From a virus: DNA of 64,000 nt. The DNA is taken from positions 1 through 64,000 of IMG/VR virus record IMGVR_UViG_3300024505_000146. One strand, written 5' to 3'. Below, piece after piece: positions 1 through 64,000 of this stretch. How positions within the stretch are numbered: the stretch's first letter is position 1; the number at the start of each line of letters is the position of its first letter. The translations under genes and the position numbers were made by a program. The notes beneath the pieces were generated by a model. The model saw only the letters and a list, made by a program, of their open reading frames with translations, had not been told where the DNA came from and made no database searches.

Positions 1-14
1 TACTAAGTAGACGG

Positions 15-248
15 TCATTGGCGACCATTCCTGTAGTTGTTATTGTACCCGTTGTTATTACGGGGACGATTTTCAAATCGTCTGTCGTTGTTATAACGAC
101 GAGGACGCTTAGACGCCTCGTAAGCCTGCCAAGTTTTACTTTGGCGGTTATACAAGTCTGCCTCATTGTAAGGCAGAAGGTTGAATCTGCAAAAATCTAG
201 CAGATTGTCAAGATCGTCAAAAATTTGAACGACTTCTTTTTTCATCAT
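15..248 (-). CDS. Small phage protein with Asn/Arg-rich tail, unknown function
   Basis: A 77-residue protein that I do not recognise. The first 45 residues are mixed and acidic to neutral, with a DDLDNLLDFC stretch likely to be helical. The last 30 or so are rich in Asn, Arg and Tyr (RRYNNDRRF, NNNGYNNNYRNG), which looks disordered and could bind nucleic acid; that is inference from composition only. It starts with two Met codons and lies 8 bp after the next gene, as the last visible member of the minus-strand operon that begins with the sliding clamp. Confidence 0.6.
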   Translation of the reverse strand: MMKKEVVQIFDDLDNLLDFCRFNLLPYNEADLYNRQSKTWQAYEASKRPRRYNNDRRFENRPRNNNGYNNNYRNGRQ

Positions 249-256
249 TGTTTCCT

Positions 257-652
257 TTAGTATTTGATGAATGAACCATTTTCTCCGTCTTCGGAGACCT
301 CAATCCAAATCTCGCGATTTGGATACTTCTTGCTAATGATGTCATGTAATTCGTCAGACATCATTTCACAACTCTTGTAGTCAAGGCTTATAGTGGCACC
401 TTGACCATTATACAACGACTCGAGCCATCGTTTGAATTGGATGAATTCGATGTCCCTGTCATTGTGTTGCACACTGATCCACACCCTGAAATGAAAGATG
501 TGGCGATGAGGGTGACCCAAAAACGATACGTCATATTCGTCTCCTGTTGCTAGATTAGGATCTGTTAGTGCCGCAGGATACTTATGGATACCTTCTTTGC
601 GGAAAGTTACCCAGATCATTTTGTTTGGTCTAATGTCTTGTTTGATAATCAT
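257..652 (-). CDS. Conserved-looking small protein, possible T-fold (QueD-like) enzyme
   Basis: 131 residues from the ATG at 652, which overlaps the stop of the upstream gene as ATGA; a start at 682 would run further into that gene. I do not recognise a named family. The order of elements resembles QueD/PTPS T-fold enzymes: a His-rich strand (GHPHRHIFHFRVWI), then a segment ending in DIEFIQFKRWLESLY, an LDYKSCE segment, and a final strand IWIEVSEDGE. Length also suits a T-fold monomer. The usual HxGH zinc motif is not exact, so this is a structural guess. It lies in the operon with a TGT/DpdA-like protein, where a deazapurine role would make sense. Confidence 0.55.
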   Translation of the reverse strand: MIIKQDIRPNKMIWVTFRKEGIHKYPAALTDPNLATGDEYDVSFLGHPHRHIFHFRVWISVQHNDRDIEFIQFKRWLESLYNGQGATISLDYKSCEMMSDELHDIISKKYPNREIWIEVSEDGENGSFIKY

Positions 653-1188
653 GTTGGTGTATCTTGAGTGTACAAATCCCAATGAGTATACTTGTCTTTA
701 GTCATTAGGCTTTGTAAATGATGTGTCCACACACCTGGATTTGTAGCACCCCAAGTTCGGTCATCCAGTTTGAGTGTGGCATTGTAGTTGAGTTGATTAA
801 TGTAGGGTAACTTGACACTAATCATAGGTACAAACTTGGGATATTCGTTATAAGCAGACTCTAGTACGCCTTCGATGTGTTCAACACCAAAGTCTAGAGC
901 TACCCAATAGCCTGCTTTTAGACAGCCTATAATAACTTCGTCCCATGCTTTGTATTCTTCGTGTGAAATACTTTTAGGATTAAAACTTTGACTAGTGCCA
1001 AAGTAAATTTGTTTAATGCGTTTGTTTTCGTCTAAGTATGCTTGTGTGTCACCAGCAATACGTAGTATTTCTTCTAGCGGAGGAGTGCCTACTACAAATA
1101 GTGTATACATACCATAGCAAATAGTATGTTCGACTTCGTAGCCTGTAAAGTAGACAATGTCTTGTCTTTCTTCAGTGTTTAATCCCAT
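649..1188 (-). CDS. Unknown phage protein (179 aa)
   Basis: A 179-residue protein of unknown function, with no membrane segment, signal peptide or metal-binding Cys cluster. It is rich in aromatic residues, with the segments VYFTGYEVEHTICYGMYTLF near the N-terminus and VKLPYINQLNYN in the second half. Its start overlaps the end of the dehydrogenase gene by 10 bp and its stop overlaps the next start as ATGA, so translation is probably coupled. The position between a possible T-fold protein and two dehydrogenases in the TGT/DpdA-like operon suggests a shared pathway, but nothing in the sequence fixes its role. Confidence 0.6.
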   Translation of the reverse strand: MGLNTEERQDIVYFTGYEVEHTICYGMYTLFVVGTPPLEEILRIAGDTQAYLDENKRIKQIYFGTSQSFNPKSISHEEYKAWDEVIIGCLKAGYWVALDFGVEHIEGVLESAYNEYPKFVPMISVKLPYINQLNYNATLKLDDRTWGATNPGVWTHHLQSLMTKDKYTHWDLYTQDTPT

Positions 1189-2069
1189 TTAATATAACCT
1201 CTGCTATAACCATTTGGACGATCCACACCATCCGCAAATGCTTGTTGCCATTCTGTGTTACGATTATAACCTTTTGTCCAGAAAGAATCAACCTCTAGTT
1301 TACCGTTTTCAATCATCCAACGTGCTTCAAACATAGCACCAATAAATTCTTCTGTTCTTGGACTTGGTTTAACTGTAGTAACAGCCTTCCAAAGTTGTTG
1401 TTGTGCTTCTTCTTTACTTACTGCTTTACCAACAGCATCAATGATTACTGCATTGTTATTTAGATTAATGTCGGTACCTAGTTGATATTTTCCAGATAAA
1501 TCTACTATCAAATCGTAACTGTCGGTAGTACCTAACAGTAACGCATCTCCCCAAAGTTCCTGATTACTAGAACCTAGTACATCTACTTCAAGTTCTGGAA
1601 AATGATGTGCCAGGTTATTAAAAACTACCCATGCAAGGAAACCACTACCTAGGATTAAGCATTTACCATTTTGTCTACGTTCAAAAAGAGTATACGCTTG
1701 TCTAATACAGTTAACACCACAGGCCACTGGTTCTAAAATGTAACGTGGATGTAGTTCTAAAACTGTTACAAACTCACCGTCACGACAGTTGTAATAATCT
1801 GCGTATGCTGGTTCGCCGCGGGTAGCAACATAATCGCCTACTTTAACACCTAATACACTGGCACCGACTTTAGTTACGATTCCTAGACCTTCGTGACCTT
1901 GCATGTGTAGTGGTAAAGGTCCAAAGTTGCCCTGCATCATATCTATGTCACTGCGACATACACCAGTCATAACTGCTTTAACTTCAATTTCAGTTGACGT
2001 AGGTTCTGGCTTTGCATATTCTACTTCTTCAAAGTAACCTTGTCCAGTTGTTTGTAGACAGCGTGTCAT
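1179..2069 (-). CDS. Medium-chain (zinc alcohol dehydrogenase-like) oxidoreductase
   Basis: The protein (296 residues from the ATG at 2069, which overlaps the upstream stop as ATGA) has the N-terminal GroES-like domain of the medium-chain dehydrogenase family. Visible are TGVCRSDIDMMQGNFG and GHEGLGIVTKVGASVLGVKVGDYVA, matching the catalytic-zinc Cys-x-x-Asp and GHE motifs. A nucleotide-binding region follows, with CLILGSGFLAWVVFN in place of a classical GxGxxG. It is shorter than typical members (about 340) and lacks the usual four-Cys structural zinc loop. Substrate unknown. It is paired with a Gfo/Idh/MocA dehydrogenase, a pairing that suits sugar or base modification. Confidence 0.85.
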   Translation of the reverse strand: MTRCLQTTGQGYFEEVEYAKPEPTSTEIEVKAVMTGVCRSDIDMMQGNFGPLPLHMQGHEGLGIVTKVGASVLGVKVGDYVATRGEPAYADYYNCRDGEFVTVLELHPRYILEPVACGVNCIRQAYTLFERRQNGKCLILGSGFLAWVVFNNLAHHFPELEVDVLGSSNQELWGDALLLGTTDSYDLIVDLSGKYQLGTDINLNNNAVIIDAVGKAVSKEEAQQQLWKAVTTVKPSPRTEEFIGAMFEARWMIENGKLEVDSFWTKGYNRNTEWQQAFADGVDRPNGYSRGYIKWD

Positions 2070-2944
2070 AGTTTTTCTATTCTTTCGTGTATCCAAAGGT
2101 CAATTTCTAACTGTACTTTCCAGTACTCGTCATTATTTAGGTTTTCTACAGCATCTTTAATCATATTTAGGTACGCTTCTTCTGGACACCAGCCTAACTC
2201 AAATACATCTTTGGTATTATCTTGATTAATAAATGTAATAGCACTACGTTCAACAGTCATACTGCGCCAGTTAGCACGGCAGTTCCATTTAGAACCAAAT
2301 CCAATGTGACACTGGTCGTCTACATCATAAGTTCCATTTGGGTTTACAGTACCATACTCTGTGCTTTCGATATCTTTTAACAGCCATGATTGTATAGATG
2401 ATTCGCCGTTAACTTTTTCTATGCGCCAGTCTGGATGTAGTGCAATATACAAACTTAATAAGTGTGGCATTAAGTCCCTACTAACTCCGCCAAATGCTAG
2501 TTTGCGTGTAGTAAACCAACTACCTGGGCTAGGAATACAGTTCTTTCTAATCCATTCGATGTCTACATTCTTTGCTACTTTAGCCTTTTCCTGTAATTCT
2601 GCAATATTGTCACGCCACATATTATTTTTAACCATCATAAATCGTGTGCGTGGAAATCTTTTACATAATTTAGCCCATTCGTTTCTATTAATCAGTCCAG
2701 GCTTTTCAATAAAGACAATTTTACTGATAGGAGCCAGTTTAACGGCTAATTCTAAATGCGTAAAATTTGGTGTGCAAATATGTACGGTGTCAAAAGACCC
2801 GTGAAGTAATATGGCTGGTTCTATACTAGGGAAGTCGGCATTTTTATTAATGTCTGTATCGACAGTACAAACTTCATAACCTAATTGAGTTAGGACAGAT
2901 TTATATAACTGTCCTATTCCCATTCCTACAACTAAACTTTTCAT
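2066..2944 (-). CDS. Gfo/Idh/MocA-family oxidoreductase
   Basis: 292 residues. The N-terminal Rossmann fold begins SLVVGMGIGQLYKSVLTQLG, followed by the acidic strand end VDTD, the loop VHICTPNFTHLELAVK and the family hallmark IVFIEKP near residue 80. GGVSRDLMPHLL near residue 155 corresponds to the GG..D...H substrate/catalytic motif of the family. The C-terminal beta-sheet domain looks complete. Members oxidise or reduce sugars and related cyclic compounds with NAD(P). It overlaps genes on both sides as ATGA. The partner dehydrogenase next to it suggests a two-step redox change on one substrate. Confidence 0.85.
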   Translation of the reverse strand: MKSLVVGMGIGQLYKSVLTQLGYEVCTVDTDINKNADFPSIEPAILLHGSFDTVHICTPNFTHLELAVKLAPISKIVFIEKPGLINRNEWAKLCKRFPRTRFMMVKNNMWRDNIAELQEKAKVAKNVDIEWIRKNCIPSPGSWFTTRKLAFGGVSRDLMPHLLSLYIALHPDWRIEKVNGESSIQSWLLKDIESTEYGTVNPNGTYDVDDQCHIGFGSKWNCRANWRSMTVERSAITFINQDNTKDVFELGWCPEEAYLNMIKDAVENLNNDEYWKVQLEIDLWIHERIEKL

Positions 2945-3198
2945 CTATATGTTGGTAGTTCGTTAACACATTTAATAAGAGATCCGGATTGTTTGCCCGC
3001 TAATTGATGTAGCGCATAATCCGGAGAGGATACACAGGCTTCGTGCCCATTGAATTTATCTGCTAGGGCAATGGTGTTGCCAGTTTCTGCAAATTTAATT
3101 ACAAGATAGTAGTCGTTTGGACCCACGGCATCTGCCGTTTTATAAAACAAACCAAAACTTAATACTGCTAAAACACCAATGCCTAGTAGTTTTTTCAT
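2941..3198 (-). CDS. Small exported protein with signal peptide
   Basis: 85 residues. The N-terminus MKKLLGIGVLAVLSFGLFYK is a typical Sec signal peptide, with likely cleavage after TADA (about residue 24). The mature part, about 60 residues, has two Cys (ACVSS and IKCVN) that could form a disulphide in the periplasm. No family recognised. It overlaps the upstream transglycosylase-like gene and the downstream oxidoreductase gene as ATGA, so it is made in the same operon even though its location differs from that of its neighbours. Confidence 0.65.
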   Translation of the reverse strand: MKKLLGIGVLAVLSFGLFYKTADAVGPNDYYLVIKFAETGNTIALADKFNGHEACVSSPDYALHQLAGKQSGSLIKCVNELPTYR

Positions 3199-4742
3199 TT
3201 TACGCCTTCTTCGAGTTCGTCAAGTTTAGCAATTTCATCATCGGTAAATTCTTCACCGTGCTCTAATTGTACACTCTCTTCCTCTACTTCGTCAAACAGT
3301 TTGGCAAATTGTGTACTTGCGTTTACAGTCTTCTTACCTACTGCTCCGCGAGTTCCAATAATACTTTGCCAAAATTTATTATACTCTTCAACGACTTTGT
3401 CTGCTTCTGCACGACTACTAGTAGCAAAAATGGCTTCTACTACATCTTTAAAGAATAGTCTATCAAACCGTTCTTCTACTAACATAGCAGGAACAATGCC
3501 CAAATCGTATTGACGATTGGCTTCTTGTACAGCATTAATGTGCATCCAAACATTATGGCCCATTAAGATAGCGTAACTAAAACTATCCCACGAAGTTTTA
3601 CCTTCCTTGCCAATCTTGTTTAGATCCCCGGGCCCGTAAATACAAACATCTTTAATTTGAACCCCGTCAATAATTGGACTATTGTCAAAGTTTTTAAAAT
3701 GTCCGTCCTGTACTACTGCATCGCGGAATAGTCTAGTATCTTTACTATATTTTTTATTATCGATACTAGGTAACATTCTATATACCCACTTAGTTCTGTC
3801 TTGTGTTTCTGTTTGAACGTATACTTGTCCGTTTGCAGTTGCTAAGAATGGACTAGCACAGTCGAAACTAATTGTAAAGTTAGGATTGTGATACTTGCGT
3901 ACAGCACGTTGAATGTCTGTTAATAAACAAGCCCACTCTAATTTACTAGTACCTAAGAAGTGCATCCAGTCTTGTTTGCCCTGTTCAAGTAATCCGTCAA
4001 ATCGTAATGCTACTAGGCGTTTTAATACCAAGTGTACATCACACATATTCTGACCACCCATGGCCCAACCGTTAAATGCACGGTCACCGTAGACAGTAGG
4101 ATCGCAGTACTTCTTCATTCGGTCATACCAATCGTCTGCATCGGTATGATTTTCACCTTGGAGAACGTTTAAGAATTTACAATTACCATTGCGATTGTTT
4201 ACAAACCAATCGTTGTTAATGTAAGTACCTTGAACTGCTTCTGCGTATGTAGTAATGCCTGTGGCTTTTTGTCCAGCAGGGCTACGAGCTACCCAAGCAG
4301 GGATATCAAGACACATACCATAGTCCATTAGACTATCCATCCACTTAAGAACCTGTTCACGTTTCTTTTGTGCTTTAGGACAGTTGGGATTCTTCCAATC
4401 GCCTTCCCATACACCTTTACCAATTTGGAAACCACCGGAGTCGCCTAGTACCCAACTAGTACTGCGATCTCTATTACGAAACATATCTTCGCTGTGATCA
4501 ACTTTGTTAAGGTCTAGATTAGCATGACCTGCACTATACAAGCAGTGGTCATAGTAGAACGCACCTTTTTCCGGTTCTAAGTAGTTTAGACTTTCTACTC
4601 CGTTTTTAAAACTAGCAGGAACTCTTGCCGGATCAACATAGTTTCCATATCTTTGTTTACCTATAAAGGTACTATAGAAACCGCTAGTTGCCGGCAAAAA
4701 GTATGCGTAGTCGTTTTGTGTTGCGGTTAAATTTTTATTCAT
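3195..4742 (-). CDS. tRNA-guanine transglycosylase-like protein, probable DpdA-type DNA base exchanger
   Basis: A 515-residue member of the TGT/DpdA superfamily by motif. VLGDSGGFQ (catalytic Asp about 101) matches the TGT LTDSGGFQ motif. LNVLQGE (191-197) matches the VQGG region and GWAMGGQ (225-231) the IGG region. SFDCASPF (Asp about 294) followed by NGQVY matches the nucleophile motif FDCVxPTR..NG. The TGT zinc-binding CxCxxC..H tail is not seen, as expected for DNA-acting DpdA relatives. The acidic C-terminal tail (after residue 480) is extra. TGTs swap guanine for a 7-deazaguanine; phage DpdA proteins do this in DNA, protecting it from restriction. DNA rather than tRNA as target is inference, supported by the phage context and the QueD-like gene at 51131-51688. 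Confidence 0.75.
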   Translation of the reverse strand: MNKNLTATQNDYAYFLPATSGFYSTFIGKQRYGNYVDPARVPASFKNGVESLNYLEPEKGAFYYDHCLYSAGHANLDLNKVDHSEDMFRNRDRSTSWVLGDSGGFQIGKGVWEGDWKNPNCPKAQKKREQVLKWMDSLMDYGMCLDIPAWVARSPAGQKATGITTYAEAVQGTYINNDWFVNNRNGNCKFLNVLQGENHTDADDWYDRMKKYCDPTVYGDRAFNGWAMGGQNMCDVHLVLKRLVALRFDGLLEQGKQDWMHFLGTSKLEWACLLTDIQRAVRKYHNPNFTISFDCASPFLATANGQVYVQTETQDRTKWVYRMLPSIDNKKYSKDTRLFRDAVVQDGHFKNFDNSPIIDGVQIKDVCIYGPGDLNKIGKEGKTSWDSFSYAILMGHNVWMHINAVQEANRQYDLGIVPAMLVEERFDRLFFKDVVEAIFATSSRAEADKVVEEYNKFWQSIIGTRGAVGKKTVNASTQFAKLFDEVEEESVQLEHGEEFTDDEIAKLDELEEGVK

Positions 4743-4959
4743 TAAGTTGTATCCAAATTTCGTAGTAAGGGTCGTAAGCCCAGCCTAACGGAGGATCCAA
4801 CGGATCATAATGCTCTGGATGCGTCAGGGGAGTTACTGAAATTTTATAACGCTTATTATAAGCCTCGTATATTTCTTTTCTAACAGACGCATTAGTATAA
4901 TCGTGAGCCATTGGACCTTCAGTTATTGTTTCGTAACGATTCCAATTAAATAGTTTCAT
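4735..4959 (-). CDS. Unknown small protein
   Basis: 74 residues from the ATG at 4959 (ATGA overlap with the gene upstream). An alternative start at 4989 would sit inside that gene. The protein is Tyr- and Pro-rich (HPEHYDPLDPPLGWAYDPYYEIW) and soluble. I do not recognise it. It lies directly before the TGT/DpdA-like gene and overlaps its start by 8 bp. Confidence 0.5.
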   Translation of the reverse strand: MKLFNWNRYETITEGPMAHDYTNASVRKEIYEAYNKRYKISVTPLTHPEHYDPLDPPLGWAYDPYYEIWIQLNE

Positions 4960-5309
4960 TTTATTAAATGCTGTGCCAATACCATACAACTAATCCAAGT
5001 CCATACAGTATTAAACCCTACTAAAGTTGGCAAAAACTTTTTATTACTGGCCCAAATTAATGCTAGACTAGTAGCCAAAGTCAAAAAGTACAACCACCAA
5101 AGGCTAATGCCAAAGATTAATCCTGGCACAATAATCAATGCCTTAGCAAACCAACTTACAAATTCTACAGTATTATAATTAGTCCAATACTCTTTTGTAA
5201 ACCACATGCCGTAGCATTCTTTAACTTTTTGCCAACCTGTTCTATGATAAACGATAACCAATAAAACTACGGCGGCAATGTTAGCGTATAGTAATTGTTC
5301 AATAGTCAT
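4956..5309 (-). CDS. Small membrane protein, unknown
   Basis: 117 residues with three or four hydrophobic segments, at about residues 7-20 (LYANIAAVVLLVIVY), 50-75, 76-90 and 95-113. Charged residues lie mainly between the first and second. No motif points to a function. It follows the clamp gene by 2 bp in the same operon. Inner-membrane location is inferred. Confidence 0.6.
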   Translation of the reverse strand: MTIEQLLYANIAAVVLLVIVYHRTGWQKVKECYGMWFTKEYWTNYNTVEFVSWFAKALIIVPGLIFGISLWWLYFLTLATSLALIWASNKKFLPTLVGFNTVWTWISCMVLAQHLIK

Positions 5310-5311
5310 GA

Positions 5312-6046
5312 TTATTTGCTCTGTGCTGGCAAGATGTAATCATATACAGCAACACCGCTGTCAACAGTAATCTGCATAGCACCTGCATCTGCAATCTTCA
5401 TAGTAATATTACCATCGAGATTTAAAATGCTTTGTACTTGTGCAACAGGCCATGACCATGTGTGCTTTAACTTGCCGCCAACATCGTGTTGGAATACAAA
5501 AGAACCTGCGTGTGTACTTGCATCACCGAAGAAGAATACAAGATTGTTATCTTCTGTACGAACTTGGAAAACAGTTTCTTCACTGTGTGCCGCACTTTGT
5601 AACTTCAAACGACCAATTGCCGCCATGCTTGGTTCAAACTCAACTTCCCATGTTGCACCTTTGAACTTAACAGATTTTAGTTTTTCGTTAATAAGTTCTG
5701 ATGCCATGAAACGATAATCGTTTTGGAAGTCACCTGCTTGGTTTTCAAAGTGCAAACCTACTGGAACTGTGTTGCCGTTACGTTCCGCAGTAACTACATC
5801 GATCTTTGCGTTTTCTTTATACTCTGGATTCTTCAAGTGAAGATTTAACTTGTCCAAGTTTGGCATACCAAATGTGCCATCAAACTCTGATACTGGCTTG
5901 TGTGCAGTAGCAGTAACAATAACGCTACGATCCTCTGCCATTGATTCGATAGTTGTGCTATCTTTAGCACCTGTAATTTTTACCAAAGGCAAAAAGCCTA
6001 GGCTATGTGTATGTGCTACGATGTCGGTTAGAATATCTTTAATCAT
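5312..6046 (-). CDS. DNA polymerase sliding clamp (gp45-like)
   Basis: A 244-residue clamp protein of the T4 gp45/PCNA type. It would form a ring on DNA and hold the phage polymerase; in T4 the same ring also activates late transcription. The segment GTFGMPNLDKLNLHLKNPEY, the GDFQNDYRFMASELINEK region and the C-terminal beta strands fit gp45 relatives, and the length is close to T4's 228. It is the first gene of the long minus-strand operon and has a good ribosome binding site (AAGGAG) and a near-consensus sigma-70 promoter (6068-6096). It lies 54 bp downstream of the polymerase gene, as in other T4-like replication clusters. Confidence 0.88.
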   Translation of the reverse strand: MIKDILTDIVAHTHSLGFLPLVKITGAKDSTTIESMAEDRSVIVTATAHKPVSEFDGTFGMPNLDKLNLHLKNPEYKENAKIDVVTAERNGNTVPVGLHFENQAGDFQNDYRFMASELINEKLKSVKFKGATWEVEFEPSMAAIGRLKLQSAAHSEETVFQVRTEDNNLVFFFGDASTHAGSFVFQHDVGGKLKHTWSWPVAQVQSILNLDGNITMKIADAGAMQITVDSGVAVYDYILPAQSK

Positions 6047-6067
6047 TTATAGTTCTCCTTAATGTTG

Positions 6068-6096
6068 ATTATATTTAGGTTTTTGGTCAAAGTCAA
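6068..6096 (-). promoter_or_regulatory. Sigma-70-type promoter for the sliding clamp operon
   Basis: On the minus strand, TTGACT (6091-6096), a 17-bp spacer and TATAAT (6068-6073). The clamp start codon follows 21 bp after the -10 box, with AAGGAG in between. Only one -35 base differs from consensus. Confidence 0.85.
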
Positions 6097-6100
6097 GTCT

Positions 6101-8770
6101 TTAAAACTCAAACAGTTGATTAAATGTGTTCTTTTCTTCTGTGGATTTAATATCCCAGTTAAGAACTCCAATTAAGTTTTCTAGTTTGTTATCTATAATA
6201 GTTTGTTCCATTTCTGCATCGTCGAATGGAAGTTCCATAAACCATTTAGGCAAACGTAGTTCGTCTACAGGATATGCTACCGATGTGTACCCTAGCGGAT
6301 TTGCTTTGAGTTTACATACAATAACTTTTTGGCCGTCTGTGACCTGCATACTATACTTGTCCGAATTCATTCGACGCAGAGTATTCCAATTAATACTTGC
6401 ACGAACGTGTCCAGGCATATTAGCCTTGCCCTGTTTCTTTTCTTTGGCTTCGTACTCAGTAATGTTGTTGGCTCGCTTAGGAGAACCTTTCTCCCAACCA
6501 GGACGGGCCTTAAACTCTGTACGGAATTGAGTAATGTGATCTAATACTTGTTCTTCTGTAGCACCAGTTAGAACTTTCTCAAGTACATCACTTAAAAAGT
6601 CTTGAATAAATGCAGGAGTATCACTGCGCTTCAAGTCTAAGCCCATGGCCTTGATCTTGCCTGGTTTACCATCTACGTCTGCACGTTTGCCTTCTTTATC
6701 ATAGTAAAGTACAGCATAACGTTTCTTAGTAATAAACAATCCTTTACTAGCAACAATTTCTCGACCTGCTCGAATAACATCACCACGACTTGGCGGGCAA
6801 TGAAATGCCTGCTCCATAAACTTAACGAATGTACTGTTTACTTCCTCGCCAATTTGGTCATAGAGTGCAGTAACGTTTTCCTTAGTCCAAGGAATAACTC
6901 CAGATTCGATGTCTTTCTTTAATGTAGTATATGCACTGAAATAACAAGAGTCTGTATCACCATAGATAACTGCCTTACCTACGTGATTGTATTCACCTGT
7001 GATAATTTCATTTACTTTACTAGCCATGTGTTTGGCAATTTGTCTACCGACTAGAGTAGTTGACTGTCCAATACGTTTATCGAAGAATCTACAACCTGGG
7101 TTAAGAATAGCACCATACAAACTGTTCAAGTTAATCTTTTTAACTAACTGACGTTTATCCCAATACTCTTCTTCGACCTTGTTACCTGCCTGAATACATT
7201 CTTTTAATTTGGCCTGCATTTCTTTACGTTCAGCATACCAACGCTTTAACAGTCCAGGAATAATACCTTCCTTTTCGTAGGTAAAGATTGTACCATTTGC
7301 CGAAAGCATCCAAGGCTGATGACTATCAAAAATAACTTTATATACTTCTGCACCACTGTGTACAGTACTGTTGCCATCTTCCCAGTCTATGGTAATTTCC
7401 ACATCTTTACGTTGTGCCATAACTGCTTCGTATTCGTCAGTTCCAAACTTGCCTTCCCAACTGCCTGCAAACGATTTCTTTTTAAGAGTCATTTGTTCAT
7501 GGATAAATGCTTCTGTCATTGTAGGACGTAATTGACCTACAATAGTTTCCGGACCCATGTTAAGCGCACGAATGGCGCTTGGATAAAGACTGTTAATATC
7601 CAGCGATCCAATCCAATCTTGCAGACCTTCTTTCGGATGTGCTACATAAGCACCAGCAGCCGCAGTATTTTCATCGTCATCTCGTTTAGGACGATTAGGA
7701 ACTTGGAAACCTCTACGATGCGCTTCGTTAATAATAGCCTGTTCGGTAACAGCCACAGCACCCATTGTAGTCTGTAATAATACAGTATTTTCATGTGCAA
7801 TTTTATTAGCAAGGTCAATGAATTTAAGTTTTTCATCTAGTTTGTTTAATAGTGCAACGTCTTGTCTGTTATACACAATAAATCTTTTAAAGTCATTGTT
7901 GTATAGTTGATCAAGTGTGCCTTCGTAAACAGTTTTGTTCTCGCCAATTTCCATTTCACCGATGGCATCTAATCGATAGGTGTGTCGTTCTTCGTAGGTA
8001 AACTTGCGATAAAGTTCTAGACTGTCTAAGTGTACACGACCAATTAAGTCATATGTTTGTGCAGTCTTGCCATACTTTTCATATTCTCTACGTTTAGGAA
8101 ATTGATTCCATAGACAGAAACGTCTTGTATCTTCTTTACTTAACACCTGTGTCACACGGTTAACAGTATAAGGAATATCATAGCCTTCGCTGTTCCAACC
8201 TGTGATAATGTCTGCATCTTGAATTAAATCTAAGAATGTTTCCAACATATCTGCTTCATTAGTAAACAGATGTGTATCTGGAATATCGGCTACTAACGCT
8301 TCGGCTTCAGCAAAGGTTAATGTCTTTGGAGGAAGAGCCAGTGTAATTAATTTGTCTAACCATTTTAGGTGAACTGTGATAGCAGTAATTGGCATAAACG
8401 CATCTTCAGGAGTGCTATAGCCGCGTTCTGGATCGAAGTCCACCTCAATGTCGAAGAAGCAAATATTTAGATTAGGTGCATCTTGATTTAGATAGTTTTC
8501 GCTTAGATGTACAAAAATTGGATTGATGTCGCTTTCGTATAAGTCCTTACCACTGTTAATGGCTAATTCTTTTCGAAAGTCTTTGGTGTTTTTACAAACT
8601 ACCCTAGTCAGCGGATCGCCGTAAATGCTAGTAAACTTGCCTTTTTGATCCGGATAGTAAAACGTGTAGCGTACAGGATGTTCTTTGAAAACCCGTTCGC
8701 CTTGGTCGTTTCGCTCTACGACCTTAATAATATCATTCTCTCTGTCAAAGAGAGCGTCAACGTAACTCAT
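6101..8770 (-). CDS. Family B DNA polymerase (gp43-like)
   Basis: 889 residues, the phage replicative polymerase with 3'-5' proofreading. All expected motifs are in order: Exo I FFDIEVDFD (Asp 107), Exo II GWNSEGYDIPY (Asp 198), Exo III YNRQD (Asp 304), motif A SLDINSLYPSAIR (Asp 391), motif B KKINLNSLYGA (544-554) and motif C YGDTDS (Asp 605 and 607). KKRYAV further on matches the KxY motif of the family. The C-terminal tail ENTFNQLFEF resembles a clamp-binding peptide. Length matches T4 gp43 (898). No intron or intein interrupts it. The ribosome binding site AGGAG lies 12 bp before the ATG and just after a 5-bp hairpin. Confidence 0.97.
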   Translation of the reverse strand: MSYVDALFDRENDIIKVVERNDQGERVFKEHPVRYTFYYPDQKGKFTSIYGDPLTRVVCKNTKDFRKELAINSGKDLYESDINPIFVHLSENYLNQDAPNLNICFFDIEVDFDPERGYSTPEDAFMPITAITVHLKWLDKLITLALPPKTLTFAEAEALVADIPDTHLFTNEADMLETFLDLIQDADIITGWNSEGYDIPYTVNRVTQVLSKEDTRRFCLWNQFPKRREYEKYGKTAQTYDLIGRVHLDSLELYRKFTYEERHTYRLDAIGEMEIGENKTVYEGTLDQLYNNDFKRFIVYNRQDVALLNKLDEKLKFIDLANKIAHENTVLLQTTMGAVAVTEQAIINEAHRRGFQVPNRPKRDDDENTAAAGAYVAHPKEGLQDWIGSLDINSLYPSAIRALNMGPETIVGQLRPTMTEAFIHEQMTLKKKSFAGSWEGKFGTDEYEAVMAQRKDVEITIDWEDGNSTVHSGAEVYKVIFDSHQPWMLSANGTIFTYEKEGIIPGLLKRWYAERKEMQAKLKECIQAGNKVEEEYWDKRQLVKKINLNSLYGAILNPGCRFFDKRIGQSTTLVGRQIAKHMASKVNEIITGEYNHVGKAVIYGDTDSCYFSAYTTLKKDIESGVIPWTKENVTALYDQIGEEVNSTFVKFMEQAFHCPPSRGDVIRAGREIVASKGLFITKKRYAVLYYDKEGKRADVDGKPGKIKAMGLDLKRSDTPAFIQDFLSDVLEKVLTGATEEQVLDHITQFRTEFKARPGWEKGSPKRANNITEYEAKEKKQGKANMPGHVRASINWNTLRRMNSDKYSMQVTDGQKVIVCKLKANPLGYTSVAYPVDELRLPKWFMELPFDDAEMEQTIIDNKLENLIGVLNWDIKSTEEKNTFNQLFEF

Positions 8771-8788
8771 ATTTTAATTTTTCTCCTA

Positions 8789-8806
8789 TGCCATTTAGGG
8801 CTGGCA
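8789..8806 (-). promoter_or_regulatory. Hairpin before the polymerase ribosome binding site, candidate translational operator
   Basis: In the minus-strand transcript, TGCCA and TGGCA form a perfect 5-bp stem around an 8-base loop (GCCCTAAA), ending one base before the AGGAG of the polymerase gene. T4 gp43 represses its own translation through a hairpin with a 5-bp stem and 8-base loop at the same place. The loop sequence differs from T4's, so an equivalent role is inferred from geometry and position only. Confidence 0.45.
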
Positions 8807-8850
8807 AATACCAAACAAGTCATTTGTGGCTGACTAAACCTTTCTTTATA

Positions 8851-9144
8851 TTAGTTAATTAGCATTCTGATCAAGCCAACTGTGTCGATAGTGGTTAGCA
8901 AGATATAGTTGGCTAGCATACCAAATGATTTTCTAGTATAAGCGGCCCACGCATACATCGCACAGCCGCTAATCCATACAGGATACAGAGCAAGCAATGG
9001 CGGATTAGGTACAGTAACGGCCATAGTAATACTACAGCCAATACTAACAGCCCAGGCAAGTAACTCAACAATAAATCGAAATGGATGACTATTCCAGTCA
9101 TCCTTGATCCATTGTATAGTTGGCCCAAAAATAGCGTCTATCAT
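8851..9144 (-). CDS. Small membrane protein, unknown
   Basis: 97 residues with three hydrophobic segments at about 22-46, 50-68 and 76-95. The N-terminus (TIQWIKDDWNSHPF) is soluble. No family recognised. Its start overlaps the stop of the DsbA-like gene as ATGA, so it is expressed from the promoter at 9426-9454. The 80 bp between it and the polymerase gene hold the polymerase leader hairpin and no other gene I can see. Confidence 0.6.
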   Translation of the reverse strand: MIDAIFGPTIQWIKDDWNSHPFRFIVELLAWAVSIGCSITMAVTVPNPPLLALYPVWISGCAMYAWAAYTRKSFGMLANYILLTTIDTVGLIRMLIN

Positions 9145-9401
9145 TTGTCTTTGCCAACAGTAACGATAATTGTTTCTAAATCATCGAAATCACTGAATAC
9201 ATCGTTCCAGTTGCCTTTGTGTGCAATACTGATTGCTTTGTTAATTAGTGCAGGTTTGATTTCTAATTCTTCTGCTACTGCCTTAACTGTTTCTTTTAAG
9301 CCTTCTGTCAGACTTTCAATTTCATATTTGACTTGAACGCCTTCGTTAATTAGTCGCTCTAGTTTGGCCTTTTCTTCTGGTCCATAGGTTCTATTGCCCA
9401 T
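9141..9401 (-). CDS. DsbA-like double-stranded DNA-binding protein
   Basis: 86 residues. The order and spacing resemble T4 DsbA (89 aa), a small helical protein that binds double-stranded DNA near late promoters: a basic/amphipathic first half (LERLINEGVQVKYEIESLTEG), then AEELEIKPALINKAISIAHKGN, then an acidic tail starting DVFSDFDDLE. T4 has DELGVDGKMFNRLLALYHKDN and a DVFEAE segment at the same places. This comparison is from memory. It is the first gene after a near-consensus sigma-70 promoter and has a strong AAGGAG site. A role with the late transcription machinery fits the late promoters elsewhere in the window. Confidence 0.7.
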   Translation of the reverse strand: MGNRTYGPEEKAKLERLINEGVQVKYEIESLTEGLKETVKAVAEELEIKPALINKAISIAHKGNWNDVFSDFDDLETIIVTVGKDK

Positions 9402-9425
9402 GATATCTCCTTAGTAATAAGTTTA

Positions 9426-9454
9426 ATTATATATGTTTATTTGATCAGAGTCAA
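9426..9454 (-). promoter_or_regulatory. Sigma-70-type promoter for the DsbA-like gene
   Basis: Minus strand: TTGACT (9449-9454), 17-bp spacer, TATAAT (9426-9431). It starts 20 bp downstream of the terminator at 9475-9500, so it separates the late virion cluster from the DsbA/polymerase region. Confidence 0.85.
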
Positions 9455-9474
9455 CGAATATTTTGTCAAAAGAC

Positions 9475-9500
9475 AAAAAAAGCGGCCGAAGCCGCTTTTT
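9475..9500 (-). terminator. Rho-independent terminator after the virion gene at 9514
   Basis: GCGGC and GCCGC arms around a tetraloop (TTCG in the minus transcript), flanked by A and T runs. On the minus strand the stem is followed by seven T. The flanking runs are symmetrical, so it could stop transcription from both sides. Confidence 0.9.
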
Positions 9501-9513
9501 AAGTGTTAGTATT

Positions 9514-11292
9514 TTACTTTGCTGGAGCCGCAGGTGCTGCCGCAGGAGCCGCAGGTTGTTGTCCGCCTGCTGCCTTAGCCTTTTTAAGTTTGTCTAACTT
9601 GGAAATTACAACATCTAGACGTTTTTGGACATCTGCTGGTAAGCCTGCTTTGATTGCAGGATCTTGTCCATATTGATCTAGAACTTTCAAATGCTTCTGT
9701 AGTTCTGCTAGATCTTTTGGATCCATTTCAATGTCACCGCCGCTAAATGCTTTCCATAGTGCGCCTAGTGCCAATGCCCCACCAACAGCGGCAGTTGCAA
9801 TAGCCGCTTTTGGATTCTTTAGTACACCAAGTGCCTTTGATCCTGCGCCTTTGACAAAGTCCATGGCACGTTGTCCCCAACTTGGTTTTGGAGTAATGTC
9901 TCTGAATGGAACATCGATGACGTTTGGATTAGCACCACCTGGTGTAGATAGTGCCGGTAGTTTGCCGCCAGGACCAGGTAGTGCTGGCACAGGTGCTTCA
10001 CTTAGATAATCTCTTGTAATAGCAATTTGTTCTGCTTCGCTAAAGTATTTGATATTTTTCATAACAAACGCTCTTGCTTCGTTTTCAGTCATTGCTAATA
10101 CATCTTCTTCAGTTACACTTTCAGAAATTTTGTACTTAGTAACGATTGCTTCGATAGCAGTTAATGATTGTGTTAACTGACTACGTGCAACGATATTTTT
10201 ACCGTCTGCCAATAGTGTAGATAGTTCAGGAGTAACTTTACCAGTTTCTGGTTTGCCTGCCATCTTTTCAAATGCTTTAATACCAGCAACAGTTTTAGGA
10301 CCCATCTTACCATCGATTGGACCAGGGTCAACACCTAATGCTTTTAGTTGTTCTTGAATTTTCTGAATTGCAGGATCTGCACCAGCAGTCTTCTTATCTT
10401 GTGCAGTCTTATCTTGTGCAGTCTTGTCTTGAGATGCTTTAGTATCAGCGGCAACTTTATCTGCTTCTGCACTTGCGGCATCTAAGTCTTTATCCATCTT
10501 TGCATCGTATTTTGCTTTTTCGGCTGCTTCAACATCTGCAACAGTTTTCTTAGCATCATCGATTGCTTTACGTACTTCTGGATCATCTCCTAAAGTTTCT
10601 AATTCGTCAATTAACGCATTAATTTGATCTGCCACTGCCTTGGCTTCTGGACTTAGTTGCTCTTGCATTGGTACATCACCAACTACGTCTTGGAATTCTC
10701 TCATCAATGATTCAAAGATACTTCCTTCACCAACTTTTAATCCACCAAGTTTTGGAGCATTAGCAGTCATGCCTGGCATCTTAAGTCCAGTTCCGCTACT
10801 TGCTGTTCCGGTATCTGATCCACCAGTAATAGATTGTAACTTTTTAACCAAGTCCGCTAATTGCGGAAGTTTTTCTGCTTTAATTTCGGCAGTCTGGCGA
10901 TCTTTATTAACTTTGTCACTAGTACCTTTAACTGCGGTATCGTGTTCGCCTTTGTCGTCGCCACGGAACATACGTCCTAGTGCTGTAGATGTTTTTGCGT
11001 TTTGTGGAACTAAACCTAGATCTGCAAGTGTTTTATCTGCGCTTGATGTTGCAGTTGCGGCAATACTGTATTTGCCACCCATGCTGTTTGGCTGTCCTTG
11101 CTTGCCAACAAAGTAACCGCTAACAGGATCATACAAACCTGGTAGTTTGTGTTTCCATGCTAGGTCATTAAGGATCTCTGCACGTTCTTGCTCGTCTGAT
11201 TTACCAGCAACTGCGGCTTCAACGTCTTTGATTGTGATAGCCTCTGCAAGTACTACAGTATCCAATTTGTTTAGAATTGATCTAATATCCAT
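9514..11292 (-). CDS. Large late virion-type protein with peptidoglycan-binding domain
   Basis: 592 residues. A PG_binding_1-like domain lies near residues 312-365 (IQEQLKALGVDPGPIDGKMG, then VAGIKAFEKMAG). The rest is low-complexity: Asp/Lys/Ala/Gln repeats at about 265-310 (TAQDKTAQDKK), a hydrophobic Ala/Gly/Leu helix near 505-525, and an Ala/Pro tail. The N-terminus has L-A-E-A at residues 15-18, which fits a T4 gp21-type prohead protease site (L/I-x-E before A/G). A GATAAATA late promoter lies 27 bp upstream and a strong terminator follows. I infer a virion component that may touch the cell wall during entry or be packaged; exact function unknown. Confidence 0.75.
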   Translation of the reverse strand: MDIRSILNKLDTVVLAEAITIKDVEAAVAGKSDEQERAEILNDLAWKHKLPGLYDPVSGYFVGKQGQPNSMGGKYSIAATATSSADKTLADLGLVPQNAKTSTALGRMFRGDDKGEHDTAVKGTSDKVNKDRQTAEIKAEKLPQLADLVKKLQSITGGSDTGTASSGTGLKMPGMTANAPKLGGLKVGEGSIFESLMREFQDVVGDVPMQEQLSPEAKAVADQINALIDELETLGDDPEVRKAIDDAKKTVADVEAAEKAKYDAKMDKDLDAASAEADKVAADTKASQDKTAQDKTAQDKKTAGADPAIQKIQEQLKALGVDPGPIDGKMGPKTVAGIKAFEKMAGKPETGKVTPELSTLLADGKNIVARSQLTQSLTAIEAIVTKYKISESVTEEDVLAMTENEARAFVMKNIKYFSEAEQIAITRDYLSEAPVPALPGPGGKLPALSTPGGANPNVIDVPFRDITPKPSWGQRAMDFVKGAGSKALGVLKNPKAAIATAAVGGALALGALWKAFSGGDIEMDPKDLAELQKHLKVLDQYGQDPAIKAGLPADVQKRLDVVISKLDKLKKAKAAGGQQPAAPAAAPAAPAK

Positions 11293-11318
11293 TTGTTTGT
11301 CCCCAAAATCTTATTAAG

Positions 11319-11326
11319 TATTTATC
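11319..11326 (-). promoter_or_regulatory. T4-type late promoter (GATAAATA)
   Basis: The minus-strand octamer GATAAATA lies 27 bp before the start of the virion gene at 9514-11292. It differs from T4's TATAAATA only at the first base, as do several other late promoters in this window. Confidence 0.7.
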
Positions 11327-11331
11327 AGTGC

Positions 11332-11421
11332 TCACTTTAAATCGTCAGGGTAGCGAATCCGTTGATTAGCCCAGCAGCCGGGCACATAACCCCAAACGGT
11401 CCTAGGGTATGTTCTTACAAT
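11332..11421 (-). other. Peptide-like open frame without a standard start
   Basis: A 29-codon frame encoding a protein-like stretch (YPRTVWGYVPGCWANQRIRY, then PDDLK). It has no ATG; the first sense codon is ATT. It begins inside the end of the 32-residue frame at 11415-11513 and lies in its -1 frame, so slippage at the TTG-TAA junction would fuse them into about 61 residues. No good slippery heptamer is present. It may be a decayed gene tail. Confidence 0.2.
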
Positions 11422-11513
11422 TCATAAGGAATTCCGGCTAATCCGCATCCAAAGCGAGCTAACCCTTCTACAATGTCATTAAACAGGGCTGTAAGGGTTT
11501 CTCGGACGGTCAT
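11415..11513 (-). CDS. Possible 32-residue protein, unknown
   Basis: Begins MTVRETLTALFNDIVEGLAR and ends GIPYEL. It has a good ribosome binding site (AGAGGA) 8 bases before the ATG at 11513; another ATG two codons upstream is too close to that site. The hydrophobic, amphipathic run with one Cys is protein-like. It overlaps the 24-codon frame at 11479-11553 in another frame, so probably only one of the two is important. No family recognised. Confidence 0.35.
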   Translation of the reverse strand: MTVRETLTALFNDIVEGLARFGCGLAGIPYEL

Positions 11514-11553
11514 AGCCATCTTCCTCTGGGTAAACTGGATATTCGTTTTCCAT
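11479..11553 (-). CDS. Possible 24-residue acidic peptide coupled to the Dps gene
   Basis: Begins MENEYPVYPEEDGYDRPRNP. Its ATG overlaps the Dps stop codon as TAATG, a layout seen at a real junction elsewhere in this genome (50980). It is Tyr/Pro/Glu-rich and of unknown function. Its existence as a protein is uncertain because of its size. Confidence 0.3.
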   Translation of the reverse strand: MENEYPVYPEEDGYDRPRNPYSPV

Positions 11554-11987
11554 TATTTTAGAGTTGCTCGCAACATCCATGAATGTTTGCGATGAGCATC
11601 TTGACGATCTGCTAGGAAATTAGCAAGACCAAATTCATTGTTTGTTTCTGCAATTTTGTACACTAGGCCAAATAAGTTAGCCATTTTATCAGAGTCTTCT
11701 AATAAAATTTGTGTCATAGATAGTGCATCTGGAATCTCTGTTTCATCATCAATTTTAGTAAGCATAGTGAAACGTTCAAAACTACCAGGAGTGTAACTAC
11801 CACTCTTGCGAATATTTTCTGCAAAAGTATCTATACTTCCATATACTTCTTCGTAGATGTTACCAAATAGTTCATGAAATTCTGCAAAATCAGGTCCTTC
11901 TACGTTCCAGTGAAAGTAGTGTGCCTTTAGATAAAAACTAAATTCTGATGCGAATACTATTTTAAGTGCTTTTGCTAATTCTTCCAT
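11553..11987 (-). CDS. Dps-like ferritin-family protein
   Basis: 144 residues of the Dps/ferritin-like fold. The Dps ferroxidase signature is visible: AHYFHWNVEGPDFAEFHELF, then EEVYGSIDTFAENIR, giving the expected His-x12-Asp/Glu spacing (His of HWNV, Asp of DTFAE). The last helix has FLADRQDAHRKHSWML, the usual C-terminal Dps pattern. Dps proteins form a 12-subunit shell that oxidises and stores iron with peroxide; many bind DNA. The gene sits inside the late virion-type cluster, not with metabolism genes. It is shorter at the N-terminus than E. coli Dps (167), so lacks the Lys-rich DNA-binding tail. Confidence 0.88.
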   Translation of the reverse strand: MEELAKALKIVFASEFSFYLKAHYFHWNVEGPDFAEFHELFGNIYEEVYGSIDTFAENIRKSGSYTPGSFERFTMLTKIDDETEIPDALSMTQILLEDSDKMANLFGLVYKIAETNNEFGLANFLADRQDAHRKHSWMLRATLK

Positions 11988-12221
11988 TTATGCCACCTGT
12001 GCTACTGCGTATACGGCTGTGACTAACATAGTTTTTAAATTTATGTCGTCTGCCTCTTCTTCTAATTTATCTGTTCTGACTAGGTCTAGCATTAATTCTC
12101 TAAACTCGTCTTCGCCTATTTGTCCTTGCTGACGTGCTTCACATATCTGCAATGCCACTGCGGCACGTTCAGCCGCCCATGGGCGACCACATTGTGTTAA
12201 CATCTGCAACTGTTCTATCAT
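11988..12221 (-). CDS. Unknown small helical protein
   Basis: 77 residues, predicted mainly helical, with an acidic centre (GEDEFRELMLDLVRTDKLEEEADD) and a hydrophobic C-terminus (MLVTAVYAVAQVA). Its stop is directly followed by the Dps start. Unknown function. It is probably translated together with the lipoprotein before it (1-bp overlap) and Dps after it. Confidence 0.6.
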   Translation of the reverse strand: MIEQLQMLTQCGRPWAAERAAVALQICEARQQGQIGEDEFRELMLDLVRTDKLEEEADDINLKTMLVTAVYAVAQVA

Positions 12222-12607
12222 TAGAATCTCCCAAGAACTGCACTAGCGGCTTTATCCGCTTGTGTAGCCATTAATTTCTTTTTAATTTCGCAGTAAGTTT
12301 CGCTACCCTGCTTTTCTGTACTGCGTTTATAAAAGTCATCTACAGTTTCCTGCATAGGTTTAACTAACTTAAGAACGTCCTGTTGACGCCAACCTTTGCT
12401 TTCACTATAAAGTTGAAACCATTCTAAATTATCTTTGATAATTTTAACCTGTGGTGCGTGTGCTTGTTTACAATCTAATTGTGCTACACTTTGACGCACG
12501 TCTATAATACGTGCTGATTGATTAGGATCGCTGAAACTAGGAATCCAACTCTTAACAGTAGCGCAACCTGTTAATGATATTGCTAATGCTAAGACAAGGG
12601 CTCTCAT
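12221..12607 (-). CDS. Lipoprotein, unknown
   Basis: 128 residues beginning MRALVLALAISLTGC, a lipoprotein signal with lipobox L-T-G-C, so the mature protein starts at Cys 15. The mature part is helical and charged, with two further Cys (LDCKQ and TYCEI). It is longer than typical outer-membrane spanin subunits, and a spanin-like pair exists at 26584-27302, so a different role is likely. It overlaps the preceding late virion gene by 4 bp. Confidence 0.7.
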   Translation of the reverse strand: MRALVLALAISLTGCATVKSWIPSFSDPNQSARIIDVRQSVAQLDCKQAHAPQVKIIKDNLEWFQLYSESKGWRQQDVLKLVKPMQETVDDFYKRSTEKQGSETYCEIKKKLMATQADKAASAVLGRF

Positions 12608-13479
12608 TTTCCATCCTTGACACAGTTATCAACAGTCTTACCGCCTTTCTGTTTGGTACCCATACGTTTGTAACCATCCCAGCAAGCCTTACCATCGACA
12701 CCTTTTTGCTTTTCTTCTGCTAATGTAAGGTAGTCTAAGAAAGATTTTTTAGTTTCCATAGTTGCTGGTTGTTGCTGTTGTACTACGTGTGTGGCAGCAC
12801 CGTCAGGAACAGATGCTGTATTAGTTACATTCTTGTTAGCATCTTGTTGACGTCTAACTTTTGCAACACCTAAATCGTATTCGGCATCACTGGCACCTGT
12901 TTCCTTGCCAGTTTTGTCATAGGTCTTAACAACATTTAATGGACCGTTCATATACTTTACAGTAATATTGCCAGTGACTAAATCGTGTTCCTGACTATAG
13001 CCGTTAAACATTGGACTAGAATATTTGATTGCTTTACCTGCTTTGTCGTAGGTAAATGAACCAAACCCGCTATCGTGTACTCTAGTACCGTCTTGCTTTA
13101 CTGTAAGTTTCTCACCGCCTTCTAAATCGTAACGACCTGGTTTAGAAAAATCGCCCTGTGGAAATGCAGGAGCATTTGGAATTTGTAGATTGGGTTTAAA
13201 ACCCGGCTCCCCAGGTCTGCCTGCTTCTTCTAGATCGCTGTCTTCTTTTTTATTTGCAGTTTTAATATTATACATCTTAGCCACTGCTTTTTCATCATAC
13301 GGTCTAAAGTCGCTGAGTTTTTCTTTTGCGGCATCAGCGGCAGACGCAACTTTGTCAGCAACTGTTTTTAATGTATTGTTTTCCTGCACAATAGACACGA
13401 AACGGCGCATGTCATTTGCGCCTTCTACTCTACGACTAGATGCTTTATCTAGTGCTTGTAAAATTTGTTTCATGTCCAT
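12604..13479 (-). CDS. Late virion-type protein with Cys-bearing C-terminal motif
   Basis: 291 residues. The short N-terminal helix MDMKQILQALDKAS resembles the leader of the 592-residue virion gene nearby (MDIRSILNKLDTV). The middle is a repetitive beta region rich in Gly/Tyr/Lys (YDLEGGEKLTVKQDGTRV, SSPMFNGYSQEHDL). The C-terminal motif GKACWDGYKRMGTKQKGGKT, followed by VDNCV, is one I associate with virion proteins of aquatic T4-like phages, from memory. L-A-E-E just before it could be a prohead protease site. Function unknown; packaging or capsid association is inferred. Confidence 0.65.
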   Translation of the reverse strand: MDMKQILQALDKASSRRVEGANDMRRFVSIVQENNTLKTVADKVASAADAAKEKLSDFRPYDEKAVAKMYNIKTANKKEDSDLEEAGRPGEPGFKPNLQIPNAPAFPQGDFSKPGRYDLEGGEKLTVKQDGTRVHDSGFGSFTYDKAGKAIKYSSPMFNGYSQEHDLVTGNITVKYMNGPLNVVKTYDKTGKETGASDAEYDLGVAKVRRQQDANKNVTNTASVPDGAATHVVQQQQPATMETKKSFLDYLTLAEEKQKGVDGKACWDGYKRMGTKQKGGKTVDNCVKDGK

Positions 13480-13483
13480 GATA

Positions 13484-14899
13484 TTATAGGCCTGATAAGA
13501 ATTTCAAACGAGATAAGTCAGTAGATTCTTTAACTGTTTCTTTTTTCTTATCTGCTTTGCCGCCCATTTCGTCTTTGCCTAAACGACCAGCAACTACATC
13601 ACCTTTGGTTACTTTGTCATATGGTTTAGCATTGTTGGCTAAGTTACCATCGCCCTTTTTCTTTTCAGCAACAACTTTTCTAACAATAGACTTAACTAGG
13701 TTAGATTCTTGTACTGCTGGCGTAGGAGCAGTTGTACCACCTTCGGCTTCTAATTTCTTTCTAAGAGCACTAATAGTTCTTGCTAAGTTTGTCTTATCGG
13801 CACCTGTAGCAGTTTTGTATTGTTCTTCGTATTTTGCGAGTGCTTTTGCAGTTGGGCTATCTGCTTCAGCACCTTCTTTAAATGCTGGATTTGTAGGACC
13901 AGGAGTCTTTTCGCTCCACTCTTTACCCTTGTTTGGACCAGAAGTTACTTTTGGATACTTGCCAGTCTTTGGATCTTTCTTAGGAGCGGCTGTAGCACCA
14001 TCTGGTGGGCTCATTACTTGACCTTCGTCAGTTTTCTTTTTCTTTTCTGGAAGACCTTTATGCTTTGTACTAGCAAAGTCTTTGGCATCTTTGTCTTTCA
14101 TGCCTTTAGCAACTTTAGCAACTTCCTTACTGGCTGGCTTTTCGCCTTTCTTTGCGGCGTGTACCATGCCCATAAATTTTTGTTGTGCTTTGCTTACAGC
14201 CTTTTCGACTACTTGTGTAAGGGCTTCCTTAATCATCTTGTCTTTTTCTTTCTTGTTCTTGGCGTCTTTTTCAGCCTTGGCAATTTTTTCTGCGGCTTCG
14301 TCGATTTCATCCTTAACACGGATGCTGGCCACAGTCCAACCTGGATTGTCGCGTTTCATACGATCACGTACTTCGCCTTGGCTTTCGCCTTCGTCGGCAA
14401 CAGTAGTAACACCACGAGTTTTGTTATCTTTTTCAAGTTTAACAAAGTATTGTTTCTTTTCTGATTTATCAACTTGACCTTTCTTTTTGTCAGTTGCACG
14501 TACACCAGACGCTTCTTTAACAGCACCTTCTAACAAGGATGCTAATTTTTGTTCATATGTAGTCATTTCGTCAATTTTCCTTTCTTCGTCATCCATGTCA
14601 GACACTGGCTCTTCGCTTGGTAGCTCTTGTTCAGCATCACCTGTAATGTCGTCGATGTTGGATGCGTTGCTGCCATCGCCGAACTTAACTTGGTACTCCA
14701 TATAGTGATATACACTATCTAAGTAATCTGCAGATTTAGTAATTTTAGCCTGTACCCAACCTTCTAAATCTTGTCCGTCTTGAATCATTTGGAACAATTT
14801 CATAGAGTACTTTGCGGCTCTATATAGTTCTGAACGTGCCATAGCCCCTTCGTGGTCGTCCACTGGTCCTGGCATAACTGGTCTCATCTGGTCGTGCAT
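13484..14899 (-). CDS. Charged late virion-type protein with DUF3008-like segment
   Basis: 471 residues with extreme Lys/Glu/Ala content. The first 75 residues form a compact domain (ARSELYRAAKYSMKLFQMIQ, then LEGWVQAKITKSADYLDSVY). Near 235-285 the segment AQQKFMGMVHAAKKGEKPAS, then DAKDFASTKHKGLPEKKK, matches the DUF3008 pattern of small phage and bacterial proteins. Several L-L-E-G or V-x-E sites are scattered through the chain and could be cut by a prohead protease. It has AGGAG 9 bp before the ATG and a late promoter at 14921-14928. I infer an internal capsid or scaffold-associated protein. Confidence 0.7.
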   Translation of the reverse strand: MHDQMRPVMPGPVDDHEGAMARSELYRAAKYSMKLFQMIQDGQDLEGWVQAKITKSADYLDSVYHYMEYQVKFGDGSNASNIDDITGDAEQELPSEEPVSDMDDEERKIDEMTTYEQKLASLLEGAVKEASGVRATDKKKGQVDKSEKKQYFVKLEKDNKTRGVTTVADEGESQGEVRDRMKRDNPGWTVASIRVKDEIDEAAEKIAKAEKDAKNKKEKDKMIKEALTQVVEKAVSKAQQKFMGMVHAAKKGEKPASKEVAKVAKGMKDKDAKDFASTKHKGLPEKKKKTDEGQVMSPPDGATAAPKKDPKTGKYPKVTSGPNKGKEWSEKTPGPTNPAFKEGAEADSPTAKALAKYEEQYKTATGADKTNLARTISALRKKLEAEGGTTAPTPAVQESNLVKSIVRKVVAEKKKGDGNLANNAKPYDKVTKGDVVAGRLGKDEMGGKADKKKETVKESTDLSRLKFLSGL

Positions 14900-14920
14900 G
14901 GTTAAAATCTCCTGGTGTTG

Positions 14921-14928
14921 TATTTATC
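14921..14928 (-). promoter_or_regulatory. T4-type late promoter (GATAAATA)
   Basis: GATAAATAC on the minus strand, 21 bp before the ATG at 14899 and overlapping the last codons of the upstream gene. Placement before a virion-type gene fits late expression. Confidence 0.65.
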
Positions 14929-15583
14929 GTTTTGCTATACTGCCGCCTGTTAACAGATTAGCCTTCATATCTAGGGCATTTTTAGCAGTACCGTCTTTAT
15001 TTTTAGGTGTTTTTCCGGCTTTATTTTTGTATACAGGACCCACACTAACCATACCTGCACTAGTGCCTCCCGGTGTTGCAGTTTCGTCAAACTTATCGAT
15101 TCCACGACTCTGCATTCCGCCCTTCTTACGTTTAGCGGCTAATTCTTCTAAACCGTGACGTACTTGCTCTAAATTCTGTTCTAAACCCATGAACATGCCG
15201 CCTTTGGCTAACTTAGTAATTTGATGCCAAGTTGCTAGGTCATCGCTTTCTGCCATACGTGCTAATTCTTGTAACTGTTTACGTGTTTGCAAAATGCGTC
15301 CTTTTAACGTCATAGGATTTGCTTTATTGTGACTGTGAATCATAGGATCCATAGGATCATCTGTAGCGGCAATAGGTGCTTCTAAGGTAAGTTGATCTGC
15401 AACAGTTTCGCTCATCTGTGCCATTTGTACAGCCTGCGCGGCCAATCTTGCAGGAATACCTTCTTTAACAAGTTTATCCTGTGCTTGTTGTTCGCTTAGT
15501 CCTTGTGCTAATAATGCCTTGGCACGTTTAGCCAAAGCCATCATATCAATAACACCTTCGTTTATAATGTCTATCAATCTCAT
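14924..15583 (-). CDS. Late virion-type protein with leader-like N-terminus
   Basis: 219 residues, Met- and Lys-rich and helical. The N-terminus MRLIDIINEGVIDMM has I-N-E-G at 7-10, a fitting site for a T4 gp21-type prohead protease, as in packaged internal proteins. KAKALLAQGLSEQQAQDKL-like helices follow (residues 21-40), and a Lys/Gly-rich flexible tail starts after residue 150. No enzyme motif seen. It overlaps the HAD/metallopeptidase gene by 4 bp. Confidence 0.6.
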   Translation of the reverse strand: MRLIDIINEGVIDMMALAKRAKALLAQGLSEQQAQDKLVKEGIPARLAAQAVQMAQMSETVADQLTLEAPIAATDDPMDPMIHSHNKANPMTLKGRILQTRKQLQELARMAESDDLATWHQITKLAKGGMFMGLEQNLEQVRHGLEELAAKRKKGGMQSRGIDKFDETATPGGTSAGMVSVGPVYKNKAGKTPKNKDGTAKNALDMKANLLTGGSIAKR

Positions 15584-17325
15584 TTCTTTTTTCCTTGACG
15601 CATATTAATTTGCCAGTGTGCTAATTGTTTTTTACGTGGACTAGCAGAATCGCTACTGCGTATCTTTTTTAACTGTGCTATGCTCATGCCTTTAGTGATG
15701 CCGTGACGTTTACTATCACCTTTATCTTGTGGATTTTTTCCATCGGCAAAGTTTTCATCTACATTAAATGTCGGATCAACTTTTTGACGCGGCATATTCT
15801 TAGGCCGCTTTGGATCAACCGGGTCAATGTCTGTGGTATCAAGGCCCAACTTTTTCAAAGCCGCAATATATTTGTGCTCTTCTTCTTCACTGCCAAAAGA
15901 TACAATAGTACTAGGAGGCCCTTTACCAAAATCTTTATTTGATAAATTTTTTAAGTTGGCAATATTCTTACCTAACTTGTACCAATCATACACATCACTT
16001 ACATCAACTCTAACAGTGCCTCTAGGCATTGTAGGTTTAATTTCAGGACCTCTTGGTTTTTCATTAGGGTGCTGGTCTTCTTCTGCGTGTTTAAAATATT
16101 GTACTTGACGTTCACGTTTCTCTGCACCGGCGCGAGTTGGATACTTACCTAAGTTCTTATTACCATGTTTGCTTTTTAATTCGTAACCGCCTTTAACTTT
16201 AACAATATGTTCGTTAAACTGTTCTGGATTCATTTTACCCCAGTAACGTAGCAATACTCCAGCAAGAGCATTGGCTTCGTTTTCGTCTGGACTGCCAGTT
16301 GCACCATCTAATTCTCTTGCTTCGTTTTGTTTGCGATGCACTAATTCGTGTGCTAGTGTTCGCATAATATCCATTTGATGTCTATCTTTAACAGATACAA
16401 CTATGTCTTGTGTTTCAGGATCAAAGTATCCAAGTGCAGTAGTCTTTGTATCACCTACTAATTTAATACGTGGTGCTTGTTCTATTTCTAAAAGTTTGAT
16501 AGCCCATAATGCAAAGTCTTTGATACGTTGCTTTTTATCTGGAGTCCATGCTTCCATCAATCCGCCGCCGTCACCGCCGTCTCCCGCAGGCACACTACCT
16601 ACACCACTGTAGCCTGCATCGGTACCATATAGTCCGTAAGGACCTGGTCCATATAACGCACCGTATTTGTTTCTGCGTTTTTTCTTACGACCTTCGTCTA
16701 CATCTTTGTCACCACTAGTGGCAATTAATTTTCCTTGACTTCTATCTAGACTTTTTAACTGCTGTGGTTCGTGTTCTTCTTCACCTTGTCCCACACGTTT
16801 AGCACGTTTAAGTCCATCTAATATTACTTGTAAACTATCTTCGTCTGCTTGATATTTGATACCAATACCGCCAGCGGCTTCCCAAGCACTGATATTACTA
16901 CCTCTGTCGTCAATTAATACGTTAGGCATTCCGCTAGGATTTCTAGCGTACTTGGCTTTGTTTGAAACAATGTAAATGTTGTCTGGCAGTTGATTTAAGT
17001 GTTCATCGATCCAAATACGTTTGTATTTTTCACTGCCTTCGTGGTCGCCGCGTAATGGGCTAGAACAAATATTGTAGCCACCGGCCACATCAACTACAAT
17101 ATCAATTAGTTTGTCTGCTGTAGGAAACTTTGGTAGACGTGCAAAAAAGTCTGTTCCTACCATTTTGTTTAATGTAGGATCAGTCTTCGCTGGTGGAATG
17201 TCTCTGTAGTTTCCGCTTTTAATGCCAGCAAGTTTAGCATACTCTGTGAAAAAGTCTGCAAGAACTCCGTCCATGTCTACATAGACTTCCATGCCTTGGG
17301 GTAATTCTAAATCGCTTGCTCTCAT
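15580..17325 (-). CDS. Fusion: HAD-type nucleotidase plus zinc metallopeptidase-like domain
   Basis: 581 residues in three parts. Residues 12-175 are a HAD hydrolase of the 5'(3')-deoxyribonucleotidase type: DMDGVLADF (Asp 17 and 19), CSSPLRGD near 87-94 and LIDDR near 137-141. A basic Tyr/Gly-rich linker (KKKRRNKYGALYGPGPYGLY) and an L-M-E-A site (256-259) follow. Residues 262-370 hold HELVH (326-330) and a downstream Glu in ENEANALAG, the gluzincin-type zinc motif. The C-terminus has a GMSIAQLKKIRSS motif and ends QLAHWQINMRQGKKK. The L-M-E-A site would let a prohead protease separate the two enzymes. Joining of a nucleotidase to a peptidase is unusual. Domains seen; joint role unknown. Confidence 0.8.
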   Translation of the reverse strand: MRASDLELPQGMEVYVDMDGVLADFFTEYAKLAGIKSGNYRDIPPAKTDPTLNKMVGTDFFARLPKFPTADKLIDIVVDVAGGYNICSSPLRGDHEGSEKYKRIWIDEHLNQLPDNIYIVSNKAKYARNPSGMPNVLIDDRGSNISAWEAAGGIGIKYQADEDSLQVILDGLKRAKRVGQGEEEHEPQQLKSLDRSQGKLIATSGDKDVDEGRKKKRRNKYGALYGPGPYGLYGTDAGYSGVGSVPAGDGGDGGGLMEAWTPDKKQRIKDFALWAIKLLEIEQAPRIKLVGDTKTTALGYFDPETQDIVVSVKDRHQMDIMRTLAHELVHRKQNEARELDGATGSPDENEANALAGVLLRYWGKMNPEQFNEHIVKVKGGYELKSKHGNKNLGKYPTRAGAEKRERQVQYFKHAEEDQHPNEKPRGPEIKPTMPRGTVRVDVSDVYDWYKLGKNIANLKNLSNKDFGKGPPSTIVSFGSEEEEHKYIAALKKLGLDTTDIDPVDPKRPKNMPRQKVDPTFNVDENFADGKNPQDKGDSKRHGITKGMSIAQLKKIRSSDSASPRKKQLAHWQINMRQGKKK

Positions 17326-17609
17326 TTTTTATTTACCGGTTTTTCGCCTGTCATGTAAGGTAAACTAAACCATAACTGAAACCACTCAGGTGTTCCAGGT
17401 TTAATGTTTTGTTCTCTCTGTATTCTGCCTTTATCACTGCCAGTAACACTGATGTTACTGCCCTGATACTCGTGTAGTCTTGCGGCATGACCTAAGCCTG
17501 CAAGATACTGCATAGATTTAATTTCGTATATAGGATCAGAAGGATCAAGTAAGCAGTCGTCTGGACTGTCTTGATTTAAATTTTCTGTACTGATTCTATA
17601 TTGTTTCAT
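17322..17609 (-). CDS. Small late protein, unknown
   Basis: 95 residues. The C-terminal half has KPGTPEWFQLWFSLPYMTGE, which resembles the EGSAEWFSWM segment of the nucleotidyltransferase at 19731-20585, so both may carry a short shared interaction motif. No catalytic pattern seen. It overlaps the fusion gene downstream by 4 bp. Confidence 0.6.
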   Translation of the reverse strand: MKQYRISTENLNQDSPDDCLLDPSDPIYEIKSMQYLAGLGHAARLHEYQGSNISVTGSDKGRIQREQNIKPGTPEWFQLWFSLPYMTGEKPVNKK

Positions 17610-17612
17610 TTA

Positions 17613-18584
17613 TTATGAAACCTTAACAACAGTAAATCCTGCTTTTACGTAGTGATCGTGAGCATAATTCTTTGCGTGTTCGCGACCTTTAGTAGTAGTT
17701 ACACGGGGTGTTCTTTCAACTTCATTTCCGTCCTTGTCAATAAGAGTAAAACGGAATGAATACTCTTCTGGATCCGGTCCATTAACATATTCATCATCTT
17801 CGCGTTCACGACGTCCAAAGCCTGTGCGACTAGAATCGTAATCGCGTTGATACGCATCGTAACTACCGTAACGGCCTTCTTCTAATTCTGACATTTTCAT
17901 AGCATCTTTTTCCTTCTTAGGTTCTTTTTCTTTTTTAGGCTCTTCTTTTTTCTTAGGTTCTTCTTTTTTCTTAGAATCTTTTTTCTTTGCTTTTTCCTTC
18001 GCCTTTTCTTCATAGGGCATCAAGTACTCGGCAACTAAGTCAAAGAATGGTTTACCCATAACAGGTGTTTCTGAACTTACGCCAGCGGCATCGCTAAATG
18101 CTTGTCTGTCGCCTTTGGCTACTGCTTCACGTAAACTTGTAGCAGAGCTCTTACGTAATTCTAATTTTGCTTCTTCTATACTGTCGTGGAACAGTCTAAT
18201 TTCTGGAAAATTGTATTCGCCGTGCGGACCAGACTTTCCATTATAATCTTGTACAGTAGGAACTACCCATGCTTCGTCAGTAACGATGATTAATTTTACT
18301 GCACCGTGTTTCTGATATACATAACTGGCTAATGTTAACCAACTTGTTTCGGCAACAATATGTCCTGTAACATCAGGCCAAATAACTTTCATACATTCTG
18401 TTTTTACATTGTATGGCAGTGGGTCTTTTGGTCCTACAGTACTTTCATTAGTACCAACGTACCATACATCTTTAGTAGCGGCAGTTTCCCAAGCGGCTTT
18501 ATGTCCTTTGTGCGGAGGATTGAATCGACCAAATATAATGGCTACTTCACTTGTTTTATTTTCAAATAAATTTCTTAATCTCAT
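17613..18584 (-). CDS. Cytidylyltransferase-like (nucleotidyltransferase) protein with Lys/Glu tail
   Basis: 323 residues. GRFNPPHKGHKAAW (residues 19-32) is the HxGH nucleotide-binding motif of NMN/FAD/phosphopantetheine adenylyltransferases. SATSLREAV near 147-155 matches the ISxTxxR motif that completes the active site. Such enzymes transfer AMP or CMP, for example in NAD or FAD synthesis; the substrate here is unknown. Residues 195-227 are almost pure Lys/Glu/Pro repeats. The N-terminus MRLRNLFENKTSEV resembles its neighbour (MRLRELFVES) and has L-F-E-N as a possible prohead protease site, suggesting packaging. Confidence 0.8.
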   Translation of the reverse strand: MRLRNLFENKTSEVAIIFGRFNPPHKGHKAAWETAATKDVWYVGTNESTVGPKDPLPYNVKTECMKVIWPDVTGHIVAETSWLTLASYVYQKHGAVKLIIVTDEAWVVPTVQDYNGKSGPHGEYNFPEIRLFHDSIEEAKLELRKSSATSLREAVAKGDRQAFSDAAGVSSETPVMGKPFFDLVAEYLMPYEEKAKEKAKKKDSKKKEEPKKKEEPKKEKEPKKEKDAMKMSELEEGRYGSYDAYQRDYDSSRTGFGRREREDDEYVNGPDPEEYSFRFTLIDKDGNEVERTPRVTTTKGREHAKNYAHDHYVKAGFTVVKVS

Positions 18585-18585
18585 A

Positions 18586-19734
18586 TTATTCCCCAGGAGT
18601 CCACTGGTCTCTGTTTACTAACTTTACATTACCGAATTTCTTTTCAGGGCCAGCATAGCGTACACGACCTTCTCCGTTTGTGTCCCAGATATCTCCTTGC
18701 TCGCCTTCAACCTGTGCAAGTATTTGGTTTTTCATTGATTGTATTTGTTTAACTAGAGAAAATATAGCATCTACAGCGTTAGGATGGGCTTCTATTTTAG
18801 CCTGTATTTTTTCTTGTTTTCCTGCACTAACTTTTGACTTTTCCAACCATGCGTTAAAATTCTGTAAACCTAAACTGCTTAACTGTTTAGCTCTTGCTGT
18901 TTGATTTACATAGGTGTAGAATATATTCTTAAGGTCACTTAACCCAGCAGTATCGGACAAGAATCCTTCGATTTGTTCTGCGTGTTGTTGTGCATAACCT
19001 TCAATGTTATCAATCATCTTAGTATCGATACTAACAGATTTTTTATTGTATATCGGACCTTGTACAATTAATTTAGGATTAGCATTAAATTGATCAAAAT
19101 CGTCTAACGGTTCTTGTTCACTGTCATCCATTCCAAATTGTGGGAAATAAGCATGACCGACAACCATTACATCTGCATAAGCAATACGCTTACCTAAATC
19201 ACTGTCGCCTCTGACATGATAACAAGTTTGTGATTTAGGATTTGGACAGAATGTGTATACTCCGTCTTTTAAATCGGGCCTGTTTAAAAATAATGCGTCA
19301 GCATAGACAAAGCCTACAAAATCTTTTGGAGTTGCCGCATCAAATGCTGGATATAAATTTGCAAACTTGGCGGCAAATTCTTCACGTTGTTTACGCTCTT
19401 CTTCTGTCTTAGGTGTACCGCTCTTGTTAGCAATAAAATCTTTTACTGCTTCTGGATTATCTGTCTTAGCACCACGTGCCCAACCGTTGTGTCCTGCTAG
19501 AATTAATGGTCCATTCTTTGTTTCACGACCCCAATAGATTTGAGGATTACCGTCCCATTTCATGCGAATGCTTTCAGAACCTTCTTGTGTAGCGATTTCT
19601 TTAACGTGGTCTAATGCTTCGATGGTACCGTCGATGCCGTAGAAGAAAACTAGATCTTCGAGATGGTTGAATGCACGGCCCAGTTTCTTTTTAACTGTTT
19701 CTGTGGATTCAACAAATAGTTCTCTTAATCTCAT
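18586..19734 (-). CDS. KxDG-containing protein, possible RNA/DNA ligase-like nucleotidyltransferase
   Basis: 382 residues. MKWDGNPQIYWGRE (Lys 59, Asp 61, Gly 62) has the KxDG core of ATP-dependent ligases and capping enzymes, where Lys takes the AMP/GMP. GFVYADALFLNRP near 140-152 lies where ligases have later strand motifs, but I cannot place all of motifs III-V. The start MRLRELFVEST matches the leader of the cytidylyltransferase-like neighbour. I recall related proteins in other T4-like phages as uncharacterised (DUF6267-type), with moderate certainty. It is followed by a pol-beta-type nucleotidyltransferase, so an end-repair set is possible. Confidence 0.65.
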   Translation of the reverse strand: MRLRELFVESTETVKKKLGRAFNHLEDLVFFYGIDGTIEALDHVKEIATQEGSESIRMKWDGNPQIYWGRETKNGPLILAGHNGWARGAKTDNPEAVKDFIANKSGTPKTEEERKQREEFAAKFANLYPAFDAATPKDFVGFVYADALFLNRPDLKDGVYTFCPNPKSQTCYHVRGDSDLGKRIAYADVMVVGHAYFPQFGMDDSEQEPLDDFDQFNANPKLIVQGPIYNKKSVSIDTKMIDNIEGYAQQHAEQIEGFLSDTAGLSDLKNIFYTYVNQTARAKQLSSLGLQNFNAWLEKSKVSAGKQEKIQAKIEAHPNAVDAIFSLVKQIQSMKNQILAQVEGEQGDIWDTNGEGRVRYAGPEKKFGNVKLVNRDQWTPGE

Positions 19735-20585
19735 TCTTCGCCCCTTGACTGCTTGGGACCTTTACGTTGTTTCCATTTTTTATCTGTACTGCACCAGTAA
19801 CGTCCATAAGTACCTTCTACTACGCCTTGCATCCATGAGAACCATTCGGCAGAACCTTCTTTAACATCTTCAGGCTTTTTGCCTTCGTTGCCAGGCCAGT
19901 TCTCATCGGCTAGTGCGTGTTGAATTTTTGGATTTTGTTCTTTACCTGGTAGTGCGGCAATAATTCTTTCTACATTACCTAAGTCAGCGGCAGTAGCATG
20001 AGCACCGATTAAAATTTTAGCAACTTCGTCTGCATTGTGAGAAACAAAGTCTGCCTTCTTTCCATTTTCATCTCGGGCAAACAGCCCTTGGAATCCGCTC
20101 CACATTAGTCCGTAAGGATATCTTTGGTTACGAGTTTCTTTAGCAATACTGGAAAGTAGTATGTGCTTATGTAAACCTTTGAATGGAGTATTTTCAATGC
20201 TATAATCGTGTTGATGAAATTTACTAACAGAGCCAGCATCTTTAACAAACATAATATCTGCTTGTGCAAACTTATCGCCGTTAGGAACTTTAATGTGTAC
20301 ATTGATGCCAGTTAGTGCAGATTCGGTGCCTCTATCTTGAAAGTATGTTTTTAATTTTTGTCTTGCTTCTTTGGCTGTCTTAACTTTAAAAAAGTCTAAC
20401 ATGGACTGCTCGTCGACCATTAAGTCCATGTCTCCAGAACTGGCTTTATGGCCGGCACTGCCAACAGGAATTAAATCAATGCCCTGCGGCATCATTGATT
20501 GCGCCTTGGCTAGTACTTCCTTGGCTTCATCCTTGCCAAATGGTTCTACATCAGGAAATACATTTCCACCTTCTAATAGGATCAT
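19731..20585 (-). CDS. Pol-beta-superfamily nucleotidyltransferase-like protein
   Basis: 284 residues. GSAGHKASSGDMDLMV (Gly 42, Ser 43, Asp 52, Asp 54) and the third acidic strand AQADIMFV (Asp 110) fit the GS-x(9)-DxD...D pattern of this superfamily, which adds nucleotides to RNA, proteins or small molecules. The C-terminus holds a SAEWFSWM motif and a basic end (KKWKQRKGPKQSRGEE). MILLEG at the N-terminus has L-L-E-G, a possible prohead protease site. It overlaps the KxDG gene by 4 bp. Target unknown. Confidence 0.75.
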   Translation of the reverse strand: MILLEGGNVFPDVEPFGKDEAKEVLAKAQSMMPQGIDLIPVGSAGHKASSGDMDLMVDEQSMLDFFKVKTAKEARQKLKTYFQDRGTESALTGINVHIKVPNGDKFAQADIMFVKDAGSVSKFHQHDYSIENTPFKGLHKHILLSSIAKETRNQRYPYGLMWSGFQGLFARDENGKKADFVSHNADEVAKILIGAHATAADLGNVERIIAALPGKEQNPKIQHALADENWPGNEGKKPEDVKEGSAEWFSWMQGVVEGTYGRYWCSTDKKWKQRKGPKQSRGEE

Positions 20586-20926
20586 TCATCTCTCCCATCA
20601 TAAACACCGTTTTCGATGTTATGTTTTTCTTCGTGGAACATTTTAACAGCCAAGTCCTGTACTTCTTCGGGATCGAATAATACTTTTGGGTTTTGGGTGA
20701 TTTTGAATTTATTGCAATAAACTGGTATGGCTTTATCGATGCAGGGCATAAATGACATTTCGTTGCACTTGCCGCCGGATTTCAACTTGCCTTTTAATTC
20801 AGCGATTACAGGATAAACTACCTTACGATAAAAACGTGGGTCGTTGTGCATAAAAAACTTTAAATCATCGACGAAATCGACGTCTTTAAACTGTTCTGCT
20901 TGCTTATCTACATCATTTATTTTCAT
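20582..20926 (-). CDS. Conserved late protein, unknown
   Basis: 114 residues from the ATG at 20926 (MKINDVDKQAEQFKDVDFVD). A GTG at 20971 would add 15 residues but lies only 8 bp from the late promoter octamer, so the transcript would hardly include it. The core DVDFVDDLKFFMHNDPRFYR and two Cys (KCNEM and PCIDK) are notable. I believe relatives occur in other aquatic T4-like phages, from memory. It is the first gene of the late cluster that runs down to 18.6 kb and beyond. Confidence 0.65.
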   Translation of the reverse strand: MKINDVDKQAEQFKDVDFVDDLKFFMHNDPRFYRKVVYPVIAELKGKLKSGGKCNEMSFMPCIDKAIPVYCNKFKITQNPKVLFDPEEVQDLAVKMFHEEKHNIENGVYDGRDE

Positions 20927-20979
20927 ATAATCACCATGTTCTGCATAGAGCCGCGGATATACATACTCCACTAATAGAG

Positions 20980-20987
20980 TATTTATG
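20980..20987 (-). promoter_or_regulatory. T4-type late promoter (CATAAATA)
   Basis: CATAAATA on the minus strand just before the late cluster of leader-bearing enzymes. Transcription should begin near 20973. Confidence 0.65.
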
Positions 20988-21003
20988 CTATTTTACAACT
21001 GTA

Positions 21004-21648
21004 TTAAATTTCGCTGATTAGGTACATTTCGTCCACTCTGCGTATCTTATTGCCCAGGAATAGTCTGCACATTCCTAGGGTCTTTTCATTTGCGGCGTAA
21101 AAGTAGCCTTCGGAGTGGTATGTACGCTTTAGCAGTTTAATGCTGGGAATCTGCTCTGCCCATGCGTGGAAACTTTCGCTAGAATCACGTAGAGGATTTA
21201 CAGTTACTCTATACTTGTGCGTATACTTTTTAGATATAATACAGTTAGGGTTAGTTAATAGAAACTTCCTAACTTTATCGTCTGCAGGTTTAGTTACTTC
21301 TTTAACATGTCCTAATAGTTGAACAGCATCTAATAAAGAATCACTGTTGGTGTAAATGCTTAATGTGTCGCTTTCTACACGCAACAAAAAATCAGTTTCT
21401 TTATTAAGTAAATCTACAAGTTTGTTTATGTAGATTACATCACTGACTGTAGCATATTTCTTACGCCAGGATCTAAGTTGTACTCTACCATCCGGGACGG
21501 CTTCAATTTGATCACTAAGAATCTTGATTGAAGCCATTGCCCGAGCGATAGTTCTGCTACGAAACTCCGAAGCAAAAACATTTATTACACTAATCTTGTT
21601 GACATATTTGTCAAAAAACAATTTAGATGTTTGCTTGTACAGTTTCAT
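21004..21648 (-). CDS. Unknown protein overlapping the end of the ClpA-like gene
   Basis: 214 residues from the ATG at 21648, which lies 26 bp inside the ClpA-like gene in another frame; a start at 21684 is also open. The protein is basic at the N-terminus (RMKLYKQTSKLFF) and has no membrane segment or known motif. It is the last gene of the J-protein/deformylase/ClpA operon, and may act with them as an adaptor, but this is only positional inference. Confidence 0.6.
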   Translation of the reverse strand: MKLYKQTSKLFFDKYVNKISVINVFASEFRSRTIARAMASIKILSDQIEAVPDGRVQLRSWRKKYATVSDVIYINKLVDLLNKETDFLLRVESDTLSIYTNSDSLLDAVQLLGHVKEVTKPADDKVRKFLLTNPNCIISKKYTHKYRVTVNPLRDSSESFHAWAEQIPSIKLLKRTYHSEGYFYAANEKTLGMCRLFLGNKIRRVDEMYLISEI

Positions 21649-23863
21649 TCTGTAATTCGAGTTTAATTTCATCGTCTTCAACATTGATGTTTACTGCTCC
21701 ACCCTGTTTCAGACCACCAAACAACATAAGTTTGGATAATGGACGCTTAATATCCTTATCGATTACACGTTGCAATGGGCGAGCACCCATCTTCTTATCA
21801 AAGCCCTTATCTACCAAGTAGTCAATTGCTTCGTTGCTGATTGTAATCTTAATGCCCTTATCCTTGACCTGTGTTTTTAACTCAACTAAGAACTTGCCAA
21901 CAATTTTAATCATTGTTTCTTTGCTTAGTTTACCAAATGTAACAACACCATCTAAACGATTGCGGAACTCTGGAGCGAAGAATTTCTTAAGTTCTTTATC
22001 TTCGTAGTCATTATCTTGACTACCAAAACCAATAACGTTCTTTTCAGCATCTTGTGCGCCAAGGTTAGTAGTCATAATCAAAATAATGTTACGAGCATCT
22101 GCTACTTTACCATTAGATCCTGTTACAAAACCATTGTCCATAATCTGTAATAGGATAGTTGCTACATCTGGATGTGACTTTTCAATTTCGTCTAACAATA
22201 GAACACAATGTGGATTCTCTTGTAGTTTAGTAATCAACAAGCCAGCGTTTTCTTCAAAGCCAACATATCCAGGAGGGCTACCAATCAACTTAGATACGCT
22301 GTGTTTTTCTTGATACTCCGACATGTCAAAGCGAATAAGTGGAACACCTAACTGTTTACTAAGTTGTTTTGCGGCTTCAGTCTTACCAACACCAGTTGGC
22401 CCCATGAATACAAAACTACCCACTGGTTTATTATCAGATTTAAGTCCTGCTTGTGCTACAAGAATCTTATCAACGATTTCGTCAATGGCTTCATCTTGCC
22501 CATAAACTTCACCTTTAAGGTTCTTTTCAAGGTTAACAAGATTTTCGTTTTCTTTTTCCTTGACTGTGTCTTCGGGAAGTTTAACCATTTTTGCTAATTC
22601 GTATTGAATCTCAGGAACATCGACAATCTTATGTTCTGCGTTCTTAATATTGAAACGACTACAAGCCACATCAATTAGATCAATTGCTTTATCTGGTAAT
22701 TTCTTATCTGTCATATATTTTACAGATAATTTAACTGCTGTTTCAATAGCCGCATCTGTAATTTCAGCACCGTGATGTTTTTCGTAATACTTCTTAATAC
22801 CTTTAAGAATATCTACTGCTACTTCTGGAGTAGGCTCGTCAACAGTGATGCGTTGGAAACGGCGCATTAACGCACGATCCTTTTCAAAGTACTTACGATA
22901 TTCTTCCCAAGTAGTAGATGCAACTACTTTAATGTTGCCTTTGCTTAGAGCAGGCTTCATCATATTAGCCAAGTCATTGGCATTACCTTGTCCACCTGCG
23001 CCTGCGCCACTAATCATGTGTGCTTCATCGATGAACAATACAGTTTTGCCTTTGCCTGTTAGTGCCTTAAGTACTAATTTAAAACGTTCTTCAAAGTCAC
23101 CGCGATATTTACTACCAGCAAGCATAGCACTAATGTCTAAGTTATAGACTGTATATTCTTTTAAGAAGTCAGGAACAGCACCATTAATAATATTATGTGC
23201 TAGGCCTTCTGCGATAGCAGTCTTACCTACACCAGGGTCGCCTACTAACAATACATTATTTTTAGTTCTGCGACCGAGCCCTAGCGCAATTTGTTCTAGT
23301 TCTTCAGTTCTACCGATAACTGGATCGATTTTATTTTTCTTGACTTGGTCATTGAGGTTAGTAGTAAATGCTTTCAGTGCTTTTTCACTTTGTGCATCTG
23401 TGACCTGTTCTTCTTCGTCTTCATCGATTTCGCTGTTAATAAAATCAGCAAACTTTTCACGATCCACGCCGCCCTTATTAATATAGAATACAGCGTAACT
23501 GCGCTTTTCGCTAAGTGCGCTCATAAACACATCTACAAGCTCAATGCTTTGACGTCCGCTGAAAAGGACTTGTGTGAATGCACGATTAAGAACACGCTCA
23601 ACAGTTTGAGTCTTCTTAGGTTTAAATCCTTTGGGAATTGGATCTATTTTAATTTCGTCTAATTGATTTTTAAGATAGTGTTCGAGATTCTTTTTAATGT
23701 AATCCCCGTCACCACCGAAGTTTACAAGAAGTTCGTAGAACTTTTCTTCGCAGAGCATAGCAAAAATAAGATGCTCTAGCGTGACATATTCGTGTCCTAA
23801 TTTTTTACAGTCTGCAACAGCCTTTTCAAAAACTACTTGCAGTTGATCACTTGGTTCTACCAT
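21623..23863 (-). CDS. ClpA-like AAA+ unfoldase
   Basis: 746 residues with ClpA architecture: an N-domain (about 1-145, with HEYVTLEHLIFAML), AAA-1 with Walker A GDPGVGKT (208-215) and Walker B VLFIDEAH (275-282), and AAA-2 with GPTGVGKT (488-495), pore loop GYVGF (532-536) and Walker B LLLDEIEKSH (555-564). NVIGFGSQD near 609-617 is the IGF/IGL loop that docks ClpP, and there is no ClpB middle coiled coil. It therefore unfolds proteins and passes them to a ClpP peptidase; this phage has one at 60444-61067. It overlaps the deformylase gene by 17 bp. Confidence 0.93.
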   Translation of the reverse strand: MVEPSDQLQVVFEKAVADCKKLGHEYVTLEHLIFAMLCEEKFYELLVNFGGDGDYIKKNLEHYLKNQLDEIKIDPIPKGFKPKKTQTVERVLNRAFTQVLFSGRQSIELVDVFMSALSEKRSYAVFYINKGGVDREKFADFINSEIDEDEEEQVTDAQSEKALKAFTTNLNDQVKKNKIDPVIGRTEELEQIALGLGRRTKNNVLLVGDPGVGKTAIAEGLAHNIINGAVPDFLKEYTVYNLDISAMLAGSKYRGDFEERFKLVLKALTGKGKTVLFIDEAHMISGAGAGGQGNANDLANMMKPALSKGNIKVVASTTWEEYRKYFEKDRALMRRFQRITVDEPTPEVAVDILKGIKKYYEKHHGAEITDAAIETAVKLSVKYMTDKKLPDKAIDLIDVACSRFNIKNAEHKIVDVPEIQYELAKMVKLPEDTVKEKENENLVNLEKNLKGEVYGQDEAIDEIVDKILVAQAGLKSDNKPVGSFVFMGPTGVGKTEAAKQLSKQLGVPLIRFDMSEYQEKHSVSKLIGSPPGYVGFEENAGLLITKLQENPHCVLLLDEIEKSHPDVATILLQIMDNGFVTGSNGKVADARNIILIMTTNLGAQDAEKNVIGFGSQDNDYEDKELKKFFAPEFRNRLDGVVTFGKLSKETMIKIVGKFLVELKTQVKDKGIKITISNEAIDYLVDKGFDKKMGARPLQRVIDKDIKRPLSKLMLFGGLKQGGAVNINVEDDEIKLELQNETVQANI

Positions 23864-24374
23864 TTAATTTCCTCTGTTTTTTCAGTGCTAAATCTAACTT
23901 TAACTTACTTACTCTTTTGGTAAAAGTAATGCCGTCTAAGTGGTCAATTTCATGTTGAATACACTTGGCGTCATAACCACTTAATGTAATTGTACATTCT
24001 TTTGCTGTCTTGTCAAGATATTTTATTGTAATATTATTAAATCTGTTAATCTTTATGAACAAATTTGGAAAACTCAAACAGCCTTCCTCGTCTATACACT
24101 CGTCGGATCCGCTGACAATTTCGGGATTAAACATGGCAAATGGTTCTTGCCCACTAGGTTTGACTACAACAACTCTGCGATCAAATCCAACTTGATTAGC
24201 GGCAATGCCGATGCCACGGCCGCCTAGCATTATCTCGACCATGGCTTGTTCTATTTGGTTAGGATCGATGCCGCAATTAAAATCAAAGGGCTCTAATTTT
24301 GTATAGAGTATTGGGTCTGGATCTGTTCTAAGATAAAAATCTTTAGGTTCTGTAACGGTCTGAAAGTTGCTCAA
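23847..24374 (-). CDS. def: Peptide deformylase
   Basis: A metal hydrolase that removes the formyl group from new proteins. The three motifs are intact: [18 protein letters not shown] (metal Cys) and QHEIDHLDG (two metal His and catalytic Glu). The start is unclear: the frame has no ATG between the upstream J-protein stop (24343) and the first motif. I chose the TTG at 24374, which gives 175 residues and places the usual [16 protein letters not shown] segment about 18 residues in; it overlaps the J-protein gene by 32 bp. Phage deformylases are known from cyanophages. It shares an operon with ClpA and a J protein. Confidence 0.85.
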
Positions 24375-25167
24375 TTTGAATCTTATCTTCCGTGAATAGT
24401 ATTTTGGGAATTGTAATTTGTACTTGTATAAACAAATTTCCTCTTTGATGATTGTGTGGACCGACTGGAAGTCCGTAACTATCACACTTAATCATTTGAC
24501 TAGGTTGTATGCCTGCCGGAACTTTGATTTCTAATTCTTTGTCTTCTAATGTTTTAAAGCGGATTGTTTTTCCTAACATAGCATCAAACGCAGAAATTTC
24601 TACTTCTGCATATAAGTTCCTGCCATCACGTTTGAATCTTGGATGTGGAAGTTCAATAATTTGTGCTATTACATCGCCCCTAGGCATATTAGGAATGCTG
24701 TCGTCTCCTAATCCTCTAAAACGAATTGAGTCACCGTTTTGTACACCTGCAGGAATACTTAATTGTAGTGCCTGTTCTTTTCCACTAGGTAATCTGATAC
24801 TGCCAGTAACTTCTTTGCCGACAAGTATTTCTTCTAAAGTCATTTCGACACGGATATTGATATTCCTGTTCTTTCTGGACTGCTGTCTAAAGCCAGCACC
24901 AAAGGGATTAGCACCAAACATGGCACCAAACAAATCATTCATGTCGTTCATATTGCCAGTATGAAAACTATACTGTGGCATTGGGTTGTCGTATTGAGCT
25001 CGTTTTTGGTCATCACTAAGGGTGCGATATGCTTCTTCAATTTGTTGAAATTTAGAAGTATCGCCGCCTCTGTCAGGATGGTGCTTTGAAGCCAATTTAC
25101 GATATGCTTTTTTGATATCGTCTTGGCTAGCAGATTTTGAAACTCCTAGTATTGAATAATAATCCAT
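24343..25167 (-). CDS. DnaJ/CbpA-type J-domain co-chaperone
   Basis: 274 residues. The J domain is residues 1-62 with HPD in [10 protein letters not shown] Gly/Phe/Met-rich linker ([15 protein letters not shown]) follows, then two beta-rich client-binding domains ([20 protein letters not shown] and [13 protein letters not shown]). There is no CxxCxGxG zinc region, so it is class II like CbpA. It would recruit host DnaK. No convincing ribosome binding site precedes the ATG. It is the first gene after a perfect sigma-70 promoter that overlaps a large dyad. Confidence 0.92.
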
Positions 25168-25181
25168 AGTGTATGATGAAA

Positions 25182-25212
25182 AAAGGTATAGTAGTAATTA
25201 TACTATACCTTT
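25182..25212. promoter_or_regulatory. 12-bp perfect inverted repeat overlapping a promoter -10 box
   Basis: AAAGGTATAGTA (25182-25193) and its exact complement TACTATACCTTT (25201-25212) surround a 7-base loop. In the minus transcript the stem ends in a T run, so it could be a weak AU-rich terminator for the gene at 25230. The dyad also covers the -10 and start region of the J-protein promoter, so it could equally be an operator. Confidence 0.75.
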
Positions 25213-25225
25213 CTTAGGATGTCAA
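25197..25225 (-). promoter_or_regulatory. Perfect-consensus sigma-70 promoter for the J-protein/ClpA operon
   Basis: TTGACA (25220-25225), 17-bp spacer, TATAAT (25197-25202) on the minus strand. Both boxes match consensus fully. Confidence 0.9.
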
Positions 25226-25229
25226 GAAT

Positions 25230-25442
25230 TTATTTCTTAGTCGCTGTATCTGGCTTAGTACCTTCTACTTTGGTACCTTCGTGCTTTTTGTGTACTTTGA
25301 CTGTTTTACAAACTTCTTTTTCCTTACCAGTTTTTGCGTCCTTTTGAGTTACGCAAGCCTTTTTAGTTTTTGGTGCTTCTTCAGCAGCCATTGTTGGCAT
25401 TGCAAATGCCGCTGTTAATAATAATGCTAAGAATGTTTTCAT
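25230..25442 (-). CDS. Small exported Lys/Thr-rich protein
   Basis: 70 residues: a signal peptide MKTFLALLLTAAFAMPTMAA followed by a very basic mature part with two Cys (KACVTQ and EVCKTV) and many Lys/Thr. Likely periplasmic. It resembles small secreted proteins of bacteria more than virion proteins; function unknown. It has a good ribosome binding site (AGGAGA). Confidence 0.65.
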   Translation of the reverse strand: MKTFLALLLTAAFAMPTMAAEEAPKTKKACVTQKDAKTGKEKEVCKTVKVHKKHEGTKVEGTKPDTATKK

Positions 25443-25454
25443 TTGTCTCTCCTT

Positions 25455-25976
25455 TTAGAGTTCTGGTTGTTCTGGTTGTACAGGCATTGGTTTGCCACTG
25501 CTTGAGAATCCTACTGCTGGCGCTGGAGTTGCCTTAGGTGTGCTTCCAAACCCGCCTCCGCCAAAGCCACTTGGTGCTGGTGCTGGGCTTGGTGTTGCAG
25601 AACCGAAAGTCCCAGGTGCGGCACCAAATCCTGTTGAAGGTGCGCTAGGTGCTGTAAAGCCGCTTGGTGCTGTGGTTGGTGCTCCGCCATTGTTTGCTCC
25701 TGCTAATTTTTCTTGTGTGCGACCCATTGCCGCGATACCTAGAACAGCACCCATTGCGATGTGGAATAATCCAGCACCTTGTAATGTCAATGGTTGCCAT
25801 TGTGTAATTTGTGATACGTGCATAATTGCTTGTAACATTGACCATAGGATTGGAAATAGAACGAAGTCAAATGCACAAACGCCCATGTATAACCAGCCCA
25901 TCATTGGACGCCATTTACTGTTCATCCAATCTTCTTTTTTCTTTTCTGAATCACTCATATCTTTATACTCGCTCAT
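25455..25976 (-). CDS. Membrane protein with Gly/Pro/Ala-rich tail, candidate holin
   Basis: 173 residues. After a charged N-terminus, MNSKWRPMMGWLYMGVCAFD leads into two hydrophobic segments (about 24-52 and 68-84). Residues 95-173 are Gly/Pro/Ala/Phe-rich and probably disordered. KWRPxMGWLYM-type starts occur in phage proteins annotated as holins, from memory. It lies near an endolysin and a spanin-like pair, which supports lysis, but the holin call is not proven. Confidence 0.5.
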   Translation of the reverse strand: MSEYKDMSDSEKKKEDWMNSKWRPMMGWLYMGVCAFDFVLFPILWSMLQAIMHVSQITQWQPLTLQGAGLFHIAMGAVLGIAAMGRTQEKLAGANNGGAPTTAPSGFTAPSAPSTGFGAAPGTFGSATPSPAPAPSGFGGGGFGSTPKATPAPAVGFSSSGKPMPVQPEQPEL

Positions 25977-25994
25977 ATTCGCTCCTTTTAATTT

Positions 25995-26558
25995 TTAGAA
26001 CCAGAGGAATAAACCGTTTAGGCTTAATACTAGTCCGATACCTGCTACTACAAAACTGCTCCAAAACATTGCCATACTAACTGCAAGAATACTTGCTGAT
26101 AGAACAACAATGGCTAACTGATATGCTGTACTAGCATAACCAATCCATGGACTAGATTTTTTAGCGTGTTCACGCTCTGCTTCCATCTTACGTGCATTTA
26201 CAGCAATTTCTTTCTTATCACTGTCCATGCGTTCTGCTTCTGCTTTAAACTCTGCACGTAGTTTAGGATCGCTAGTAGTCTTACTAGCAATTTCGTAACT
26301 AACTAAACGATTGTTTTTCGCTTGATATTGTGCCCAAGCATTGTTAGCACCTAGTGTATTGTTTAAAACTGTACTAGACAATTTACCACCGTACCAACTG
26401 TTTACTGCTAGGAATAATGCAAATACAGAAATAACCATACCTGCTTTATCTTTAATCTTTGCTTCACGCTCACTGCGAGAACCGGGTGCTGGCTTTGGTG
26501 CGCTTTCGTCCTTAGGTTCTTTATTGATTAGTTTTAAAATTGAATCATGTAATGCCAC
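25995..26558 (-). CDS. DUF4337-like membrane protein
   Basis: 187 residues: a basic N-terminal tail, a hydrophobic segment near 40-56, a long charged helical region with NNAWAQYQAKNNRLVSYEIA, then two hydrophobic segments near 138-160 and 163-186. This order matches the DUF4337 family, from memory. Function unknown; a lysis-related or inner-membrane role is possible because it sits between a candidate holin and spanin genes. Confidence 0.65.
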   Translation of the reverse strand: MALHDSILKLINKEPKDESAPKPAPGSRSEREAKIKDKAGMVISVFALFLAVNSWYGGKLSSTVLNNTLGANNAWAQYQAKNNRLVSYEIASKTTSDPKLRAEFKAEAERMDSDKKEIAVNARKMEAEREHAKKSSPWIGYASTAYQLAIVVLSASILAVSMAMFWSSFVVAGIGLVLSLNGLFLWF

Positions 26559-26583
26559 TTCTCGGCTCCTTTATAATATACTA

Positions 26584-26844
26584 TTATTTAACACTATCTC
26601 TGATTTTTTTCTGCCCGTTGTACCATTCGATCCAATCGTCAACTTTAGCCTTACAGTCGTAGTATTGTTTGTAGTTATCTGCTACAGTATCTACAATAGT
26701 GCTTAATTTGTCGTTTTGTGGATCTACAGTTTTTAAGTCTGGGCAAGCCTCCAGCAATTCTTTAGGAACTTCAGGAAATGGTGGAATTGTTGTTAAACAA
26801 CCAGTTAACAATACTGCGGGAATCAATAGGAGTAATCTTTTCAT
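26584..26844 (-). CDS. Small lipoprotein, candidate outer-membrane spanin subunit
   Basis: 86 residues. The N-terminus MKRLLLLIPAVLLTGC has the lipobox L-T-G-C with Cys at 16, so the mature protein is about 71 residues and lipid-anchored. It starts within the last codons of the Rz-like gene (4-bp overlap). In two-part spanins the outer-membrane lipoprotein is encoded next to or inside the inner-membrane Rz gene, and the endolysin is just upstream here. Unlike many Rz1 proteins it is not especially Pro-rich. Confidence 0.65.
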   Translation of the reverse strand: MKRLLLLIPAVLLTGCLTTIPPFPEVPKELLEACPDLKTVDPQNDKLSTIVDTVADNYKQYYDCKAKVDDWIEWYNGQKKIRDSVK

Positions 26845-27302
26845 TTTGCCTCCGGATTCTTAGCGGCTTTGTTAATTAGATCATTGACTTTAGGATCTAA
26901 CTTACAATCTGCGTTAATTTGTTTTTCAACTTCTTTAATTTCAGTTTTAACGGTGTTGTAATATTCAACACGAACTTTTTGTTTTTTCTTTCGTTCGTCT
27001 TCTAACTTTTTATTAAGTTCTGTGGACTGGTCGTTCATTTTAGCAACTTGAAGTTCTAGTTCTGCAACTTTAGCTCTCCAACTTGCTTCTGTGTCGTATC
27101 CACCTTTGAAATAAACACCGCCTACTAATAAAGTCACGCTGACTATTTGAATTAATAAGTGATATGGTGCTAATGCTGGAAACCAGCGAACAATTCTATG
27201 TAATAAAAAGAAACTTAGAACTGTTCCTACAATACCTGCCAGAAGAACTGTATGAATAATCCACAGTAAAAAACTATCTGGTACCCACGCAAGTAGCCAC
27301 AT
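26841..27302 (-). CDS. Rz-like inner-membrane spanin candidate
   Basis: 153 residues. Two hydrophobic segments (about 10-35 and 48-65) are followed by a coiled coil from about 70 to 140 (AELELQVAKMNDQSTELNKK, KTEIKEVEKQI) and one Cys (DCKLDP). Classical Rz has one membrane segment and a periplasmic coiled coil; this has two, a variant. Position between the endolysin and a lipoprotein gene supports the call. Spanins join the two membranes at the end of lysis. Confidence 0.65.
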   Translation of the reverse strand: MWLLAWVPDSFLLWIIHTVLLAGIVGTVLSFFLLHRIVRWFPALAPYHLLIQIVSVTLLVGGVYFKGGYDTEASWRAKVAELELQVAKMNDQSTELNKKLEDERKKKQKVRVEYYNTVKTEIKEVEKQINADCKLDPKVNDLINKAAKNPEAK

Positions 27303-27303
27303 A

Positions 27304-27930
27304 TTATGCTCCTAATACGTGTAGTGCGTGATTGTAATGCTTGATACGGTCTTCTAAACCAATTGTTCCGCCGTTAATGCGTTTTGTTAATGTAAGGATG
27401 TCGCCCTTGTCTGCCCATTGGTTTAGGTTATTTGTTTCCCAGAACCAGCAGGCACTTTGTACAGCACCTTCAAATGTTTCTAGGTATTCTGATGCTTCTT
27501 CAACTGGGATTTCAAGGCTAGCGGCAAACCAACTGTAATTGTCTTTTCCGGTAAGTTGGATAAGACCTCTGCCACAGTAGCGGAAACCATCTCCGGACTC
27601 TTCTGGTCCGTTACCCATGCGGTTGCCATAAATTCTGTTAGCGATTTTCTCTGGTTTCTTTTCATATGCTTGTGCTAATTCATCTGTTGGAAAATACTTA
27701 GGAAATACTTTGCGTAAACTTGCGGCTTTGTAATTTAAATTTTCTTTTAAGAATTTGAACCCACCACTTTCATGAGCGCATTGTGCTAGGAAAGCCGCTA
27801 CACGTTCTGGAGTATTAATATCATACTCTGGAAGTATTTCGCATAACGCATGATACCAGTGATCCACATAAGGATTGCCATGAATAATATCTGCTAAATG
27901 CTCTTTCTTAAAATCAAACGTAAAACTCAT
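27304..27930 (-). CDS. GH19 (chitinase-like) endolysin
   Basis: 208 residues of glycoside hydrolase family 19, which in phages cuts peptidoglycan glycan strands. FLAQCAHESGGF carries the likely catalytic Glu (about 54). GDGFRYCGRGLIQLTGKDNY near 120-140 is the family hallmark, and the C-terminal GTIGLEDRIKHYNHAL matches the conserved NGGxxGxxxR end. No signal peptide, so it needs a holin. It precedes the spanin-like pair, giving an endolysin-Rz-lipoprotein order. Confidence 0.93.
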   Translation of the reverse strand: MSFTFDFKKEHLADIIHGNPYVDHWYHALCEILPEYDINTPERVAAFLAQCAHESGGFKFLKENLNYKAASLRKVFPKYFPTDELAQAYEKKPEKIANRIYGNRMGNGPEESGDGFRYCGRGLIQLTGKDNYSWFAASLEIPVEEASEYLETFEGAVQSACWFWETNNLNQWADKGDILTLTKRINGGTIGLEDRIKHYNHALHVLGA

Positions 27931-28673
27931 TATAGTTTCTCCAAAATAACTGCACGGCCTTTGTTTTCAAACATGAACTTGTTGCCCAGTTTGGTAATGT
28001 TGTAGTTGCCAATGTACTTGGTTAAAAACATAACTTCGGCCATGTCGTTGTATGAGACAGCAATCCTGTCTTCGACACTTTCTAATACTTCTCTTGTACC
28101 GCCGGAAACTAGATATTTGAACTTTAATGGCTCAGCGTACACCTTTTTAAATTCAATAATGTCGCCGTGCATACGAACACTTTCTAACATACTATTGTTG
28201 AAGAACTGTTCGTAACTATTTAGTTCCTGTTCCTGCATACGTTGTTTGTACAACATAGGATTAGTAGGAATAATTTCATCTAGTTTTTCTTGATTAGCCT
28301 CTAGGCTATCAAAACTCTTATGATATCTAAAAGCAAACTTGTCAATGCCTGCTAGTTTAGAAATACCATATAACATATCGCTGATTTGTTCTGTAACTTT
28401 ACTTGTTCTTTGTAATTCTACAAACACACGATATTTTCCATCTTCTAATTCACCGGGACTCATGTCAGCATCTAGAACAAAGTCGTAACCTTTTTCTACA
28501 AAACTAACTAAGTCTTCTGCCGGACTGCGACTTTCCACAGTAAAACTTAAAACAACGACATCTTCGTCGTCGCCCATTTTAGATTTATAATTGTCTACTT
28601 CGAATACACGATTTACTAGATTAACTAGATCGTTGGCTAGTAAACTTGTTTCATTAAGCGGCTGGTGGGGCAC
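27930..28673 (-). CDS. Late protein, unknown (GTG start)
   Basis: 247 residues from a GTG at 28673 with a perfect ribosome binding site (AGGAGG, 7-8 bp before). An ATG start at 28772 would add a Gln/His-rich stretch that is just the other frame of the Ala/Pro tail of the previous gene, so I reject it. The body is mixed alpha/beta, with no enzyme motif: SFTVESRSPAEDLVSFVEKG and KYRVFVELQRTSKVTEQISD suggest strands and helices. It overlaps the previous gene by 20 bp and shares the late promoter at 29244. Confidence 0.7.
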   Translation of the reverse strand: MPHQPLNETSLLANDLVNLVNRVFEVDNYKSKMGDDEDVVVLSFTVESRSPAEDLVSFVEKGYDFVLDADMSPGELEDGKYRVFVELQRTSKVTEQISDMLYGISKLAGIDKFAFRYHKSFDSLEANQEKLDEIIPTNPMLYKQRMQEQELNSYEQFFNNSMLESVRMHGDIIEFKKVYAEPLKFKYLVSGGTREVLESVEDRIAVSYNDMAEVMFLTKYIGNYNITKLGNKFMFENKGRAVILEKL

Positions 28674-29220
28674 TTGCTTCTCCTCCTGGTGCTGGAGCGG
28701 CTGCGGCCGCTGGTGGTGCGCCTGCTGTGGCTTCACCTGCTGGTGGAGGTGTAAGCTCTGGCGCCTTTTCATTATTTGCTGGCTCTAGTTCGTCCATTAA
28801 TTGGTTATGATATCCACGGAAAATTTCTAACATTAACTTCTTAGGCATCTGTACTTCTACAATCCAAATTGGATGCTCGTCTAGTTTACCAAGTTTTGTA
28901 CCTGGACGAATGTCGTCAGGTTCTTTAATTTCTCTAGGCTTGACTAATGTATCTTTTTTGTAAATTACTCGACAGCCGTATTCCATCAAACGCTTTGCGG
29001 CCTGCGGGTTAGGCATTTGTTTGTGAGGCCACATAAAACTAGCACTGACCCAATGACGGTCAACGACAGGTCCTTTGATAAGTTCTCCATCGCGCCAGTT
29101 TTCAAATACATACATATCCAACTCGTCAAATACACGCTCGAAATCCTTAAGGATTGCAAGGCTACTATTGTTGTTATATATGGTGTTGATGTTTTCTATA
29201 ATATCTAAAATATCGTGCAT
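28654..29220 (-). CDS. Late protein with Ala/Pro tail, unknown
   Basis: 188 residues. The first 145 form a folded part (ERVFDELDMYVFENWRDGEL, VSASFMWPHKQMPNPQAAKR), and the last 40 are Ala/Pro/Gly-rich (PAAAAAPAPGGEASAPPAA). It has a late promoter octamer 24 bp upstream. I believe it belongs to the conserved late genes of aquatic T4-like phages but cannot name it. It is translated with the gene at 27930. Confidence 0.65.
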   Translation of the reverse strand: MHDILDIIENINTIYNNNSSLAILKDFERVFDELDMYVFENWRDGELIKGPVVDRHWVSASFMWPHKQMPNPQAAKRLMEYGCRVIYKKDTLVKPREIKEPDDIRPGTKLGKLDEHPIWIVEVQMPKKLMLEIFRGYHNQLMDELEPANNEKAPELTPPPAGEATAGAPPAAAAAPAPGGEASAPPAA

Positions 29221-29243
29221 TTTTCAGTCATCCCTCGATGAAG

Positions 29244-29251
29244 TATTTATC
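29244..29251 (-). promoter_or_regulatory. T4-type late promoter (GATAAATA)
   Basis: GATAAATAC on the minus strand before the start codon at 29220. Confidence 0.65.
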
Positions 29252-29305
29252 TAGACGATTTTGATATAGTATCAGTTCTATTTTTCTTCTAGATGTTAAA
29301 TATTT

Positions 29306-29332
29306 TTGTAGGACCTCTCAGTTGTCCTACAA
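29306..29332. promoter_or_regulatory. 9-bp perfect inverted repeat before phoH
   Basis: TTGTAGGAC (29306-29314) and GTCCTACAA (29324-29332) around a 9-base loop. No T run follows on either strand, so a terminator is unlikely. It lies 47 bp before the phoH ATG in a divergent region with no other gene (29221-29378), and may be an operator or an mRNA structure. I see no clear plus-strand -35/-10 pair here. Confidence 0.6.
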
Positions 29333-29378
29333 GAAGTGTGACAATATGACGTCCTACGCCTCAAAAGGAGAGCAGTTA

Positions 29379-30134
29379 ATGACGACAAAAAGAGCCAAAA
29401 AACGTTTTGCCAACGAGGGCTATAATAATCCTCGAGCAAATGTTATTGAGTTTCAACCATTTCAACACACACTTCCTCAAAGTCTTCCACAGAAGAAAAA
29501 GAGCGTACACGTAATTCCGCGCAACCGTAATCAGGAAGAATATCTATTTAAACTATTAGACCCATCAAAAAACATAGTTTTTGCTCTGGGCCCCGCTGGC
29601 ACGGGCAAGACGCTGATAGCGTGTCAAGTCGGTATTAAACTCTTTAAAGAAGGGTTGGTAGATAAAATCGTGGTAACACGCCCTGCTGTTTCTGTAGACG
29701 AAGATCATGGATTCCTTCCTGGTACCCTAGAGCAAAAAATGGCTCCCTGGACTAGACCCATCTTTGATGTGCTAGCCGAGTACTATTACGCTCGCGATAT
29801 CGAGAATATGATCCGAGAAGGTGTTATTGAAATTAGCCCGTTAGCATATATGAGAGGTCGAACCTTCAAGAAGGCATACATTATTGCAGATGAAATGCAA
29901 AATGCTACGCCAAATCAAATGAAGATGTTGCTAACGAGATTGGGAGAAGGCTCTAAGATGGTCGTAACCGGTGATTTAAGACAAGCCGATAGATTAGAAG
30001 ATAACGGTTTAATTGATTTCACGGAGCGATTGGCAAATAAACAACTAGATTTGTTAAGCGTCGTGCAATTTGGTATGAAAGATATCGAAAGACACGAAGC
30101 AGTAAAGGAGGTGTTGTCTATTTACGGTGATTAA
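29379..30134 (+). CDS. phoH: PhoH-family P-loop ATPase
   Basis: 251 residues from the ATG at 29379, preceded by AAGGAGAG; an ATG at 29322-29348 is upstream of this site and less likely. GPAGTGKT (71-78) is Walker A and AYIIADEMQNA carries Walker B; VTGDLRQADR and the region TRPAVSVDEDHGFLPGTLEQ are typical PhoH features. PhoH proteins are common in aquatic phages; their role in the cell (RNA-related ATPase, phosphate stress) is unsettled. It stands alone on the plus strand among minus-strand genes. Confidence 0.92.
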   Translation: MTTKRAKKRFANEGYNNPRANVIEFQPFQHTLPQSLPQKKKSVHVIPRNRNQEEYLFKLLDPSKNIVFALGPAGTGKTLIACQVGIKLFKEGLVDKIVVTRPAVSVDEDHGFLPGTLEQKMAPWTRPIFDVLAEYYYARDIENMIREGVIEISPLAYMRGRTFKKAYIIADEMQNATPNQMKMLLTRLGEGSKMVVTGDLRQADRLEDNGLIDFTERLANKQLDLLSVVQFGMKDIERHEAVKEVLSIYGD

Positions 30135-30139
30135 ACCTA

Positions 30140-30159
30140 GGAGGGGTTAATCCCCCTCC
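30140..30159. terminator. Hairpin between convergent phoH and dCMP deaminase genes
   Basis: GGAGGGG (30140-30146) and CCCCTCC (30153-30159) around a 6-base loop, between the convergent ends. A TTGTTTTA stretch follows on the plus side, so it is a plausible terminator for phoH; it covers the last codons of the deaminase gene. Confidence 0.6.
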
Positions 30160-30596
30160 ACTTGTTTTACTTCGATGCCCGATGCTTTGAGAAACTTGAC
30201 CCCCGAGTCATCTCTATAGTTTTCACCATAGTAAACACGATTAATGCCAGACTGATAGATAAGTTTGGCGCAATCGAGGCAAGGAGCATGAGTAATAAAA
30301 ATATTAGCACCAAGCCCAGACTCATTACTACGGGCCAATTTAGCAATGGCGTTTGTTTCGGCATGTAGTACCTCCGGTTTAGTTTTTAAAACTGTTTCAG
30401 GTTCATCGTCGCCGTTATCTTCCCAAATCTCATATTCGCAGTTATTATCCCAACCTGCTGGCATACCATTGTAGCCAATACTAATAATTCTATCGTCTTT
30501 AACTACAATGGCACCTACGTGTAATCGACGAGCATGACTGAGTTCTGCGAATGTTTCCGCAGTTTTCATGTATGCTTTTACTAACTTAGGCTTCAT
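30147..30596 (-). CDS. dCMP deaminase
   Basis: 149 residues. Zinc-site motifs are HAE (78-80, within EVLHAETNAIAK) and PCLDC (105-109). GAIVVKDDRIISIGYNGMPA is the family's N-terminal strand-loop. It converts dCMP to dUMP for dTTP supply in phage DNA synthesis, as T4 gene cd does. Its 11-bp overlap with the clamp loader gene puts it in the replication operon. Length (149) is shorter than T4's (193). Confidence 0.92.
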   Translation of the reverse strand: MKPKLVKAYMKTAETFAELSHARRLHVGAIVVKDDRIISIGYNGMPAGWDNNCEYEIWEDNGDDEPETVLKTKPEVLHAETNAIAKLARSNESGLGANIFITHAPCLDCAKLIYQSGINRVYYGENYRDDSGVKFLKASGIEVKQVEGD

Positions 30597-31512
30597 TGAG
30601 TCTTGCTAATCTAATCAGCGTGGCCGCTAGATTAATTTCAGGATCTGCCATAGATACGTGATCCACTAATCCTTGTTTAATTACCAGCACAGCATTGTCT
30701 TGTGTATGCTCGTCCTTGCCAAACAGAGTAATGTTGTTGTACATCCAAGTGTAGATTTCTTCCATTTCTTCTGGACGGGCTTGACTACATAACAGTTTAC
30801 GTGCTTCTTGAATACGGCCTTTCTTAAACAGTTCAACCATTTCAACTCTGTAATCTGCACTACCTTCTACAGCATCTGGCAGTATTAATTTACCAGCCAA
30901 ACTGTTCATTTGAACGTTGTTAATACACTTACGCAAATCTGGATATGTACCTTTGACATAAGTGTCCAGTGTATCCAAGTCAAATTCGATATTTTCTTCT
31001 ACAAGAATAGTTGCTACACGAGCAGTAAACTCTGTAATGTCTGTGCGTTCAATTTTAATTTCTTGGCAACGACTTTTAACTGGAGTAATAATTCTGTGTG
31101 GATAGTTACAAGTAAAAATAAAGCGAACGCTGTTACTGTAATCTTCCATTAAGTTACGTAGTGCTGGTTGAACAGAATCTTTGTTCATATAATCTGCTTC
31201 GTCGATCAGCACAACTTTATAGTCGCCAAACGGCATAGTTTGACAAAAACCGATTAGTTTATCAATCCATTCAATTTTACGACCTTCCTTACTGCCGTTA
31301 GCAATAAGAATGTCTGTGTCTTCGACACCGATTTCATTTAACAATACTTTAGCCAGTGTAGTTTTGCCTGTACCAGCATTGCCGCTAAACAGCAAGTGCG
31401 GAATAGCCTTCTGACTAATCCATTTTTCAATTTGCTGTTTTAGTGTTTCATCCTTAAACACATAACCATCTACAGTTTTAGGACGATACTTTTCTACCCA
31501 TAATTCTTTCAT
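30586..31512 (-). CDS. Clamp loader ATPase subunit (gp44-like)
   Basis: 308 residues of the RFC/gp44 type. WVEKYRPKTVDGYVF is the family N-terminus, GNAGTGKT (44-51) Walker A, VVLIDEADYMN Walker B, and FTCNYPHRIITPVKSRCQEI includes the SRC arginine finger. It loads the sliding clamp (5312-6046) on DNA with ATP. I see no recognisable gp62-like small subunit here. It overlaps the next gene by 4 bp. Confidence 0.93.
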   Translation of the reverse strand: MKELWVEKYRPKTVDGYVFKDETLKQQIEKWISQKAIPHLLFSGNAGTGKTTLAKVLLNEIGVEDTDILIANGSKEGRKIEWIDKLIGFCQTMPFGDYKVVLIDEADYMNKDSVQPALRNLMEDYSNSVRFIFTCNYPHRIITPVKSRCQEIKIERTDITEFTARVATILVEENIEFDLDTLDTYVKGTYPDLRKCINNVQMNSLAGKLILPDAVEGSADYRVEMVELFKKGRIQEARKLLCSQARPEEMEEIYTWMYNNITLFGKDEHTQDNAVLVIKQGLVDHVSMADPEINLAATLIRLARLNEA

Positions 31513-31730
31513 TGTAACGATGCCTTTTGAAAAGTTTTAACTTGATCTCTGCTTTCACTAATATTATCCACCATAGTGTCATATTCTTCTGGACTTAGCG
31601 CAGATTTATAAATGGTCAGTGCCTGTGCAATCATAATAGCCGCTACAGGCAATGGCCCGTATTCTCCAGCCATGGTATCTGTGAATGACAGATACGTTCC
31701 GTATAATTCTTCTAATCGTTCGTCTGTCAA
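31509..31730 (-). CDS. Small acidic helical protein, unknown
   Basis: 73 residues, helical (LPVAAIMIAQALTIYKSALS). It sits directly before the clamp loader, where T4 has genes for loader partners, but it is too short to be gp62 (187 in T4) and has no similarity I can see. Overlaps both neighbours by 4 bp. Confidence 0.6.
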   Translation of the reverse strand: MTDERLEELYGTYLSFTDTMAGEYGPLPVAAIMIAQALTIYKSALSPEEYDTMVDNISESRDQVKTFQKASLQ

Positions 31731-31975
31731 AATAATTCCTCCGCAATTCCTAATACTTCAGCAATAATAATAAACACTCCTGCTCCAATTAAATCGCCTT
31801 GGATTAATCTATAACCTGCGGCAAATCTCATTCCGCTTTTAACGATGCTGATTCTAAAATGCCACTTACTTGTATCTTTAGATTGAATATCTATCATTGG
31901 TTTGTGGTGCGGACACCTTCCTTGTTTGTAGTCGCAATCTGGACTATATTCTTTTTTACAAATATCACAGTTCAT
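31727..31975 (-). CDS. Small zinc-finger membrane protein, leaderless start
   Basis: 82 residues from the ATG at 31975. CDICKKEYSPDC and GRCPHH give a set of Cys/His that could bind zinc in the first 25 residues; the last 30 (LIGAGVFIIIAEVLGIAEEL) are hydrophobic and could be one membrane segment. Function unknown. The ATG lies exactly six bases after a TATAAT box, so its transcript probably starts at or next to the ATG. A longer frame from 32065 would run through the terminator and promoter and is rejected. Confidence 0.65.
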   Translation of the reverse strand: MNCDICKKEYSPDCDYKQGRCPHHKPMIDIQSKDTSKWHFRISIVKSGMRFAAGYRLIQGDLIGAGVFIIIAEVLGIAEELF

Positions 31976-31981
31976 TTTTTT

Positions 31982-32010
31982 ATTATACAGAATAAAAAAG
32001 GGTCCGTCAA
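31982..32010 (-). promoter_or_regulatory. Sigma-70 promoter nested in a terminator
   Basis: TTGACG (32005-32010), 17-bp spacer, TATAAT (31982-31987) on the minus strand. The -35 box is exactly the loop of the terminator hairpin at 31997-32018. The downstream ATG is six bases after TATAAT. Confidence 0.85.
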
Positions 32011-32018
32011 GACCCTTT
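31997..32018 (-). terminator. Rho-independent terminator after the MazG-like gene
   Basis: Arms AAAGGGTC and GACCCTTT around a 6-base loop, followed on the minus strand by a T run (TTTTTTATT). It ends the operon that starts at 33503. Confidence 0.88.
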
Positions 32019-32022
32019 GGTG

Positions 32023-32394
32023 TTATTTTTTGGTAACAAATGGTTCTAATACTGGAGGAGTCCAACCGAGCGGTTTAAGTACTTTTCCGTCTTCACGCTT
32101 GCGAACCTTGCCAGTTTCTTTGTCGATCTTGGCAAAGTTAGTTTTCATAACTTCTTTCCAAGCACCTTCGGCATCTGCTCCCATACTATGTATAGCACCG
32201 ATGGTAACAACCAAAATATCAATTAAGGCATCCAATTGTTCAACATCATCATTGGCGGCAACTGCAAGTTGAAGTTCTTTATATTCTTCTTCAATTAATT
32301 TTAAGTACATGTCATATTGTGAAAAGTCGTAATCATCTACGCTTTGGTCACAAGCAACCATGAATTTTTCTTGATCTCGAAATGGGTTTGTCAT
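32023..32394 (-). CDS. MazG-like nucleotide pyrophosphohydrolase
   Basis: 123 residues. LIEEEYKELQLAVAANDDVE and LDALIDILVVTIGAIHSMG give the EExxE...ExxD metal-binding pattern of the all-alpha NTP pyrophosphatase (MazG/HisE) superfamily. It probably cleaves (d)NTPs to monophosphates. Phage MazG-like proteins are thought to adjust nucleotide pools or alarmones; which one applies here is unknown. It overlaps the GroES-like gene by 4 bp. Confidence 0.8.
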   Translation of the reverse strand: MTNPFRDQEKFMVACDQSVDDYDFSQYDMYLKLIEEEYKELQLAVAANDDVEQLDALIDILVVTIGAIHSMGADAEGAWKEVMKTNFAKIDKETGKVRKREDGKVLKPLGWTPPVLEPFVTKK

Positions 32395-32735
32395 AGGTGT
32401 CCAATAATCATGTCTTTAGGTTCTTCGTCGTCCCACATCATAACTGCTTCGTTATCAATCATACGAATAGTAATTTCTTCACCGCTTTCATTTTCGTACT
32501 TGATACCTCTAGTCCATCGTCCGTGTTCAACTAATATCCAATCACCGACTCCGTATTCTTCATCGTGTTCTGGACCAACAGCAAATACCTTAGCCCATCT
32601 TGGATGGATGCCGCGATCCTTGCCGTCATCGCTTTGAATGATGATACCGCTTTGCGTTTTAGTATCACCGAAATCCATATCTGTTACAATGACTTTGTCA
32701 TGTAACGGTCTAATGGTTCCTTTAACTACCGCCAT
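32391..32735 (-). CDS. GroES-like co-chaperonin (gp31-like)
   Basis: 114 residues. IRPLHDKVIVTDMDFGDTKT is the GroES N-terminal strand (IRPLHDRVIV), followed by a mobile-loop-like stretch and SGIIIQ. KVFAVGPEHDEEYGVGDWIL corresponds to the VLAVG...GD.V region. T4 gp31 replaces GroES to allow folding of the large capsid protein by host GroEL; the same role is likely here. Confidence 0.85.
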   Translation of the reverse strand: MAVVKGTIRPLHDKVIVTDMDFGDTKTQSGIIIQSDDGKDRGIHPRWAKVFAVGPEHDEEYGVGDWILVEHGRWTRGIKYENESGEEITIRMIDNEAVMMWDDEEPKDMIIGHL

Positions 32736-32738
32736 TTA

Positions 32739-32963
32739 TTATTCCTTTTCTTGTGGTAATTCGGATTGTTCGTAAAAGTCTTTTAGAATATCTTCACGTT
32801 TGCGAAGAATTTGACCACCAGGTCCTAGTTCGTCTCCGCGGGCATTAACACGAGCATTACCTACTGCTGGAGTTAATTCGTTGCGTTGACGCAATAGATC
32901 CATATCTACAGTTCTACCGTTGGCTGTACGATAAACTTTCTTTGGTGCTGGTTTCATGGGCAT
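32739..32963 (-). CDS. Small conserved-looking protein, unknown
   Basis: 74 residues with a strong AGGAGG site. The core TVDMDLLRQRNELTPAVGNA followed by RVNARGDELGPGG looks conserved and I recall similar proteins in cyanophages and pelagiphages, but no function is known to me. The N-terminus is basic and Pro-rich. Confidence 0.65.
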   Translation of the reverse strand: MPMKPAPKKVYRTANGRTVDMDLLRQRNELTPAVGNARVNARGDELGPGGQILRKREDILKDFYEQSELPQEKE

Positions 32964-32989
32964 TTTAATGTCCTCCTTAATATATGTAC

Positions 32990-33496
32990 TTATCTCAGGA
33001 ATTCGCGCCAGTCTAAATTATATTTCAAACTGTCAATTTTATGTACACCAATTAAGTATAGTACATAACTGGCTACGCTACTTCCTCTTCCTACACCCCA
33101 AACTATACCTTCCTTACGACAAGTATCTACAAAGTATTTTAGCCAGCGTAGTAGATCCAGCATATTTCTTTCTCTATACTCTTGTAATTCTTCTATTAGT
33201 CTTTGGTAGTTTTCTTTAGGACATTCGTTAACAAGGAACCCTTCAATGTCCATTTGTTTGTATTCCTCAGGCATATTCCAATTACTCTGCATTAAGGAAT
33301 CAAACTCTGTTTTAGAAAGTTGTGGTTCTTGATATTCTCGTATTTTTACAGATTCAGTATGTAGATTAAACTGCTTAACGTCTGTATCGTCAGGCTCTGC
33401 CAAAATATTAGGCAAGACATCCAATTTACCTTGGTAAATTAAATCAAAGATGTCTTTGGCTGAATATACTGGAATACCTAAATTATCAATCCTCAT
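32990..33496 (-). CDS. Stand-alone DNA polymerase III alpha (DnaE)-like fragment
   Basis: 168 residues. The C-terminal third (IVWGVGRGSSVASYVLYLIG, then LKYNLDWREFLR) matches the DnaE GxGRGSGAGSLVAYxLGITxxDPLKY...FERFL segment, part of the C-family polymerase palm. The protein ends just where DnaE continues to the catalytic PDIDxDF motif, so it cannot polymerise alone. The N-terminal part (DIFDLIYQGKLDVLPNIL) is not PHP-like. Relatives exist in other T4-like aquatic phages, to my recollection. It has its own sigma-70 promoter, and the ATG is six bases after the -10 box. Confidence 0.75.
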   Translation of the reverse strand: MRIDNLGIPVYSAKDIFDLIYQGKLDVLPNILAEPDDTDVKQFNLHTESVKIREYQEPQLSKTEFDSLMQSNWNMPEEYKQMDIEGFLVNECPKENYQRLIEELQEYRERNMLDLLRWLKYFVDTCRKEGIVWGVGRGSSVASYVLYLIGVHKIDSLKYNLDWREFLR

Positions 33497-33502
33497 GCAA
33501 GT

Positions 33503-33531
33503 ATTTTAACTTACATTAATGAGGCTGTCAA
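33503..33531 (-). promoter_or_regulatory. Sigma-70-type promoter for the DnaE-like/GroES operon
   Basis: TTGACA (33526-33531), 17-bp spacer, TAAAAT (33503-33508) on the minus strand. The ATG at 33496 is six bases after the -10 box. The promoter overlaps the last codons of the gene at 33506. Confidence 0.85.
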
Positions 33532-33739
33532 GATCTGTGTCTCGTTTTTGGTATTGTTCTTCCCAGAGTTTTTGTCTGCGAATGTTTAGTTCTGCTTTAT
33601 ACATGTCCAACAACATAATAATCTGCTGTTGAACTCCAGAGTTACTAGCGGCCATGAAATATCTTCTACTAAGATCTTGGATCTTAGTTTCAAGTTCCAC
33701 ATCCTTTAGTTTGGAAAAATCTTCTGCTAGTGGGTGCAT
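33506..33739 (-). CDS. Small helical protein, unknown
   Basis: 77 residues, predicted to be two long helices (KDVELETKIQDLSRRYFMAA and QQQIIMLLDMYKAELNIRRQ), possibly a coiled coil. It starts at the stop of the tail gene upstream (1-bp overlap), so it belongs to the late tail operon. I recall similar small proteins next to tail genes in T4-like phages; function unknown. Confidence 0.65.
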   Translation of the reverse strand: MHPLAEDFSKLKDVELETKIQDLSRRYFMAASNSGVQQQIIMLLDMYKAELNIRRQKLWEEQYQKRDTDLDSLINVS

Positions 33740-34320
33740 TATAGTGCTGTAAAGTTACCTAAGTATCTTCCAAATACGTTTACGCCACCATCGTAAGTCC
33801 AGAATTCAAAAATCTTTGGACTTGTCGAACTAGTAACGCTTTGTGTACCGGGCCATCCTGATTCTACATAGAAGTCACCAATGGATTCTGTGTTAAAGGA
33901 AAAGAATTGTTCTGTACCATTTCCATATAAATGAACTCTAATAACAGCCAATGTTCCGCTTGCTGGTAAGTCAGAGAATGTAAGTTCTAAAGGACTTCCT
34001 GCGTCAGGATCTGTTGCAGCCAATGTGTACACATGATATGCTCCGCTGGTAAAACTTACGTTTTGACTAGCAACAATGTTGCCACCTGCATTAAATTCGA
34101 AACTGGCACCTTTTAGGTTTGCATTAGCAATGGTGTTTCCGCTAAGATCTGTTTCTGGACTAGAAATGTCTAGTCTAGATGCTTGTAAATCTTGAATGTC
34201 AGACTTGGCCTGAATTAGCGTATCTTTAATTGCTGAGAAGTTATCACGGAAGCCTTGGCTTTCGTTGTCTACGCCCGCTACTGGGAACGCTTCATCTATT
34301 TGGGTCTCGCGGTATGTCAT
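33739..34320 (-). CDS. Tail-fibre-associated virion protein
   Basis: 193 residues. The N-terminal segment DEAFPVAGVDNESQGFRDNF, then SAIKDTL, is a phage fibre N-terminal motif related to the GDGTGDSIREAFRKTNENF-type starts of the fibre proteins upstream. A helical bundle (residues 30-50) is followed by beta-rich sequence. A GATAAATA late promoter precedes it. Probably a short fibre or decoration. Confidence 0.7.
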   Translation of the reverse strand: MTYRETQIDEAFPVAGVDNESQGFRDNFSAIKDTLIQAKSDIQDLQASRLDISSPETDLSGNTIANANLKGASFEFNAGGNIVASQNVSFTSGAYHVYTLAATDPDAGSPLELTFSDLPASGTLAVIRVHLYGNGTEQFFSFNTESIGDFYVESGWPGTQSVTSSTSPKIFEFWTYDGGVNVFGRYLGNFTAL

Positions 34321-34343
34321 TTTACTGGGTATCCTTTATTTGA

Positions 34344-34351
34344 TATTTATC
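34344..34351 (-). promoter_or_regulatory. T4-type late promoter (GATAAATA)
   Basis: GATAAATA on the minus strand, 23 bp before the ATG at 34320. Confidence 0.65.
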
Positions 34352-37300
34352 ATATGTTATAACGTGCATCGGAGAATTTTAGGTATTTTTCCTGCACATC
34401 GTTGATGTCAGAATCTATGATAAATCTGTCAATTTCAAAATCTAACTGATTAAAATCAAAGTTTCTGTTAATAATGTTGTCTAAAATATACTGTCCCTCG
34501 CCAGGTTTACAGTAGCATAGAGGTACTGCTTTAACAAATCCTGTAGCCGCAGTTCTAGCATCCTGTGGAGTAGTCATCCAAAGTGGCAGGAATTCATTTT
34601 CAGTTAATCCTACTTCTGAGATATTTGCTCTAACATTTTTAATACTGCTAGGGTAAACATATTCTGTATCATTGCCACTGACCATAACATTTGCTGTATC
34701 GATAGTCACAGGTGTCGACATAGGACTAAATCTGTCAAATGCTTGTTCATTTAGTTTGCCATTAATGTATGTACTTCCGTAGGTAACAGTTCCGTTACCG
34801 TCAACAGTTCCTAGGGAACCGTCCACTGGATTACGTCTTGCTTGATTAATTTTTGTTGGGCTGTTTACACCTCTGTCCAACTTAATTCTGCTGGCCGCAG
34901 ATTTATTAGCAATTTCATAATCATCTAATATTTCAAGATAAATCACTTCATAGACAATGTCGTTAGTGCCCTGTACTTTAGCAATGGCCTTTTTAAGATT
35001 ACCAATTCTGTAACGTTTACGTCGAATGTTCTTTGATATGGCAGCAATATATTCTGGCATTGCTTTACTCTCAATTCCAGCATAGATTAACATTTTTAAT
35101 TCTGTCTGTAATCCGTAATTAGGATCGCCTAAGCGATAAATTTTTTCTGGAGTAAACACAGTTGTGTCATTGATAAAGTTATAAAACAATTCTCTCTTTG
35201 ATTGTTTAGGCAAAGGTTTGGTATAGATATTACTATACAGAGTTAGTGTACCTTCGCTGATTGTAATTATAAATTCTTTACTTACTGAACTATATCTAAA
35301 TTGATCCTGTGCATTAACAACAAATCTATAAGAACGATCTACGGTTAATAAGTCACCGTCGAATGTGGTATCGCCACCGTCGAATAATGTAAATCCTGAA
35401 ATGCTGTTAGCACGGAACTGATTAATTTTTCCTTCAATAATACCAGATGATTTTAATGTAAGTCCTTCAGGCAATCTTCCGTCTACTAATGTGTATCTTA
35501 ATTTAGCATTAGGCACGGTTGTAGTTGCTTCCACATAAAAGTTACTTGGGAAACTTGGTTTAATTGATCCTAGTATTCTATCTGTTGTAAATTGAATTAC
35601 AGAATCTACTTCGCCTAAGATAGCAATAGTAAATGTCTTCGGAGCAATCTGTGTTGAAAACTCACTAACTGATTGGTTATATGTTTTTCTAATAATTAAT
35701 CCGTCTGTTACATTAGTTAATAATGCATCGGATAGTTTAAGTGTAGCCATTGTTCCGCCTAGCACAGTATTACTAATATATTCAGTCATAGTATAGATAC
35801 TAGGACCAATACGGATAACGTCTCCTATTAGTAAGCCAACATCTTCTTCTGGTAAAGGCAGTATCTTTAAGAAAGTTTGACCAATAGGTGCATCGTCTGC
35901 TACTACAATAGCGACTTCAACTTCTGTTAAATTTTCTTTGTCGTACTTAATGGCATTAACTGTAAATTTAAACTCTTTAGTAATTGCTGGCTGATACGGT
36001 GCAAATCCAAATACTTCAGCAGTATCGGAATCAATATATAAGCCGTCAGGCAATACGCTTGGAGTCAAATCGTCATTGAGTGCGGCTAATTCATATCTTA
36101 CAGGACCAACTTCTGGATTAGGATCGAAAACATCCAATAAAATAGTTACATAATTGTTGGCTCTTCTTAGGCCAAGGTTGGCGGCACTTAACCATATTGG
36201 TGCTCTTAAGTATGTAGAGTCTGCCGTGTAAGCACCGTTACCAACTTGTAAAAGTGTATTGTCGGTTCTTAAGAAGTCATCGCCTACTACATAAATTCTA
36301 AATCTTCTTCTAGCAACAGATTCACCATCGCTGACTGTAACAATAAATTCGTAATTTCGATTTAGTTTTCTAGGAGTAACAACATTTAAATAATCTTCTT
36401 CTCCTATGTTAGGACGCTTACCAAAGTCATAGGCATAGGCATCATACAAGTTTGTATCATAGAATCCTGTACGTGCTGTTACGTCTAGGGCAAGGATAGG
36501 ATCGATAATACCAGTAATTCTTCCTGTGCTACTCATAGACAGACCTGGGGGAAGTTCTCCATCGCCGTCACCGATAAAATATTCCAAAGTATCTGTTGAT
36601 GACAAATCTGTATCTGTTGCTTCTAATTGAAAATCTACAGGTGTATTATCTAACACAAATGTTAACGGATCTTTAATTAATGTAACAGTACCAGAAACAG
36701 TTTGTGAACCTAGGTCGCCACCAAGTTTATTAAAGGTAATTGTAGTAGAAATTCTTGTTAGATATTCTTCGTACTGTTCTCCGTCTAAAGGCAATGGTTG
36801 TAGCACTTCTACATTGGCAGCGTTGAATGCCGCAACGTTGGTAGCAATAGTTACAATATTTCCAAATACAAAGTTGTGAGCGGATGCAGTAGTTATAGTA
36901 ACAAGGTTACTTTGACGTTTGGCGCTAACAACTGCCGACACCCTAGTTGTGACTGGACCGACTGGTAGTAATCCGGTATCTTCTGTGAAAACTTGATAAT
37001 ATGTACTGTTTGGAGGAGTCACTCCTGAAACAGTAGTTGTAGTTCTGTATAGTGTACTTTCGTTAGACACAGTATGTCTAATAACAGTATCTGGGATATA
37101 AGTTGCTTCTGGATCAAAATCGTAGATTTGAATGTCTGGATTTGGACCAGGAGTGATCCATACAGGTGCGTCTGGACCTGCAATGGTCATTGTAAATGTT
37201 CTGTCGGAAATTTCTGTACCGTTAGATGCACGGATTACAAATGTAGATGTTGTGTTAGTAGAAACTTCTAAAGGAGAGCCCTTGATAACCCAAGTGCTTA

Positions 37301-37472
37301 AATTTGTATCGTAGGCGACTCGTAGCCCGCTGGGCAAATTGCCTGCGATAACTGAAAATGTTACTCCGGTTAAGTCTGCGCTTGGAATTATAGGCAGAGG
37401 TATAGTCTGGGTCTGTCGTTCGTTGTAAGTATTAAAACTGTATCCAGACGGTTGATTCCATATATTAAGCAT
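34350..37472 (-). CDS. Large Ig-like-domain adhesin / tail fibre protein
   Basis: 1,040 residues, beta-rich. Several segments have the putative-Ig (He_PIG) pattern, in which a loose 'lPxGL' phrase sits in a cadherin-like fold: VIAGNLPSGLRV, DGELPPGLSMSSTGRITGII, DGRLPEGLTLKSSGIIEGKI and LTPSVLPDGLYIDSDTAEVF. Each is followed by a RTFTMTI- or RRFRIYV-like strand. The C-terminal 250 residues are a different, mixed domain (IRRKRYRIGNLKKAIAKV). It is a likely receptor-binding or fibre-linking protein. Late promoter at 37492. Confidence 0.8.
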   Translation of the reverse strand: MLNIWNQPSGYSFNTYNERQTQTIPLPIIPSADLTGVTFSVIAGNLPSGLRVAYDTNLSTWVIKGSPLEVSTNTTSTFVIRASNGTEISDRTFTMTIAGPDAPVWITPGPNPDIQIYDFDPEATYIPDTVIRHTVSNESTLYRTTTTVSGVTPPNSTYYQVFTEDTGLLPVGPVTTRVSAVVSAKRQSNLVTITTASAHNFVFGNIVTIATNVAAFNAANVEVLQPLPLDGEQYEEYLTRISTTITFNKLGGDLGSQTVSGTVTLIKDPLTFVLDNTPVDFQLEATDTDLSSTDTLEYFIGDGDGELPPGLSMSSTGRITGIIDPILALDVTARTGFYDTNLYDAYAYDFGKRPNIGEEDYLNVVTPRKLNRNYEFIVTVSDGESVARRRFRIYVVGDDFLRTDNTLLQVGNGAYTADSTYLRAPIWLSAANLGLRRANNYVTILLDVFDPNPEVGPVRYELAALNDDLTPSVLPDGLYIDSDTAEVFGFAPYQPAITKEFKFTVNAIKYDKENLTEVEVAIVVADDAPIGQTFLKILPLPEEDVGLLIGDVIRIGPSIYTMTEYISNTVLGGTMATLKLSDALLTNVTDGLIIRKTYNQSVSEFSTQIAPKTFTIAILGEVDSVIQFTTDRILGSIKPSFPSNFYVEATTTVPNAKLRYTLVDGRLPEGLTLKSSGIIEGKINQFRANSISGFTLFDGGDTTFDGDLLTVDRSYRFVVNAQDQFRYSSVSKEFIITISEGTLTLYSNIYTKPLPKQSKRELFYNFINDTTVFTPEKIYRLGDPNYGLQTELKMLIYAGIESKAMPEYIAAISKNIRRKRYRIGNLKKAIAKVQGTNDIVYEVIYLEILDDYEIANKSAASRIKLDRGVNSPTKINQARRNPVDGSLGTVDGNGTVTYGSTYINGKLNEQAFDRFSPMSTPVTIDTANVMVSGNDTEYVYPSSIKNVRANISEVGLTENEFLPLWMTTPQDARTAATGFVKAVPLCYCKPGEGQYILDNIINRNFDFNQLDFEIDRFIIDSDINDVQEKYLKFSDARYNI

Positions 37473-37491
37473 TGTTTAATCCCCGATACTG

Positions 37492-37499
37492 TATTTATC
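37492..37499 (-). promoter_or_regulatory. T4-type late promoter (GATAAATA)
   Basis: GATAAATAC on the minus strand, 19 bp before the ATG at 37472. Confidence 0.65.
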
Positions 37500-37520
37500 G
37501 GTACCGGGAAATTAAATTTA

Positions 37521-38750
37521 TTACCAAGTACCGCCAGTAAATGCTACTCTGACCCAAATATCGGCTGCGCCGGTTGTATAATCTGCAATACAGCGATAAA
37601 TGTACGAATTTGTAATAATAACAGTTCCGGCAGCATCTCCAGATGCGCCCTTAGATGAAGTAGGTGCAGTGGCTGTACTTAATATTAAAGAATCGTTAAG
37701 TACAAAATTTCCGCTTACTAGTACACCGTCTCCGTCAAAACTTAGGGGAATTAGGTCATATGAGCTGGTTCCAGTATTGTAAACTTTAAAGTTTAAACCA
37801 GGACTTAGTGCAGGAATTAAGTTGGACTGTGTATATGCTTCTAACTTAACTAACTGCTCAGTTGTTGTACCGTTGTTTACTTTAAACTCCATAGCAGAGC
37901 CAGATCCTAGCAAATCTAATGCGCGACCATTAATTTCTAATGCTATAGGACGAGCGCCTGAAGTTGAAGTATCAGTAACCTTTAATAATGTAGGGCTACC
38001 AGCAGTTGCATTAAACGTACCGACGCCAGTAACTGTTACATTTCCAAATGTAGAAGCACCTGTTACATCGATACCGTTTGAAAAATTAGTGTTAGGAGTT
38101 ACAGTTAAATCCCCAGAAGTAGTAGTAATGGAACTTGTAACAACACCACCAGTAAAACTAGAACCAGTAATAGCGCCGCTAACAGCAAGACTAGTCAGCG
38201 TACCAACGCTGGTAATGTTTGTCTGTGCGGCAGTTAATACTGTTCCTGTTAAATTGCCTGATACATTACCAGTTACATTGCCTGATACATTACCAGTTAC
38301 ATTGCCTGTAAACGTACCTTTAACAACTTCTGCTGGAATTCTTCCGTTACCCGAATCAACAAGGAGAGTTGAGTCGCTTGCAAATACATTACCTTCAAGC
38401 CACCCATTAAAACCATTAGCATTAACTAGACCAGTAACATTCACGTTACCAACATAAGGAGTAGATGTTAAGTTAACAGCGGCACTAAAACTACCAATAT
38501 TGTTGCCATCGTCAACATATGAAAAGTTTATATTTGTGTGTGTACCTGTTGCAAATACTGCCGCAACTGCATCTCTTGCGTTTTCGTCTGAAAACGCAGT
38601 TACTGATTTGCCACCGGCTGTTCCGTCGATGCCGTTGGTACTGTCGCCTACATACACTTGCTGAAGTGTTGTATCATAAATTAGTTCGCCTTCGAGGAAT
38701 TTTCTTGCGGTTCTCTCAGCGGTTGTTCCTCTACGGATTTGTAATGCCAT
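37521..38750 (-). CDS. Tail fibre protein
   Basis: 409 residues. MALQIRRGTTAERTARKFLE followed by GELIYDTTLQQVYVGD is the N-terminus of many T4-like aquatic phage fibres. Residues 140-190 form Gly/Asn/Val/Thr repeats (TGNVTGNVSGNVTGNVSGNL), likely a triple-stranded beta-helix shaft, and the C-terminal part ends with IYRCIADYTTGAADIWVRVA, a tip-like sequence. A strong ribosome binding site (GGAGAG) precedes the ATG. Confidence 0.85.
   Translation of the reverse strand: MALQIRRGTTAERTARKFLEGELIYDTTLQQVYVGDSTNGIDGTAGGKSVTAFSDENARDAVAAVFATGTHTNINFSYVDDGNNIGSFSAAVNLTSTPYVGNVNVTGLVNANGFNGWLEGNVFASDSTLLVDSGNGRIPAEVVKGTFTGNVTGNVSGNVTGNVSGNLTGTVLTAAQTNITSVGTLTSLAVSGAITGSSFTGGVVTSSITTTSGDLTVTPNTNFSNGIDVTGASTFGNVTVTGVGTFNATAGSPTLLKVTDTSTSGARPIALEINGRALDLLGSGSAMEFKVNNGTTTEQLVKLEAYTQSNLIPALSPGLNFKVYNTGTSSYDLIPLSFDGDGVLVSGNFVLNDSLILSTATAPTSSKGASGDAAGTVIITNSYIYRCIADYTTGAADIWVRVAFTGGTW
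38257..38304. repeat. 24-bp direct repeat, two exact copies, in a fibre shaft
   Basis: Two exact adjacent 24-bp units (38257-38280 and 38281-38304), plus degenerate part-copies either side, encode the repeating T-G-N-V-S-G-N-V shaft. Exact DNA identity, not just protein similarity, suggests recent slippage or recombination that changes shaft length. Confidence 0.85.
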
Positions 38751-38762
38751 TCTATTCTCTCC

Positions 38763-39344
38763 TTATGCTATGGGTCCAGCGTCTATACTTATAGGGCTCG
38801 GGTCGGTAAACGTGCCCATGTCCGTTCCAATTTCATTTAACAAATAAGTAATTGGATCGTAGTACGTAGGTGCAATGGGTCCATAGTCAAATGTATTTAC
38901 CTGTCTATCTAAAAGTGTTACATCAACAAACGGGTTTTGAGTTGCAGTTCCGCCGTTTCTAATTAAACCTACAACATTTCCAGTTAAAGTGCCAGAAAAT
39001 GTAGTGGCTGTAACAGTACTAATGTTATTAATAGCCTGCCCATTAAAGTCAACTGTAGCCGTTGGATGTAAATCTAACTGCAACACATCTCCTACTAATT
39101 GTAATCTTAGTGGTCCTAGCGCATCTAGTTTTCTAAGTTCTAGATTGCTGTCTGCGTTCTTTTGTTTAAAAACACCTAGTCCTGAAGTGCCTATATTTTC
39201 AGCACTAACTGGAGCATAACCGTTGTTGTACAGATATTCAAAGTTAGTTTTAACTTTTTCAAAGGCTGTACGCAGGTCGTCCCCAGTACCGTCGTTGACG
39301 ACATTTCCTAGGTTAATCTCTTGTAAATCATCATATAATGCCAT
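38763..39344 (-). CDS. Short fibre / tail protein
   Basis: 193 residues from the ATG at 39344 (AAGGAAAATAAC before it); an earlier start at 39380 would enter the large fibre gene. The N-terminus has DLQEINLGNVVNDGTGDDLR then TAFEKVKTNFEYLYNNG, the same attachment motif as the giant fibre gene (DIGVSGNDGTGDSIREAFRK), so both probably attach to the same virion structure. The middle contains a short ATTFSGTLTGNVVG shaft repeat. Confidence 0.75.
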   Translation of the reverse strand: MALYDDLQEINLGNVVNDGTGDDLRTAFEKVKTNFEYLYNNGYAPVSAENIGTSGLGVFKQKNADSNLELRKLDALGPLRLQLVGDVLQLDLHPTATVDFNGQAINNISTVTATTFSGTLTGNVVGLIRNGGTATQNPFVDVTLLDRQVNTFDYGPIAPTYYDPITYLLNEIGTDMGTFTDPSPISIDAGPIA

Positions 39345-39354
39345 GTTATTTTCC

Positions 39355-42300
39355 TTAGAATCTACCAACAACAATCTCAACTAGGCCTTCGCCTAAATCG
39401 TCTTTGTTCTCTAAACTCTTACCAATAATAGTTCCTACAGATGGAGTATTATTAACTATTGCGTAACCTTTCTTAGCCGCAGTAACTAGAATATCACCTT
39501 TCTTAACCTTACCAAGTACTTTACATGGCAAGCGTCCTGTTAGGCCTACTGCTAGTGGATGTTTTCCTGCTAAATCAGAGTTCATCAAATGCGCTGGTTT
39601 TTCAGAAATAACACCAGCAACTCTAGTATCGTTATGTTTGTCAGTGACTGTAATTTCTTCATCACCACCAAATACTACAACAGTACCAGTTTCATATTCT
39701 GCATCTGACAAGTATTTTTCAGCCAAGTCAGCGTAACGAGCACTTGTAGCAGTACCATTGAATAATGTTGCGTATAGTGTGTCGGTAAATGGATTACAAT
39801 AAATGCCGCCTGTGCCATATACACTATTACCGCTACCCCATAACATTTGATATGTGCTGTTACTATCGTTGTTATAGTTAATTGTAACTGTACTTGCATT
39901 ACCTGCAATGTTCATTGACTGTCCGCTAATGAACGAAGCAACTTTTGCGGCTGTAGCAGAGCGATAGTAGTTATCGCCAAACTTAGCCATTATGTATGTA
40001 ATGGTGCCACCACTTACATCGTCGCTACTGTTAAAGTAACTGCTGTTAATATAACGTCCGTTGAAGTCACCGTTAACGTCACGTGCAACTAATGTGCTTC
40101 CTGTGGCCGCACTTGTTGCGTTAGTTTGGATTGTACGTGTTGTACTACCATCGTAACTTGAACCAGCAGTGAAACTTAGGTATGTGCTTAGACCCAGTGT
40201 ACCAGCCAATGTACCAGTAACAGCACCGTAGATAGTTCCACCAACACGTAGGTCGCCACTGATACCTGCACCGCCTGTAACCTGTAATGTACCAGTACCG
40301 TTGGCAGCACCTGTTACTGCTTGGTTAGCAGTTAAGGTTACTGTATCGTTAGCAGACAACAATTTAAAATAACCATTACCTCGAGTAGTTGCACCAATGT
40401 TTACGTTGTTTATTGATCCGACACTGGCCGGAGCAATAGTTACAGTACCGGTACCACTTGGACTTAGTGTTACGTTAGCATTAGCAGGACTAAATGTTGT
40501 AGTGCTTGCTGATGTTATTGCGTTTGCACTTAAAGTACCAACTGTGGTAATAGTTGTGCCTGCTGAAGTAGTTCCAACTGCTGTTAAGAAGTCTACAGCA
40601 CCGGGTGTAGTCATAGTCAGTGTAGTTCCGCTGACGCTTAAGGTCTTATAACTACTTGAAGTTAAGTCTAACTGTGCTACAGCAACACGGCCGCTACCAT
40701 CAGATTGTATCAATGAACTAGCCTGAGCACTTGTACTAATGTTTGTTGTACTGTAAGCGTTTGGACCAATAGCAGTTAAAATCATTGCACGACCATTGCT
40801 ACCTACTGATCCTGGAGCAAATGACGCATTCTTAATACCATCGCCGTTGGTAACAATCTGTCCAGATGTTACTTGACGAGGATATGTAGCACTGCCTGTA
40901 TTATTACCTAAATAAGTGTCGTTGGCAATATACTGTAATTTAGTTTGTAATACACCTGTAGTTGTTGAACTGGATGTTTGCAACTCAATCCAACCGTTAG
41001 TTGCAGTAAATTCTGTACTCTTGAAACTTGCTAGACCCAAATCTGCCTGTGCAATACTTGTAGCATTTGCACGAGTAGTTGCTTTATTCATGTCTAACTT
41101 ACTTTGTGCAATAGCCGCACTAGAATTAACGTCTGCGTTAATAATTACATTAGACTTGATGTTTAAAGCAAGATTTTTAGTTCCAGGAGTCAATGAAGTT
41201 TGAATATCGCCTGTGCTAACTGTTTCAGCGTTGATCCATTTAACTCCGTTATAAACTAATAAATCATTTAAACTTCTTGCTGGACTTGTTGAAGTATCAA
41301 CTCTGTCATCGCTTAGTTCTTGATTTCTAACATATAACTTGTTAGCCGCATCTGTATCAGCAGTAGGACTACCTAAGTTAGCAATAACAAATCCGCCCAT
41401 GTCCATTGGATCTGGACCAGTAAATGTTAACAAACCAGCACGATCCATGTAGCCTGGACCAATTAGTGCAGTTGGATCTAGAACGTTATTTGTACGATCC
41501 ATTCCAAGACGTCTGTCAATGTAACCTTGTGTTGCCGCTTCAGTTGGTAGCGCATCGTTAGCACCGTCAGTAAATCTATCATCGTTTGAGAATTCACTAA
41601 CTGTAACACCACGCTTAAATCCTAGACCGTCTAAGTTTGACAACGCAATAGATGCCGCAAACGTTACACGACCAGTACCTTGGTCAACTGTAAAGAATCG
41701 ACCTACACGGAAAATACCGTCTTGGTCTGTGGTTACATAGAAACAACGTCCTCTTGTACGTTCTGTAACTTCACGTGCTTGGTTAGGTTCTTTTGGAGCA
41801 CCGTAAATCTTGCTTGGGAAGTTAGTATCGTTATAGCCTCCAGTACCAATGTCTAAGAAGTCATGTCCTGTAACACGGCAAGTACTAATACGTACAATAA
41901 CTTCTGCTGGCTCTGTGCTAGATAAACCTGCACGTAATGTTGGAGGTTCAGAAATATCCAAGTTAAAGTCTGGATCAACTGGTGTATTAATACCGCTAGC
42001 AGATGTTCCTGCTAGACACTTATCAGCGACATCTTCTATTTCAACATAAGCGTAACCGGCTAATAACCCCATGTCAGTGTAACTTAAAATTTTATGAATC
42101 TTGCCATCCCAGGCAGTAATCATATCTCCGGTATTAAGTCTGCTTTCAATGTCAGTTTCGTTTACACGGTCGATGGCAATCTTAGTATCACCAGCAGTCG
42201 ACCCCATAGTCTGTCCAACATTATCTGGATCAGCGTTAGATACATTTTCTGCATTGACTAGTAATTTTACATAATCGTAAGTTGTATCGAAGCCTAGAAT

Positions 42301-45300
42301 ACTTTCGTCTACCGCAAGGTCTTCATTTAATGGACCTTTGTTACCGTATGCTAACACACGATAAACAATAGCACCTGCATCGGGATCACCGACGAATGTC
42401 AATGCAGTACTTGGACGAACCGGGTTAGTGTCATCGACTTCGTAGAACTTAAAGTTTTGGTTACTGCGAATAATAATTGGTTGGTCATGTGACAATGCTA
42501 CGGCCAAGCCGTTTGTAGCAGTATCATTATTACCGCCAGTGTTGATGTTTAGACGTAGAACGTTGCCTAGGCCCCATAGGCTAGCCAAACCGCCTGCCCA
42601 TGTTCCAGGATTGGTACTGTACTCTAGTGTAACACTAGATGTTGTACTAGCGGTAGCAGTATATACACCGTTAAACCCAGAAGTTGTTGATCCACTAACT
42701 GTGTAAGGTACACCAATTCTTGGTGTATATGGTTCAGCAGTGAACGAATATGTTACGTAATATTTTCCGCCTGTTGGCCCAGTCTTAAGTGGTGTTCCAG
42801 AAACAGACTGTGCCAAGGTACTTGAAACATCAGTTACACCTGCAACTTCGTAACGAGCAATACCGTTACCAATAATAGTTTTAACAGTGATAAAGAAGCC
42901 CGAACCTGTTCCGCCTACGTTTGTATTACTGCAACTTAAAATATCACCTTCGCTGTATCTAATACCTGCGGCAACTAAACCTACAGTAGTTACTACACCT
43001 CCTGACACAACAATGTTAGCAGTGATACCACTACCAGTTCCGCCTGTTAACGGAACATTAATATATGTGCCGTTGGTATAACCACTACCACCGATTAAAC
43101 TAGTTGCGTCTAGTTCTGTAACAACGCCAGCGCCGTGGTTAATTTCAACTTCAGATACGTTGTATGGTGAGTAATCATGTTGGTAGAAAAATACCTGTAA
43201 ATCACCAACATCGTTGTCTGTGCTATAAATTCCTTGTTTGTAAACACGAGCAACCTGCATCATGTTGTCTGACAAGTTACACTTATCTGGAACTTCTAAT
43301 GGATCACTACCTTCAGAAATAATACCATACTCGCCGTGTGCGTTAGAACCGTTCAATGAACGAATCTGTCCACCGTTGTTGGCATAATAAGCAGTCCAGC
43401 AATAGTAACTGAACACAGAAACTGTTTCAATCAAACCAATGTTTGTAGCAACCAGTCCATAACCTAAGTCGTTAATCTGTGTAAAGTCATTTGAACACAT
43501 ACTGGTGTTACCAGCACTTAGTAGCATAAAGTCTTTTACATACTCTATGGTAGTAGTGCCAGTGCCAAATGCACCCGGGTCACTTGGATAACGTAGTGTC
43601 ATCGAAGTTAGTGTAGATGCTACACACTCTACAGCATCATTGTTATAGTTAGAGTTGCTGTTGCCAAACACTCTATAACGTGTTTTAGTTCTAGGAGCAG
43701 TAGTTCCAACGGGCGTAACAATGCTGAATACTACATCGTAAGATCCATCCCCGACGCCCGAGTCTGCCTTGCTAGTGAAGGTAGAAATAGTATATTCTAA
43801 GTCGTTAGTTACAGGAGTAGTTGTAGAAAGAACTAATCTGTATGTTGGGTAAACGATAGGTTTGGCACCAGTTAATACTGTTGAAACATCTACTTCCGGG
43901 TCTGTAATAACTTCGTTTAATAAATCAAACAACTGTCCTGCTCGTGTAACAAATGCAGAGCCGTCGTAGTCAGAACTGAATACCTGTGATACTCTATTCT
44001 CTACAGCAACATCGTTAATAACTTGATAATTTAATGTTGGTGGAACTTGATTCAATACAGCCTGTGCAACTTCCTTGGCATAGGCAAATGAATCTAATGT
44101 TTGTGATAATTGATTTTCTAATACAACACGGCTACTAGCAGTACCTACATAGTAACGCTGTGCGGCACGAATTGTTAAGTATGTTCCGCCATATAACAAG
44201 TCTGCTGAAACTGCGGCAACAATAAAGCCAACGTCTCGTGAACAAATTTCTTCATTGTAAACTAATGTGTTTGTATAATTAGCATCGATATAATTTGTTA
44301 CAGCAGTTTGTAAAGTTGACTTAGCACTTTGTAGTGCAGAATTTGCACCAGTTAAGCCAGCACTTACCCAAGCAGTACTTGGAGTAATTGTTGAAGGAAC
44401 AGAACCGAGCCCAAGGTCGATAATTGTTAAAATTTCTCCAATACGCTGTCCAGCAGTAGCACTGGCAGAACTGTTACCTGGAGTACCGCGAACCTGCGCA
44501 ACACCACCTTGTAATGCAGTAATAGGTAAGTCTAATGCAATGTCTTCAACTAGACTTTGTAGATAACCATATGCGGCCAATGTTGCTGGTTTCTCAGGAG
44601 CCGCAACTTGTAGAGTTGTGTAAGAATAATAAGCCTTACCAGCAATCAATGTTTGAATGTTACCACCGTAGGTTAGGTCGTGATATAGTGCATCTAAAAT
44701 GTATTCTGTATCACGTAAGCATACAGCAGGGTCATAACTTAATCCAACATAGTTGTTAGAAATATATTGAATTACTTCTGCTTTAATAAATTCTCTGTTA
44801 GATTCAATCAGTGTTCTAGCACGATTATAATTTACATCGTAGCCTGTTGGATCAGGAGTTACGATTGCAGGTTCTTGAGTTAGTCCGTTAGTAATAACAT
44901 CTAAGAACATATTCATGTTGGTAGTTACACTAGTAACTGCGGTAGCACTTGCACTAACAACAGATAATATTTCATCTCTTAAGAAAGTAAATGCGTCAAT
45001 AGTTGCGGCTTTTTGTACGCCAACAGCCACAGCGGCTGAAGCTCTGTAATAAGATCTTGCCGCTGTAATTGTCTGGAAGTTGCCGCCAAACATTAAGTCG
45101 TAACCAATAGCATCAATTACATAACCCACGTCACGTTGACATGTAGCAGAATCATAGGTAAATCCTACATATTTGTTGTTAATGTAGTTAATAACTTCTG
45201 CTTTGATAAAATCTTTATTATCGACTAACAATGCACGAGCACCACGAGCACTTGGCGGATTTTCTAAAATGCCAATGAACTCGTCAAACAAATCTTGAAT

Positions 45301-48300
45301 AGTTGCTTCTGCTAAGCCGCCATCGGTAATATCGGTATCGATATACTGTAGAACAGATTGTTGATATCGTACTGTTGGATCTTCGTTATTAATAACATTT
45401 AATATCAATGTTTCAATGTAGTTAATAGCCGCAAGTGTGTTGGCCAACTGCTGGTCAATAACAATCTTAGAACTAGCACTAGCATTGAAGTATGCTAGAG
45501 CTGCCTGAACTGTTTTTAAATTACCGCTATAATAAATGTCGTGTGCAATAGCATCGCAGATGTATCCAGTGTCACGAGCACAAGTATCTTGGTTGTAACT
45601 ATATCTTTGTTGTAGATAAACTAATGTGTCAGACTTGATACTTTCTTTGTTGTTTAACAATAATGTTCTGCTGTCTGTTAACGAACCAGACACACTATAG
45701 AAAGTTGGATATTCAATAGTAGGAGCCGCTTCACGTCCGCTTAAAATAATAGTATTAATGTAGCCCATTAACACACCTACTCTAGCAGATTCAGTTGCGC
45801 TACCTGGATTAACTAAATCAAATACCTGTGTTACAGCACTTTGTTTAGGGAACGGAACAGGAGTATTAGTAACAACTAACTGTGCAACACCACTGGCATA
45901 GGCCAATGCTTCTGTGGTTTGCAATGTTTGTCCAGGAATTTGCAAACTTCCGTTACCATCGTAATATTGATATCCGGCTTCTACAGTTGCCGAGTTACCT
46001 TCATATAGTAAGTCGTAAACAATAGAATTTAAAATGTATGCCGCATCTCGACGACACTTGTCTTCGTCGTAGACAAAGTCTGGATATTCTTCAGCAATCC
46101 AGGCAATAATTTCTTCTTTAATAAATTCAATGTTATCTAAAATAAGATTTTTTGCATTTACTCTTGAAGTAGGAGCACCTGACGGATCTGACCATGTAAT
46201 TGTATCTGATGAAATAATACCGTTAGCAATGATATCTGTTATCTCATCAAAACTTGCTTCTGCTCTTAGACGTGCAACAGAGTTACCGGCTAATACATCA
46301 GAAATTAATGTTCTTGTATAGATTAACGCATCTAAGTATTCATCTTTTTGGTCTGGAAGAATACTGTATTGTGTGCCGCGATAGTATGATTGTCCAGCAC
46401 GTACAGCATTAAAGTTTGTACCTAGTGCTAGATCGTAACCTAGTGCATCAACAATCAATCCAACGTCACGAGCACATTTGGTTTCGTTGAATGTAAATGG
46501 TGGACTTAGTTCTGTATTAATATAACCAATAACTTCTGCTTTGATAAAGTCGATGTTTCGACGAATTAATTTTCTAGCATTTCCATAGCCGTTGCCGTCA
46601 TCAGTGTATGCTTCAACTTTAAAAGTTCTTCCGTCAATAACAAATGAGCAAGGAGTTGTTGGAGCACGTTCACTGCCTGTTACTAGGAATTCTGTGTCGC
46701 TGATTTTTTCTTGAATCTTAAGAGGAACGTTACCAGCAAAGCCGTCAACATACTGTCCACCAGCAAAACGTTGTTTGTTTAGTGATCCTGCAAAAGAACC
46801 GGACTGTTGAATATATGCAGACTTGGTTAAAATTTGACCTTCTGGGTCAAGTACCATCATAAAGCCGCCGTGGCCTTGACAGGTAATCTGACGAATAATA
46901 ACAGCATCGTTACATAAGAATACGTCAAGGTCTCTGTTGTTCTTTGGTTCACTTAAAATATCAGACGGGTCTGTTAGATAGTGATAACCGTATTCTGTGC
47001 TGGTTAAAGTTAATCCGTCAAATGTTTTATCTCTACGGAACCAAACGTCAACCCATGGACTGCGACTTGGGCGGTCCGCTGGACGAACAATACATCTACG
47101 CAATTCGTCACCAACGATAGCAACGTTTGGCGGGACACGAATTGGATAGTCTTCAAAATAGATACCAGATTCAACAACAATACTAATTTGGATATTTTTA
47201 ACTGCTTGGTCAAACTCTAGGTTTTCGCCAGGCACAAAATCACCAATAACATCCTGCAAGTCAAAATAGTCTTCGCCGATACTTGAACTACCATCGGAGC
47301 CATAGTATTGATAAATGAAACCCTGTGCGCCGCTGGTACGTCCAACAACAATCTTACCGGAGACAATATCTGGTTTTGGTAATTGACCTTGGTCAACACG
47401 AGAACCACCGTTGTTAGTAAAGTAAACACGAGTAGTACCAGATGCACCAGATTCAATTCTTGTAACTTCAGAGAACGCTTCACCGCCACCGTAGGCAATT
47501 AACTGACGATAAGGACCAGTTTCCCATGGTGCATCATTTACTAATTGTTCTGCTTTTTGACAGGCTTTGTTAATACTTGCATAAGCATAAGAACGATCGC
47601 GTCCTTCTTTTCCACGCGGTGTACGTGCCTGTGTGTCGTCACCGCCTGTGGTAACGTACAAGTTAAATCTGCTTGAATAACTTGAATTATCTACATAATA
47701 TTTTGTAGCGGCTTGTAAGTCATCTTCTCCGTTAGGCGTACCAGCACCTGCAAGTCCGCCTGGATGATCTGCTAAGTTTAGCACACCAGTCATATCGCCG
47801 CCAGTTTTTAATACAACTTCTGCGGCACGTGGTGCTTGGTTACCTGTGGCGTTTGCTGGCACATTTAAGTGACCAGTCATTGTGTCGCCTGTAATGTTTA
47901 CATATTTGGAGTCGGCATAACCTTTGTTAATAGCAAAGGAATCTATGCTATAAAGAGTTTCGTGCTGTGTGTTGAAACTATTAACAGCAGTTTGGAAATC
48001 TGTTTGATTAATAGGACTGCGTAAGCCGCCGATTAATTGATTACGTGCATCCAGCGCATATTGTAATTTTGGTAATGGGTCGTCCTGTAATTTAGAACTT
48101 AATGTATCAATTTTAACGGAACCGTAACTGGTAATAGTACCAGTTGCCGCACTAGTTGATAAGTTTGTTCCTGCGTTTGTATATACTAGAACATTGTCTA
48201 CTGTGCCAGTTAACAATAGGGCAGAAGTAGTGTTAAATGAAGTATTGTCTGTGGACGCGATTGTAACTCGTTGTCCAGGATCTAAATTGTGGTTTGCTGA

Positions 48301-48633
48301 AAGTGTAATAGTGGCAACGTTGCTACTTCTTGATACACTAACAATATCAAAGGTTTCTTGCTCGGAATAATCAAACTGGATAGTACCGTTAGGACTGAAA
48401 AAGTCTTTGAATACTAAACTAGTACCAATAGAATTAACTACTGGAATCTTATTACCTTGTCCTACTAATGTATCAGGAGTATCGCTAAGGTCAGTGAACT
48501 TTAAAAATCCGCCTTGACCGAAAACAGCATATAACTCTTGGAAGTTTTCATTCGTTTTTCTAAACGCTTCACGGATACTATCACCAGTTCCGTCATTACC
48601 TGATACGCCGATGTCGACTATTTTACGTGCCAT
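39355..48633 (-). CDS. Giant tail-fibre/virion protein (about 3,090 aa) with Cys-x-Arg-Asp repeats
   Basis: Start at ATG 48633 (GGAG site), giving 3,092 residues; an upstream start at 48663 is less likely. The N-terminus (DIGVSGNDGTGDSIREAFRK) is the fibre attachment motif. Near residues 330-500 is a beta-helix-like domain (YASINKACQKAEQLVNDAPW, IVVESGIYFEDYPIRVPPNV). Next come six repeats of about 135 residues, each with IKAEVIxYI..., a C-x-R-D motif and YDLxxGGNxxTxxA..YY. Later parts are shaft-like Thr/Ser/Ala-rich sequence. The end (YADLAEKYLSDAEYETGTVV ... VVGRF) is a C-terminal domain typical of these phage fibres, perhaps an intramolecular chaperone. Confidence 0.85.
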   Translation of the reverse strand: MARKIVDIGVSGNDGTGDSIREAFRKTNENFQELYAVFGQGGFLKFTDLSDTPDTLVGQGNKIPVVNSIGTSLVFKDFFSPNGTIQFDYSEQETFDIVSVSRSSNVATITLSANHNLDPGQRVTIASTDNTSFNTTSALLLTGTVDNVLVYTNAGTNLSTSAATGTITSYGSVKIDTLSSKLQDDPLPKLQYALDARNQLIGGLRSPINQTDFQTAVNSFNTQHETLYSIDSFAINKGYADSKYVNITGDTMTGHLNVPANATGNQAPRAAEVVLKTGGDMTGVLNLADHPGGLAGAGTPNGEDDLQAATKYYVDNSSYSSRFNLYVTTGGDDTQARTPRGKEGRDRSYAYASINKACQKAEQLVNDAPWETGPYRQLIAYGGGEAFSEVTRIESGASGTTRVYFTNNGGSRVDQGQLPKPDIVSGKIVVGRTSGAQGFIYQYYGSDGSSSIGEDYFDLQDVIGDFVPGENLEFDQAVKNIQISIVVESGIYFEDYPIRVPPNVAIVGDELRRCIVRPADRPSRSPWVDVWFRRDKTFDGLTLTSTEYGYHYLTDPSDILSEPKNNRDLDVFLCNDAVIIRQITCQGHGGFMMVLDPEGQILTKSAYIQQSGSFAGSLNKQRFAGGQYVDGFAGNVPLKIQEKISDTEFLVTGSERAPTTPCSFVIDGRTFKVEAYTDDGNGYGNARKLIRRNIDFIKAEVIGYINTELSPPFTFNETKCARDVGLIVDALGYDLALGTNFNAVRAGQSYYRGTQYSILPDQKDEYLDALIYTRTLISDVLAGNSVARLRAEASFDEITDIIANGIISSDTITWSDPSGAPTSRVNAKNLILDNIEFIKEEIIAWIAEEYPDFVYDEDKCRRDAAYILNSIVYDLLYEGNSATVEAGYQYYDGNGSLQIPGQTLQTTEALAYASGVAQLVVTNTPVPFPKQSAVTQVFDLVNPGSATESARVGVLMGYINTIILSGREAAPTIEYPTFYSVSGSLTDSRTLLLNNKESIKSDTLVYLQQRYSYNQDTCARDTGYICDAIAHDIYYSGNLKTVQAALAYFNASASSKIVIDQQLANTLAAINYIETLILNVINNEDPTVRYQQSVLQYIDTDITDGGLAEATIQDLFDEFIGILENPPSARGARALLVDNKDFIKAEVINYINNKYVGFTYDSATCQRDVGYVIDAIGYDLMFGGNFQTITAARSYYRASAAVAVGVQKAATIDAFTFLRDEILSVVSASATAVTSVTTNMNMFLDVITNGLTQEPAIVTPDPTGYDVNYNRARTLIESNREFIKAEVIQYISNNYVGLSYDPAVCLRDTEYILDALYHDLTYGGNIQTLIAGKAYYSYTTLQVAAPEKPATLAAYGYLQSLVEDIALDLPITALQGGVAQVRGTPGNSSASATAGQRIGEILTIIDLGLGSVPSTITPSTAWVSAGLTGANSALQSAKSTLQTAVTNYIDANYTNTLVYNEEICSRDVGFIVAAVSADLLYGGTYLTIRAAQRYYVGTASSRVVLENQLSQTLDSFAYAKEVAQAVLNQVPPTLNYQVINDVAVENRVSQVFSSDYDGSAFVTRAGQLFDLLNEVITDPEVDVSTVLTGAKPIVYPTYRLVLSTTTPVTNDLEYTISTFTSKADSGVGDGSYDVVFSIVTPVGTTAPRTKTRYRVFGNSNSNYNNDAVECVASTLTSMTLRYPSDPGAFGTGTTTIEYVKDFMLLSAGNTSMCSNDFTQINDLGYGLVATNIGLIETVSVFSYYCWTAYYANNGGQIRSLNGSNAHGEYGIISEGSDPLEVPDKCNLSDNMMQVARVYKQGIYSTDNDVGDLQVFFYQHDYSPYNVSEVEINHGAGVVTELDATSLIGGSGYTNGTYINVPLTGGTGSGITANIVVSGGVVTTVGLVAAGIRYSEGDILSCSNTNVGGTGSGFFITVKTIIGNGIARYEVAGVTDVSSTLAQSVSGTPLKTGPTGGKYYVTYSFTAEPYTPRIGVPYTVSGSTTSGFNGVYTATASTTSSVTLEYSTNPGTWAGGLASLWGLGNVLRLNINTGGNNDTATNGLAVALSHDQPIIIRSNQNFKFYEVDDTNPVRPSTALTFVGDPDAGAIVYRVLAYGNKGPLNEDLAVDESILGFDTTYDYVKLLVNAENVSNADPDNVGQTMGSTAGDTKIAIDRVNETDIESRLNTGDMITAWDGKIHKILSYTDMGLLAGYAYVEIEDVADKCLAGTSASGINTPVDPDFNLDISEPPTLRAGLSSTEPAEVIVRISTCRVTGHDFLDIGTGGYNDTNFPSKIYGAPKEPNQAREVTERTRGRCFYVTTDQDGIFRVGRFFTVDQGTGRVTFAASIALSNLDGLGFKRGVTVSEFSNDDRFTDGANDALPTEAATQGYIDRRLGMDRTNNVLDPTALIGPGYMDRAGLLTFTGPDPMDMGGFVIANLGSPTADTDAANKLYVRNQELSDDRVDTSTSPARSLNDLLVYNGVKWINAETVSTGDIQTSLTPGTKNLALNIKSNVIINADVNSSAAIAQSKLDMNKATTRANATSIAQADLGLASFKSTEFTATNGWIELQTSSSTTTGVLQTKLQYIANDTYLGNNTGSATYPRQVTSGQIVTNGDGIKNASFAPGSVGSNGRAMILTAIGPNAYSTTNISTSAQASSLIQSDGSGRVAVAQLDLTSSSYKTLSVSGTTLTMTTPGAVDFLTAVGTTSAGTTITTVGTLSANAITSASTTTFSPANANVTLSPSGTGTVTIAPASVGSINNVNIGATTRGNGYFKLLSANDTVTLTANQAVTGAANGTGTLQVTGGAGISGDLRVGGTIYGAVTGTLAGTLGLSTYLSFTAGSSYDGSTTRTIQTNATSAATGSTLVARDVNGDFNGRYINSSYFNSSDDVSGGTITYIMAKFGDNYYRSATAAKVASFISGQSMNIAGNASTVTINYNNDSNSTYQMLWGSGNSVYGTGGIYCNPFTDTLYATLFNGTATSARYADLAEKYLSDAEYETGTVVVFGGDEEITVTDKHNDTRVAGVISEKPAHLMNSDLAGKHPLAVGLTGRLPCKVLGKVKKGDILVTAAKKGYAIVNNTPSVGTIIGKSLENKDDLGEGLVEIVVGRF
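43860..46590 (-). repeat. Six coding repeats of about 135 codons inside the giant fibre gene
   Basis: Six diverged copies, each holding (in order) a helix like RxLIxxNxxFIKAEVIxYI, a Cys-x-Arg-Asp with CARDVGLIVDALGYD, CRRDAAYILNSIVYD, CARDTGYICDAIAHD, CQRDVGYVIDAIGYD, CLRDTEYILDALYHD or CSRDVGFIVAAVSAD, then a YY or YF motif and a long linker. Boundaries are approximate. The family was probably made by tandem duplication. Confidence 0.85.
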
Positions 48634-48663
48634 TGAATACTCCAAAAAAGACTTTGTATCCAA

Positions 48664-48671
48664 TATTTAGC
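48664..48671 (-). promoter_or_regulatory. Weak late-promoter-like octamer
   Basis: The minus-strand octamer is GCTAAATA, 30 bp before the ATG at 48633. It departs from the common form at two positions but has the right place. Confidence 0.35.
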
Positions 48672-48703
48672 AGATAATTTTATAACCTTAATGTAAATAA
48701 CTG

Positions 48704-48991
48704 ATGTTCATACGTATAGATACAGAAAAAAGTCAGCATACACGAACTAGTAAACTTGGTCGTGAGCATACTTATGAACGTAAAAAAACTATTGTAGTCC
48801 TGCGCTGTGATAACTGCGGTGAAACATTTACTAGGACTAAAGGATCAATGGATCCTAATAGGTTAAACAATAATTTCTTTCACTGTTGCCCTAGTTGCGA
48901 TCCTAAGAGATTTGCACAGAAAAAAGGTGCAGAACGCAAAATCATATGGGATAAGACTGTTTCGAGCCTGGATGATATTAGTAAACTATAA
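48704..48991 (+). CDS. Zinc-ribbon protein, unknown
   Basis: 95 residues. RCDNCGETFTR (CxxC) and CCPSCDP (CxxC) form a zinc-ribbon pair with a Lys/Asn-rich span between; charge is strongly basic. It may bind DNA or RNA. It starts the short plus-strand block, divergent from the giant fibre gene. I see no clear promoter in the 70 bp between them, apart from an AT-rich region. Confidence 0.7.
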   Translation: MFIRIDTEKSQHTRTSKLGREHTYERKKTIVVLRCDNCGETFTRTKGSMDPNRLNNNFFHCCPSCDPKRFAQKKGAERKIIWDKTVSSLDDISKL

Positions 48992-48994
48992 ATA
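48987..48994 (+). promoter_or_regulatory. Perfect T4 late promoter octamer TATAAATA
   Basis: TATAAATA on the plus strand, 22 bp before the ATG at 49017, overlapping the end of the zinc-ribbon gene. The only exact plus-strand match I noticed at a gene start. Confidence 0.75.
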
Positions 48995-49016
48995 TTTGCT
49001 CATGGAGGACACTAGA

Positions 49017-49235
49017 ATGTTGTCATTATTAAAAAAACTATTTGGCGGTAAGTCTCAAGAAACCGTAGCAGAAGCACCATACAAGGTTGAAGCACCTAAA
49101 GTGGAAGAAACTAAAGTAGAAGCACCTGCTCCAGTTGCTGAGGCACCTAAAGCAGAAGCACCTAAGAAAAAGGCCGCTGGCCGTAAACCAGCAGCCGCAA
49201 AAAAGGCTCCTGCTAAGAAAGCCCCTAAGAAGTAA
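49017..49235 (+). CDS. Basic Lys/Ala/Pro-rich small protein, histone-H1-tail-like
   Basis: 72 residues from the ATG at 49017 (GGAGG 8 bp before); the longer frame from 48912 overlaps the zinc-ribbon gene and is rejected. MLSLLKKLFGG is an amphipathic start, followed by Glu/Ala/Pro/Val repeats (VEAPKVEETKVEAP) and a Lys/Ala end (RKPAAAKKAPAKKAPKK) that resembles the tail of bacterial and eukaryotic H1-like proteins. A perfect late promoter suggests a virion or packaged DNA-binding protein. Function inferred from composition only. Confidence 0.65.
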   Translation: MLSLLKKLFGGKSQETVAEAPYKVEAPKVEETKVEAPAPVAEAPKAEAPKKKAAGRKPAAAKKAPAKKAPKK

Positions 49236-50244
49236 TCGCTTGTTTGTGTAGTGCAAACGAGGCTAGATTTTTAGCCTTGCTTTCGCACATAATATCAAAC
49301 TGATCCCAAAAACTCAGTGCCCATTCGTTCACTGCTGTGTTCCAGTAGAAGTTCGAATGTGCTCTGAGTTTTGCTTTTTTGTGTCCACTTTCCATTAGTG
49401 AAAGTAGGGAGGGAGCGGAGTCTGTGGCATGGCCATTAAGATGCTCTTCCCGTGAAACACTATAATGTATGACAGGGCGCACACCACGCCAACTATCGAT
49501 AATCCTTTTAACACGGTCGTCAGTTGCTTCAATATATTCTCCAGTATTAATCCAATGATGGTGTATGTCTAGCACCAAAGCGAGATCTTTGGCAAGTTCG
49601 AGGCTTGAGTCGATTCCCCAGGTGATTTCGTCATTTTCGATGGTGATGCAGTTTCTTGCTTCGGGGGAAAGTCTCGGGAGGGCACTTTTAATACCGGCTG
49701 GACCGGCTCTACCGGCGATGTGGACGTTGATCTTAAAGTCCTGAAATCTTTTACCATACCCCATCCATCTCGCCATATCCGCATGATACTCAAACTCCTC
49801 TATAGAACGCTGAACAATATCAGGATTGTCGCTTGCCAACACAGTAAATTGACCAGGATGAAAACTGAGACGAACGTTGCGGGAACGAGCAATATCTCCC
49901 ACTTCTGCAAAATGTTTTTGGGCGTATGTCTGCACATCATTTTCACGCCAAAACCAGCACCAAGTAGGCTCAGTGTAGACAGGAAGAATATCACTGCTAA
50001 GGCGTACCATACGTAAGTCATCATCTAATTGCCCTACCCTTTCTACTAATAATTTAGTTGAGTTGATATTTTGTTCAAGCAAAGACCACAATTTTTCAAC
50101 AGCCACATCTTTGGTTTGACGGTTAAGCCAAGCCACAGTTGTTGCTCCTGTATTGTATTTCTTACATTCATCTTTGGGTTTAATACCGTCTACTTGATCT
50201 GGACGGTCGATCCATTTACAGGCAAAGCCAATACGTTTGTTCAC
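49225..50244 (-). CDS. UV damage endonuclease (UvdE-like)
   Basis: 339 residues from a GTG at 50244. Motifs of UVDE: VNKRIGFACKWID at the start, MVRLSSDILP, RLSFHPGQFTVLAS, KINVHIAGRAG, ENDEITWG, LVLDIHHHWIN and IHYSVSREEHLNGH, which supply the metal-binding His/Glu/Asp of this TIM-barrel enzyme. It nicks DNA 5' to UV photoproducts and other lesions. GTG is preferred because the consensus promoter -10 box is at 50273-50278 and a GAG site precedes it; longer starts lie before or in the promoter. It overlaps the plus-strand basic-protein gene by 11 bp. Confidence 0.92.
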   Translation of the reverse strand: MNKRIGFACKWIDRPDQVDGIKPKDECKKYNTGATTVAWLNRQTKDVAVEKLWSLLEQNINSTKLLVERVGQLDDDLRMVRLSSDILPVYTEPTWCWFWRENDVQTYAQKHFAEVGDIARSRNVRLSFHPGQFTVLASDNPDIVQRSIEEFEYHADMARWMGYGKRFQDFKINVHIAGRAGPAGIKSALPRLSPEARNCITIENDEITWGIDSSLELAKDLALVLDIHHHWINTGEYIEATDDRVKRIIDSWRGVRPVIHYSVSREEHLNGHATDSAPSLLSLMESGHKKAKLRAHSNFYWNTAVNEWALSFWDQFDIMCESKAKNLASFALHKQAITS

Positions 50245-50272
50245 AAAACTCTCGATAAAGTTACGATAATAT

Positions 50273-50301
50273 ATTATAGCATCGTTACTGCCAGTTGTCA
50301 A
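50273..50301 (-). promoter_or_regulatory. Perfect-consensus sigma-70 promoter for uvdE
   Basis: TTGACA (50296-50301), 17-bp spacer, TATAAT (50273-50278) on the minus strand, inside the end of the glycosyltransferase gene. A transcript would start near 50266 and have a leader of about 20 bases before the GTG. Confidence 0.9.
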
Positions 50302-50980
50302 CAATGATTTGGTCCTGGACATCTTCGGGATTTGGTGTTCCGTGGAACGCAATTACGCTACAATCCGGGTTCATAGACGGGCTACGCACCGTCTTAAACA
50401 CGTTTTTACCCTGAACCCTAATCAACTCTTCCCGCTGTCTTATTTCCCACTTGTAGCTCTGTATCCAAGTTTCAGGGAAAAATTTTATAATACTTTTGTG
50501 TGACTGCCAAATCCAATCTTGATCACCTGGGAACTTTTTGGTTAACGCTGGATTGTTTTCCAAATCGTCCCAAATATTGCTGAAATGGTTACTGGGCCAA
50601 CGCAGTACAGCACTACCTAATTTTGGTGGCACACGTCTAAACACTCTGCCTACATCTTCCAAACCAACAAAATTTCCAGGCAGGTACGAAACCAATTTGT
50701 CTATATTACCTACAATAACCATATCCAAATCAAAGAACAAATTTACATCACCGTCTGGAAAATGTCCTTGTTTAAAGATATATGGTTTCCACCACCAACC
50801 AGAAAACAGTCCTTTGGGCAAGGGTTTAATTTTAATTGCAGGATTTAAGTTTGTAGGATCTTCAGTAAAGCAATAAAAATCAAAAGGCACAGTTAAGTGC
50901 CTTGAGACCATATTGTAAAGTTTGTTTACATATTCCGGACCGTACTTTGTACCGTGTTTTAAACTAATGACGTTTAGCAT
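50285..50980 (-). CDS. Glycosyltransferase-like protein
   Basis: 231 residues of the GT-A type. LFFDLDMVIVGNIDKL near 80-95 carries the DxD metal motif of retaining family-8-like enzymes. GDQDWIW near 150 matches the downstream acidic motif and VIAFHGTPNPED near 215 the conserved His-Gly end. It transfers a sugar from a nucleotide sugar; acceptor unknown: DNA bases, virion or host surface. It starts as TAATG with the 53-residue membrane protein before it. Confidence 0.8.
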   Translation of the reverse strand: MLNVISLKHGTKYGPEYVNKLYNMVSRHLTVPFDFYCFTEDPTNLNPAIKIKPLPKGLFSGWWWKPYIFKQGHFPDGDVNLFFDLDMVIVGNIDKLVSYLPGNFVGLEDVGRVFRRVPPKLGSAVLRWPSNHFSNIWDDLENNPALTKKFPGDQDWIWQSHKSIIKFFPETWIQSYKWEIRQREELIRVQGKNVFKTVRSPSMNPDCSVIAFHGTPNPEDVQDQIIVDNWQ

Positions 50981-51141
50981 TACCAGTGCCTTATTACACC
51001 CGCTACAATGAATATGTTAGTTATTATATAAGTCAATACAATAACAGTTCGAATCAATGCAATCCTGTCCGCTTCTTGTTTGGTAACACCGGCTTTCTCT
51101 CCTAGTGCCTTGGCCCATAGTCTCCAAAACTTACGTACCAT
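50980..51141 (-). CDS. 53-residue single-pass membrane protein
   Basis: Starts at the ATG 51141 inside the end of the QueD-like gene and ends as TAATG with the glycosyltransferase start. N-terminus MVRKFWRLWAKALGEKAGVT is basic and amphipathic; residues about 29-49 (TVIVLTYIITNIFIVAGVI) are a membrane segment. The tight overlaps on both sides support a real gene, though it is short. Function unknown; perhaps a membrane anchor or regulator for the neighbours. Confidence 0.65.
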   Translation of the reverse strand: MVRKFWRLWAKALGEKAGVTKQEADRIALIRTVIVLTYIITNIFIVAGVIRHW

Positions 51142-51688
51142 CTTTATAAAAAACACTACGACTCTTAGGAGTTTCCCACCATTCGATGCTGTGAACTTTG
51201 ACGCCTAATTTTTTCATTTTGACATCAACTAATTCTGCCATCCAACTACTTAGGTGTTCCGATGTTGGAACAAAGTCTACTACCATAAATCCTTCGTAGT
51301 ATTCTTGTTCAGGACCAGACATATTAGCATAATAGATTGGATGAATATGCCAACCTGCAACGTATTCGGTTTCTGGAACATACACTGGAATTAGCTCGAC
51401 TTTTTCTCCCAGCATCTTAGTAAACAGCGGATCGTTTTTATCAATAATAAATTGATGATCAATATAAGTGTTGATCCATTTCTTTAGCCATTCTAAATGT
51501 CTAAAGTCAGTGACCATTCCAGTTTTATCTAATCCGTCGCCTGTTAAATGAACCTGCATTTTACCTTCGTGTCCATGTAAATGTCTGCAAGCACATTTCA
51601 AGTCTGCCGCATATTCGCCGTTTAGTGTTTGTGTATGAACACGATGTCCATAACAAAATTCAAATGTTTTATCAATGATCCAAGTCAT
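51131..51688 (-). CDS. QueD-like 6-carboxytetrahydropterin / 6-pyruvoyltetrahydropterin synthase
   Basis: 185 residues with the T-fold pattern. EFCYGHRV (His about 15), CACRHLHGHEGKMQVHL (His about 38 and 40 in HGH; Cys 32/34) and MVTDFRHLEWLKKW are the zinc site and strand-helix of QueD. FVPTSEHLSSWMAELV near 140-155 matches PTxENLA, with the catalytic Glu. An insert at about 85-140 is longer than in bacterial QueD (about 120 aa). QueD makes 6-carboxytetrahydropterin, the first steps to 7-deazaguanines (preQ0). FolE, QueE and QueC are not in this window; they may be elsewhere or supplied by the host. Confidence 0.88.
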   Translation of the reverse strand: MTWIIDKTFEFCYGHRVHTQTLNGEYAADLKCACRHLHGHEGKMQVHLTGDGLDKTGMVTDFRHLEWLKKWINTYIDHQFIIDKNDPLFTKMLGEKVELIPVYVPETEYVAGWHIHPIYYANMSGPEQEYYEGFMVVDFVPTSEHLSSWMAELVDVKMKKLGVKVHSIEWWETPKSRSVFYKDGT

Positions 51689-51766
51689 CTCTTGCCCTTT
51701 TTAAGTTAAGTTTGATGACACGCAGAGTATTTAAAGAGGGGTGAGCGTCTAGTCCTCTATTGATAC

Positions 51767-51795
51767 AGTATATAGGTATTACATTATACTGTCAA
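51767..51795 (-). promoter_or_regulatory. Sigma-70-type promoter for the QueD-like operon
   Basis: TTGACA (51790-51795), 17-bp spacer, TATACT (51767-51772) on the minus strand. It gives a leader of about 70 bases before the ATG at 51688. A TTTAAATA late-like octamer in the leader may be a second start. Confidence 0.82.
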
Positions 51796-52354
51796 TAGTT
51801 TTGAATTTAACATTTGCCAAAAGCCAACTACTGGGCATCTGCCATTCTGTATTGTTAAAAACTACAAAGTACTTATCGGGGAAACATTCAAACACGCGAG
51901 CAATCTGGTATATCCAATACCTTGGATCCACTGCGGGTTTAGTAGCATCTGCATAGTTAGCAGTATCTTTGTAAATGTTATTGACAAACTGTGTTGGGCT
52001 GTGTAGATCAAAACCAAATAAGTTTACATGGTCGTCTAGCATAGCGGCTAACAAAACAGCATACGGACCACTGCCCCATTGAAAAGGCTCGTCAGGTCTA
52101 GTAGTGCCCTGGTAAGGCAAGTCTGGTAATATTTTTACAGGATTGTTTTTGTAGAAGTGTGCCCAATCTTTTCTAGTATAGATTGTGCCAGCAAAGTGGC
52201 TATCCAGTGCTTCTTGTACCATACGTCTGTCTACACAGACTAAATGGTCGACTGAGTAGTCTCTATGTATGGCGTTACAGCCAACTTTAGTTTCTGTAAG
52301 TGAATTTAAATCTAAATGTTTTCTGGATTCGCCGTTGCCAAATACAGATATCAT
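51779..52354 (-). CDS. Unknown protein with GNGESR N-terminus
   Basis: 191 residues from the ATG at 52354 (ATGA overlap with the fibre gene; GGAAG before it). The N-terminus ISVFGNGESRKHLDLN, followed by GCNAIHRDYSVDHLVCVDRR, is reminiscent of DUF115/MptE-like or nucleotide-sugar-binding phage proteins, from memory. The C-terminus is aromatic-rich. Its function is unknown; a sugar- or surface-related role is only suggested by the glycosyltransferase nearby. Confidence 0.6.
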   Translation of the reverse strand: MISVFGNGESRKHLDLNSLTETKVGCNAIHRDYSVDHLVCVDRRMVQEALDSHFAGTIYTRKDWAHFYKNNPVKILPDLPYQGTTRPDEPFQWGSGPYAVLLAAMLDDHVNLFGFDLHSPTQFVNNIYKDTANYADATKPAVDPRYWIYQIARVFECFPDKYFVVFNNTEWQMPSSWLLANVKFKTIDSIM

Positions 52355-53964
52355 CTTCCGCCAATATAACCGAACGGCTCCCAAGTACCAGGAGTACCGC
52401 TCATTACGCAGATCCATCCAACGTAACTAGTTCTTACTGGACTGCTATTCCAAATGATATCGCCTTTGTTCCAGGCTTTTTCTGTAGGAGCACCTACGCC
52501 GTGTGCAAAGCGTTTACCATTGATAACCATCATTCCGTCTACGCTGAATGCCGCATCTTCTTGTGGGTTGGTAATGTTTACACTTAGTTGTCCATAGATG
52601 TTTACATTTCTAGTTGTATTATTTTTGTCACCGATACGGATACTGCCAGCGTTATCTACTTCAAAGTCTTCGCCAATGCCAAACTTATCTGCTGTAATAC
52701 CACTGCTGGATAATCTTAATGTGCCCGAGCCGTCTTTGATTGTTACAGAATTGTTAATTGTAACTACGCTGTCTTGTACAGTAATGCTGTCTGACAAGTT
52801 TACTGTTCCAGCAACATCTAATGATGTCAGTGTGCCTAAACGAGTAAGACTAGAGTTAACAACGCTAACTCCTAGGTCAGTTCTGTTTAATACACTCTTA
52901 CCGTCGATCCAGAATTCTTTGTTAATTGCTAATTCAAGACTTTCTGAAGAATAGATTCTGTCAGGGTTTGGAAGCATAATAAACTGACGTGTACCACCTT
53001 CGCCCTTCCATTGCATACCCTTGCCAAAAATACTGTTATCCTTACTGGCTATAAATTCTATTGGACTAGTTTTTTCGATTCTGATGTCAGATACAATGCT
53101 GTCTACTTCTAATCTGCCGTGAACTTTGACTATTGCGCCTTTGCTCTTAGCATTGCCAAACTCTGTAGTGTTTCCTGATACTGTAATACGTCTTGTGTTA
53201 TCGGTAACAATACTGAAACTGTTACTGCCCCAAGTACCTACAAAACCCACTGAGTCTTGATCCGCACCTAAAATTACTTCTACATTATTGTCAACGGCAC
53301 TGATAACTGCGTTTGGTTCTTCTGTATTGACACCTAGTCTTCCTAGGGCATTAACAAAAACTGTGTCACCTAGGTTTGTTTCGCCTGTAACACGTAGTTC
53401 TTCTAAAGGACCCACTGTGCGTAGGTTACTGTCACGTACTGAATTACCTAATCTTGTGCGCTCTAAAACATCTGTGCCTTCAATTTGATACTTAGAACCT
53501 TTGTATAAATCAATAGATTCTGTGCTGAAAATTCTTTTTGGGTTTGCTTTAAAAACAAACTGATAACTTACATCTGGGCTGTCCCATTGCAAGCCTTTAC
53601 CATCTAAATCGCTGAGTTGTCTGCTGGCAAAAGAAATGGATTTTGTAAATGATTCTAGGCTTTGTTCTGAAATAACATTCTTAACTAACAGCGTATCTGC
53701 TTCTAATTTGCCGTTAACTTTTAAGTTAGCAAATTCGCTAGTACCTGCGGCAACAATTTTTCCAGCGCCAAGAACGCCTTCTACGTGAATGTTTCCGCTA
53801 ATTCTGTCAGCACTTAATACGCCAACCTGTACACCTTTATCTGTAACAATCATCTGCTCACGTGTAGCAGTATCAGAAATGCCCTTAGATAGTGTGCCAC
53901 CGTTAGCGGCTGATTTTAGTGCGTCACCTAAATCTTGAAGAATTTTGTCGATGTTTGAGCTCAT
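52351..53964 (-). CDS. Tail fibre protein with an internal duplication
   Basis: 537 residues from MSSNIDKILQDLGDALKSAA. Two copies of an approximately 80-residue module are seen: KGLQWDSPDVSYQFVFKANP, then RIFSTES... and TNLGDTVFV; and KGMQWKGEGGTRQFIMLPNP, then RIYSSES... and VNLSDSITV. The N-terminal part includes a repeat of GVLGAGKIVAAGTSEFANLK type, and the end is GTPGTWEPFGYIGGR, typical of fibre tips. The start is just seven bases after a TATAAATA octamer and has no ribosome binding site, so the mRNA may be nearly leaderless. Confidence 0.8.
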   Translation of the reverse strand: MSSNIDKILQDLGDALKSAANGGTLSKGISDTATREQMIVTDKGVQVGVLSADRISGNIHVEGVLGAGKIVAAGTSEFANLKVNGKLEADTLLVKNVISEQSLESFTKSISFASRQLSDLDGKGLQWDSPDVSYQFVFKANPKRIFSTESIDLYKGSKYQIEGTDVLERTRLGNSVRDSNLRTVGPLEELRVTGETNLGDTVFVNALGRLGVNTEEPNAVISAVDNNVEVILGADQDSVGFVGTWGSNSFSIVTDNTRRITVSGNTTEFGNAKSKGAIVKVHGRLEVDSIVSDIRIEKTSPIEFIASKDNSIFGKGMQWKGEGGTRQFIMLPNPDRIYSSESLELAINKEFWIDGKSVLNRTDLGVSVVNSSLTRLGTLTSLDVAGTVNLSDSITVQDSVVTINNSVTIKDGSGTLRLSSSGITADKFGIGEDFEVDNAGSIRIGDKNNTTRNVNIYGQLSVNITNPQEDAAFSVDGMMVINGKRFAHGVGAPTEKAWNKGDIIWNSSPVRTSYVGWICVMSGTPGTWEPFGYIGGR

Positions 53965-53971
53965 AGTGTAG

Positions 53972-53979
53972 TATTTATA
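53972..53979 (-). promoter_or_regulatory. Perfect T4 late promoter octamer TATAAATA
   Basis: TATAAATA on the minus strand; the ATG at 53964 is seven bases downstream. It is divergent with the plus-strand octamer at 53995-54002. Confidence 0.72.
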
Positions 53980-53994
53980 TAGAATCCAACATAG

Positions 53995-54002
53995 CATAAA
54001 TA
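53995..54002 (+). promoter_or_regulatory. T4-type late promoter (CATAAATA)
   Basis: CATAAATA on the plus strand, 25 bp before the ATG at 54028. It forms a back-to-back pair with the minus-strand octamer 15 bp away. Confidence 0.68.
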
Positions 54003-54027
54003 TTGGTAACACAGGAATATACCTAAA

Positions 54028-55962
54028 ATGCCAGCAGCCTTTTACGATTTTTTTAGAAAAATAAGATTTAGACCCAGCGAAAGCGTTACAACTATCCCCA
54101 ACGCAATTACTGTAGATACTGAAATTGAAGCAGACAGCGTCACGGATACTGCTACCATTGTTGCTGGGCAGAATATTGCATTTAGCATTGAGGATAGTTC
54201 CACAGCAACGCCTGGACAGACAACTGATACCATTACAATTCATGGTCCAGATTATCAAACTTATGTACCGTTAGGCACAACAAAGTTACGTTTAGAGCGC
54301 GACCTAGGCGCAGAGACTAGCGATATCGAATTATATCCAGATCCACTAAGTCCAATTCTTATTACTAGAACTGGCGCAAATCAGATTACAATTGGTTCTA
54401 ACAGTCCTAGTTTACCATTTAGCCAAGAACAAATTGAAGATTTATCTGCTTCACTTTTGACTAACGGAACACATACAGAGTTAACAGTTACCTATCAGGA
54501 TTCCGTTACTTTGCCATCGACATTTGCTCAAAATGCAACTAGCGGCTCGGGCATTAATGCTGTATTCAATATTTCAATTATTAACAATACCTATGTGGCC
54601 AGCGTTAGCAATGGTGGTACTGGTTTTGCCGCAGGTAATACCGTAACAGTCTATGGAACTAATTTCCCAGGCGGATTGAATCCGGCCAACAATGTAACAA
54701 TTACTGTAGGCTCTGTTGATGGTAGCGGAACAATTTTAACTATTACTTCTGCAACAGGAACTCCAATAGCATCAGATAACATAGATTTGGCTGTTACATC
54801 TACACTACAAAATGTTACAAGCCGCGGTGCAACAACTACATCAGCAATTACGATTAGTAATGCTACAGGCAGTAGTAATACATCTACTGGCGCATTAAAA
54901 TTAACCGCCGGCGGCCTTGCTGTATTTGAAAATGCTAACATTGGTGGGTATGTAAAAGCAACAACATTTGAAAGTACTCAGACAACTGGTACTGCTCCAT
55001 TTACTGTGGCTAGCACTACCGCTGTGGCAAATTTACAAGCCGCCACTGCAAGTAAATGGCATACTGCTCGTACAGTTACATTCACAGGCGATGTAACAGG
55101 TTCATTCAGCATCGATGGATCGGCAGATGTTACTAGCGTAGCATTAACAGTTGGCAGTGATACAGTTGCACTTGGTACAGATACTACAGGTAACTATGTT
55201 GCTACAGCCGGAGTAAGCGGTAACGGTCTATCAGGAAGTTCGAGTTCAGAAGGTGGAACATTTACAGTTAGTTCAAATGCTACTGCAAACAACACAGCAT
55301 CAACTATTGTATTCCGTGATACTAACGGCGACTTTAGTGCAGGCACAATTACAGCCACAGCGTTTACAGGACCAGCAAGTCAGGTAGCATTAACAGCAAC
55401 ATCGACTAATGCCGCACACTATCTAACATTTGTCGATACAACCACAGGTAACGAAAATATTAGAACTGATGTAGACTTAGCCTACAATCCTAGCACAAAT
55501 GTTCTTACAGCAGGGACATTCAGTGGTATTATCAGTGGTAGTACAGTCAGTGCAAGTAGTACACTTAGCATTGGCACTAGCACAATTGAAACGGTTTCAG
55601 TTAACCCAGCGGCACTTACTGGCGCAACAACATTAGATTGCAAAACAAATAGTGTGTTTTACTATTCCTCTAATGCAGCCGCAAACTGGACACTGAACTT
55701 CCGTGGTGACGGAAGTACAACAATGAATACATTCTTAACCACAGGACAGAGTGTAACAGTAGTATTGCTAGCCACACAAGGCGGCACAGCATACTATCCA
55801 ACAGCGTTTACTGTCGATGGATCTGCCGTTACTCCTAAATGGTTAGGCGGTGCCGCACCGACAGGCGGTAATGCTAGTAGCATTGACTCATATTCATTTA
55901 CAATTATTAAAACAGCCGCAAGTACATATACAATTATTGCTAGTCAGGCTAGATTTGCTTAA
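54028..55962 (+). CDS. Tail fibre protein, Thr/Ser/Ala-rich shaft
   Basis: 644 residues. MPAAFYDFFRKIRFRPSES starts a charged N-terminus; the remainder is a Thr/Ser/Gly/Ala-rich beta shaft (NATGSSNTSTGALKLTAGGL, SKWHTARTVTFTGDVTGSFS), like the SRYADLA-type fibre sequences of the giant fibre gene, and a C-terminal domain with CKTNSVFYYSSNAAANWTLN near the end. It is on the plus strand, opposite the other fibre genes, with AGGAAT before the ATG. Probably a receptor-binding fibre. Confidence 0.8.
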   Translation: MPAAFYDFFRKIRFRPSESVTTIPNAITVDTEIEADSVTDTATIVAGQNIAFSIEDSSTATPGQTTDTITIHGPDYQTYVPLGTTKLRLERDLGAETSDIELYPDPLSPILITRTGANQITIGSNSPSLPFSQEQIEDLSASLLTNGTHTELTVTYQDSVTLPSTFAQNATSGSGINAVFNISIINNTYVASVSNGGTGFAAGNTVTVYGTNFPGGLNPANNVTITVGSVDGSGTILTITSATGTPIASDNIDLAVTSTLQNVTSRGATTTSAITISNATGSSNTSTGALKLTAGGLAVFENANIGGYVKATTFESTQTTGTAPFTVASTTAVANLQAATASKWHTARTVTFTGDVTGSFSIDGSADVTSVALTVGSDTVALGTDTTGNYVATAGVSGNGLSGSSSSEGGTFTVSSNATANNTASTIVFRDTNGDFSAGTITATAFTGPASQVALTATSTNAAHYLTFVDTTTGNENIRTDVDLAYNPSTNVLTAGTFSGIISGSTVSASSTLSIGTSTIETVSVNPAALTGATTLDCKTNSVFYYSSNAAANWTLNFRGDGSTTMNTFLTTGQSVTVVLLATQGGTAYYPTAFTVDGSAVTPKWLGGAAPTGGNASSIDSYSFTIIKTAASTYTIIASQARFA

Positions 55963-55971
55963 GGTTTAACA

Positions 55972-58053
55972 ATGCCATTATTAACTACATTAGGTAGCGC
56001 AGGCGTACAATCATATGGAACTTCTGGAATACAGCCGGGAGGAAGTTTGTACTTTGTTGGCGGCAGTCAGTACTTAACATTTTCGGGAACTAGTTTAACC
56101 TACGGTACGGCAAACTTTACCATAGAGTTTTGGTGGAAACCAATTACTAATTTGACTGGTATTAAAGTTTTATATGCTCAATGGTTTGGTAACAATAATT
56201 ATCTTTGGATTTATCAACGTGATGGCCAAATTGTATTTGCCACAGTAGGCGGCGCCATTCGAGCATTTGGTGGAACATTGACATTAAACACTTGGAATCA
56301 TATTGCTTTAGTTCGAAACAGTGGTAGTGCTAGATTGTTCGTAAACGGTGTAGCCTATGCTTCTGCAACCTGTACTAATAACTATGCTACTAATACAACA
56401 TATAATCCGTGTGTGGGGCAATGGTATCCGGGCAATAGTACTTACCCAGCATTGGGTTACTTAACCAATTTAAGAATTTCTAAGAGTGCGTTATACACTA
56501 CAGGATTTACTCCTAGCAAAGTTCCTTTTACTAGAACAAGTCAGGGTGCAACCGCATCTCTATTATTAAATGTAAAATCTAGTGGAACATTTACTACTGA
56601 TAGTTCAGCCAATGCGATAGCAGTGACAAACAATCTTGTAACATATATTGCTGAATCTCCATATACTGAAAATTATGTAACGCCGCCAACAGTAACAGTA
56701 GTATCTGCTACAGTAACTCCATCTACTCTTACAGGCAGCGAGGGTAGTGCAATTACGTTTACTATTGCTGGAACAAACGTTACAGATGGAACATACTACT
56801 ATACAATTGAACAAGCATCCGGTAGTACAGCAATTACTACATCTGATTTTACCTCTGCATCCTTGTCTGGTACATTTACAATGACCAGCAATAGCGGATC
56901 ATTTAATATAACACCTGCAAAGGATTTATTTACAGAAGGTACCGAAACGTTTTCTGTTGCAGTAAGACAAACATCGATTACAGGAACAATTATTGGCGCC
57001 AGTGATGAAATAACTATAACAGATATTTCTATTACACCAACATTAACACCTGACGCGGCAACTGTAAACGAAGGAAGTAGTGTATCGTTCACCGCAGCCA
57101 ATGTTGGCCCAGACGGAACATACTACTGGACAACATCTGGTATTAGTGCAGGCGATGTAACTGCTACTAGCGGCTCATTTACAATAAGCGGTAGTACTGG
57201 TGGAATAGAAAACGGCACGGGCACATTTAGCATCACTACGTCTTCGGATAGAACAACCGAAGGATCTGAAACTATGAACGTACAAGTTCGAAGTGGCAGT
57301 ACTAGCGGAACTATTATTGTATCAACTAGTGTAACGATACTTGATACCTCATTGACACCATTTACTTCATTTACTGCCAATAGTACTATTGCAGAAATGG
57401 CAGGCAACATATCCGGGTATGCTACATCGACTACATTACAAGTAGGAAACCTTGGGCCTGCTGGAACATATTATTATACATTTAATAACGTATCTGGAAC
57501 ACTATTGACCACAGATATTTCTACAGGAAGTCTATCAGGATCTTTCACAACAACTTCATTAAATCAAACAACTACATTAACTATCGGTGCGGCCTCTGAT
57601 ACTGTAGCAGAAACTAATAGTGTCCAAGTGTTTACAGTTCAAATTAGAGAAGGTTCTATATCAGGAACAGTATTAGTAACTAGTGGACAGATAATATTAT
57701 ACGATTCATCGATGACAATTTCTGCAGTTTCTCCGAACCCTGCTAGTGAAGGTAACGGATTAAACATTACAGTAACTACACCATTATCGTCTCCTAACGG
57801 AATGGTTCAAGGAACATATTGGTTAACATTTGAAAGCACCAGCTCTGCTGTAGCCGCAGACGTTAGCGGACTACCGTATTCGTTTAATATTACCAGCCAA
57901 GGAAACTATTTTATTAACGGTATAGTTTCTATTCGTGCCACGGACGGAGCAGAAGCCGCAGAAACATTTAGAATTGGTGTGAGACAAGGGTCCACTACCG
58001 GAACCCTTGTTGGACTAAGTCCTGTGATTACAATTAACGCTAGTGCTACTTAA
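55972..58053 (+). CDS. Adhesin with LamG-like domain and four Calx-beta-like repeats
   Basis: 693 residues. Residues about 25-200 form a concanavalin/LamG fold: FTIEFWWKP, WNHIALVRNSGSARLFVNGV, GYLTNLRISKSALYT. Residues 235-693 hold four beta repeats of about 110 residues with EGSAITFTIAGTNV, then DGTYYYTI and EGTETFSVAVRQ-type motifs: a Calx-beta-like pattern that repeats as EGSEVxFT...GTYYxT...ExxETFxVxVR. LamG domains bind sugars; Calx-beta folds give length and often bind Ca2+. A likely host-surface adhesin. SD AAGG lies before the ATG. It ends inside the end of the convergent gene. Confidence 0.85.
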   Translation: MPLLTTLGSAGVQSYGTSGIQPGGSLYFVGGSQYLTFSGTSLTYGTANFTIEFWWKPITNLTGIKVLYAQWFGNNNYLWIYQRDGQIVFATVGGAIRAFGGTLTLNTWNHIALVRNSGSARLFVNGVAYASATCTNNYATNTTYNPCVGQWYPGNSTYPALGYLTNLRISKSALYTTGFTPSKVPFTRTSQGATASLLLNVKSSGTFTTDSSANAIAVTNNLVTYIAESPYTENYVTPPTVTVVSATVTPSTLTGSEGSAITFTIAGTNVTDGTYYYTIEQASGSTAITTSDFTSASLSGTFTMTSNSGSFNITPAKDLFTEGTETFSVAVRQTSITGTIIGASDEITITDISITPTLTPDAATVNEGSSVSFTAANVGPDGTYYWTTSGISAGDVTATSGSFTISGSTGGIENGTGTFSITTSSDRTTEGSETMNVQVRSGSTSGTIIVSTSVTILDTSLTPFTSFTANSTIAEMAGNISGYATSTTLQVGNLGPAGTYYYTFNNVSGTLLTTDISTGSLSGSFTTTSLNQTTTLTIGAASDTVAETNSVQVFTVQIREGSISGTVLVTSGQIILYDSSMTISAVSPNPASEGNGLNITVTTPLSSPNGMVQGTYWLTFESTSSAVAADVSGLPYSFNITSQGNYFINGIVSIRATDGAEAAETFRIGVRQGSTTGTLVGLSPVITINASAT

Positions 58054-59246
58054 GAACTAGCCTTAAGAAGAATAATCTCTTCGTTAATGCGTCCATTCAT
58101 ACGAGCCTCTGTAGCATTAATCTCGTCTAAGAACTTACGCAACTGCACCTTACCAGCGGCTTTGAACTCTTTCATCTTTTCCTCTGGCTTACGCACAGTC
58201 TTCATAATGCTGAGTGTTTCGCTAAAGCCGGTAATTGTGGTGCCTTTAACACCTAATTCCATATATTCGTTGGCAACATACTTGCCCAACTTACGGCTCT
58301 TAGTGTTATAAACCCACAACTCCTTGCTACCGATAATGTCAGTAGGATTAATTGACACCAATTTCAATGGCTCGTCAGTTTTCTTGTACTTGAGTTTAGC
58401 AACAAGTTTGTCAACACTGACTGCTTTCTTAGCACGAGGAGCACGATTCACTTTGGCTTCCTGCATTAACATAGTACAGGCGTTTTGAATCTCCTGCAAA
58501 AATGTAATGAAGTTACGAATCTGCTTTTTGCTACGATGACTGTAACCTTCTTTCAACTGTTCGTCTGCTTTACCGCTGGCAAGCTCTTCTAGTTCTGCCA
58601 AATCGCGAGCATAAAAGTCACGAATGATACGAGCGTGTGCGGCTTTGGCCTGCTGGCTCTTCAACAAATTAAGAACCTTAAATGCTTTTGGATCAAAGTT
58701 TTCCGGATCGATTTGAAACGACTCATAGGCCTTTTCAATTTCTTCAGTCATATTCAGCGCAACTTCACGCAGACGTTCTTGAATGCTAGGAGTGTACACT
58801 TCTTTTTTGACTTCAACTTTTTCTTCGCCCTCGGTATCGTCTTTGCCTTCGAGGATTACATTGACAATGGCATTACGCAACCAAGCGGCGGTGTCCTTGC
58901 CGCTGTTAAAGTCTGCACGTTGCGGAGTCATACCACGTAACAGACAGTGAGCAATGGCGCCCATTGTGGTGCTGATACGATTGTCTTTGACTTTCTTAAT
59001 AGCAACAATGTCTTCTTTAGCACAGCCTGCATCAGTCATCCACTTAACAATAATTGGCTTGTAAGTTTTAATGTCGCTTTCTAAACGATAGTAGTCCATG
59101 CTACTACGAAAGTGTTTATGGAACTTGTCGGCATCCCAAGATTCGCAACCTTCCCAATTTGGGCTAGTATCTTTGACTGCACGAGTGCGGTGTGCAATAA
59201 CTTGCTTTTTGGTTACACGGGTTTTGGTTGCTGTCTTAGTAGCCAT
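58050..59246 (-). CDS. Lys-rich phage protein, unknown
   Basis: 398 residues, basic and helical. The N-terminus is Lys/Thr-rich (MATKTATKTRVTKKQVIAHR), the middle has a helical run with DRIST-like and CLLRGMTPQRADFN segments, and SKKQIRNFITFLQEIQNACT. No motif of known enzymes was seen. Related large basic proteins occur in aquatic T4-like phages, from memory. It has an AGGAG site and a perfect sigma-70 promoter, so is an early or middle gene. Converges with the adhesin gene by 4 bp without a terminator between them. Confidence 0.7.
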   Translation of the reverse strand: MATKTATKTRVTKKQVIAHRTRAVKDTSPNWEGCESWDADKFHKHFRSSMDYYRLESDIKTYKPIIVKWMTDAGCAKEDIVAIKKVKDNRISTTMGAIAHCLLRGMTPQRADFNSGKDTAAWLRNAIVNVILEGKDDTEGEEKVEVKKEVYTPSIQERLREVALNMTEEIEKAYESFQIDPENFDPKAFKVLNLLKSQQAKAAHARIIRDFYARDLAELEELASGKADEQLKEGYSHRSKKQIRNFITFLQEIQNACTMLMQEAKVNRAPRAKKAVSVDKLVAKLKYKKTDEPLKLVSINPTDIIGSKELWVYNTKSRKLGKYVANEYMELGVKGTTITGFSETLSIMKTVRKPEEKMKEFKAAGKVQLRKFLDEINATEARMNGRINEEIILLKASS

Positions 59247-59277
59247 TTTTGCTCCTGTTAATTAACTTAATAAACAT

Positions 59278-59306
59278 ATTATATAGTCACTCTTCCGAAA
59301 TGTCAA
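59278..59306 (-). promoter_or_regulatory. Perfect-consensus sigma-70 promoter for the gene at 58050
   Basis: TTGACA (59301-59306), 17-bp spacer, TATAAT (59278-59283) on the minus strand, beginning in the last codons of the upstream gene. Confidence 0.9.
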
Positions 59307-59577
59307 CTCCGCTCCAATACAGAACAAACCAATCCAAATCCTTTTTATTCTTAAACCAAAATTGGGTATAGCTCATTCTGCGAGCTCTTTTGGGCCAAAT
59401 ATACGTCTTAAACGTATTGTAACACCAATTACTTATATTTTGGTAAGTAGATTCGCTAAACGGTTCTTCAAACCCGTCCCATTCCGGAAAGAGTTCTTGT
59501 TGTCCACTTTGGGTAACATAATAAACGTCAGCAGTCCAAAACCCGTCTCTTTTGTCGATTCGGAACTGTGGTTTCAT
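59287..59577 (-). CDS. Small aromatic-rich protein, unknown
   Basis: 96 residues, rich in Trp, Tyr and Phe (STYQNISNWCYNTFKTYIWP, YTQFWFKNKKDLDWFVLYW). No family recognised. It starts at the stop of the gene before it (1-bp overlap). Predicted soluble. Confidence 0.55.
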   Translation of the reverse strand: MKPQFRIDKRDGFWTADVYYVTQSGQQELFPEWDGFEEPFSESTYQNISNWCYNTFKTYIWPKRARRMSYTQFWFKNKKDLDWFVLYWSGVDISEE

Positions 59578-59882
59578 TACAACATGAAATTTATTTTTTG
59601 GATGTTCTCAAACTTAAAACTACGCCAATTGCCAATTACGGTATCCCAAACTGTACAAAGAACTTCTGAAGTTTTTGGGTTCTCTACTGTAGGGCAAATG
59701 CCTTCTTTAAGAGTACACTTCATTTCTCTCAGTGTGCCATCAGTTTTTTTGAATGTTACTTCCACTGTGTCGTGCATACGTAGAACGTTAATCAACCATT
59801 CGCGAAATGACTTGCGTTCATCTTCTGTGGCAGTAGCATACCAATCACTTTGAAACTCTACTAAATCTGTTACCTGTGTCAT
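59577..59882 (-). CDS. Small SH3-like phage protein (DUF2693-like)
   Basis: 101 residues. VEVTFKKTDGTLREMKCTL followed by VLCTVWDTVIGNWRSFKFEN resembles the DUF2693 pattern (T.V.FTKxDGTxRxMxCT...VxDxxxxxWRSF) of phage proteins, from memory. The fold is probably a small beta barrel. Function unknown. Confidence 0.6.
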   Translation of the reverse strand: MTQVTDLVEFQSDWYATATEDERKSFREWLINVLRMHDTVEVTFKKTDGTLREMKCTLKEGICPTVENPKTSEVLCTVWDTVIGNWRSFKFENIQKINFML

Positions 59883-59883
59883 A

Positions 59884-60447
59884 TTAAAACTCCAAATCTG
59901 CGGCTAATACATATCTAAATTCTTTACTCTGTGGAGGAGTTGGTCTGTGATATATCTTGCCAGGATATATTAACCAATGATTCTGCACAGGCTCTATGGT
60001 GATTCGTTCTGGCTGACCGACACCGTTAGGGGCAAACTCTGTACCACTTGACTTATAGTCTGCATCGGTGGGTATCTTTAAATACCAAATGCCTGATACA
60101 GTAGTTTTCCCTTCGGTATAATGGTGCGTGTGCCAAAGATTATCTCGATCCTCGGTAATTTCATTGTTAGTCATGAAACTCCAAGCCATTAATTGATTAA
60201 TCTTTACTTCTTTACCTAAATACATAAACACACTAAAGATAAAACTCATTCTAAATTTCATCCAAAGCGGGTCAGGCAATCCAAATAAATTAACCTGTGT
60301 TTGATACTTGGGACTGTTTTTAAAATACTGTCCAGAATTTACAATGTCTGTAATTCGTTGTATAGCATCGGCCTGGTCTTGTTCTGTAATTACAGAACTA
60401 AAATTATATTTTTCAAATTGCCCAGTATGGTCTACGTATGTGGTCAT
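59884..60447 (-). CDS. Putative 2OG-Fe(II) oxygenase-like protein
   Basis: 187 residues. The second half has [20 protein letters not shown] and [20 protein letters not shown], then [10 protein letters not shown], matching the double-stranded beta-helix pattern H-x-[H/D]...H...R in which two His and an acid bind iron and Arg binds 2-oxoglutarate. The acidic ligand is replaced by His (HTH), so the iron site is atypical. Phage members are often annotated as prolyl-hydroxylase- or DNA-oxygenase-like. Substrate unknown. It overlaps ClpP by 4 bp. Confidence 0.65.
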
Positions 60448-61067
60448 TCACGTTTCTCAATTACTTTATCTGCAAGTCCATATTCAACAGCCTGTTGTGC
60501 AGATAAGAATGTATCAAACTTCATGTCGCCAAACATTTCGTCATAGGTTTTACCTGCCGTATTGTGTTTAACATACAATTCAGTTAGACGTTTGTTGATA
60601 CGCTGACTTTCCTCGTAAGTACGTTTAGCATCTTCGAACTGTAGTTCTTGTACGTGTACGCTACCACGTGTGCCAGGAGTTCCTGAACTAACACGATGAA
60701 TCATTGTGCGACTTTCTGGCAATACAAATCGTTTACCTTTTGCACCAGCAGACGCTAGGAATGATCCCATACTTGCGGCCTGCCCAACTACGTAAGTGGC
60801 AACATCTGGTTTGATAAACTGCATGGTATCGTAAATAGCCAGTCCCGCAGTTACACTTCCACCAGGACTGTTAATAAACAGACTAATGTCTTTTTCGCTA
60901 TTCTCACTTTCGAGGAATAGCAGTTGTGCCACAATCACACTGGCTGAATGTTCATTGACGTCGGTGTCTAACATAATTACACGATCCTTTAATAGACGTG
61001 AATAAATGTCATAGGCACGTTCGCCTTTGTTTGTGGACTCTACTACCATTGGCACCAAATGTGGCAT
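60444..61067 (-). CDS. clpP: ClpP-like serine protease
   Basis: 207 residues with the full ClpP form. [20 protein letters not shown] is the N-terminal loop, GQAASMGSF contains the catalytic Ser (about 99), [11 protein letters not shown] the His (124) and [20 protein letters not shown] the Asp (about 185). Unlike bacterial ClpP, the tail after AD is very short (KVIEKRE), with no long extension. Phage ClpP is known in cyanophages; here the same genome also carries a ClpA-like ATPase with an IGF loop, so a phage-only Clp complex is possible. Confidence 0.93.
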
Positions 61068-61068
61068 C

Positions 61069-61353
61069 TTATTCTACCTTTTCGTAAGTTTGTTCAAAAA
61101 TATCTGGCTTGCAGGCATAGAACTCGCCCTGCACTCCTTTAATAATCCAATCGCCTTCGGTGGCAATATGTTTAACTGTTAAACCTATACCGTCTTCTAA
61201 TGTGCGTATTTCTGCTTCGGCTGGATCATTGTTATGTTCTTTGCGAATGTTGCCTAGAGATTCTCCGCAGAATTCTTCTAACTGTGCAACAGATTCGTCT
61301 GTGTAAAAAAATTGTACAGCCTCGATAATCACAGGCTTCTTACGAAATTTCAT
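61069..61353 (-). CDS. Widespread small phage protein, unknown
   Basis: 94 residues. [20 protein letters not shown], then [20 protein letters not shown], then [20 protein letters not shown] and TYE is a pattern I know from many phage proteins (RKKPV.VEA.Q...GDWI..G..GE.Y.CKP..F..TYE), sometimes called PGDYG-like. Function unknown. Overlaps the gene upstream by 14 bp. Confidence 0.75.
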
Positions 61354-62056
61354 TATGTTCCTTTGCTAACGTAAAATTAAAAAGTTTATAAAAATACAAT
61401 TGATCTATCCTGTCAACTTCATAGAAGGTATCAAACGCAACTTCAGTCTTGTCAACAACTAACTGCTTAAACATCTCCAATAAAGGATTATCGCTGGCTA
61501 CTTCGATGTTGTATAGATAACGGTCATCTGTAAACCAAAAACGATTAATATTTCGCTTCTGTTGTCTGCTAGAAGTAGTCTTCAAATACTTTAATTTTAG
61601 TTGACTCTTAACAGGCTTACCCATACCACGAATTATACGTGGAACATCTGTGGTGTTATATTGTTTTTTGAAATCATCGTATATCATATCTTCTTCGTAA
61701 AAGTAAGGAAGTTTATAATATATACCTAGGTCTTTGCCTTCGCAGGTATGAATACGATTTTCTAACAAATAGCAAACACGACTTCTAAAGTCACTGATAT
61801 TTCTAGCATTAGTAAGATTAGACCAAAAGTATTTCTTACCGTAATATTTTCTAATCTTTTCGGCTAATGTTCTAGTTTCATCTTTGATATTATTTTTTAC
61901 ACGGTCGTCTTCCATGGAATAAAAAGAACCTGGATTTCCCTCCATAAGTTCTTTTAGACTTACAGACAACACCAGTGGATCTTCTTGAAACTCCGTGGCT
62001 TTTTCTTTATAAGTTGCGGAAAAAATATTATCAAGATCTGAAACTACAACGTTCAT
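61340..62056 (-). CDS. Unknown phage protein
   Basis: 238 residues, with many Tyr/Phe/Lys. No membrane segment and no catalytic pattern. LRSFYSMEDDRVKNN-type N-terminal region, then IIRGMGKPVKSQLKLKYLKT. It is in the ClpP-containing operon between two small proteins. I cannot identify it. Confidence 0.6.
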   Translation of the reverse strand: MNVVVSDLDNIFSATYKEKATEFQEDPLVLSVSLKELMEGNPGSFYSMEDDRVKNNIKDETRTLAEKIRKYYGKKYFWSNLTNARNISDFRSRVCYLLENRIHTCEGKDLGIYYKLPYFYEEDMIYDDFKKQYNTTDVPRIIRGMGKPVKSQLKLKYLKTTSSRQQKRNINRFWFTDDRYLYNIEVASDNPLLEMFKQLVVDKTEVAFDTFYEVDRIDQLYFYKLFNFTLAKEHNEIS

Positions 62057-62292
62057 TATCTGCCCTCTGTATATTTTTGACCTTTTGGTCCGTTACTAAT
62101 AAAATCCATTCCGGCCATACGACCTTCGTAAACTCTGCCATTCCAGTTCATTAATAGTTTAACACTTTTGTTCATTACCACAGTTAAGTTACGACCTTCA
62201 TTGAATGCCATAACATCTGCTTGAACAACTCTACCCGAACTTTCCTGTTTAACTTCGCAGGTAGCATCGTATCTCACTTTAATATTACTCAT
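62056..62292 (-). CDS. Small beta-rich protein, unknown
   Basis: 78 residues with alternating strand-like segments (IKVRYDATCEVKQE, GRNLTVVMNKSVKLLMNW, FISNGPKGQKYTEGR). Possibly a small barrel or a virion decoration. Overlaps the gene upstream by 4 bp. Confidence 0.55.
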   Translation of the reverse strand: MSNIKVRYDATCEVKQESSGRVVQADVMAFNEGRNLTVVMNKSVKLLMNWNGRVYEGRMAGMDFISNGPKGQKYTEGR

Positions 62293-62678
62293 GGCGCACT
62301 CTGTACTTGTTCTGATTCGGATTCATATTTGCCAGCAATGGCTTCTAATAAATCAAAGTTTTCTTCTGCACGTTGAATTGCTTCATATGCTTTCTTCAGT
62401 GCGGGATTATTTTCTGCGGCATATTTTCTGGCCTGTTGCTTACTACGCTGTTCACGTGCCCACTCTAACAAACTTTCTGCTTCTTGTGTAAGTTCAACAG
62501 TGGCATAATTCATGTTTAGTTGTTGCCATGAATTGCCATCGTTGACTTCCATAGCACTCGTGTTAGGGTTATACCGCAACATACCTGCACCACTGGAGCC
62601 AGGACTAATATAGTTACTGCTGGGCTGGCCACCAGATACAGTAACAAATCTTCCACTAGAATTAATACCTTTAATCAT
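62289..62678 (-). CDS. Conserved-looking phage protein with fibre-like N-terminus
   Basis: 129 residues. MIKGINSSGRFVTVSGGQPS then GMLRYNPNTSAMEVNDGNSW is a motif I associate with tail or virion proteins of aquatic T4-like phages. The C-terminal half is a helical, charged region (EAESLLEWAREQRSKQQARK). It may be a tail accessory protein; it lies in an operon with non-virion genes, so the role is unclear. Confidence 0.6.
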   Translation of the reverse strand: MIKGINSSGRFVTVSGGQPSSNYISPGSSGAGMLRYNPNTSAMEVNDGNSWQQLNMNYATVELTQEAESLLEWAREQRSKQQARKYAAENNPALKKAYEAIQRAEENFDLLEAIAGKYESESEQVQSAP

Positions 62679-63100
62679 TTATACTCCTTATCTAATTCTA
62701 CATTAGTTAGTCCAGCCACTGTTTGAAATTTATCCCATGCCGCCTTGGCCGCGGGATTAGTAGCCAACTCACTGCTAGGCAAAACTGTTTCTAACCAAAT
62801 CTCTGGGCGACGACTTGGATGTGCGCCAAACTTTCTTGGCTGGTGCATTTTACCCGAATCATACAATTCGATGCTAATATCACGAAACTGTTGTTCGTTA
62901 TGATAACCAGTCCATTCTGGGTTACTCCAGATACTGCCCGCACTACGACCACCGCCGTAGCCTTCCCAAATATTGCCCCATTGTTCATCGTTATGCGGAT
63001 CAAAGTCCGTACGAGTAATGAGAACAAGAACATCATTGATATCTACAACACCATCAACAATGTCTCGAACACAACGGCTATAACTTAATCCAACTTTCAT
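62675..63100 (-). CDS. Conserved-looking phage protein, unknown
   Basis: 141 residues starting MKVGLSYSRCVRDIVDGVVD, followed by INDVLVLITRTDFDP. I recall related proteins in aquatic T4-like phages, without a known function. No enzyme motif seen except two Cys/His-rich points (SRC, KMH). It starts at the stop of the phosphoesterase gene. Confidence 0.65.
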   Translation of the reverse strand: MKVGLSYSRCVRDIVDGVVDINDVLVLITRTDFDPHNDEQWGNIWEGYGGGRSAGSIWSNPEWTGYHNEQQFRDISIELYDSGKMHQPRKFGAHPSRRPEIWLETVLPSSELATNPAAKAAWDKFQTVAGLTNVELDKEYK

Positions 63101-63951
63101 TATACTTCCAATACTATGTTAGGGTTCCAGCCACTATCTTCGCTGTAACCATCTGATTCGTAACCACGTGGATTACACACAACTCTTGTTTCACCAATCA
63201 TATAATCAAAACAATGATGAGTGTGACCGTGTACCCACAGTTTGATTTGTGGACGATCCAAGATGAACTCACTCAAATCACTGTGGTAAGCACCGTTCAT
63301 TAGTGTTTCACCTCTGTACTGTTCGTGTACACTTTGGAAACTCGGCGAATGATGTCCTACTACAACAAACTTTTCGTCAGGGCGTTCTGCTACTACATTT
63401 TTGATGTAGCCAAGCATATGACGATGACGGATAACAGTATCATGTGGCTTAAGGTTAGTGTAACCTTCTTCTTCCTTTTTGATAACACGAAAGTCATTCA
63501 TCATATCCCGCACAGCATGGAGTGTCAAAGGATCACCTTTGTTCATGTCAGTCCACAATGTACCACCAATAAATGTTACATCATCAATTTTCTTTGAGCC
63601 TGCCTCCAAGAAGTAGACATTAGGGAACTGAGCGCACTCCTCAGATAGTACAGTAAGTGTACGATTCCATTTACCGTGATAGAATTCATGGTTACCCGCT
63701 ACGTAAATTGTATTTGGGAATTGGAAACTGCAACGTTTCAAAAAGTCACGAAAGCGAGCTACCCTTTGTTGTTTACGTCCAAGGTCAGCAAACGCACCAT
63801 ACTCGTAGATGCTGGGCACAACAGGATGGTCGTAGAGTTCCTCTGCAATCATAATATCGCCGGCAAGAATAAGCACATCGTAATCCTGATCATTTTGGAT
63901 ATTGATGTCGCTAAACTCTAAATGGAGATCTGACACAAGTTTAATTTTCAT
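63100..63951 (-). CDS. Calcineurin-like metallophosphoesterase
   Basis: 283 residues from the ATG at 63951 (MKIKLVSDLHLEFSD); a TTG start at 63987 would lie inside the promoter. Motifs are DLHLEF, LILAGDI, YVAGNHEFY, VVVGHHSPS and VHGHTHHCFD, the five metal-binding blocks of the family. It may hydrolyse nucleic acid ends, cyclic nucleotides or phosphoesters; substrate unknown. The ATG is exactly six bases after a TATAAT box, so the transcript is probably leaderless. First gene of the 59287-63951 operon. Confidence 0.9.
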   Translation of the reverse strand: MKIKLVSDLHLEFSDINIQNDQDYDVLILAGDIMIAEELYDHPVVPSIYEYGAFADLGRKQQRVARFRDFLKRCSFQFPNTIYVAGNHEFYHGKWNRTLTVLSEECAQFPNVYFLEAGSKKIDDVTFIGGTLWTDMNKGDPLTLHAVRDMMNDFRVIKKEEEGYTNLKPHDTVIRHRHMLGYIKNVVAERPDEKFVVVGHHSPSFQSVHEQYRGETLMNGAYHSDLSEFILDRPQIKLWVHGHTHHCFDYMIGETRVVCNPRGYESDGYSEDSGWNPNIVLEV

Positions 63952-63957
63952 ACTAGT

Positions 63958-63987
63958 ATTATACTTGAAATGTACCGATTCTGTCAA
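63958..63987 (-). promoter_or_regulatory. Sigma-70-type promoter for the phosphoesterase operon
   Basis: TTGACA (63982-63987), 18-bp spacer, TATAAT (63958-63963) on the minus strand. Both boxes match consensus. The ATG at 63951 follows the -10 box after six bases. Confidence 0.88.
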
Positions 63988-64000
63988 TGCTATTGCCCCA

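Follow-up and report, generated by a model that had tools for sequence, protein, structure and literature searches.

Shared T4-like leaders on unrelated proteins point to a probable injected enzyme kit in a freshwater relative of phage T4

Results

A cluster of proteins that open with T4-like leaders

The phage described here, a freshwater relative of T4, probably injects a ready-made enzyme kit, since proteins of one gene cluster carry T4-like address tags and relatives of one of the enzymes have been found in virus particles. The cluster lies at 9514-20585 on the minus strand of the window (the whole 64,000-nucleotide stretch analysed, from IMG/VR record IMGVR_UViG_3300024505_000146), which is 100% identical to part of G002, a 270-kb record of the same phage in a longer assembly. 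Unrelated proteins in it open with short amphipathic leaders whose last residues are hydrophobic-x-E, the pattern of T4 gp21, and the same genome encodes gp21 and gp23. The reading I favour, with a probability of about 0.8, is that the cluster holds the genes for a T4-like phage's internal head proteins, which are targeted by their leaders, cut by gp21 and injected. A short capsid-targeting leader at the N-terminus of each cargo protein would dock it onto the scaffold core within the prohead. As the head matures, the gp21 encoded by the phage itself would cut after hydrophobic-x-E, and the enzyme thereby freed inside would be injected together with the DNA. For this phage I infer these steps of docking, cutting and injection.

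At least five proteins of the cluster have a supported leader with a hydrophobic-x-E site (a slash marks the predicted cut), and further candidates lie elsewhere:

9514..11292, minus strand: 592-aa protein with a peptidoglycan-binding domain (PF01471) and a 17-residue leader, MDIRSILNKLDTVVLAE/A
11242..11292, minus strand: leader, residues 1-17 of 9514-11292, ending VVLAE/A (ORF reading and homologs)
12604..13479, minus strand: 291-aa protein with a C-terminal CW-GYK...NC module and the propeptide-like N-terminus MDMKQIL...DMRRFVSIVQE/N (site VQE/N at residue 33)
14924..15583, minus strand: 219-aa protein, leader MRLIDIINE/G (ORF reading and homolog leaders)
15557..15583, minus strand: leader, residues 1-9 of 14924-15583 (ORF reading and homolog leaders)
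17613..18584, minus strand: cytidylyltransferase/NMNAT-like protein, 323 aa, leader MRLRNLFE/N (phrog_3041 E=4.4e-16, phrog_395 E=1.7e-13)
18561..18584, minus strand: leader, residues 1-8 of 17613-18584 (site in 33/33 family N-termini)
18586..19734, minus strand: DUF6267-like KxDG protein, 382 aa, leader MRLRELFVE/S (PF19782 E=2.8e-16)
19708..19734, minus strand: leader, residues 1-9 of 18586-19734 (site kept in 36/36 family leaders)

A first-pass annotation of this DNA had listed the ORFs and N-termini of the cluster, which are present as written, and had likened several of them to T4 packaging leaders. Four of the leaders it named (MRLRNLFE, MRLRELFVE, MRLIDIINE and MDIRSILNKLDTVVLAE) are sound, each with its hydrophobic-x-E site, and comparison with 80 related loci upholds them; 12604-13479 is a fifth leader protein that it did not name. 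Two others had to be given up: MILLE/G of 19731-20585 is too short, at only 5 residues, and some relatives start MSKNVIFPDT, while in the nucleotidase/peptidase protein 15580-17325 (MRASDLELPQG...) the first 27 residues hold no site. A leader on 13484-14899 was likewise rejected, the site being present in only 7/20 homologs (a count without shuffled control). The cluster had also been called late; the T4 late promoter TATAAATA occurs 0 times in 9514-20585 and 2 times in the window, versus 6.3 expected by chance, and so lends that label no support. A megablast search of 8000-22000 against named phages gave no match.

The protease and its sites

The search for gp21 that had been proposed as a check returned Peptidase_S77 in G002 at 101154-101615 (E=7.8e-27); PF03420 had no match in the 84-kb record G000 alone, because that record is a fragment. 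The gp23 encoded by G002 has a matching predicted site near its N-terminus, RKYLSE/SAST. According to the available part of PMC9026906, T4 gp21 cleaves after L/I-X-E and propeptides span 10-19 residues. T4 leaders (NC_000866) read MKTYQEFIAE/A, MELITELFDE/D and, for gp24, MAKINELLRE/S. The five supported leaders of the cluster end at residues 8, 9, 9, 17 and about 33, against the T4 range of 10-19; that of 9514-11292 resembles T4 ipI in length, and P3 of 18586-19734 is Phe, as in T4 Alt (LFDE).

Leader signal in one genome and across related loci

In this genome alone the leader signal is weak, barely above chance. A score fixed from T4 sequences, and applied also to S-CREM2 and S-SCSM1 below, gave p=0.27 for the cluster against the rest. 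L/I-x-E at positions 8-20 occurs in 3/12 cluster proteins versus 36/232 others (p=0.30). When followed by A/G/S/N, it occurs in 4/12 versus 16/232 (p=0.011), one of the four being the rejected MILLE, and in 3/12 versus 15/232 (p=0.049) with MILLE-like short ones removed.

Across the 80 related loci the leader signal, as read from the sequences, is strong and clearly beyond chance. The sharing test covered ATG-start ORFs lying on the same strand as the query gene (1,162 of at least 70 aa, those of at least 80 aa being clustered) and used greedy clusters and direct pairwise matches, single-linkage BLAST families having chained via small shared modules. Residues 2-8 were common to body-unrelated clusters in 207 of 17,485 pairs, versus 6, 2 and 11 pairs in the three segments used as controls and, over 20 shuffles, a mean of 26 (maximum 33); 71 clusters are involved, some of them through lipoprotein signals or chance rather than leaders. 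A T4-like leader pattern, descriptive in that it was written after the leaders had been seen, and with related contigs counted separately, matched 84/517 genes 0-11 kb downstream (2.4 expected) versus 3/316 genes 2-11 kb upstream (1.0 expected).

The site itself is kept within families, own copies counted throughout. Hydrophobic-x-E is found in 36/36 distinct short leaders of the ligase-like (DUF6267) family, 7/43 N-termini with longer inserts having been set aside (mean 17.1, maximum 26 in 2000 shuffles). Two counts without shuffled controls are 33/33 distinct N-termini of the cytidylyltransferase family, the first site being at residue 8 in each, and 12/12 distinct homologs of 12604-13479 within residues 7-40, 11 of them at 33-34. 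For 14924-15583 the site is present in 5/5, a set that includes two cytidylyltransferases and the window's own copy; comparable leaders are MKIDDLLE/G in L012 and MKVLDIINE/G, ahead of an M23 peptidase, in L036. Homologs of 9514-11292 have VVLSE/A (L009) and QYLTE/A (L059). P1 is residue 8 or 9 in 143/172 relatives' leaders, slightly shorter than in T4. Among 172 sites selected as hydrophobic-x-E, 147 have L or I at P3 and 25 have F/V/M there; P1' is Ala in 51/172 versus a 9% background.

Leader codons vary synonymously (GAA 6/GAG 6 and TTT 8/TTC 4 in MRAKEF; Leu in MRLR is written with four different codons), and among the rows listed the upstream 20 bases are unlike between most bodies. Attached to bodies that are unrelated, the leader acts as a module at the protein level.

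Several MKI-E leaders have identical or nearly identical 20 bases upstream. Leader-bearing proteins were not enriched for the modules CW-GYK...NC and YCSTDKKWK, as judged with a descriptive pattern, also written after seeing the leaders, that misses MDMK-type leaders (a partial cause of this result). Before the Pfam scan of leader clusters, 6/60 representatives were dropped as probable chance matches.

The bodies behind the leaders and their neighbours

The following genes complete the picture of the cluster and its flank:

6101..8770, minus strand: DNA polymerase, gp43-like, 889 aa, flanking landmark (named by eye, not by family search)
11553..11987, minus strand: Dps/ferritin-like protein inside the cluster, no leader (PF00210 E=3.4e-20, phrog_3636 E=9.5e-27)
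13484..14899, minus strand: 471-aa protein with DUF3008, no leader (PF11450 E=9.7e-7)
15580..17325, minus strand: 5'-nucleotidase (NT5C) and metallopeptidase-like fusion, leader unsupported (phrog_2643 E=9.2e-20, PF06941 E=1.7e-5)
19731..20585, minus strand: Pol X-like nucleotidyltransferase, 284 aa (Foldseek E=1.3e-5 to human Pol lambda)

Homologs of the polymerase are 72-77% identical in four related loci. The domains guessed for the cluster hold: an NT5C nucleotidase joined to a metallopeptidase with weak matches (E about 0.002), a cytidylyltransferase, a KxDG protein and a pol-beta-type transferase. 14924-15583 has no known domain in Pfam and PHROG profile searches. In 18586-19734, K59-W-D-G62 is invariant over 36 aligned sequences. 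Its AF2 model has a pLDDT of 89, with residues 1-20 below 50, so that the leader region is unstructured in the model. Foldseek found no match at E<=0.001 for it; 47 of the 50 VIA rows listed are RNA/DNA ligases or end-joining complexes holding one, with Z of only 4.9-6.3, and the modelled fold is probably ligase/nucleotidyltransferase-like. As modelled, 19731-20585 is a Pol X/pol-beta fold with three acidic residues: 53 PDB chains match at E<=0.001, those listed being mostly Pol lambda/beta/mu and PolX, with modest TM-scores (0.25-0.44 by query among the 50 matches listed). D52, D54 and D110, invariant in 29 aligned sequences, I take to be the three catalytic acidic residues of Pol X.

Homologs in cyanophage virions

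Presence in virions has been demonstrated by others, for homologs only. In the available parts of the published proteomes, homologs of 17613-18584 were detected by MS in virions of S-SM1, S-SZBM1, S-SCSM1 and S-CREM2, and 4/4 readable N-termini carry a leader: MKKFSAFLNE/A, MRFRQFIIE/A, MKSFLQFLKE/A and MKNFSSFLTE/A. In S-CREM2, T4-seeded scores of at least 16 were found for 5/27 MS-detected versus 2/130 undetected non-structural ORFs (p=0.0018); a rank test over all ORFs gave p=0.08. The S-CREM2 set excluded annotated tail/baseplate/portal/neck/terminase ORFs, ORFs below about 60 aa, unfetched stretches and three capsid genes; of the 28 MS-detected proteins classed as non-structural or hypothetical it included 27 (all but ORF124), and Table 3 as available has a gap among its structural rows. 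In S-SCSM1, with 19/20 typed virion proteins recovered by ORF calling and annotated structural genes left out, the rank test gave p=0.011 and a score of at least 8 was reached by 6/19 versus 16/182 (p=0.009); thresholds of 10 to 16 were not significant (1/19 versus 2/182 at 16), and the cytidylyltransferase alone among the detected proteins looks leader-like. In the available table S-SCSM1_89, 90, 92, 93 and 97, cytidylyltransferase neighbours too, are marked as virion proteins; S-SCSM1_93 resembles 13484-14899 by eye. The CW-GYK...NC module of 12604-13479 is also present in S-SZBM1_139 and S-CREM2_160, both MS-detected.

Among small leader-bearing proteins, S-SZBM1_191, S-SZBM1_192 and S-SCSM1 44215-44535 have no MS detection in the tables as available. 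Unlike 18586-19734, the DUF6267 homolog of S-SZBM1 has no leader, nor, by eye, does that of S-SM1, and the S-SZBM1 protein is absent from the available part of its MS table. The S-CREM2 authors caution that MS of purified phage can include contaminants or carry-over; the available text of their paper makes no mention of a targeting sequence, leader, propeptide or internal protein.

Discussion

The interpretation of these N-termini as T4-like packaging leaders cut by gp21 draws support from gp21 and the gp23 site, from the leader as a protein module and from the four leader-bearing homologs reported in virions. I count for packaging, besides these, the T4 leader match, the sharing, the downstream pattern, the kept site, the codon variation, the unstructured leader and the S-CREM2 score. 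Against it I count the weak single-genome tests, the S-CREM2 rank test and the high S-SCSM1 thresholds, the undetected leader proteins, the leaderless DUF6267 homologs, three leaders of 8-9 residues versus T4's 10-19, the Phe P3 of 18586-19734 and possible MS contaminants.

The leader might instead be an uncleaved N-terminal docking helix for another place (tail, baseplate, membrane, host nucleoid) or protein, head packaging being incidental. In T4, targeting can be separated from cleavage (PMC9026906, available part), several leaders have just 8-9 residues, and cleavage is here a prediction. Yet hydrophobic-x-E persists even as the segment ahead of the conserved core ranges from 12 to 22 residues among the 36 short forms, and Ala follows E more often than the background; together these form a protease pattern, which a docking helix does not need. 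With gp21 and a matching gp23 site in the same genome, I consider such a helix unlikely. That the cluster holds ordinary early/middle metabolic enzymes with coincidental leaders, their homologs reaching virion preparations by carry-over of abundant cell proteins, would agree with the caution of the S-CREM2 authors, with the weak single-genome statistics and with a neighbouring replication gene; it is made very improbable by the comparative leader statistics, by a leader score that tracks detection in S-CREM2, and by a cytidylyltransferase found in four separate virion proteomes, as available, together with the S-SCSM1 neighbours. Nor do I give much credence at all to a DNA-level cassette (ribosome-binding/start region) swapped by recombination, with a peptide devoid of role: some genes do share initiation regions, such as the 20 bases before several MKI-E leaders, but leader codons vary synonymously, upstream bases differ between most bodies (rows listed), and the T4-like peptide pattern recurs in cyanophages with other residues.

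If the leaders do direct packaging and injection, a broader and more doubtful proposal can be made: in T4-like phages of lakes and oceans, one protein address code may load exchangeable enzymes, here perhaps a kit injected as first aid against damage to nucleic acids and cofactors, comprising the Pol X-like transferase, the ligase-like KxDG enzyme, the NMNAT-like adenylyl/cytidylyltransferase and the nucleotidase. Such enzymes would act ahead of any phage gene expression. The leader would then predict injected proteins from sequence, including the S-CREM2 SAM hydrolase, kinase and perhaps Cas9. Injected phage proteins are mostly unknown beyond a few model phages, and a sequence-readable leader combined with published virion proteomes would extend prediction to hundreds of environmental T4-like genomes. 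Such a leader also gives a reason for the presence in cyanophage particles of cytidylyltransferase, SAM hydrolase and kinase, which the S-CREM2 authors, in the text available, could not separate from carry-over.

Three known systems place the cluster. In the Kyanoviridae, a cytidylyltransferase/NMNAT about 24-32% identical to the window protein is homologous to 17613-18584, carries a leader with hydrophobic-x-E/A and is the protein detected in the four phages; its neighbourhood is alike, a DUF6267 homolog adjoining it or lying near in several records, a few genes past gp43. In phiKZ-type jumbo phages (inner body, ejection proteins), head cargo is likewise cut after Glu by a prohead protease, at an S/A-x-E motif that differs from the cluster's hydrophobic-x-E (PMC9026906, available part). 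The third parallel is with the T4 internal proteins IPI, IPII, IPIII and Alt, which have a gp21-cut capsid-targeting sequence: both sets have a short amphipathic N-terminal leader with hydrophobic-x-E before the cut, a genome that also encodes gp23 and an S77 protease, and unrelated bodies behind a common leader. Leaders of the cluster's relatives begin MRLREL, MRAKEF or MKI-E where T4 has MKTYQEF, and many fall short of the T4 length by one or two residues; and the cargo, unlike the T4 internal proteins, includes enzymes and large multidomain proteins. The principle is known already from T4; what is new is a variant of it, a modular enzyme payload in environmental T4-like phages.

The gene cluster and its leaders

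The window lies inside a virus record of 84,211 bases (G000). Over its whole length it also matches a stretch of the 270,181-base record G002 at 100% identity, so both come from the same phage, which is more fully assembled in G002. Between 9514 and 20585, a run of minus-strand genes codes for proteins unrelated to one another.

Features of the gene run, and the nearby polymerase gene
6101-8770: T4-type DNA polymerase (identified by eye)
Within 9514-20585, minus: peptidoglycan-binding protein (domain search)
Within 9514-20585, minus: Dps-like ferritin (domain search)
Within 9514-20585, minus: small proteins without assigned family
12604-13479, minus: protein with the CW-GYK...NC module
13484-14899, minus: DUF3008 protein (domain search)
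Within 9514-20585, minus: 219-aa protein, no assigned family
15580-17325, minus: NT5C nucleotidase with a weak metallopeptidase match (domain search)
17613-18584, minus: cytidylyltransferase (domain search)
18586-19734, minus: DUF6267 protein with KWDG (domain search)
19731-20585, minus: transferase

The first-pass annotation had read this run as a cluster of enzymes with leaders like those of T4 internal proteins, possibly injected with the DNA. That interpretation is right in substance, although two of the proteins named drop out. The leaders MRLRNLFE/N, MRLRELFVE/S, MRLIDIINE/G and MDIRSILNKLDTVVLAE/A (the slash marks the presumed gp21 cut) are sound, whereas MILLE/G of the transferase and the N-terminus of the nucleotidase fusion are not accepted as leaders. 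A fifth leader was added at 12604-13479, where the conserved site, FVSIVQE/N, lies at residue 33. Taken by itself, this genome makes a weak case. An L/I-x-E followed by A, G, S or N stands early in 4 of the 12 cluster proteins, MILLE being one of the four, versus 16 of 232 others (p = 0.011); with very short sites left out, the counts are 3 of 12 versus 15 of 232 (p = 0.049), and two other tests of cluster genes against the rest of this genome were not significant.

Several further features were seen. Outside the window, G002 has leader-like N-termini at 26542-27120 (MKSFNEYLTE/S), 35126-35482 (MRAKEFIDE/S), 25799-26539 (MDMKKLL...) and 267056-267736 (MRAKEFIKE/A, counted from an inner Met). 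In the related locus L092, the 79-aa product of 11149-11388, encoded next to a portal-like gene, starts with MILRELFYFN; this is of the leader type but shows no obvious place for a cut, and the protein may belong to the core. Small basic Cys/Trp or Gly-rich modules (CW-GYK...NC, KYKxSINCSNPKGFSQKAHC, YCSTDKKWK, NFADGK, GPGPYGxYG) are shuffled among the proteins of 12604-13479, 15580-17325, 19731-20585 and related loci, some being enriched on leader-bearing proteins and others not. Small proteins at 12221-12607, 25230-25442 and 26584-26844 begin with stretches resembling signal peptides or lipoboxes (MRALVLALAISLTGC, MKRLLLLIPAVLLTGC) and may be related to lysis. Very long ORFs are present at 39355-48663 (3102 aa, in a tail-fibre-like region) and in G002 at 67906-79413 (3835 aa).

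Leaders across related loci

Related loci were gathered via the DUF6267 protein (best 80 of 254 relatives), and 189 body clusters were built from their 1,162 query-strand proteins of at least 70 aa. Among 17,485 cluster pairs whose bodies give no BLAST hit, 207 agree in at least five of the seven residues 2-8, lipoprotein signals accounting for some of them. The identical test gave 6 pairs for residues 30-36, 2 for residues 50-56 and 11 for the last seven, and shuffling residues 2-8 gave 26 on average. The pattern ^M.{3,4}E[FILM][FILVMT].{0,3}E, composed only after leaders had been seen, is present in 84 of the 517 genes lying within 11 kb downstream of the DUF6267 gene, where 2.4 would be expected; of the 316 genes located 2-11 kb upstream, 3 have it, with 1.0 expected.

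The DUF6267 body is strongly conserved and its leader variable in length and sequence, with a hydrophobic-x-E site in 36 of 36 short leaders. The site is likewise found in all 33 cytidylyltransferase N-termini, always at residue 8, and in 12 of 12 homologs of the 12604-13479 protein, each count including the window's own copy. Synonymous changes are seen among the leader codons, and the DNA 5' of the start is mostly unlike in the rows shown, which argues that selection acts on the peptide. In the predicted DUF6267 structure (pLDDT 89), the fold starts after an unstructured stretch, residues 1-20.

Cyanophage homologs and virion proteomes

Cytidylyltransferase homologs are found in cyanophages and Methylophilales phages, and in S-CAM4, Melnitz-3, C48C1 and S-SZBM1 the DUF6267 homolog adjoins this gene or lies one gene away, as in the window. 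In published proteomes, the homolog was detected in virions of S-SM1 (as T4-GC190; PMC3037559), S-SZBM1 (PMC9146016), S-SCSM1 (PMC9602691; also record notes) and S-CREM2 (PMC10665884), and the last source also places an NMNAT in S-CBWM1 virions. These detected proteins start with MKKFSAFLNE/A (S-SM1), MRFRQFIIE/A (S-SZBM1), MKSFLQFLKE/A (S-SCSM1) and MKNFSSFLTE/A (S-CREM2).

Using a score built from T4 leaders only, 5 of 27 non-structural S-CREM2 ORFs detected by MS in the available data scored at least 16, versus 2 of 130 undetected ones (p = 0.0018); a rank test over all ORFs gave p = 0.08. The five are a SAM hydrolase (MKDFDSFLEE), a kinase (MKRFDAFLTE), the cytidylyltransferase and two unknowns. 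For S-SCSM1 the rank test gave p = 0.011, and 1 of 19 virion proteins, the cytidylyltransferase, reached 16 versus 2 of 182 others.

Further virion proteins are encoded in the same block, namely S-SCSM1_89, 90, 92, 93 and 97 (record), S-CREM2 155, 156 and 160 (PMC10665884) and S-SZBM1_139 (PMC9146016). Most of these lack a clear leader. The CW-GYK...NC module of 12604-13479 is common to S-SZBM1_139 and S-CREM2_160, and by eye there is a likeness between S-SCSM1_93 and the DUF3008 part of 13484-14899. Other observations speak against the packaging reading: a leader is missing from the DUF6267 homologs of S-SZBM1 and (judged by eye) S-SM1, the S-SZBM1 homolog does not appear in the MS table, and virion MS did not detect three small proteins of S-SZBM1 and S-SCSM1 that do bear leaders.

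One S-CREM2 block (L116, OR473000; 7704-13331) encodes a Cas9-like nuclease, a kinase and two small proteins, and MS detected all four in virions. Its gp13 and gp14 have clear T4-like leaders; Cas9, with a low T4-seeded score, contains RFASFMAE/A, the E being residue 25 of the annotated protein. Together these observations suggest that the virion Cas9 may be packaged and injected.

Predicted cargo enzymes

The model of the 19731-20585 protein shows a Pol X fold (Foldseek, best E = 1.3e-5), with three invariant Asp. For the DUF6267 model, Foldseek gave no hits under 0.001; with VIA, 47 of the 50 rows listed are RNA/DNA ligases or end-joining complexes holding one (Z at most 6.3). These matches and the invariant KWDG make a ligase-like covalent nucleotidyltransferase likely, if not proven. 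In relatives, this type of leader precedes a Cu/Zn superoxide dismutase with an HD domain, a lysozyme, an M23 peptidase and a pterin dehydratase-like protein, and for many other proteins with a leader no Pfam match was found. In the related locus L078 (9150-10208), a leader-bearing fusion of an HD domain with a Cu/Zn superoxide dismutase (dismutase match E = 2.2e-47) is possibly an injected antioxidant enzyme.

Comparison with T4

G002 encodes an S77 prohead protease (E = 7.8e-27), adjoining, by eye, apparent prohead core and scaffold genes. The gp23 of G002 (E = 3.2e-97) has the N-terminus TLENTRKYLSE/SASTG. The T4 sequences (NC_000866) read MKTYQEFIAE/A (IPII, IPIII), MELITELFDE/D (Alt), MAKINELLRE/S (gp24) and SFLTE/A (gp23), the slashes marking presumed cuts, some of them set by the L/I-X-E rule. 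Of 172 leaders, 147 have L or I at P3 and 51 have A at P1', which agrees with the T4 rule L/I-X-E as given in a review (PMC9026906).

By analogy, the T4 mechanism is the best reading of the cluster leaders: the leader would bind the prohead core, gp21 would cut after hydrophobic-x-E, and the freed enzyme would remain in the head and be injected. In titles and abstract openings of the openly licensed literature, no statement was found of this leader on virion enzymes of cyanophages or environmental T4-like phages, nor was one found in the S-CREM2 paper (PMC10665884). The T4 review already raises the possibility that such leaders may allow T4-like phages to package various proteins (PMC9026906). 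The new element here is evidence that many enzymes across environmental T4-like phages bear a common, modular address, which agrees with the proteomes already published.
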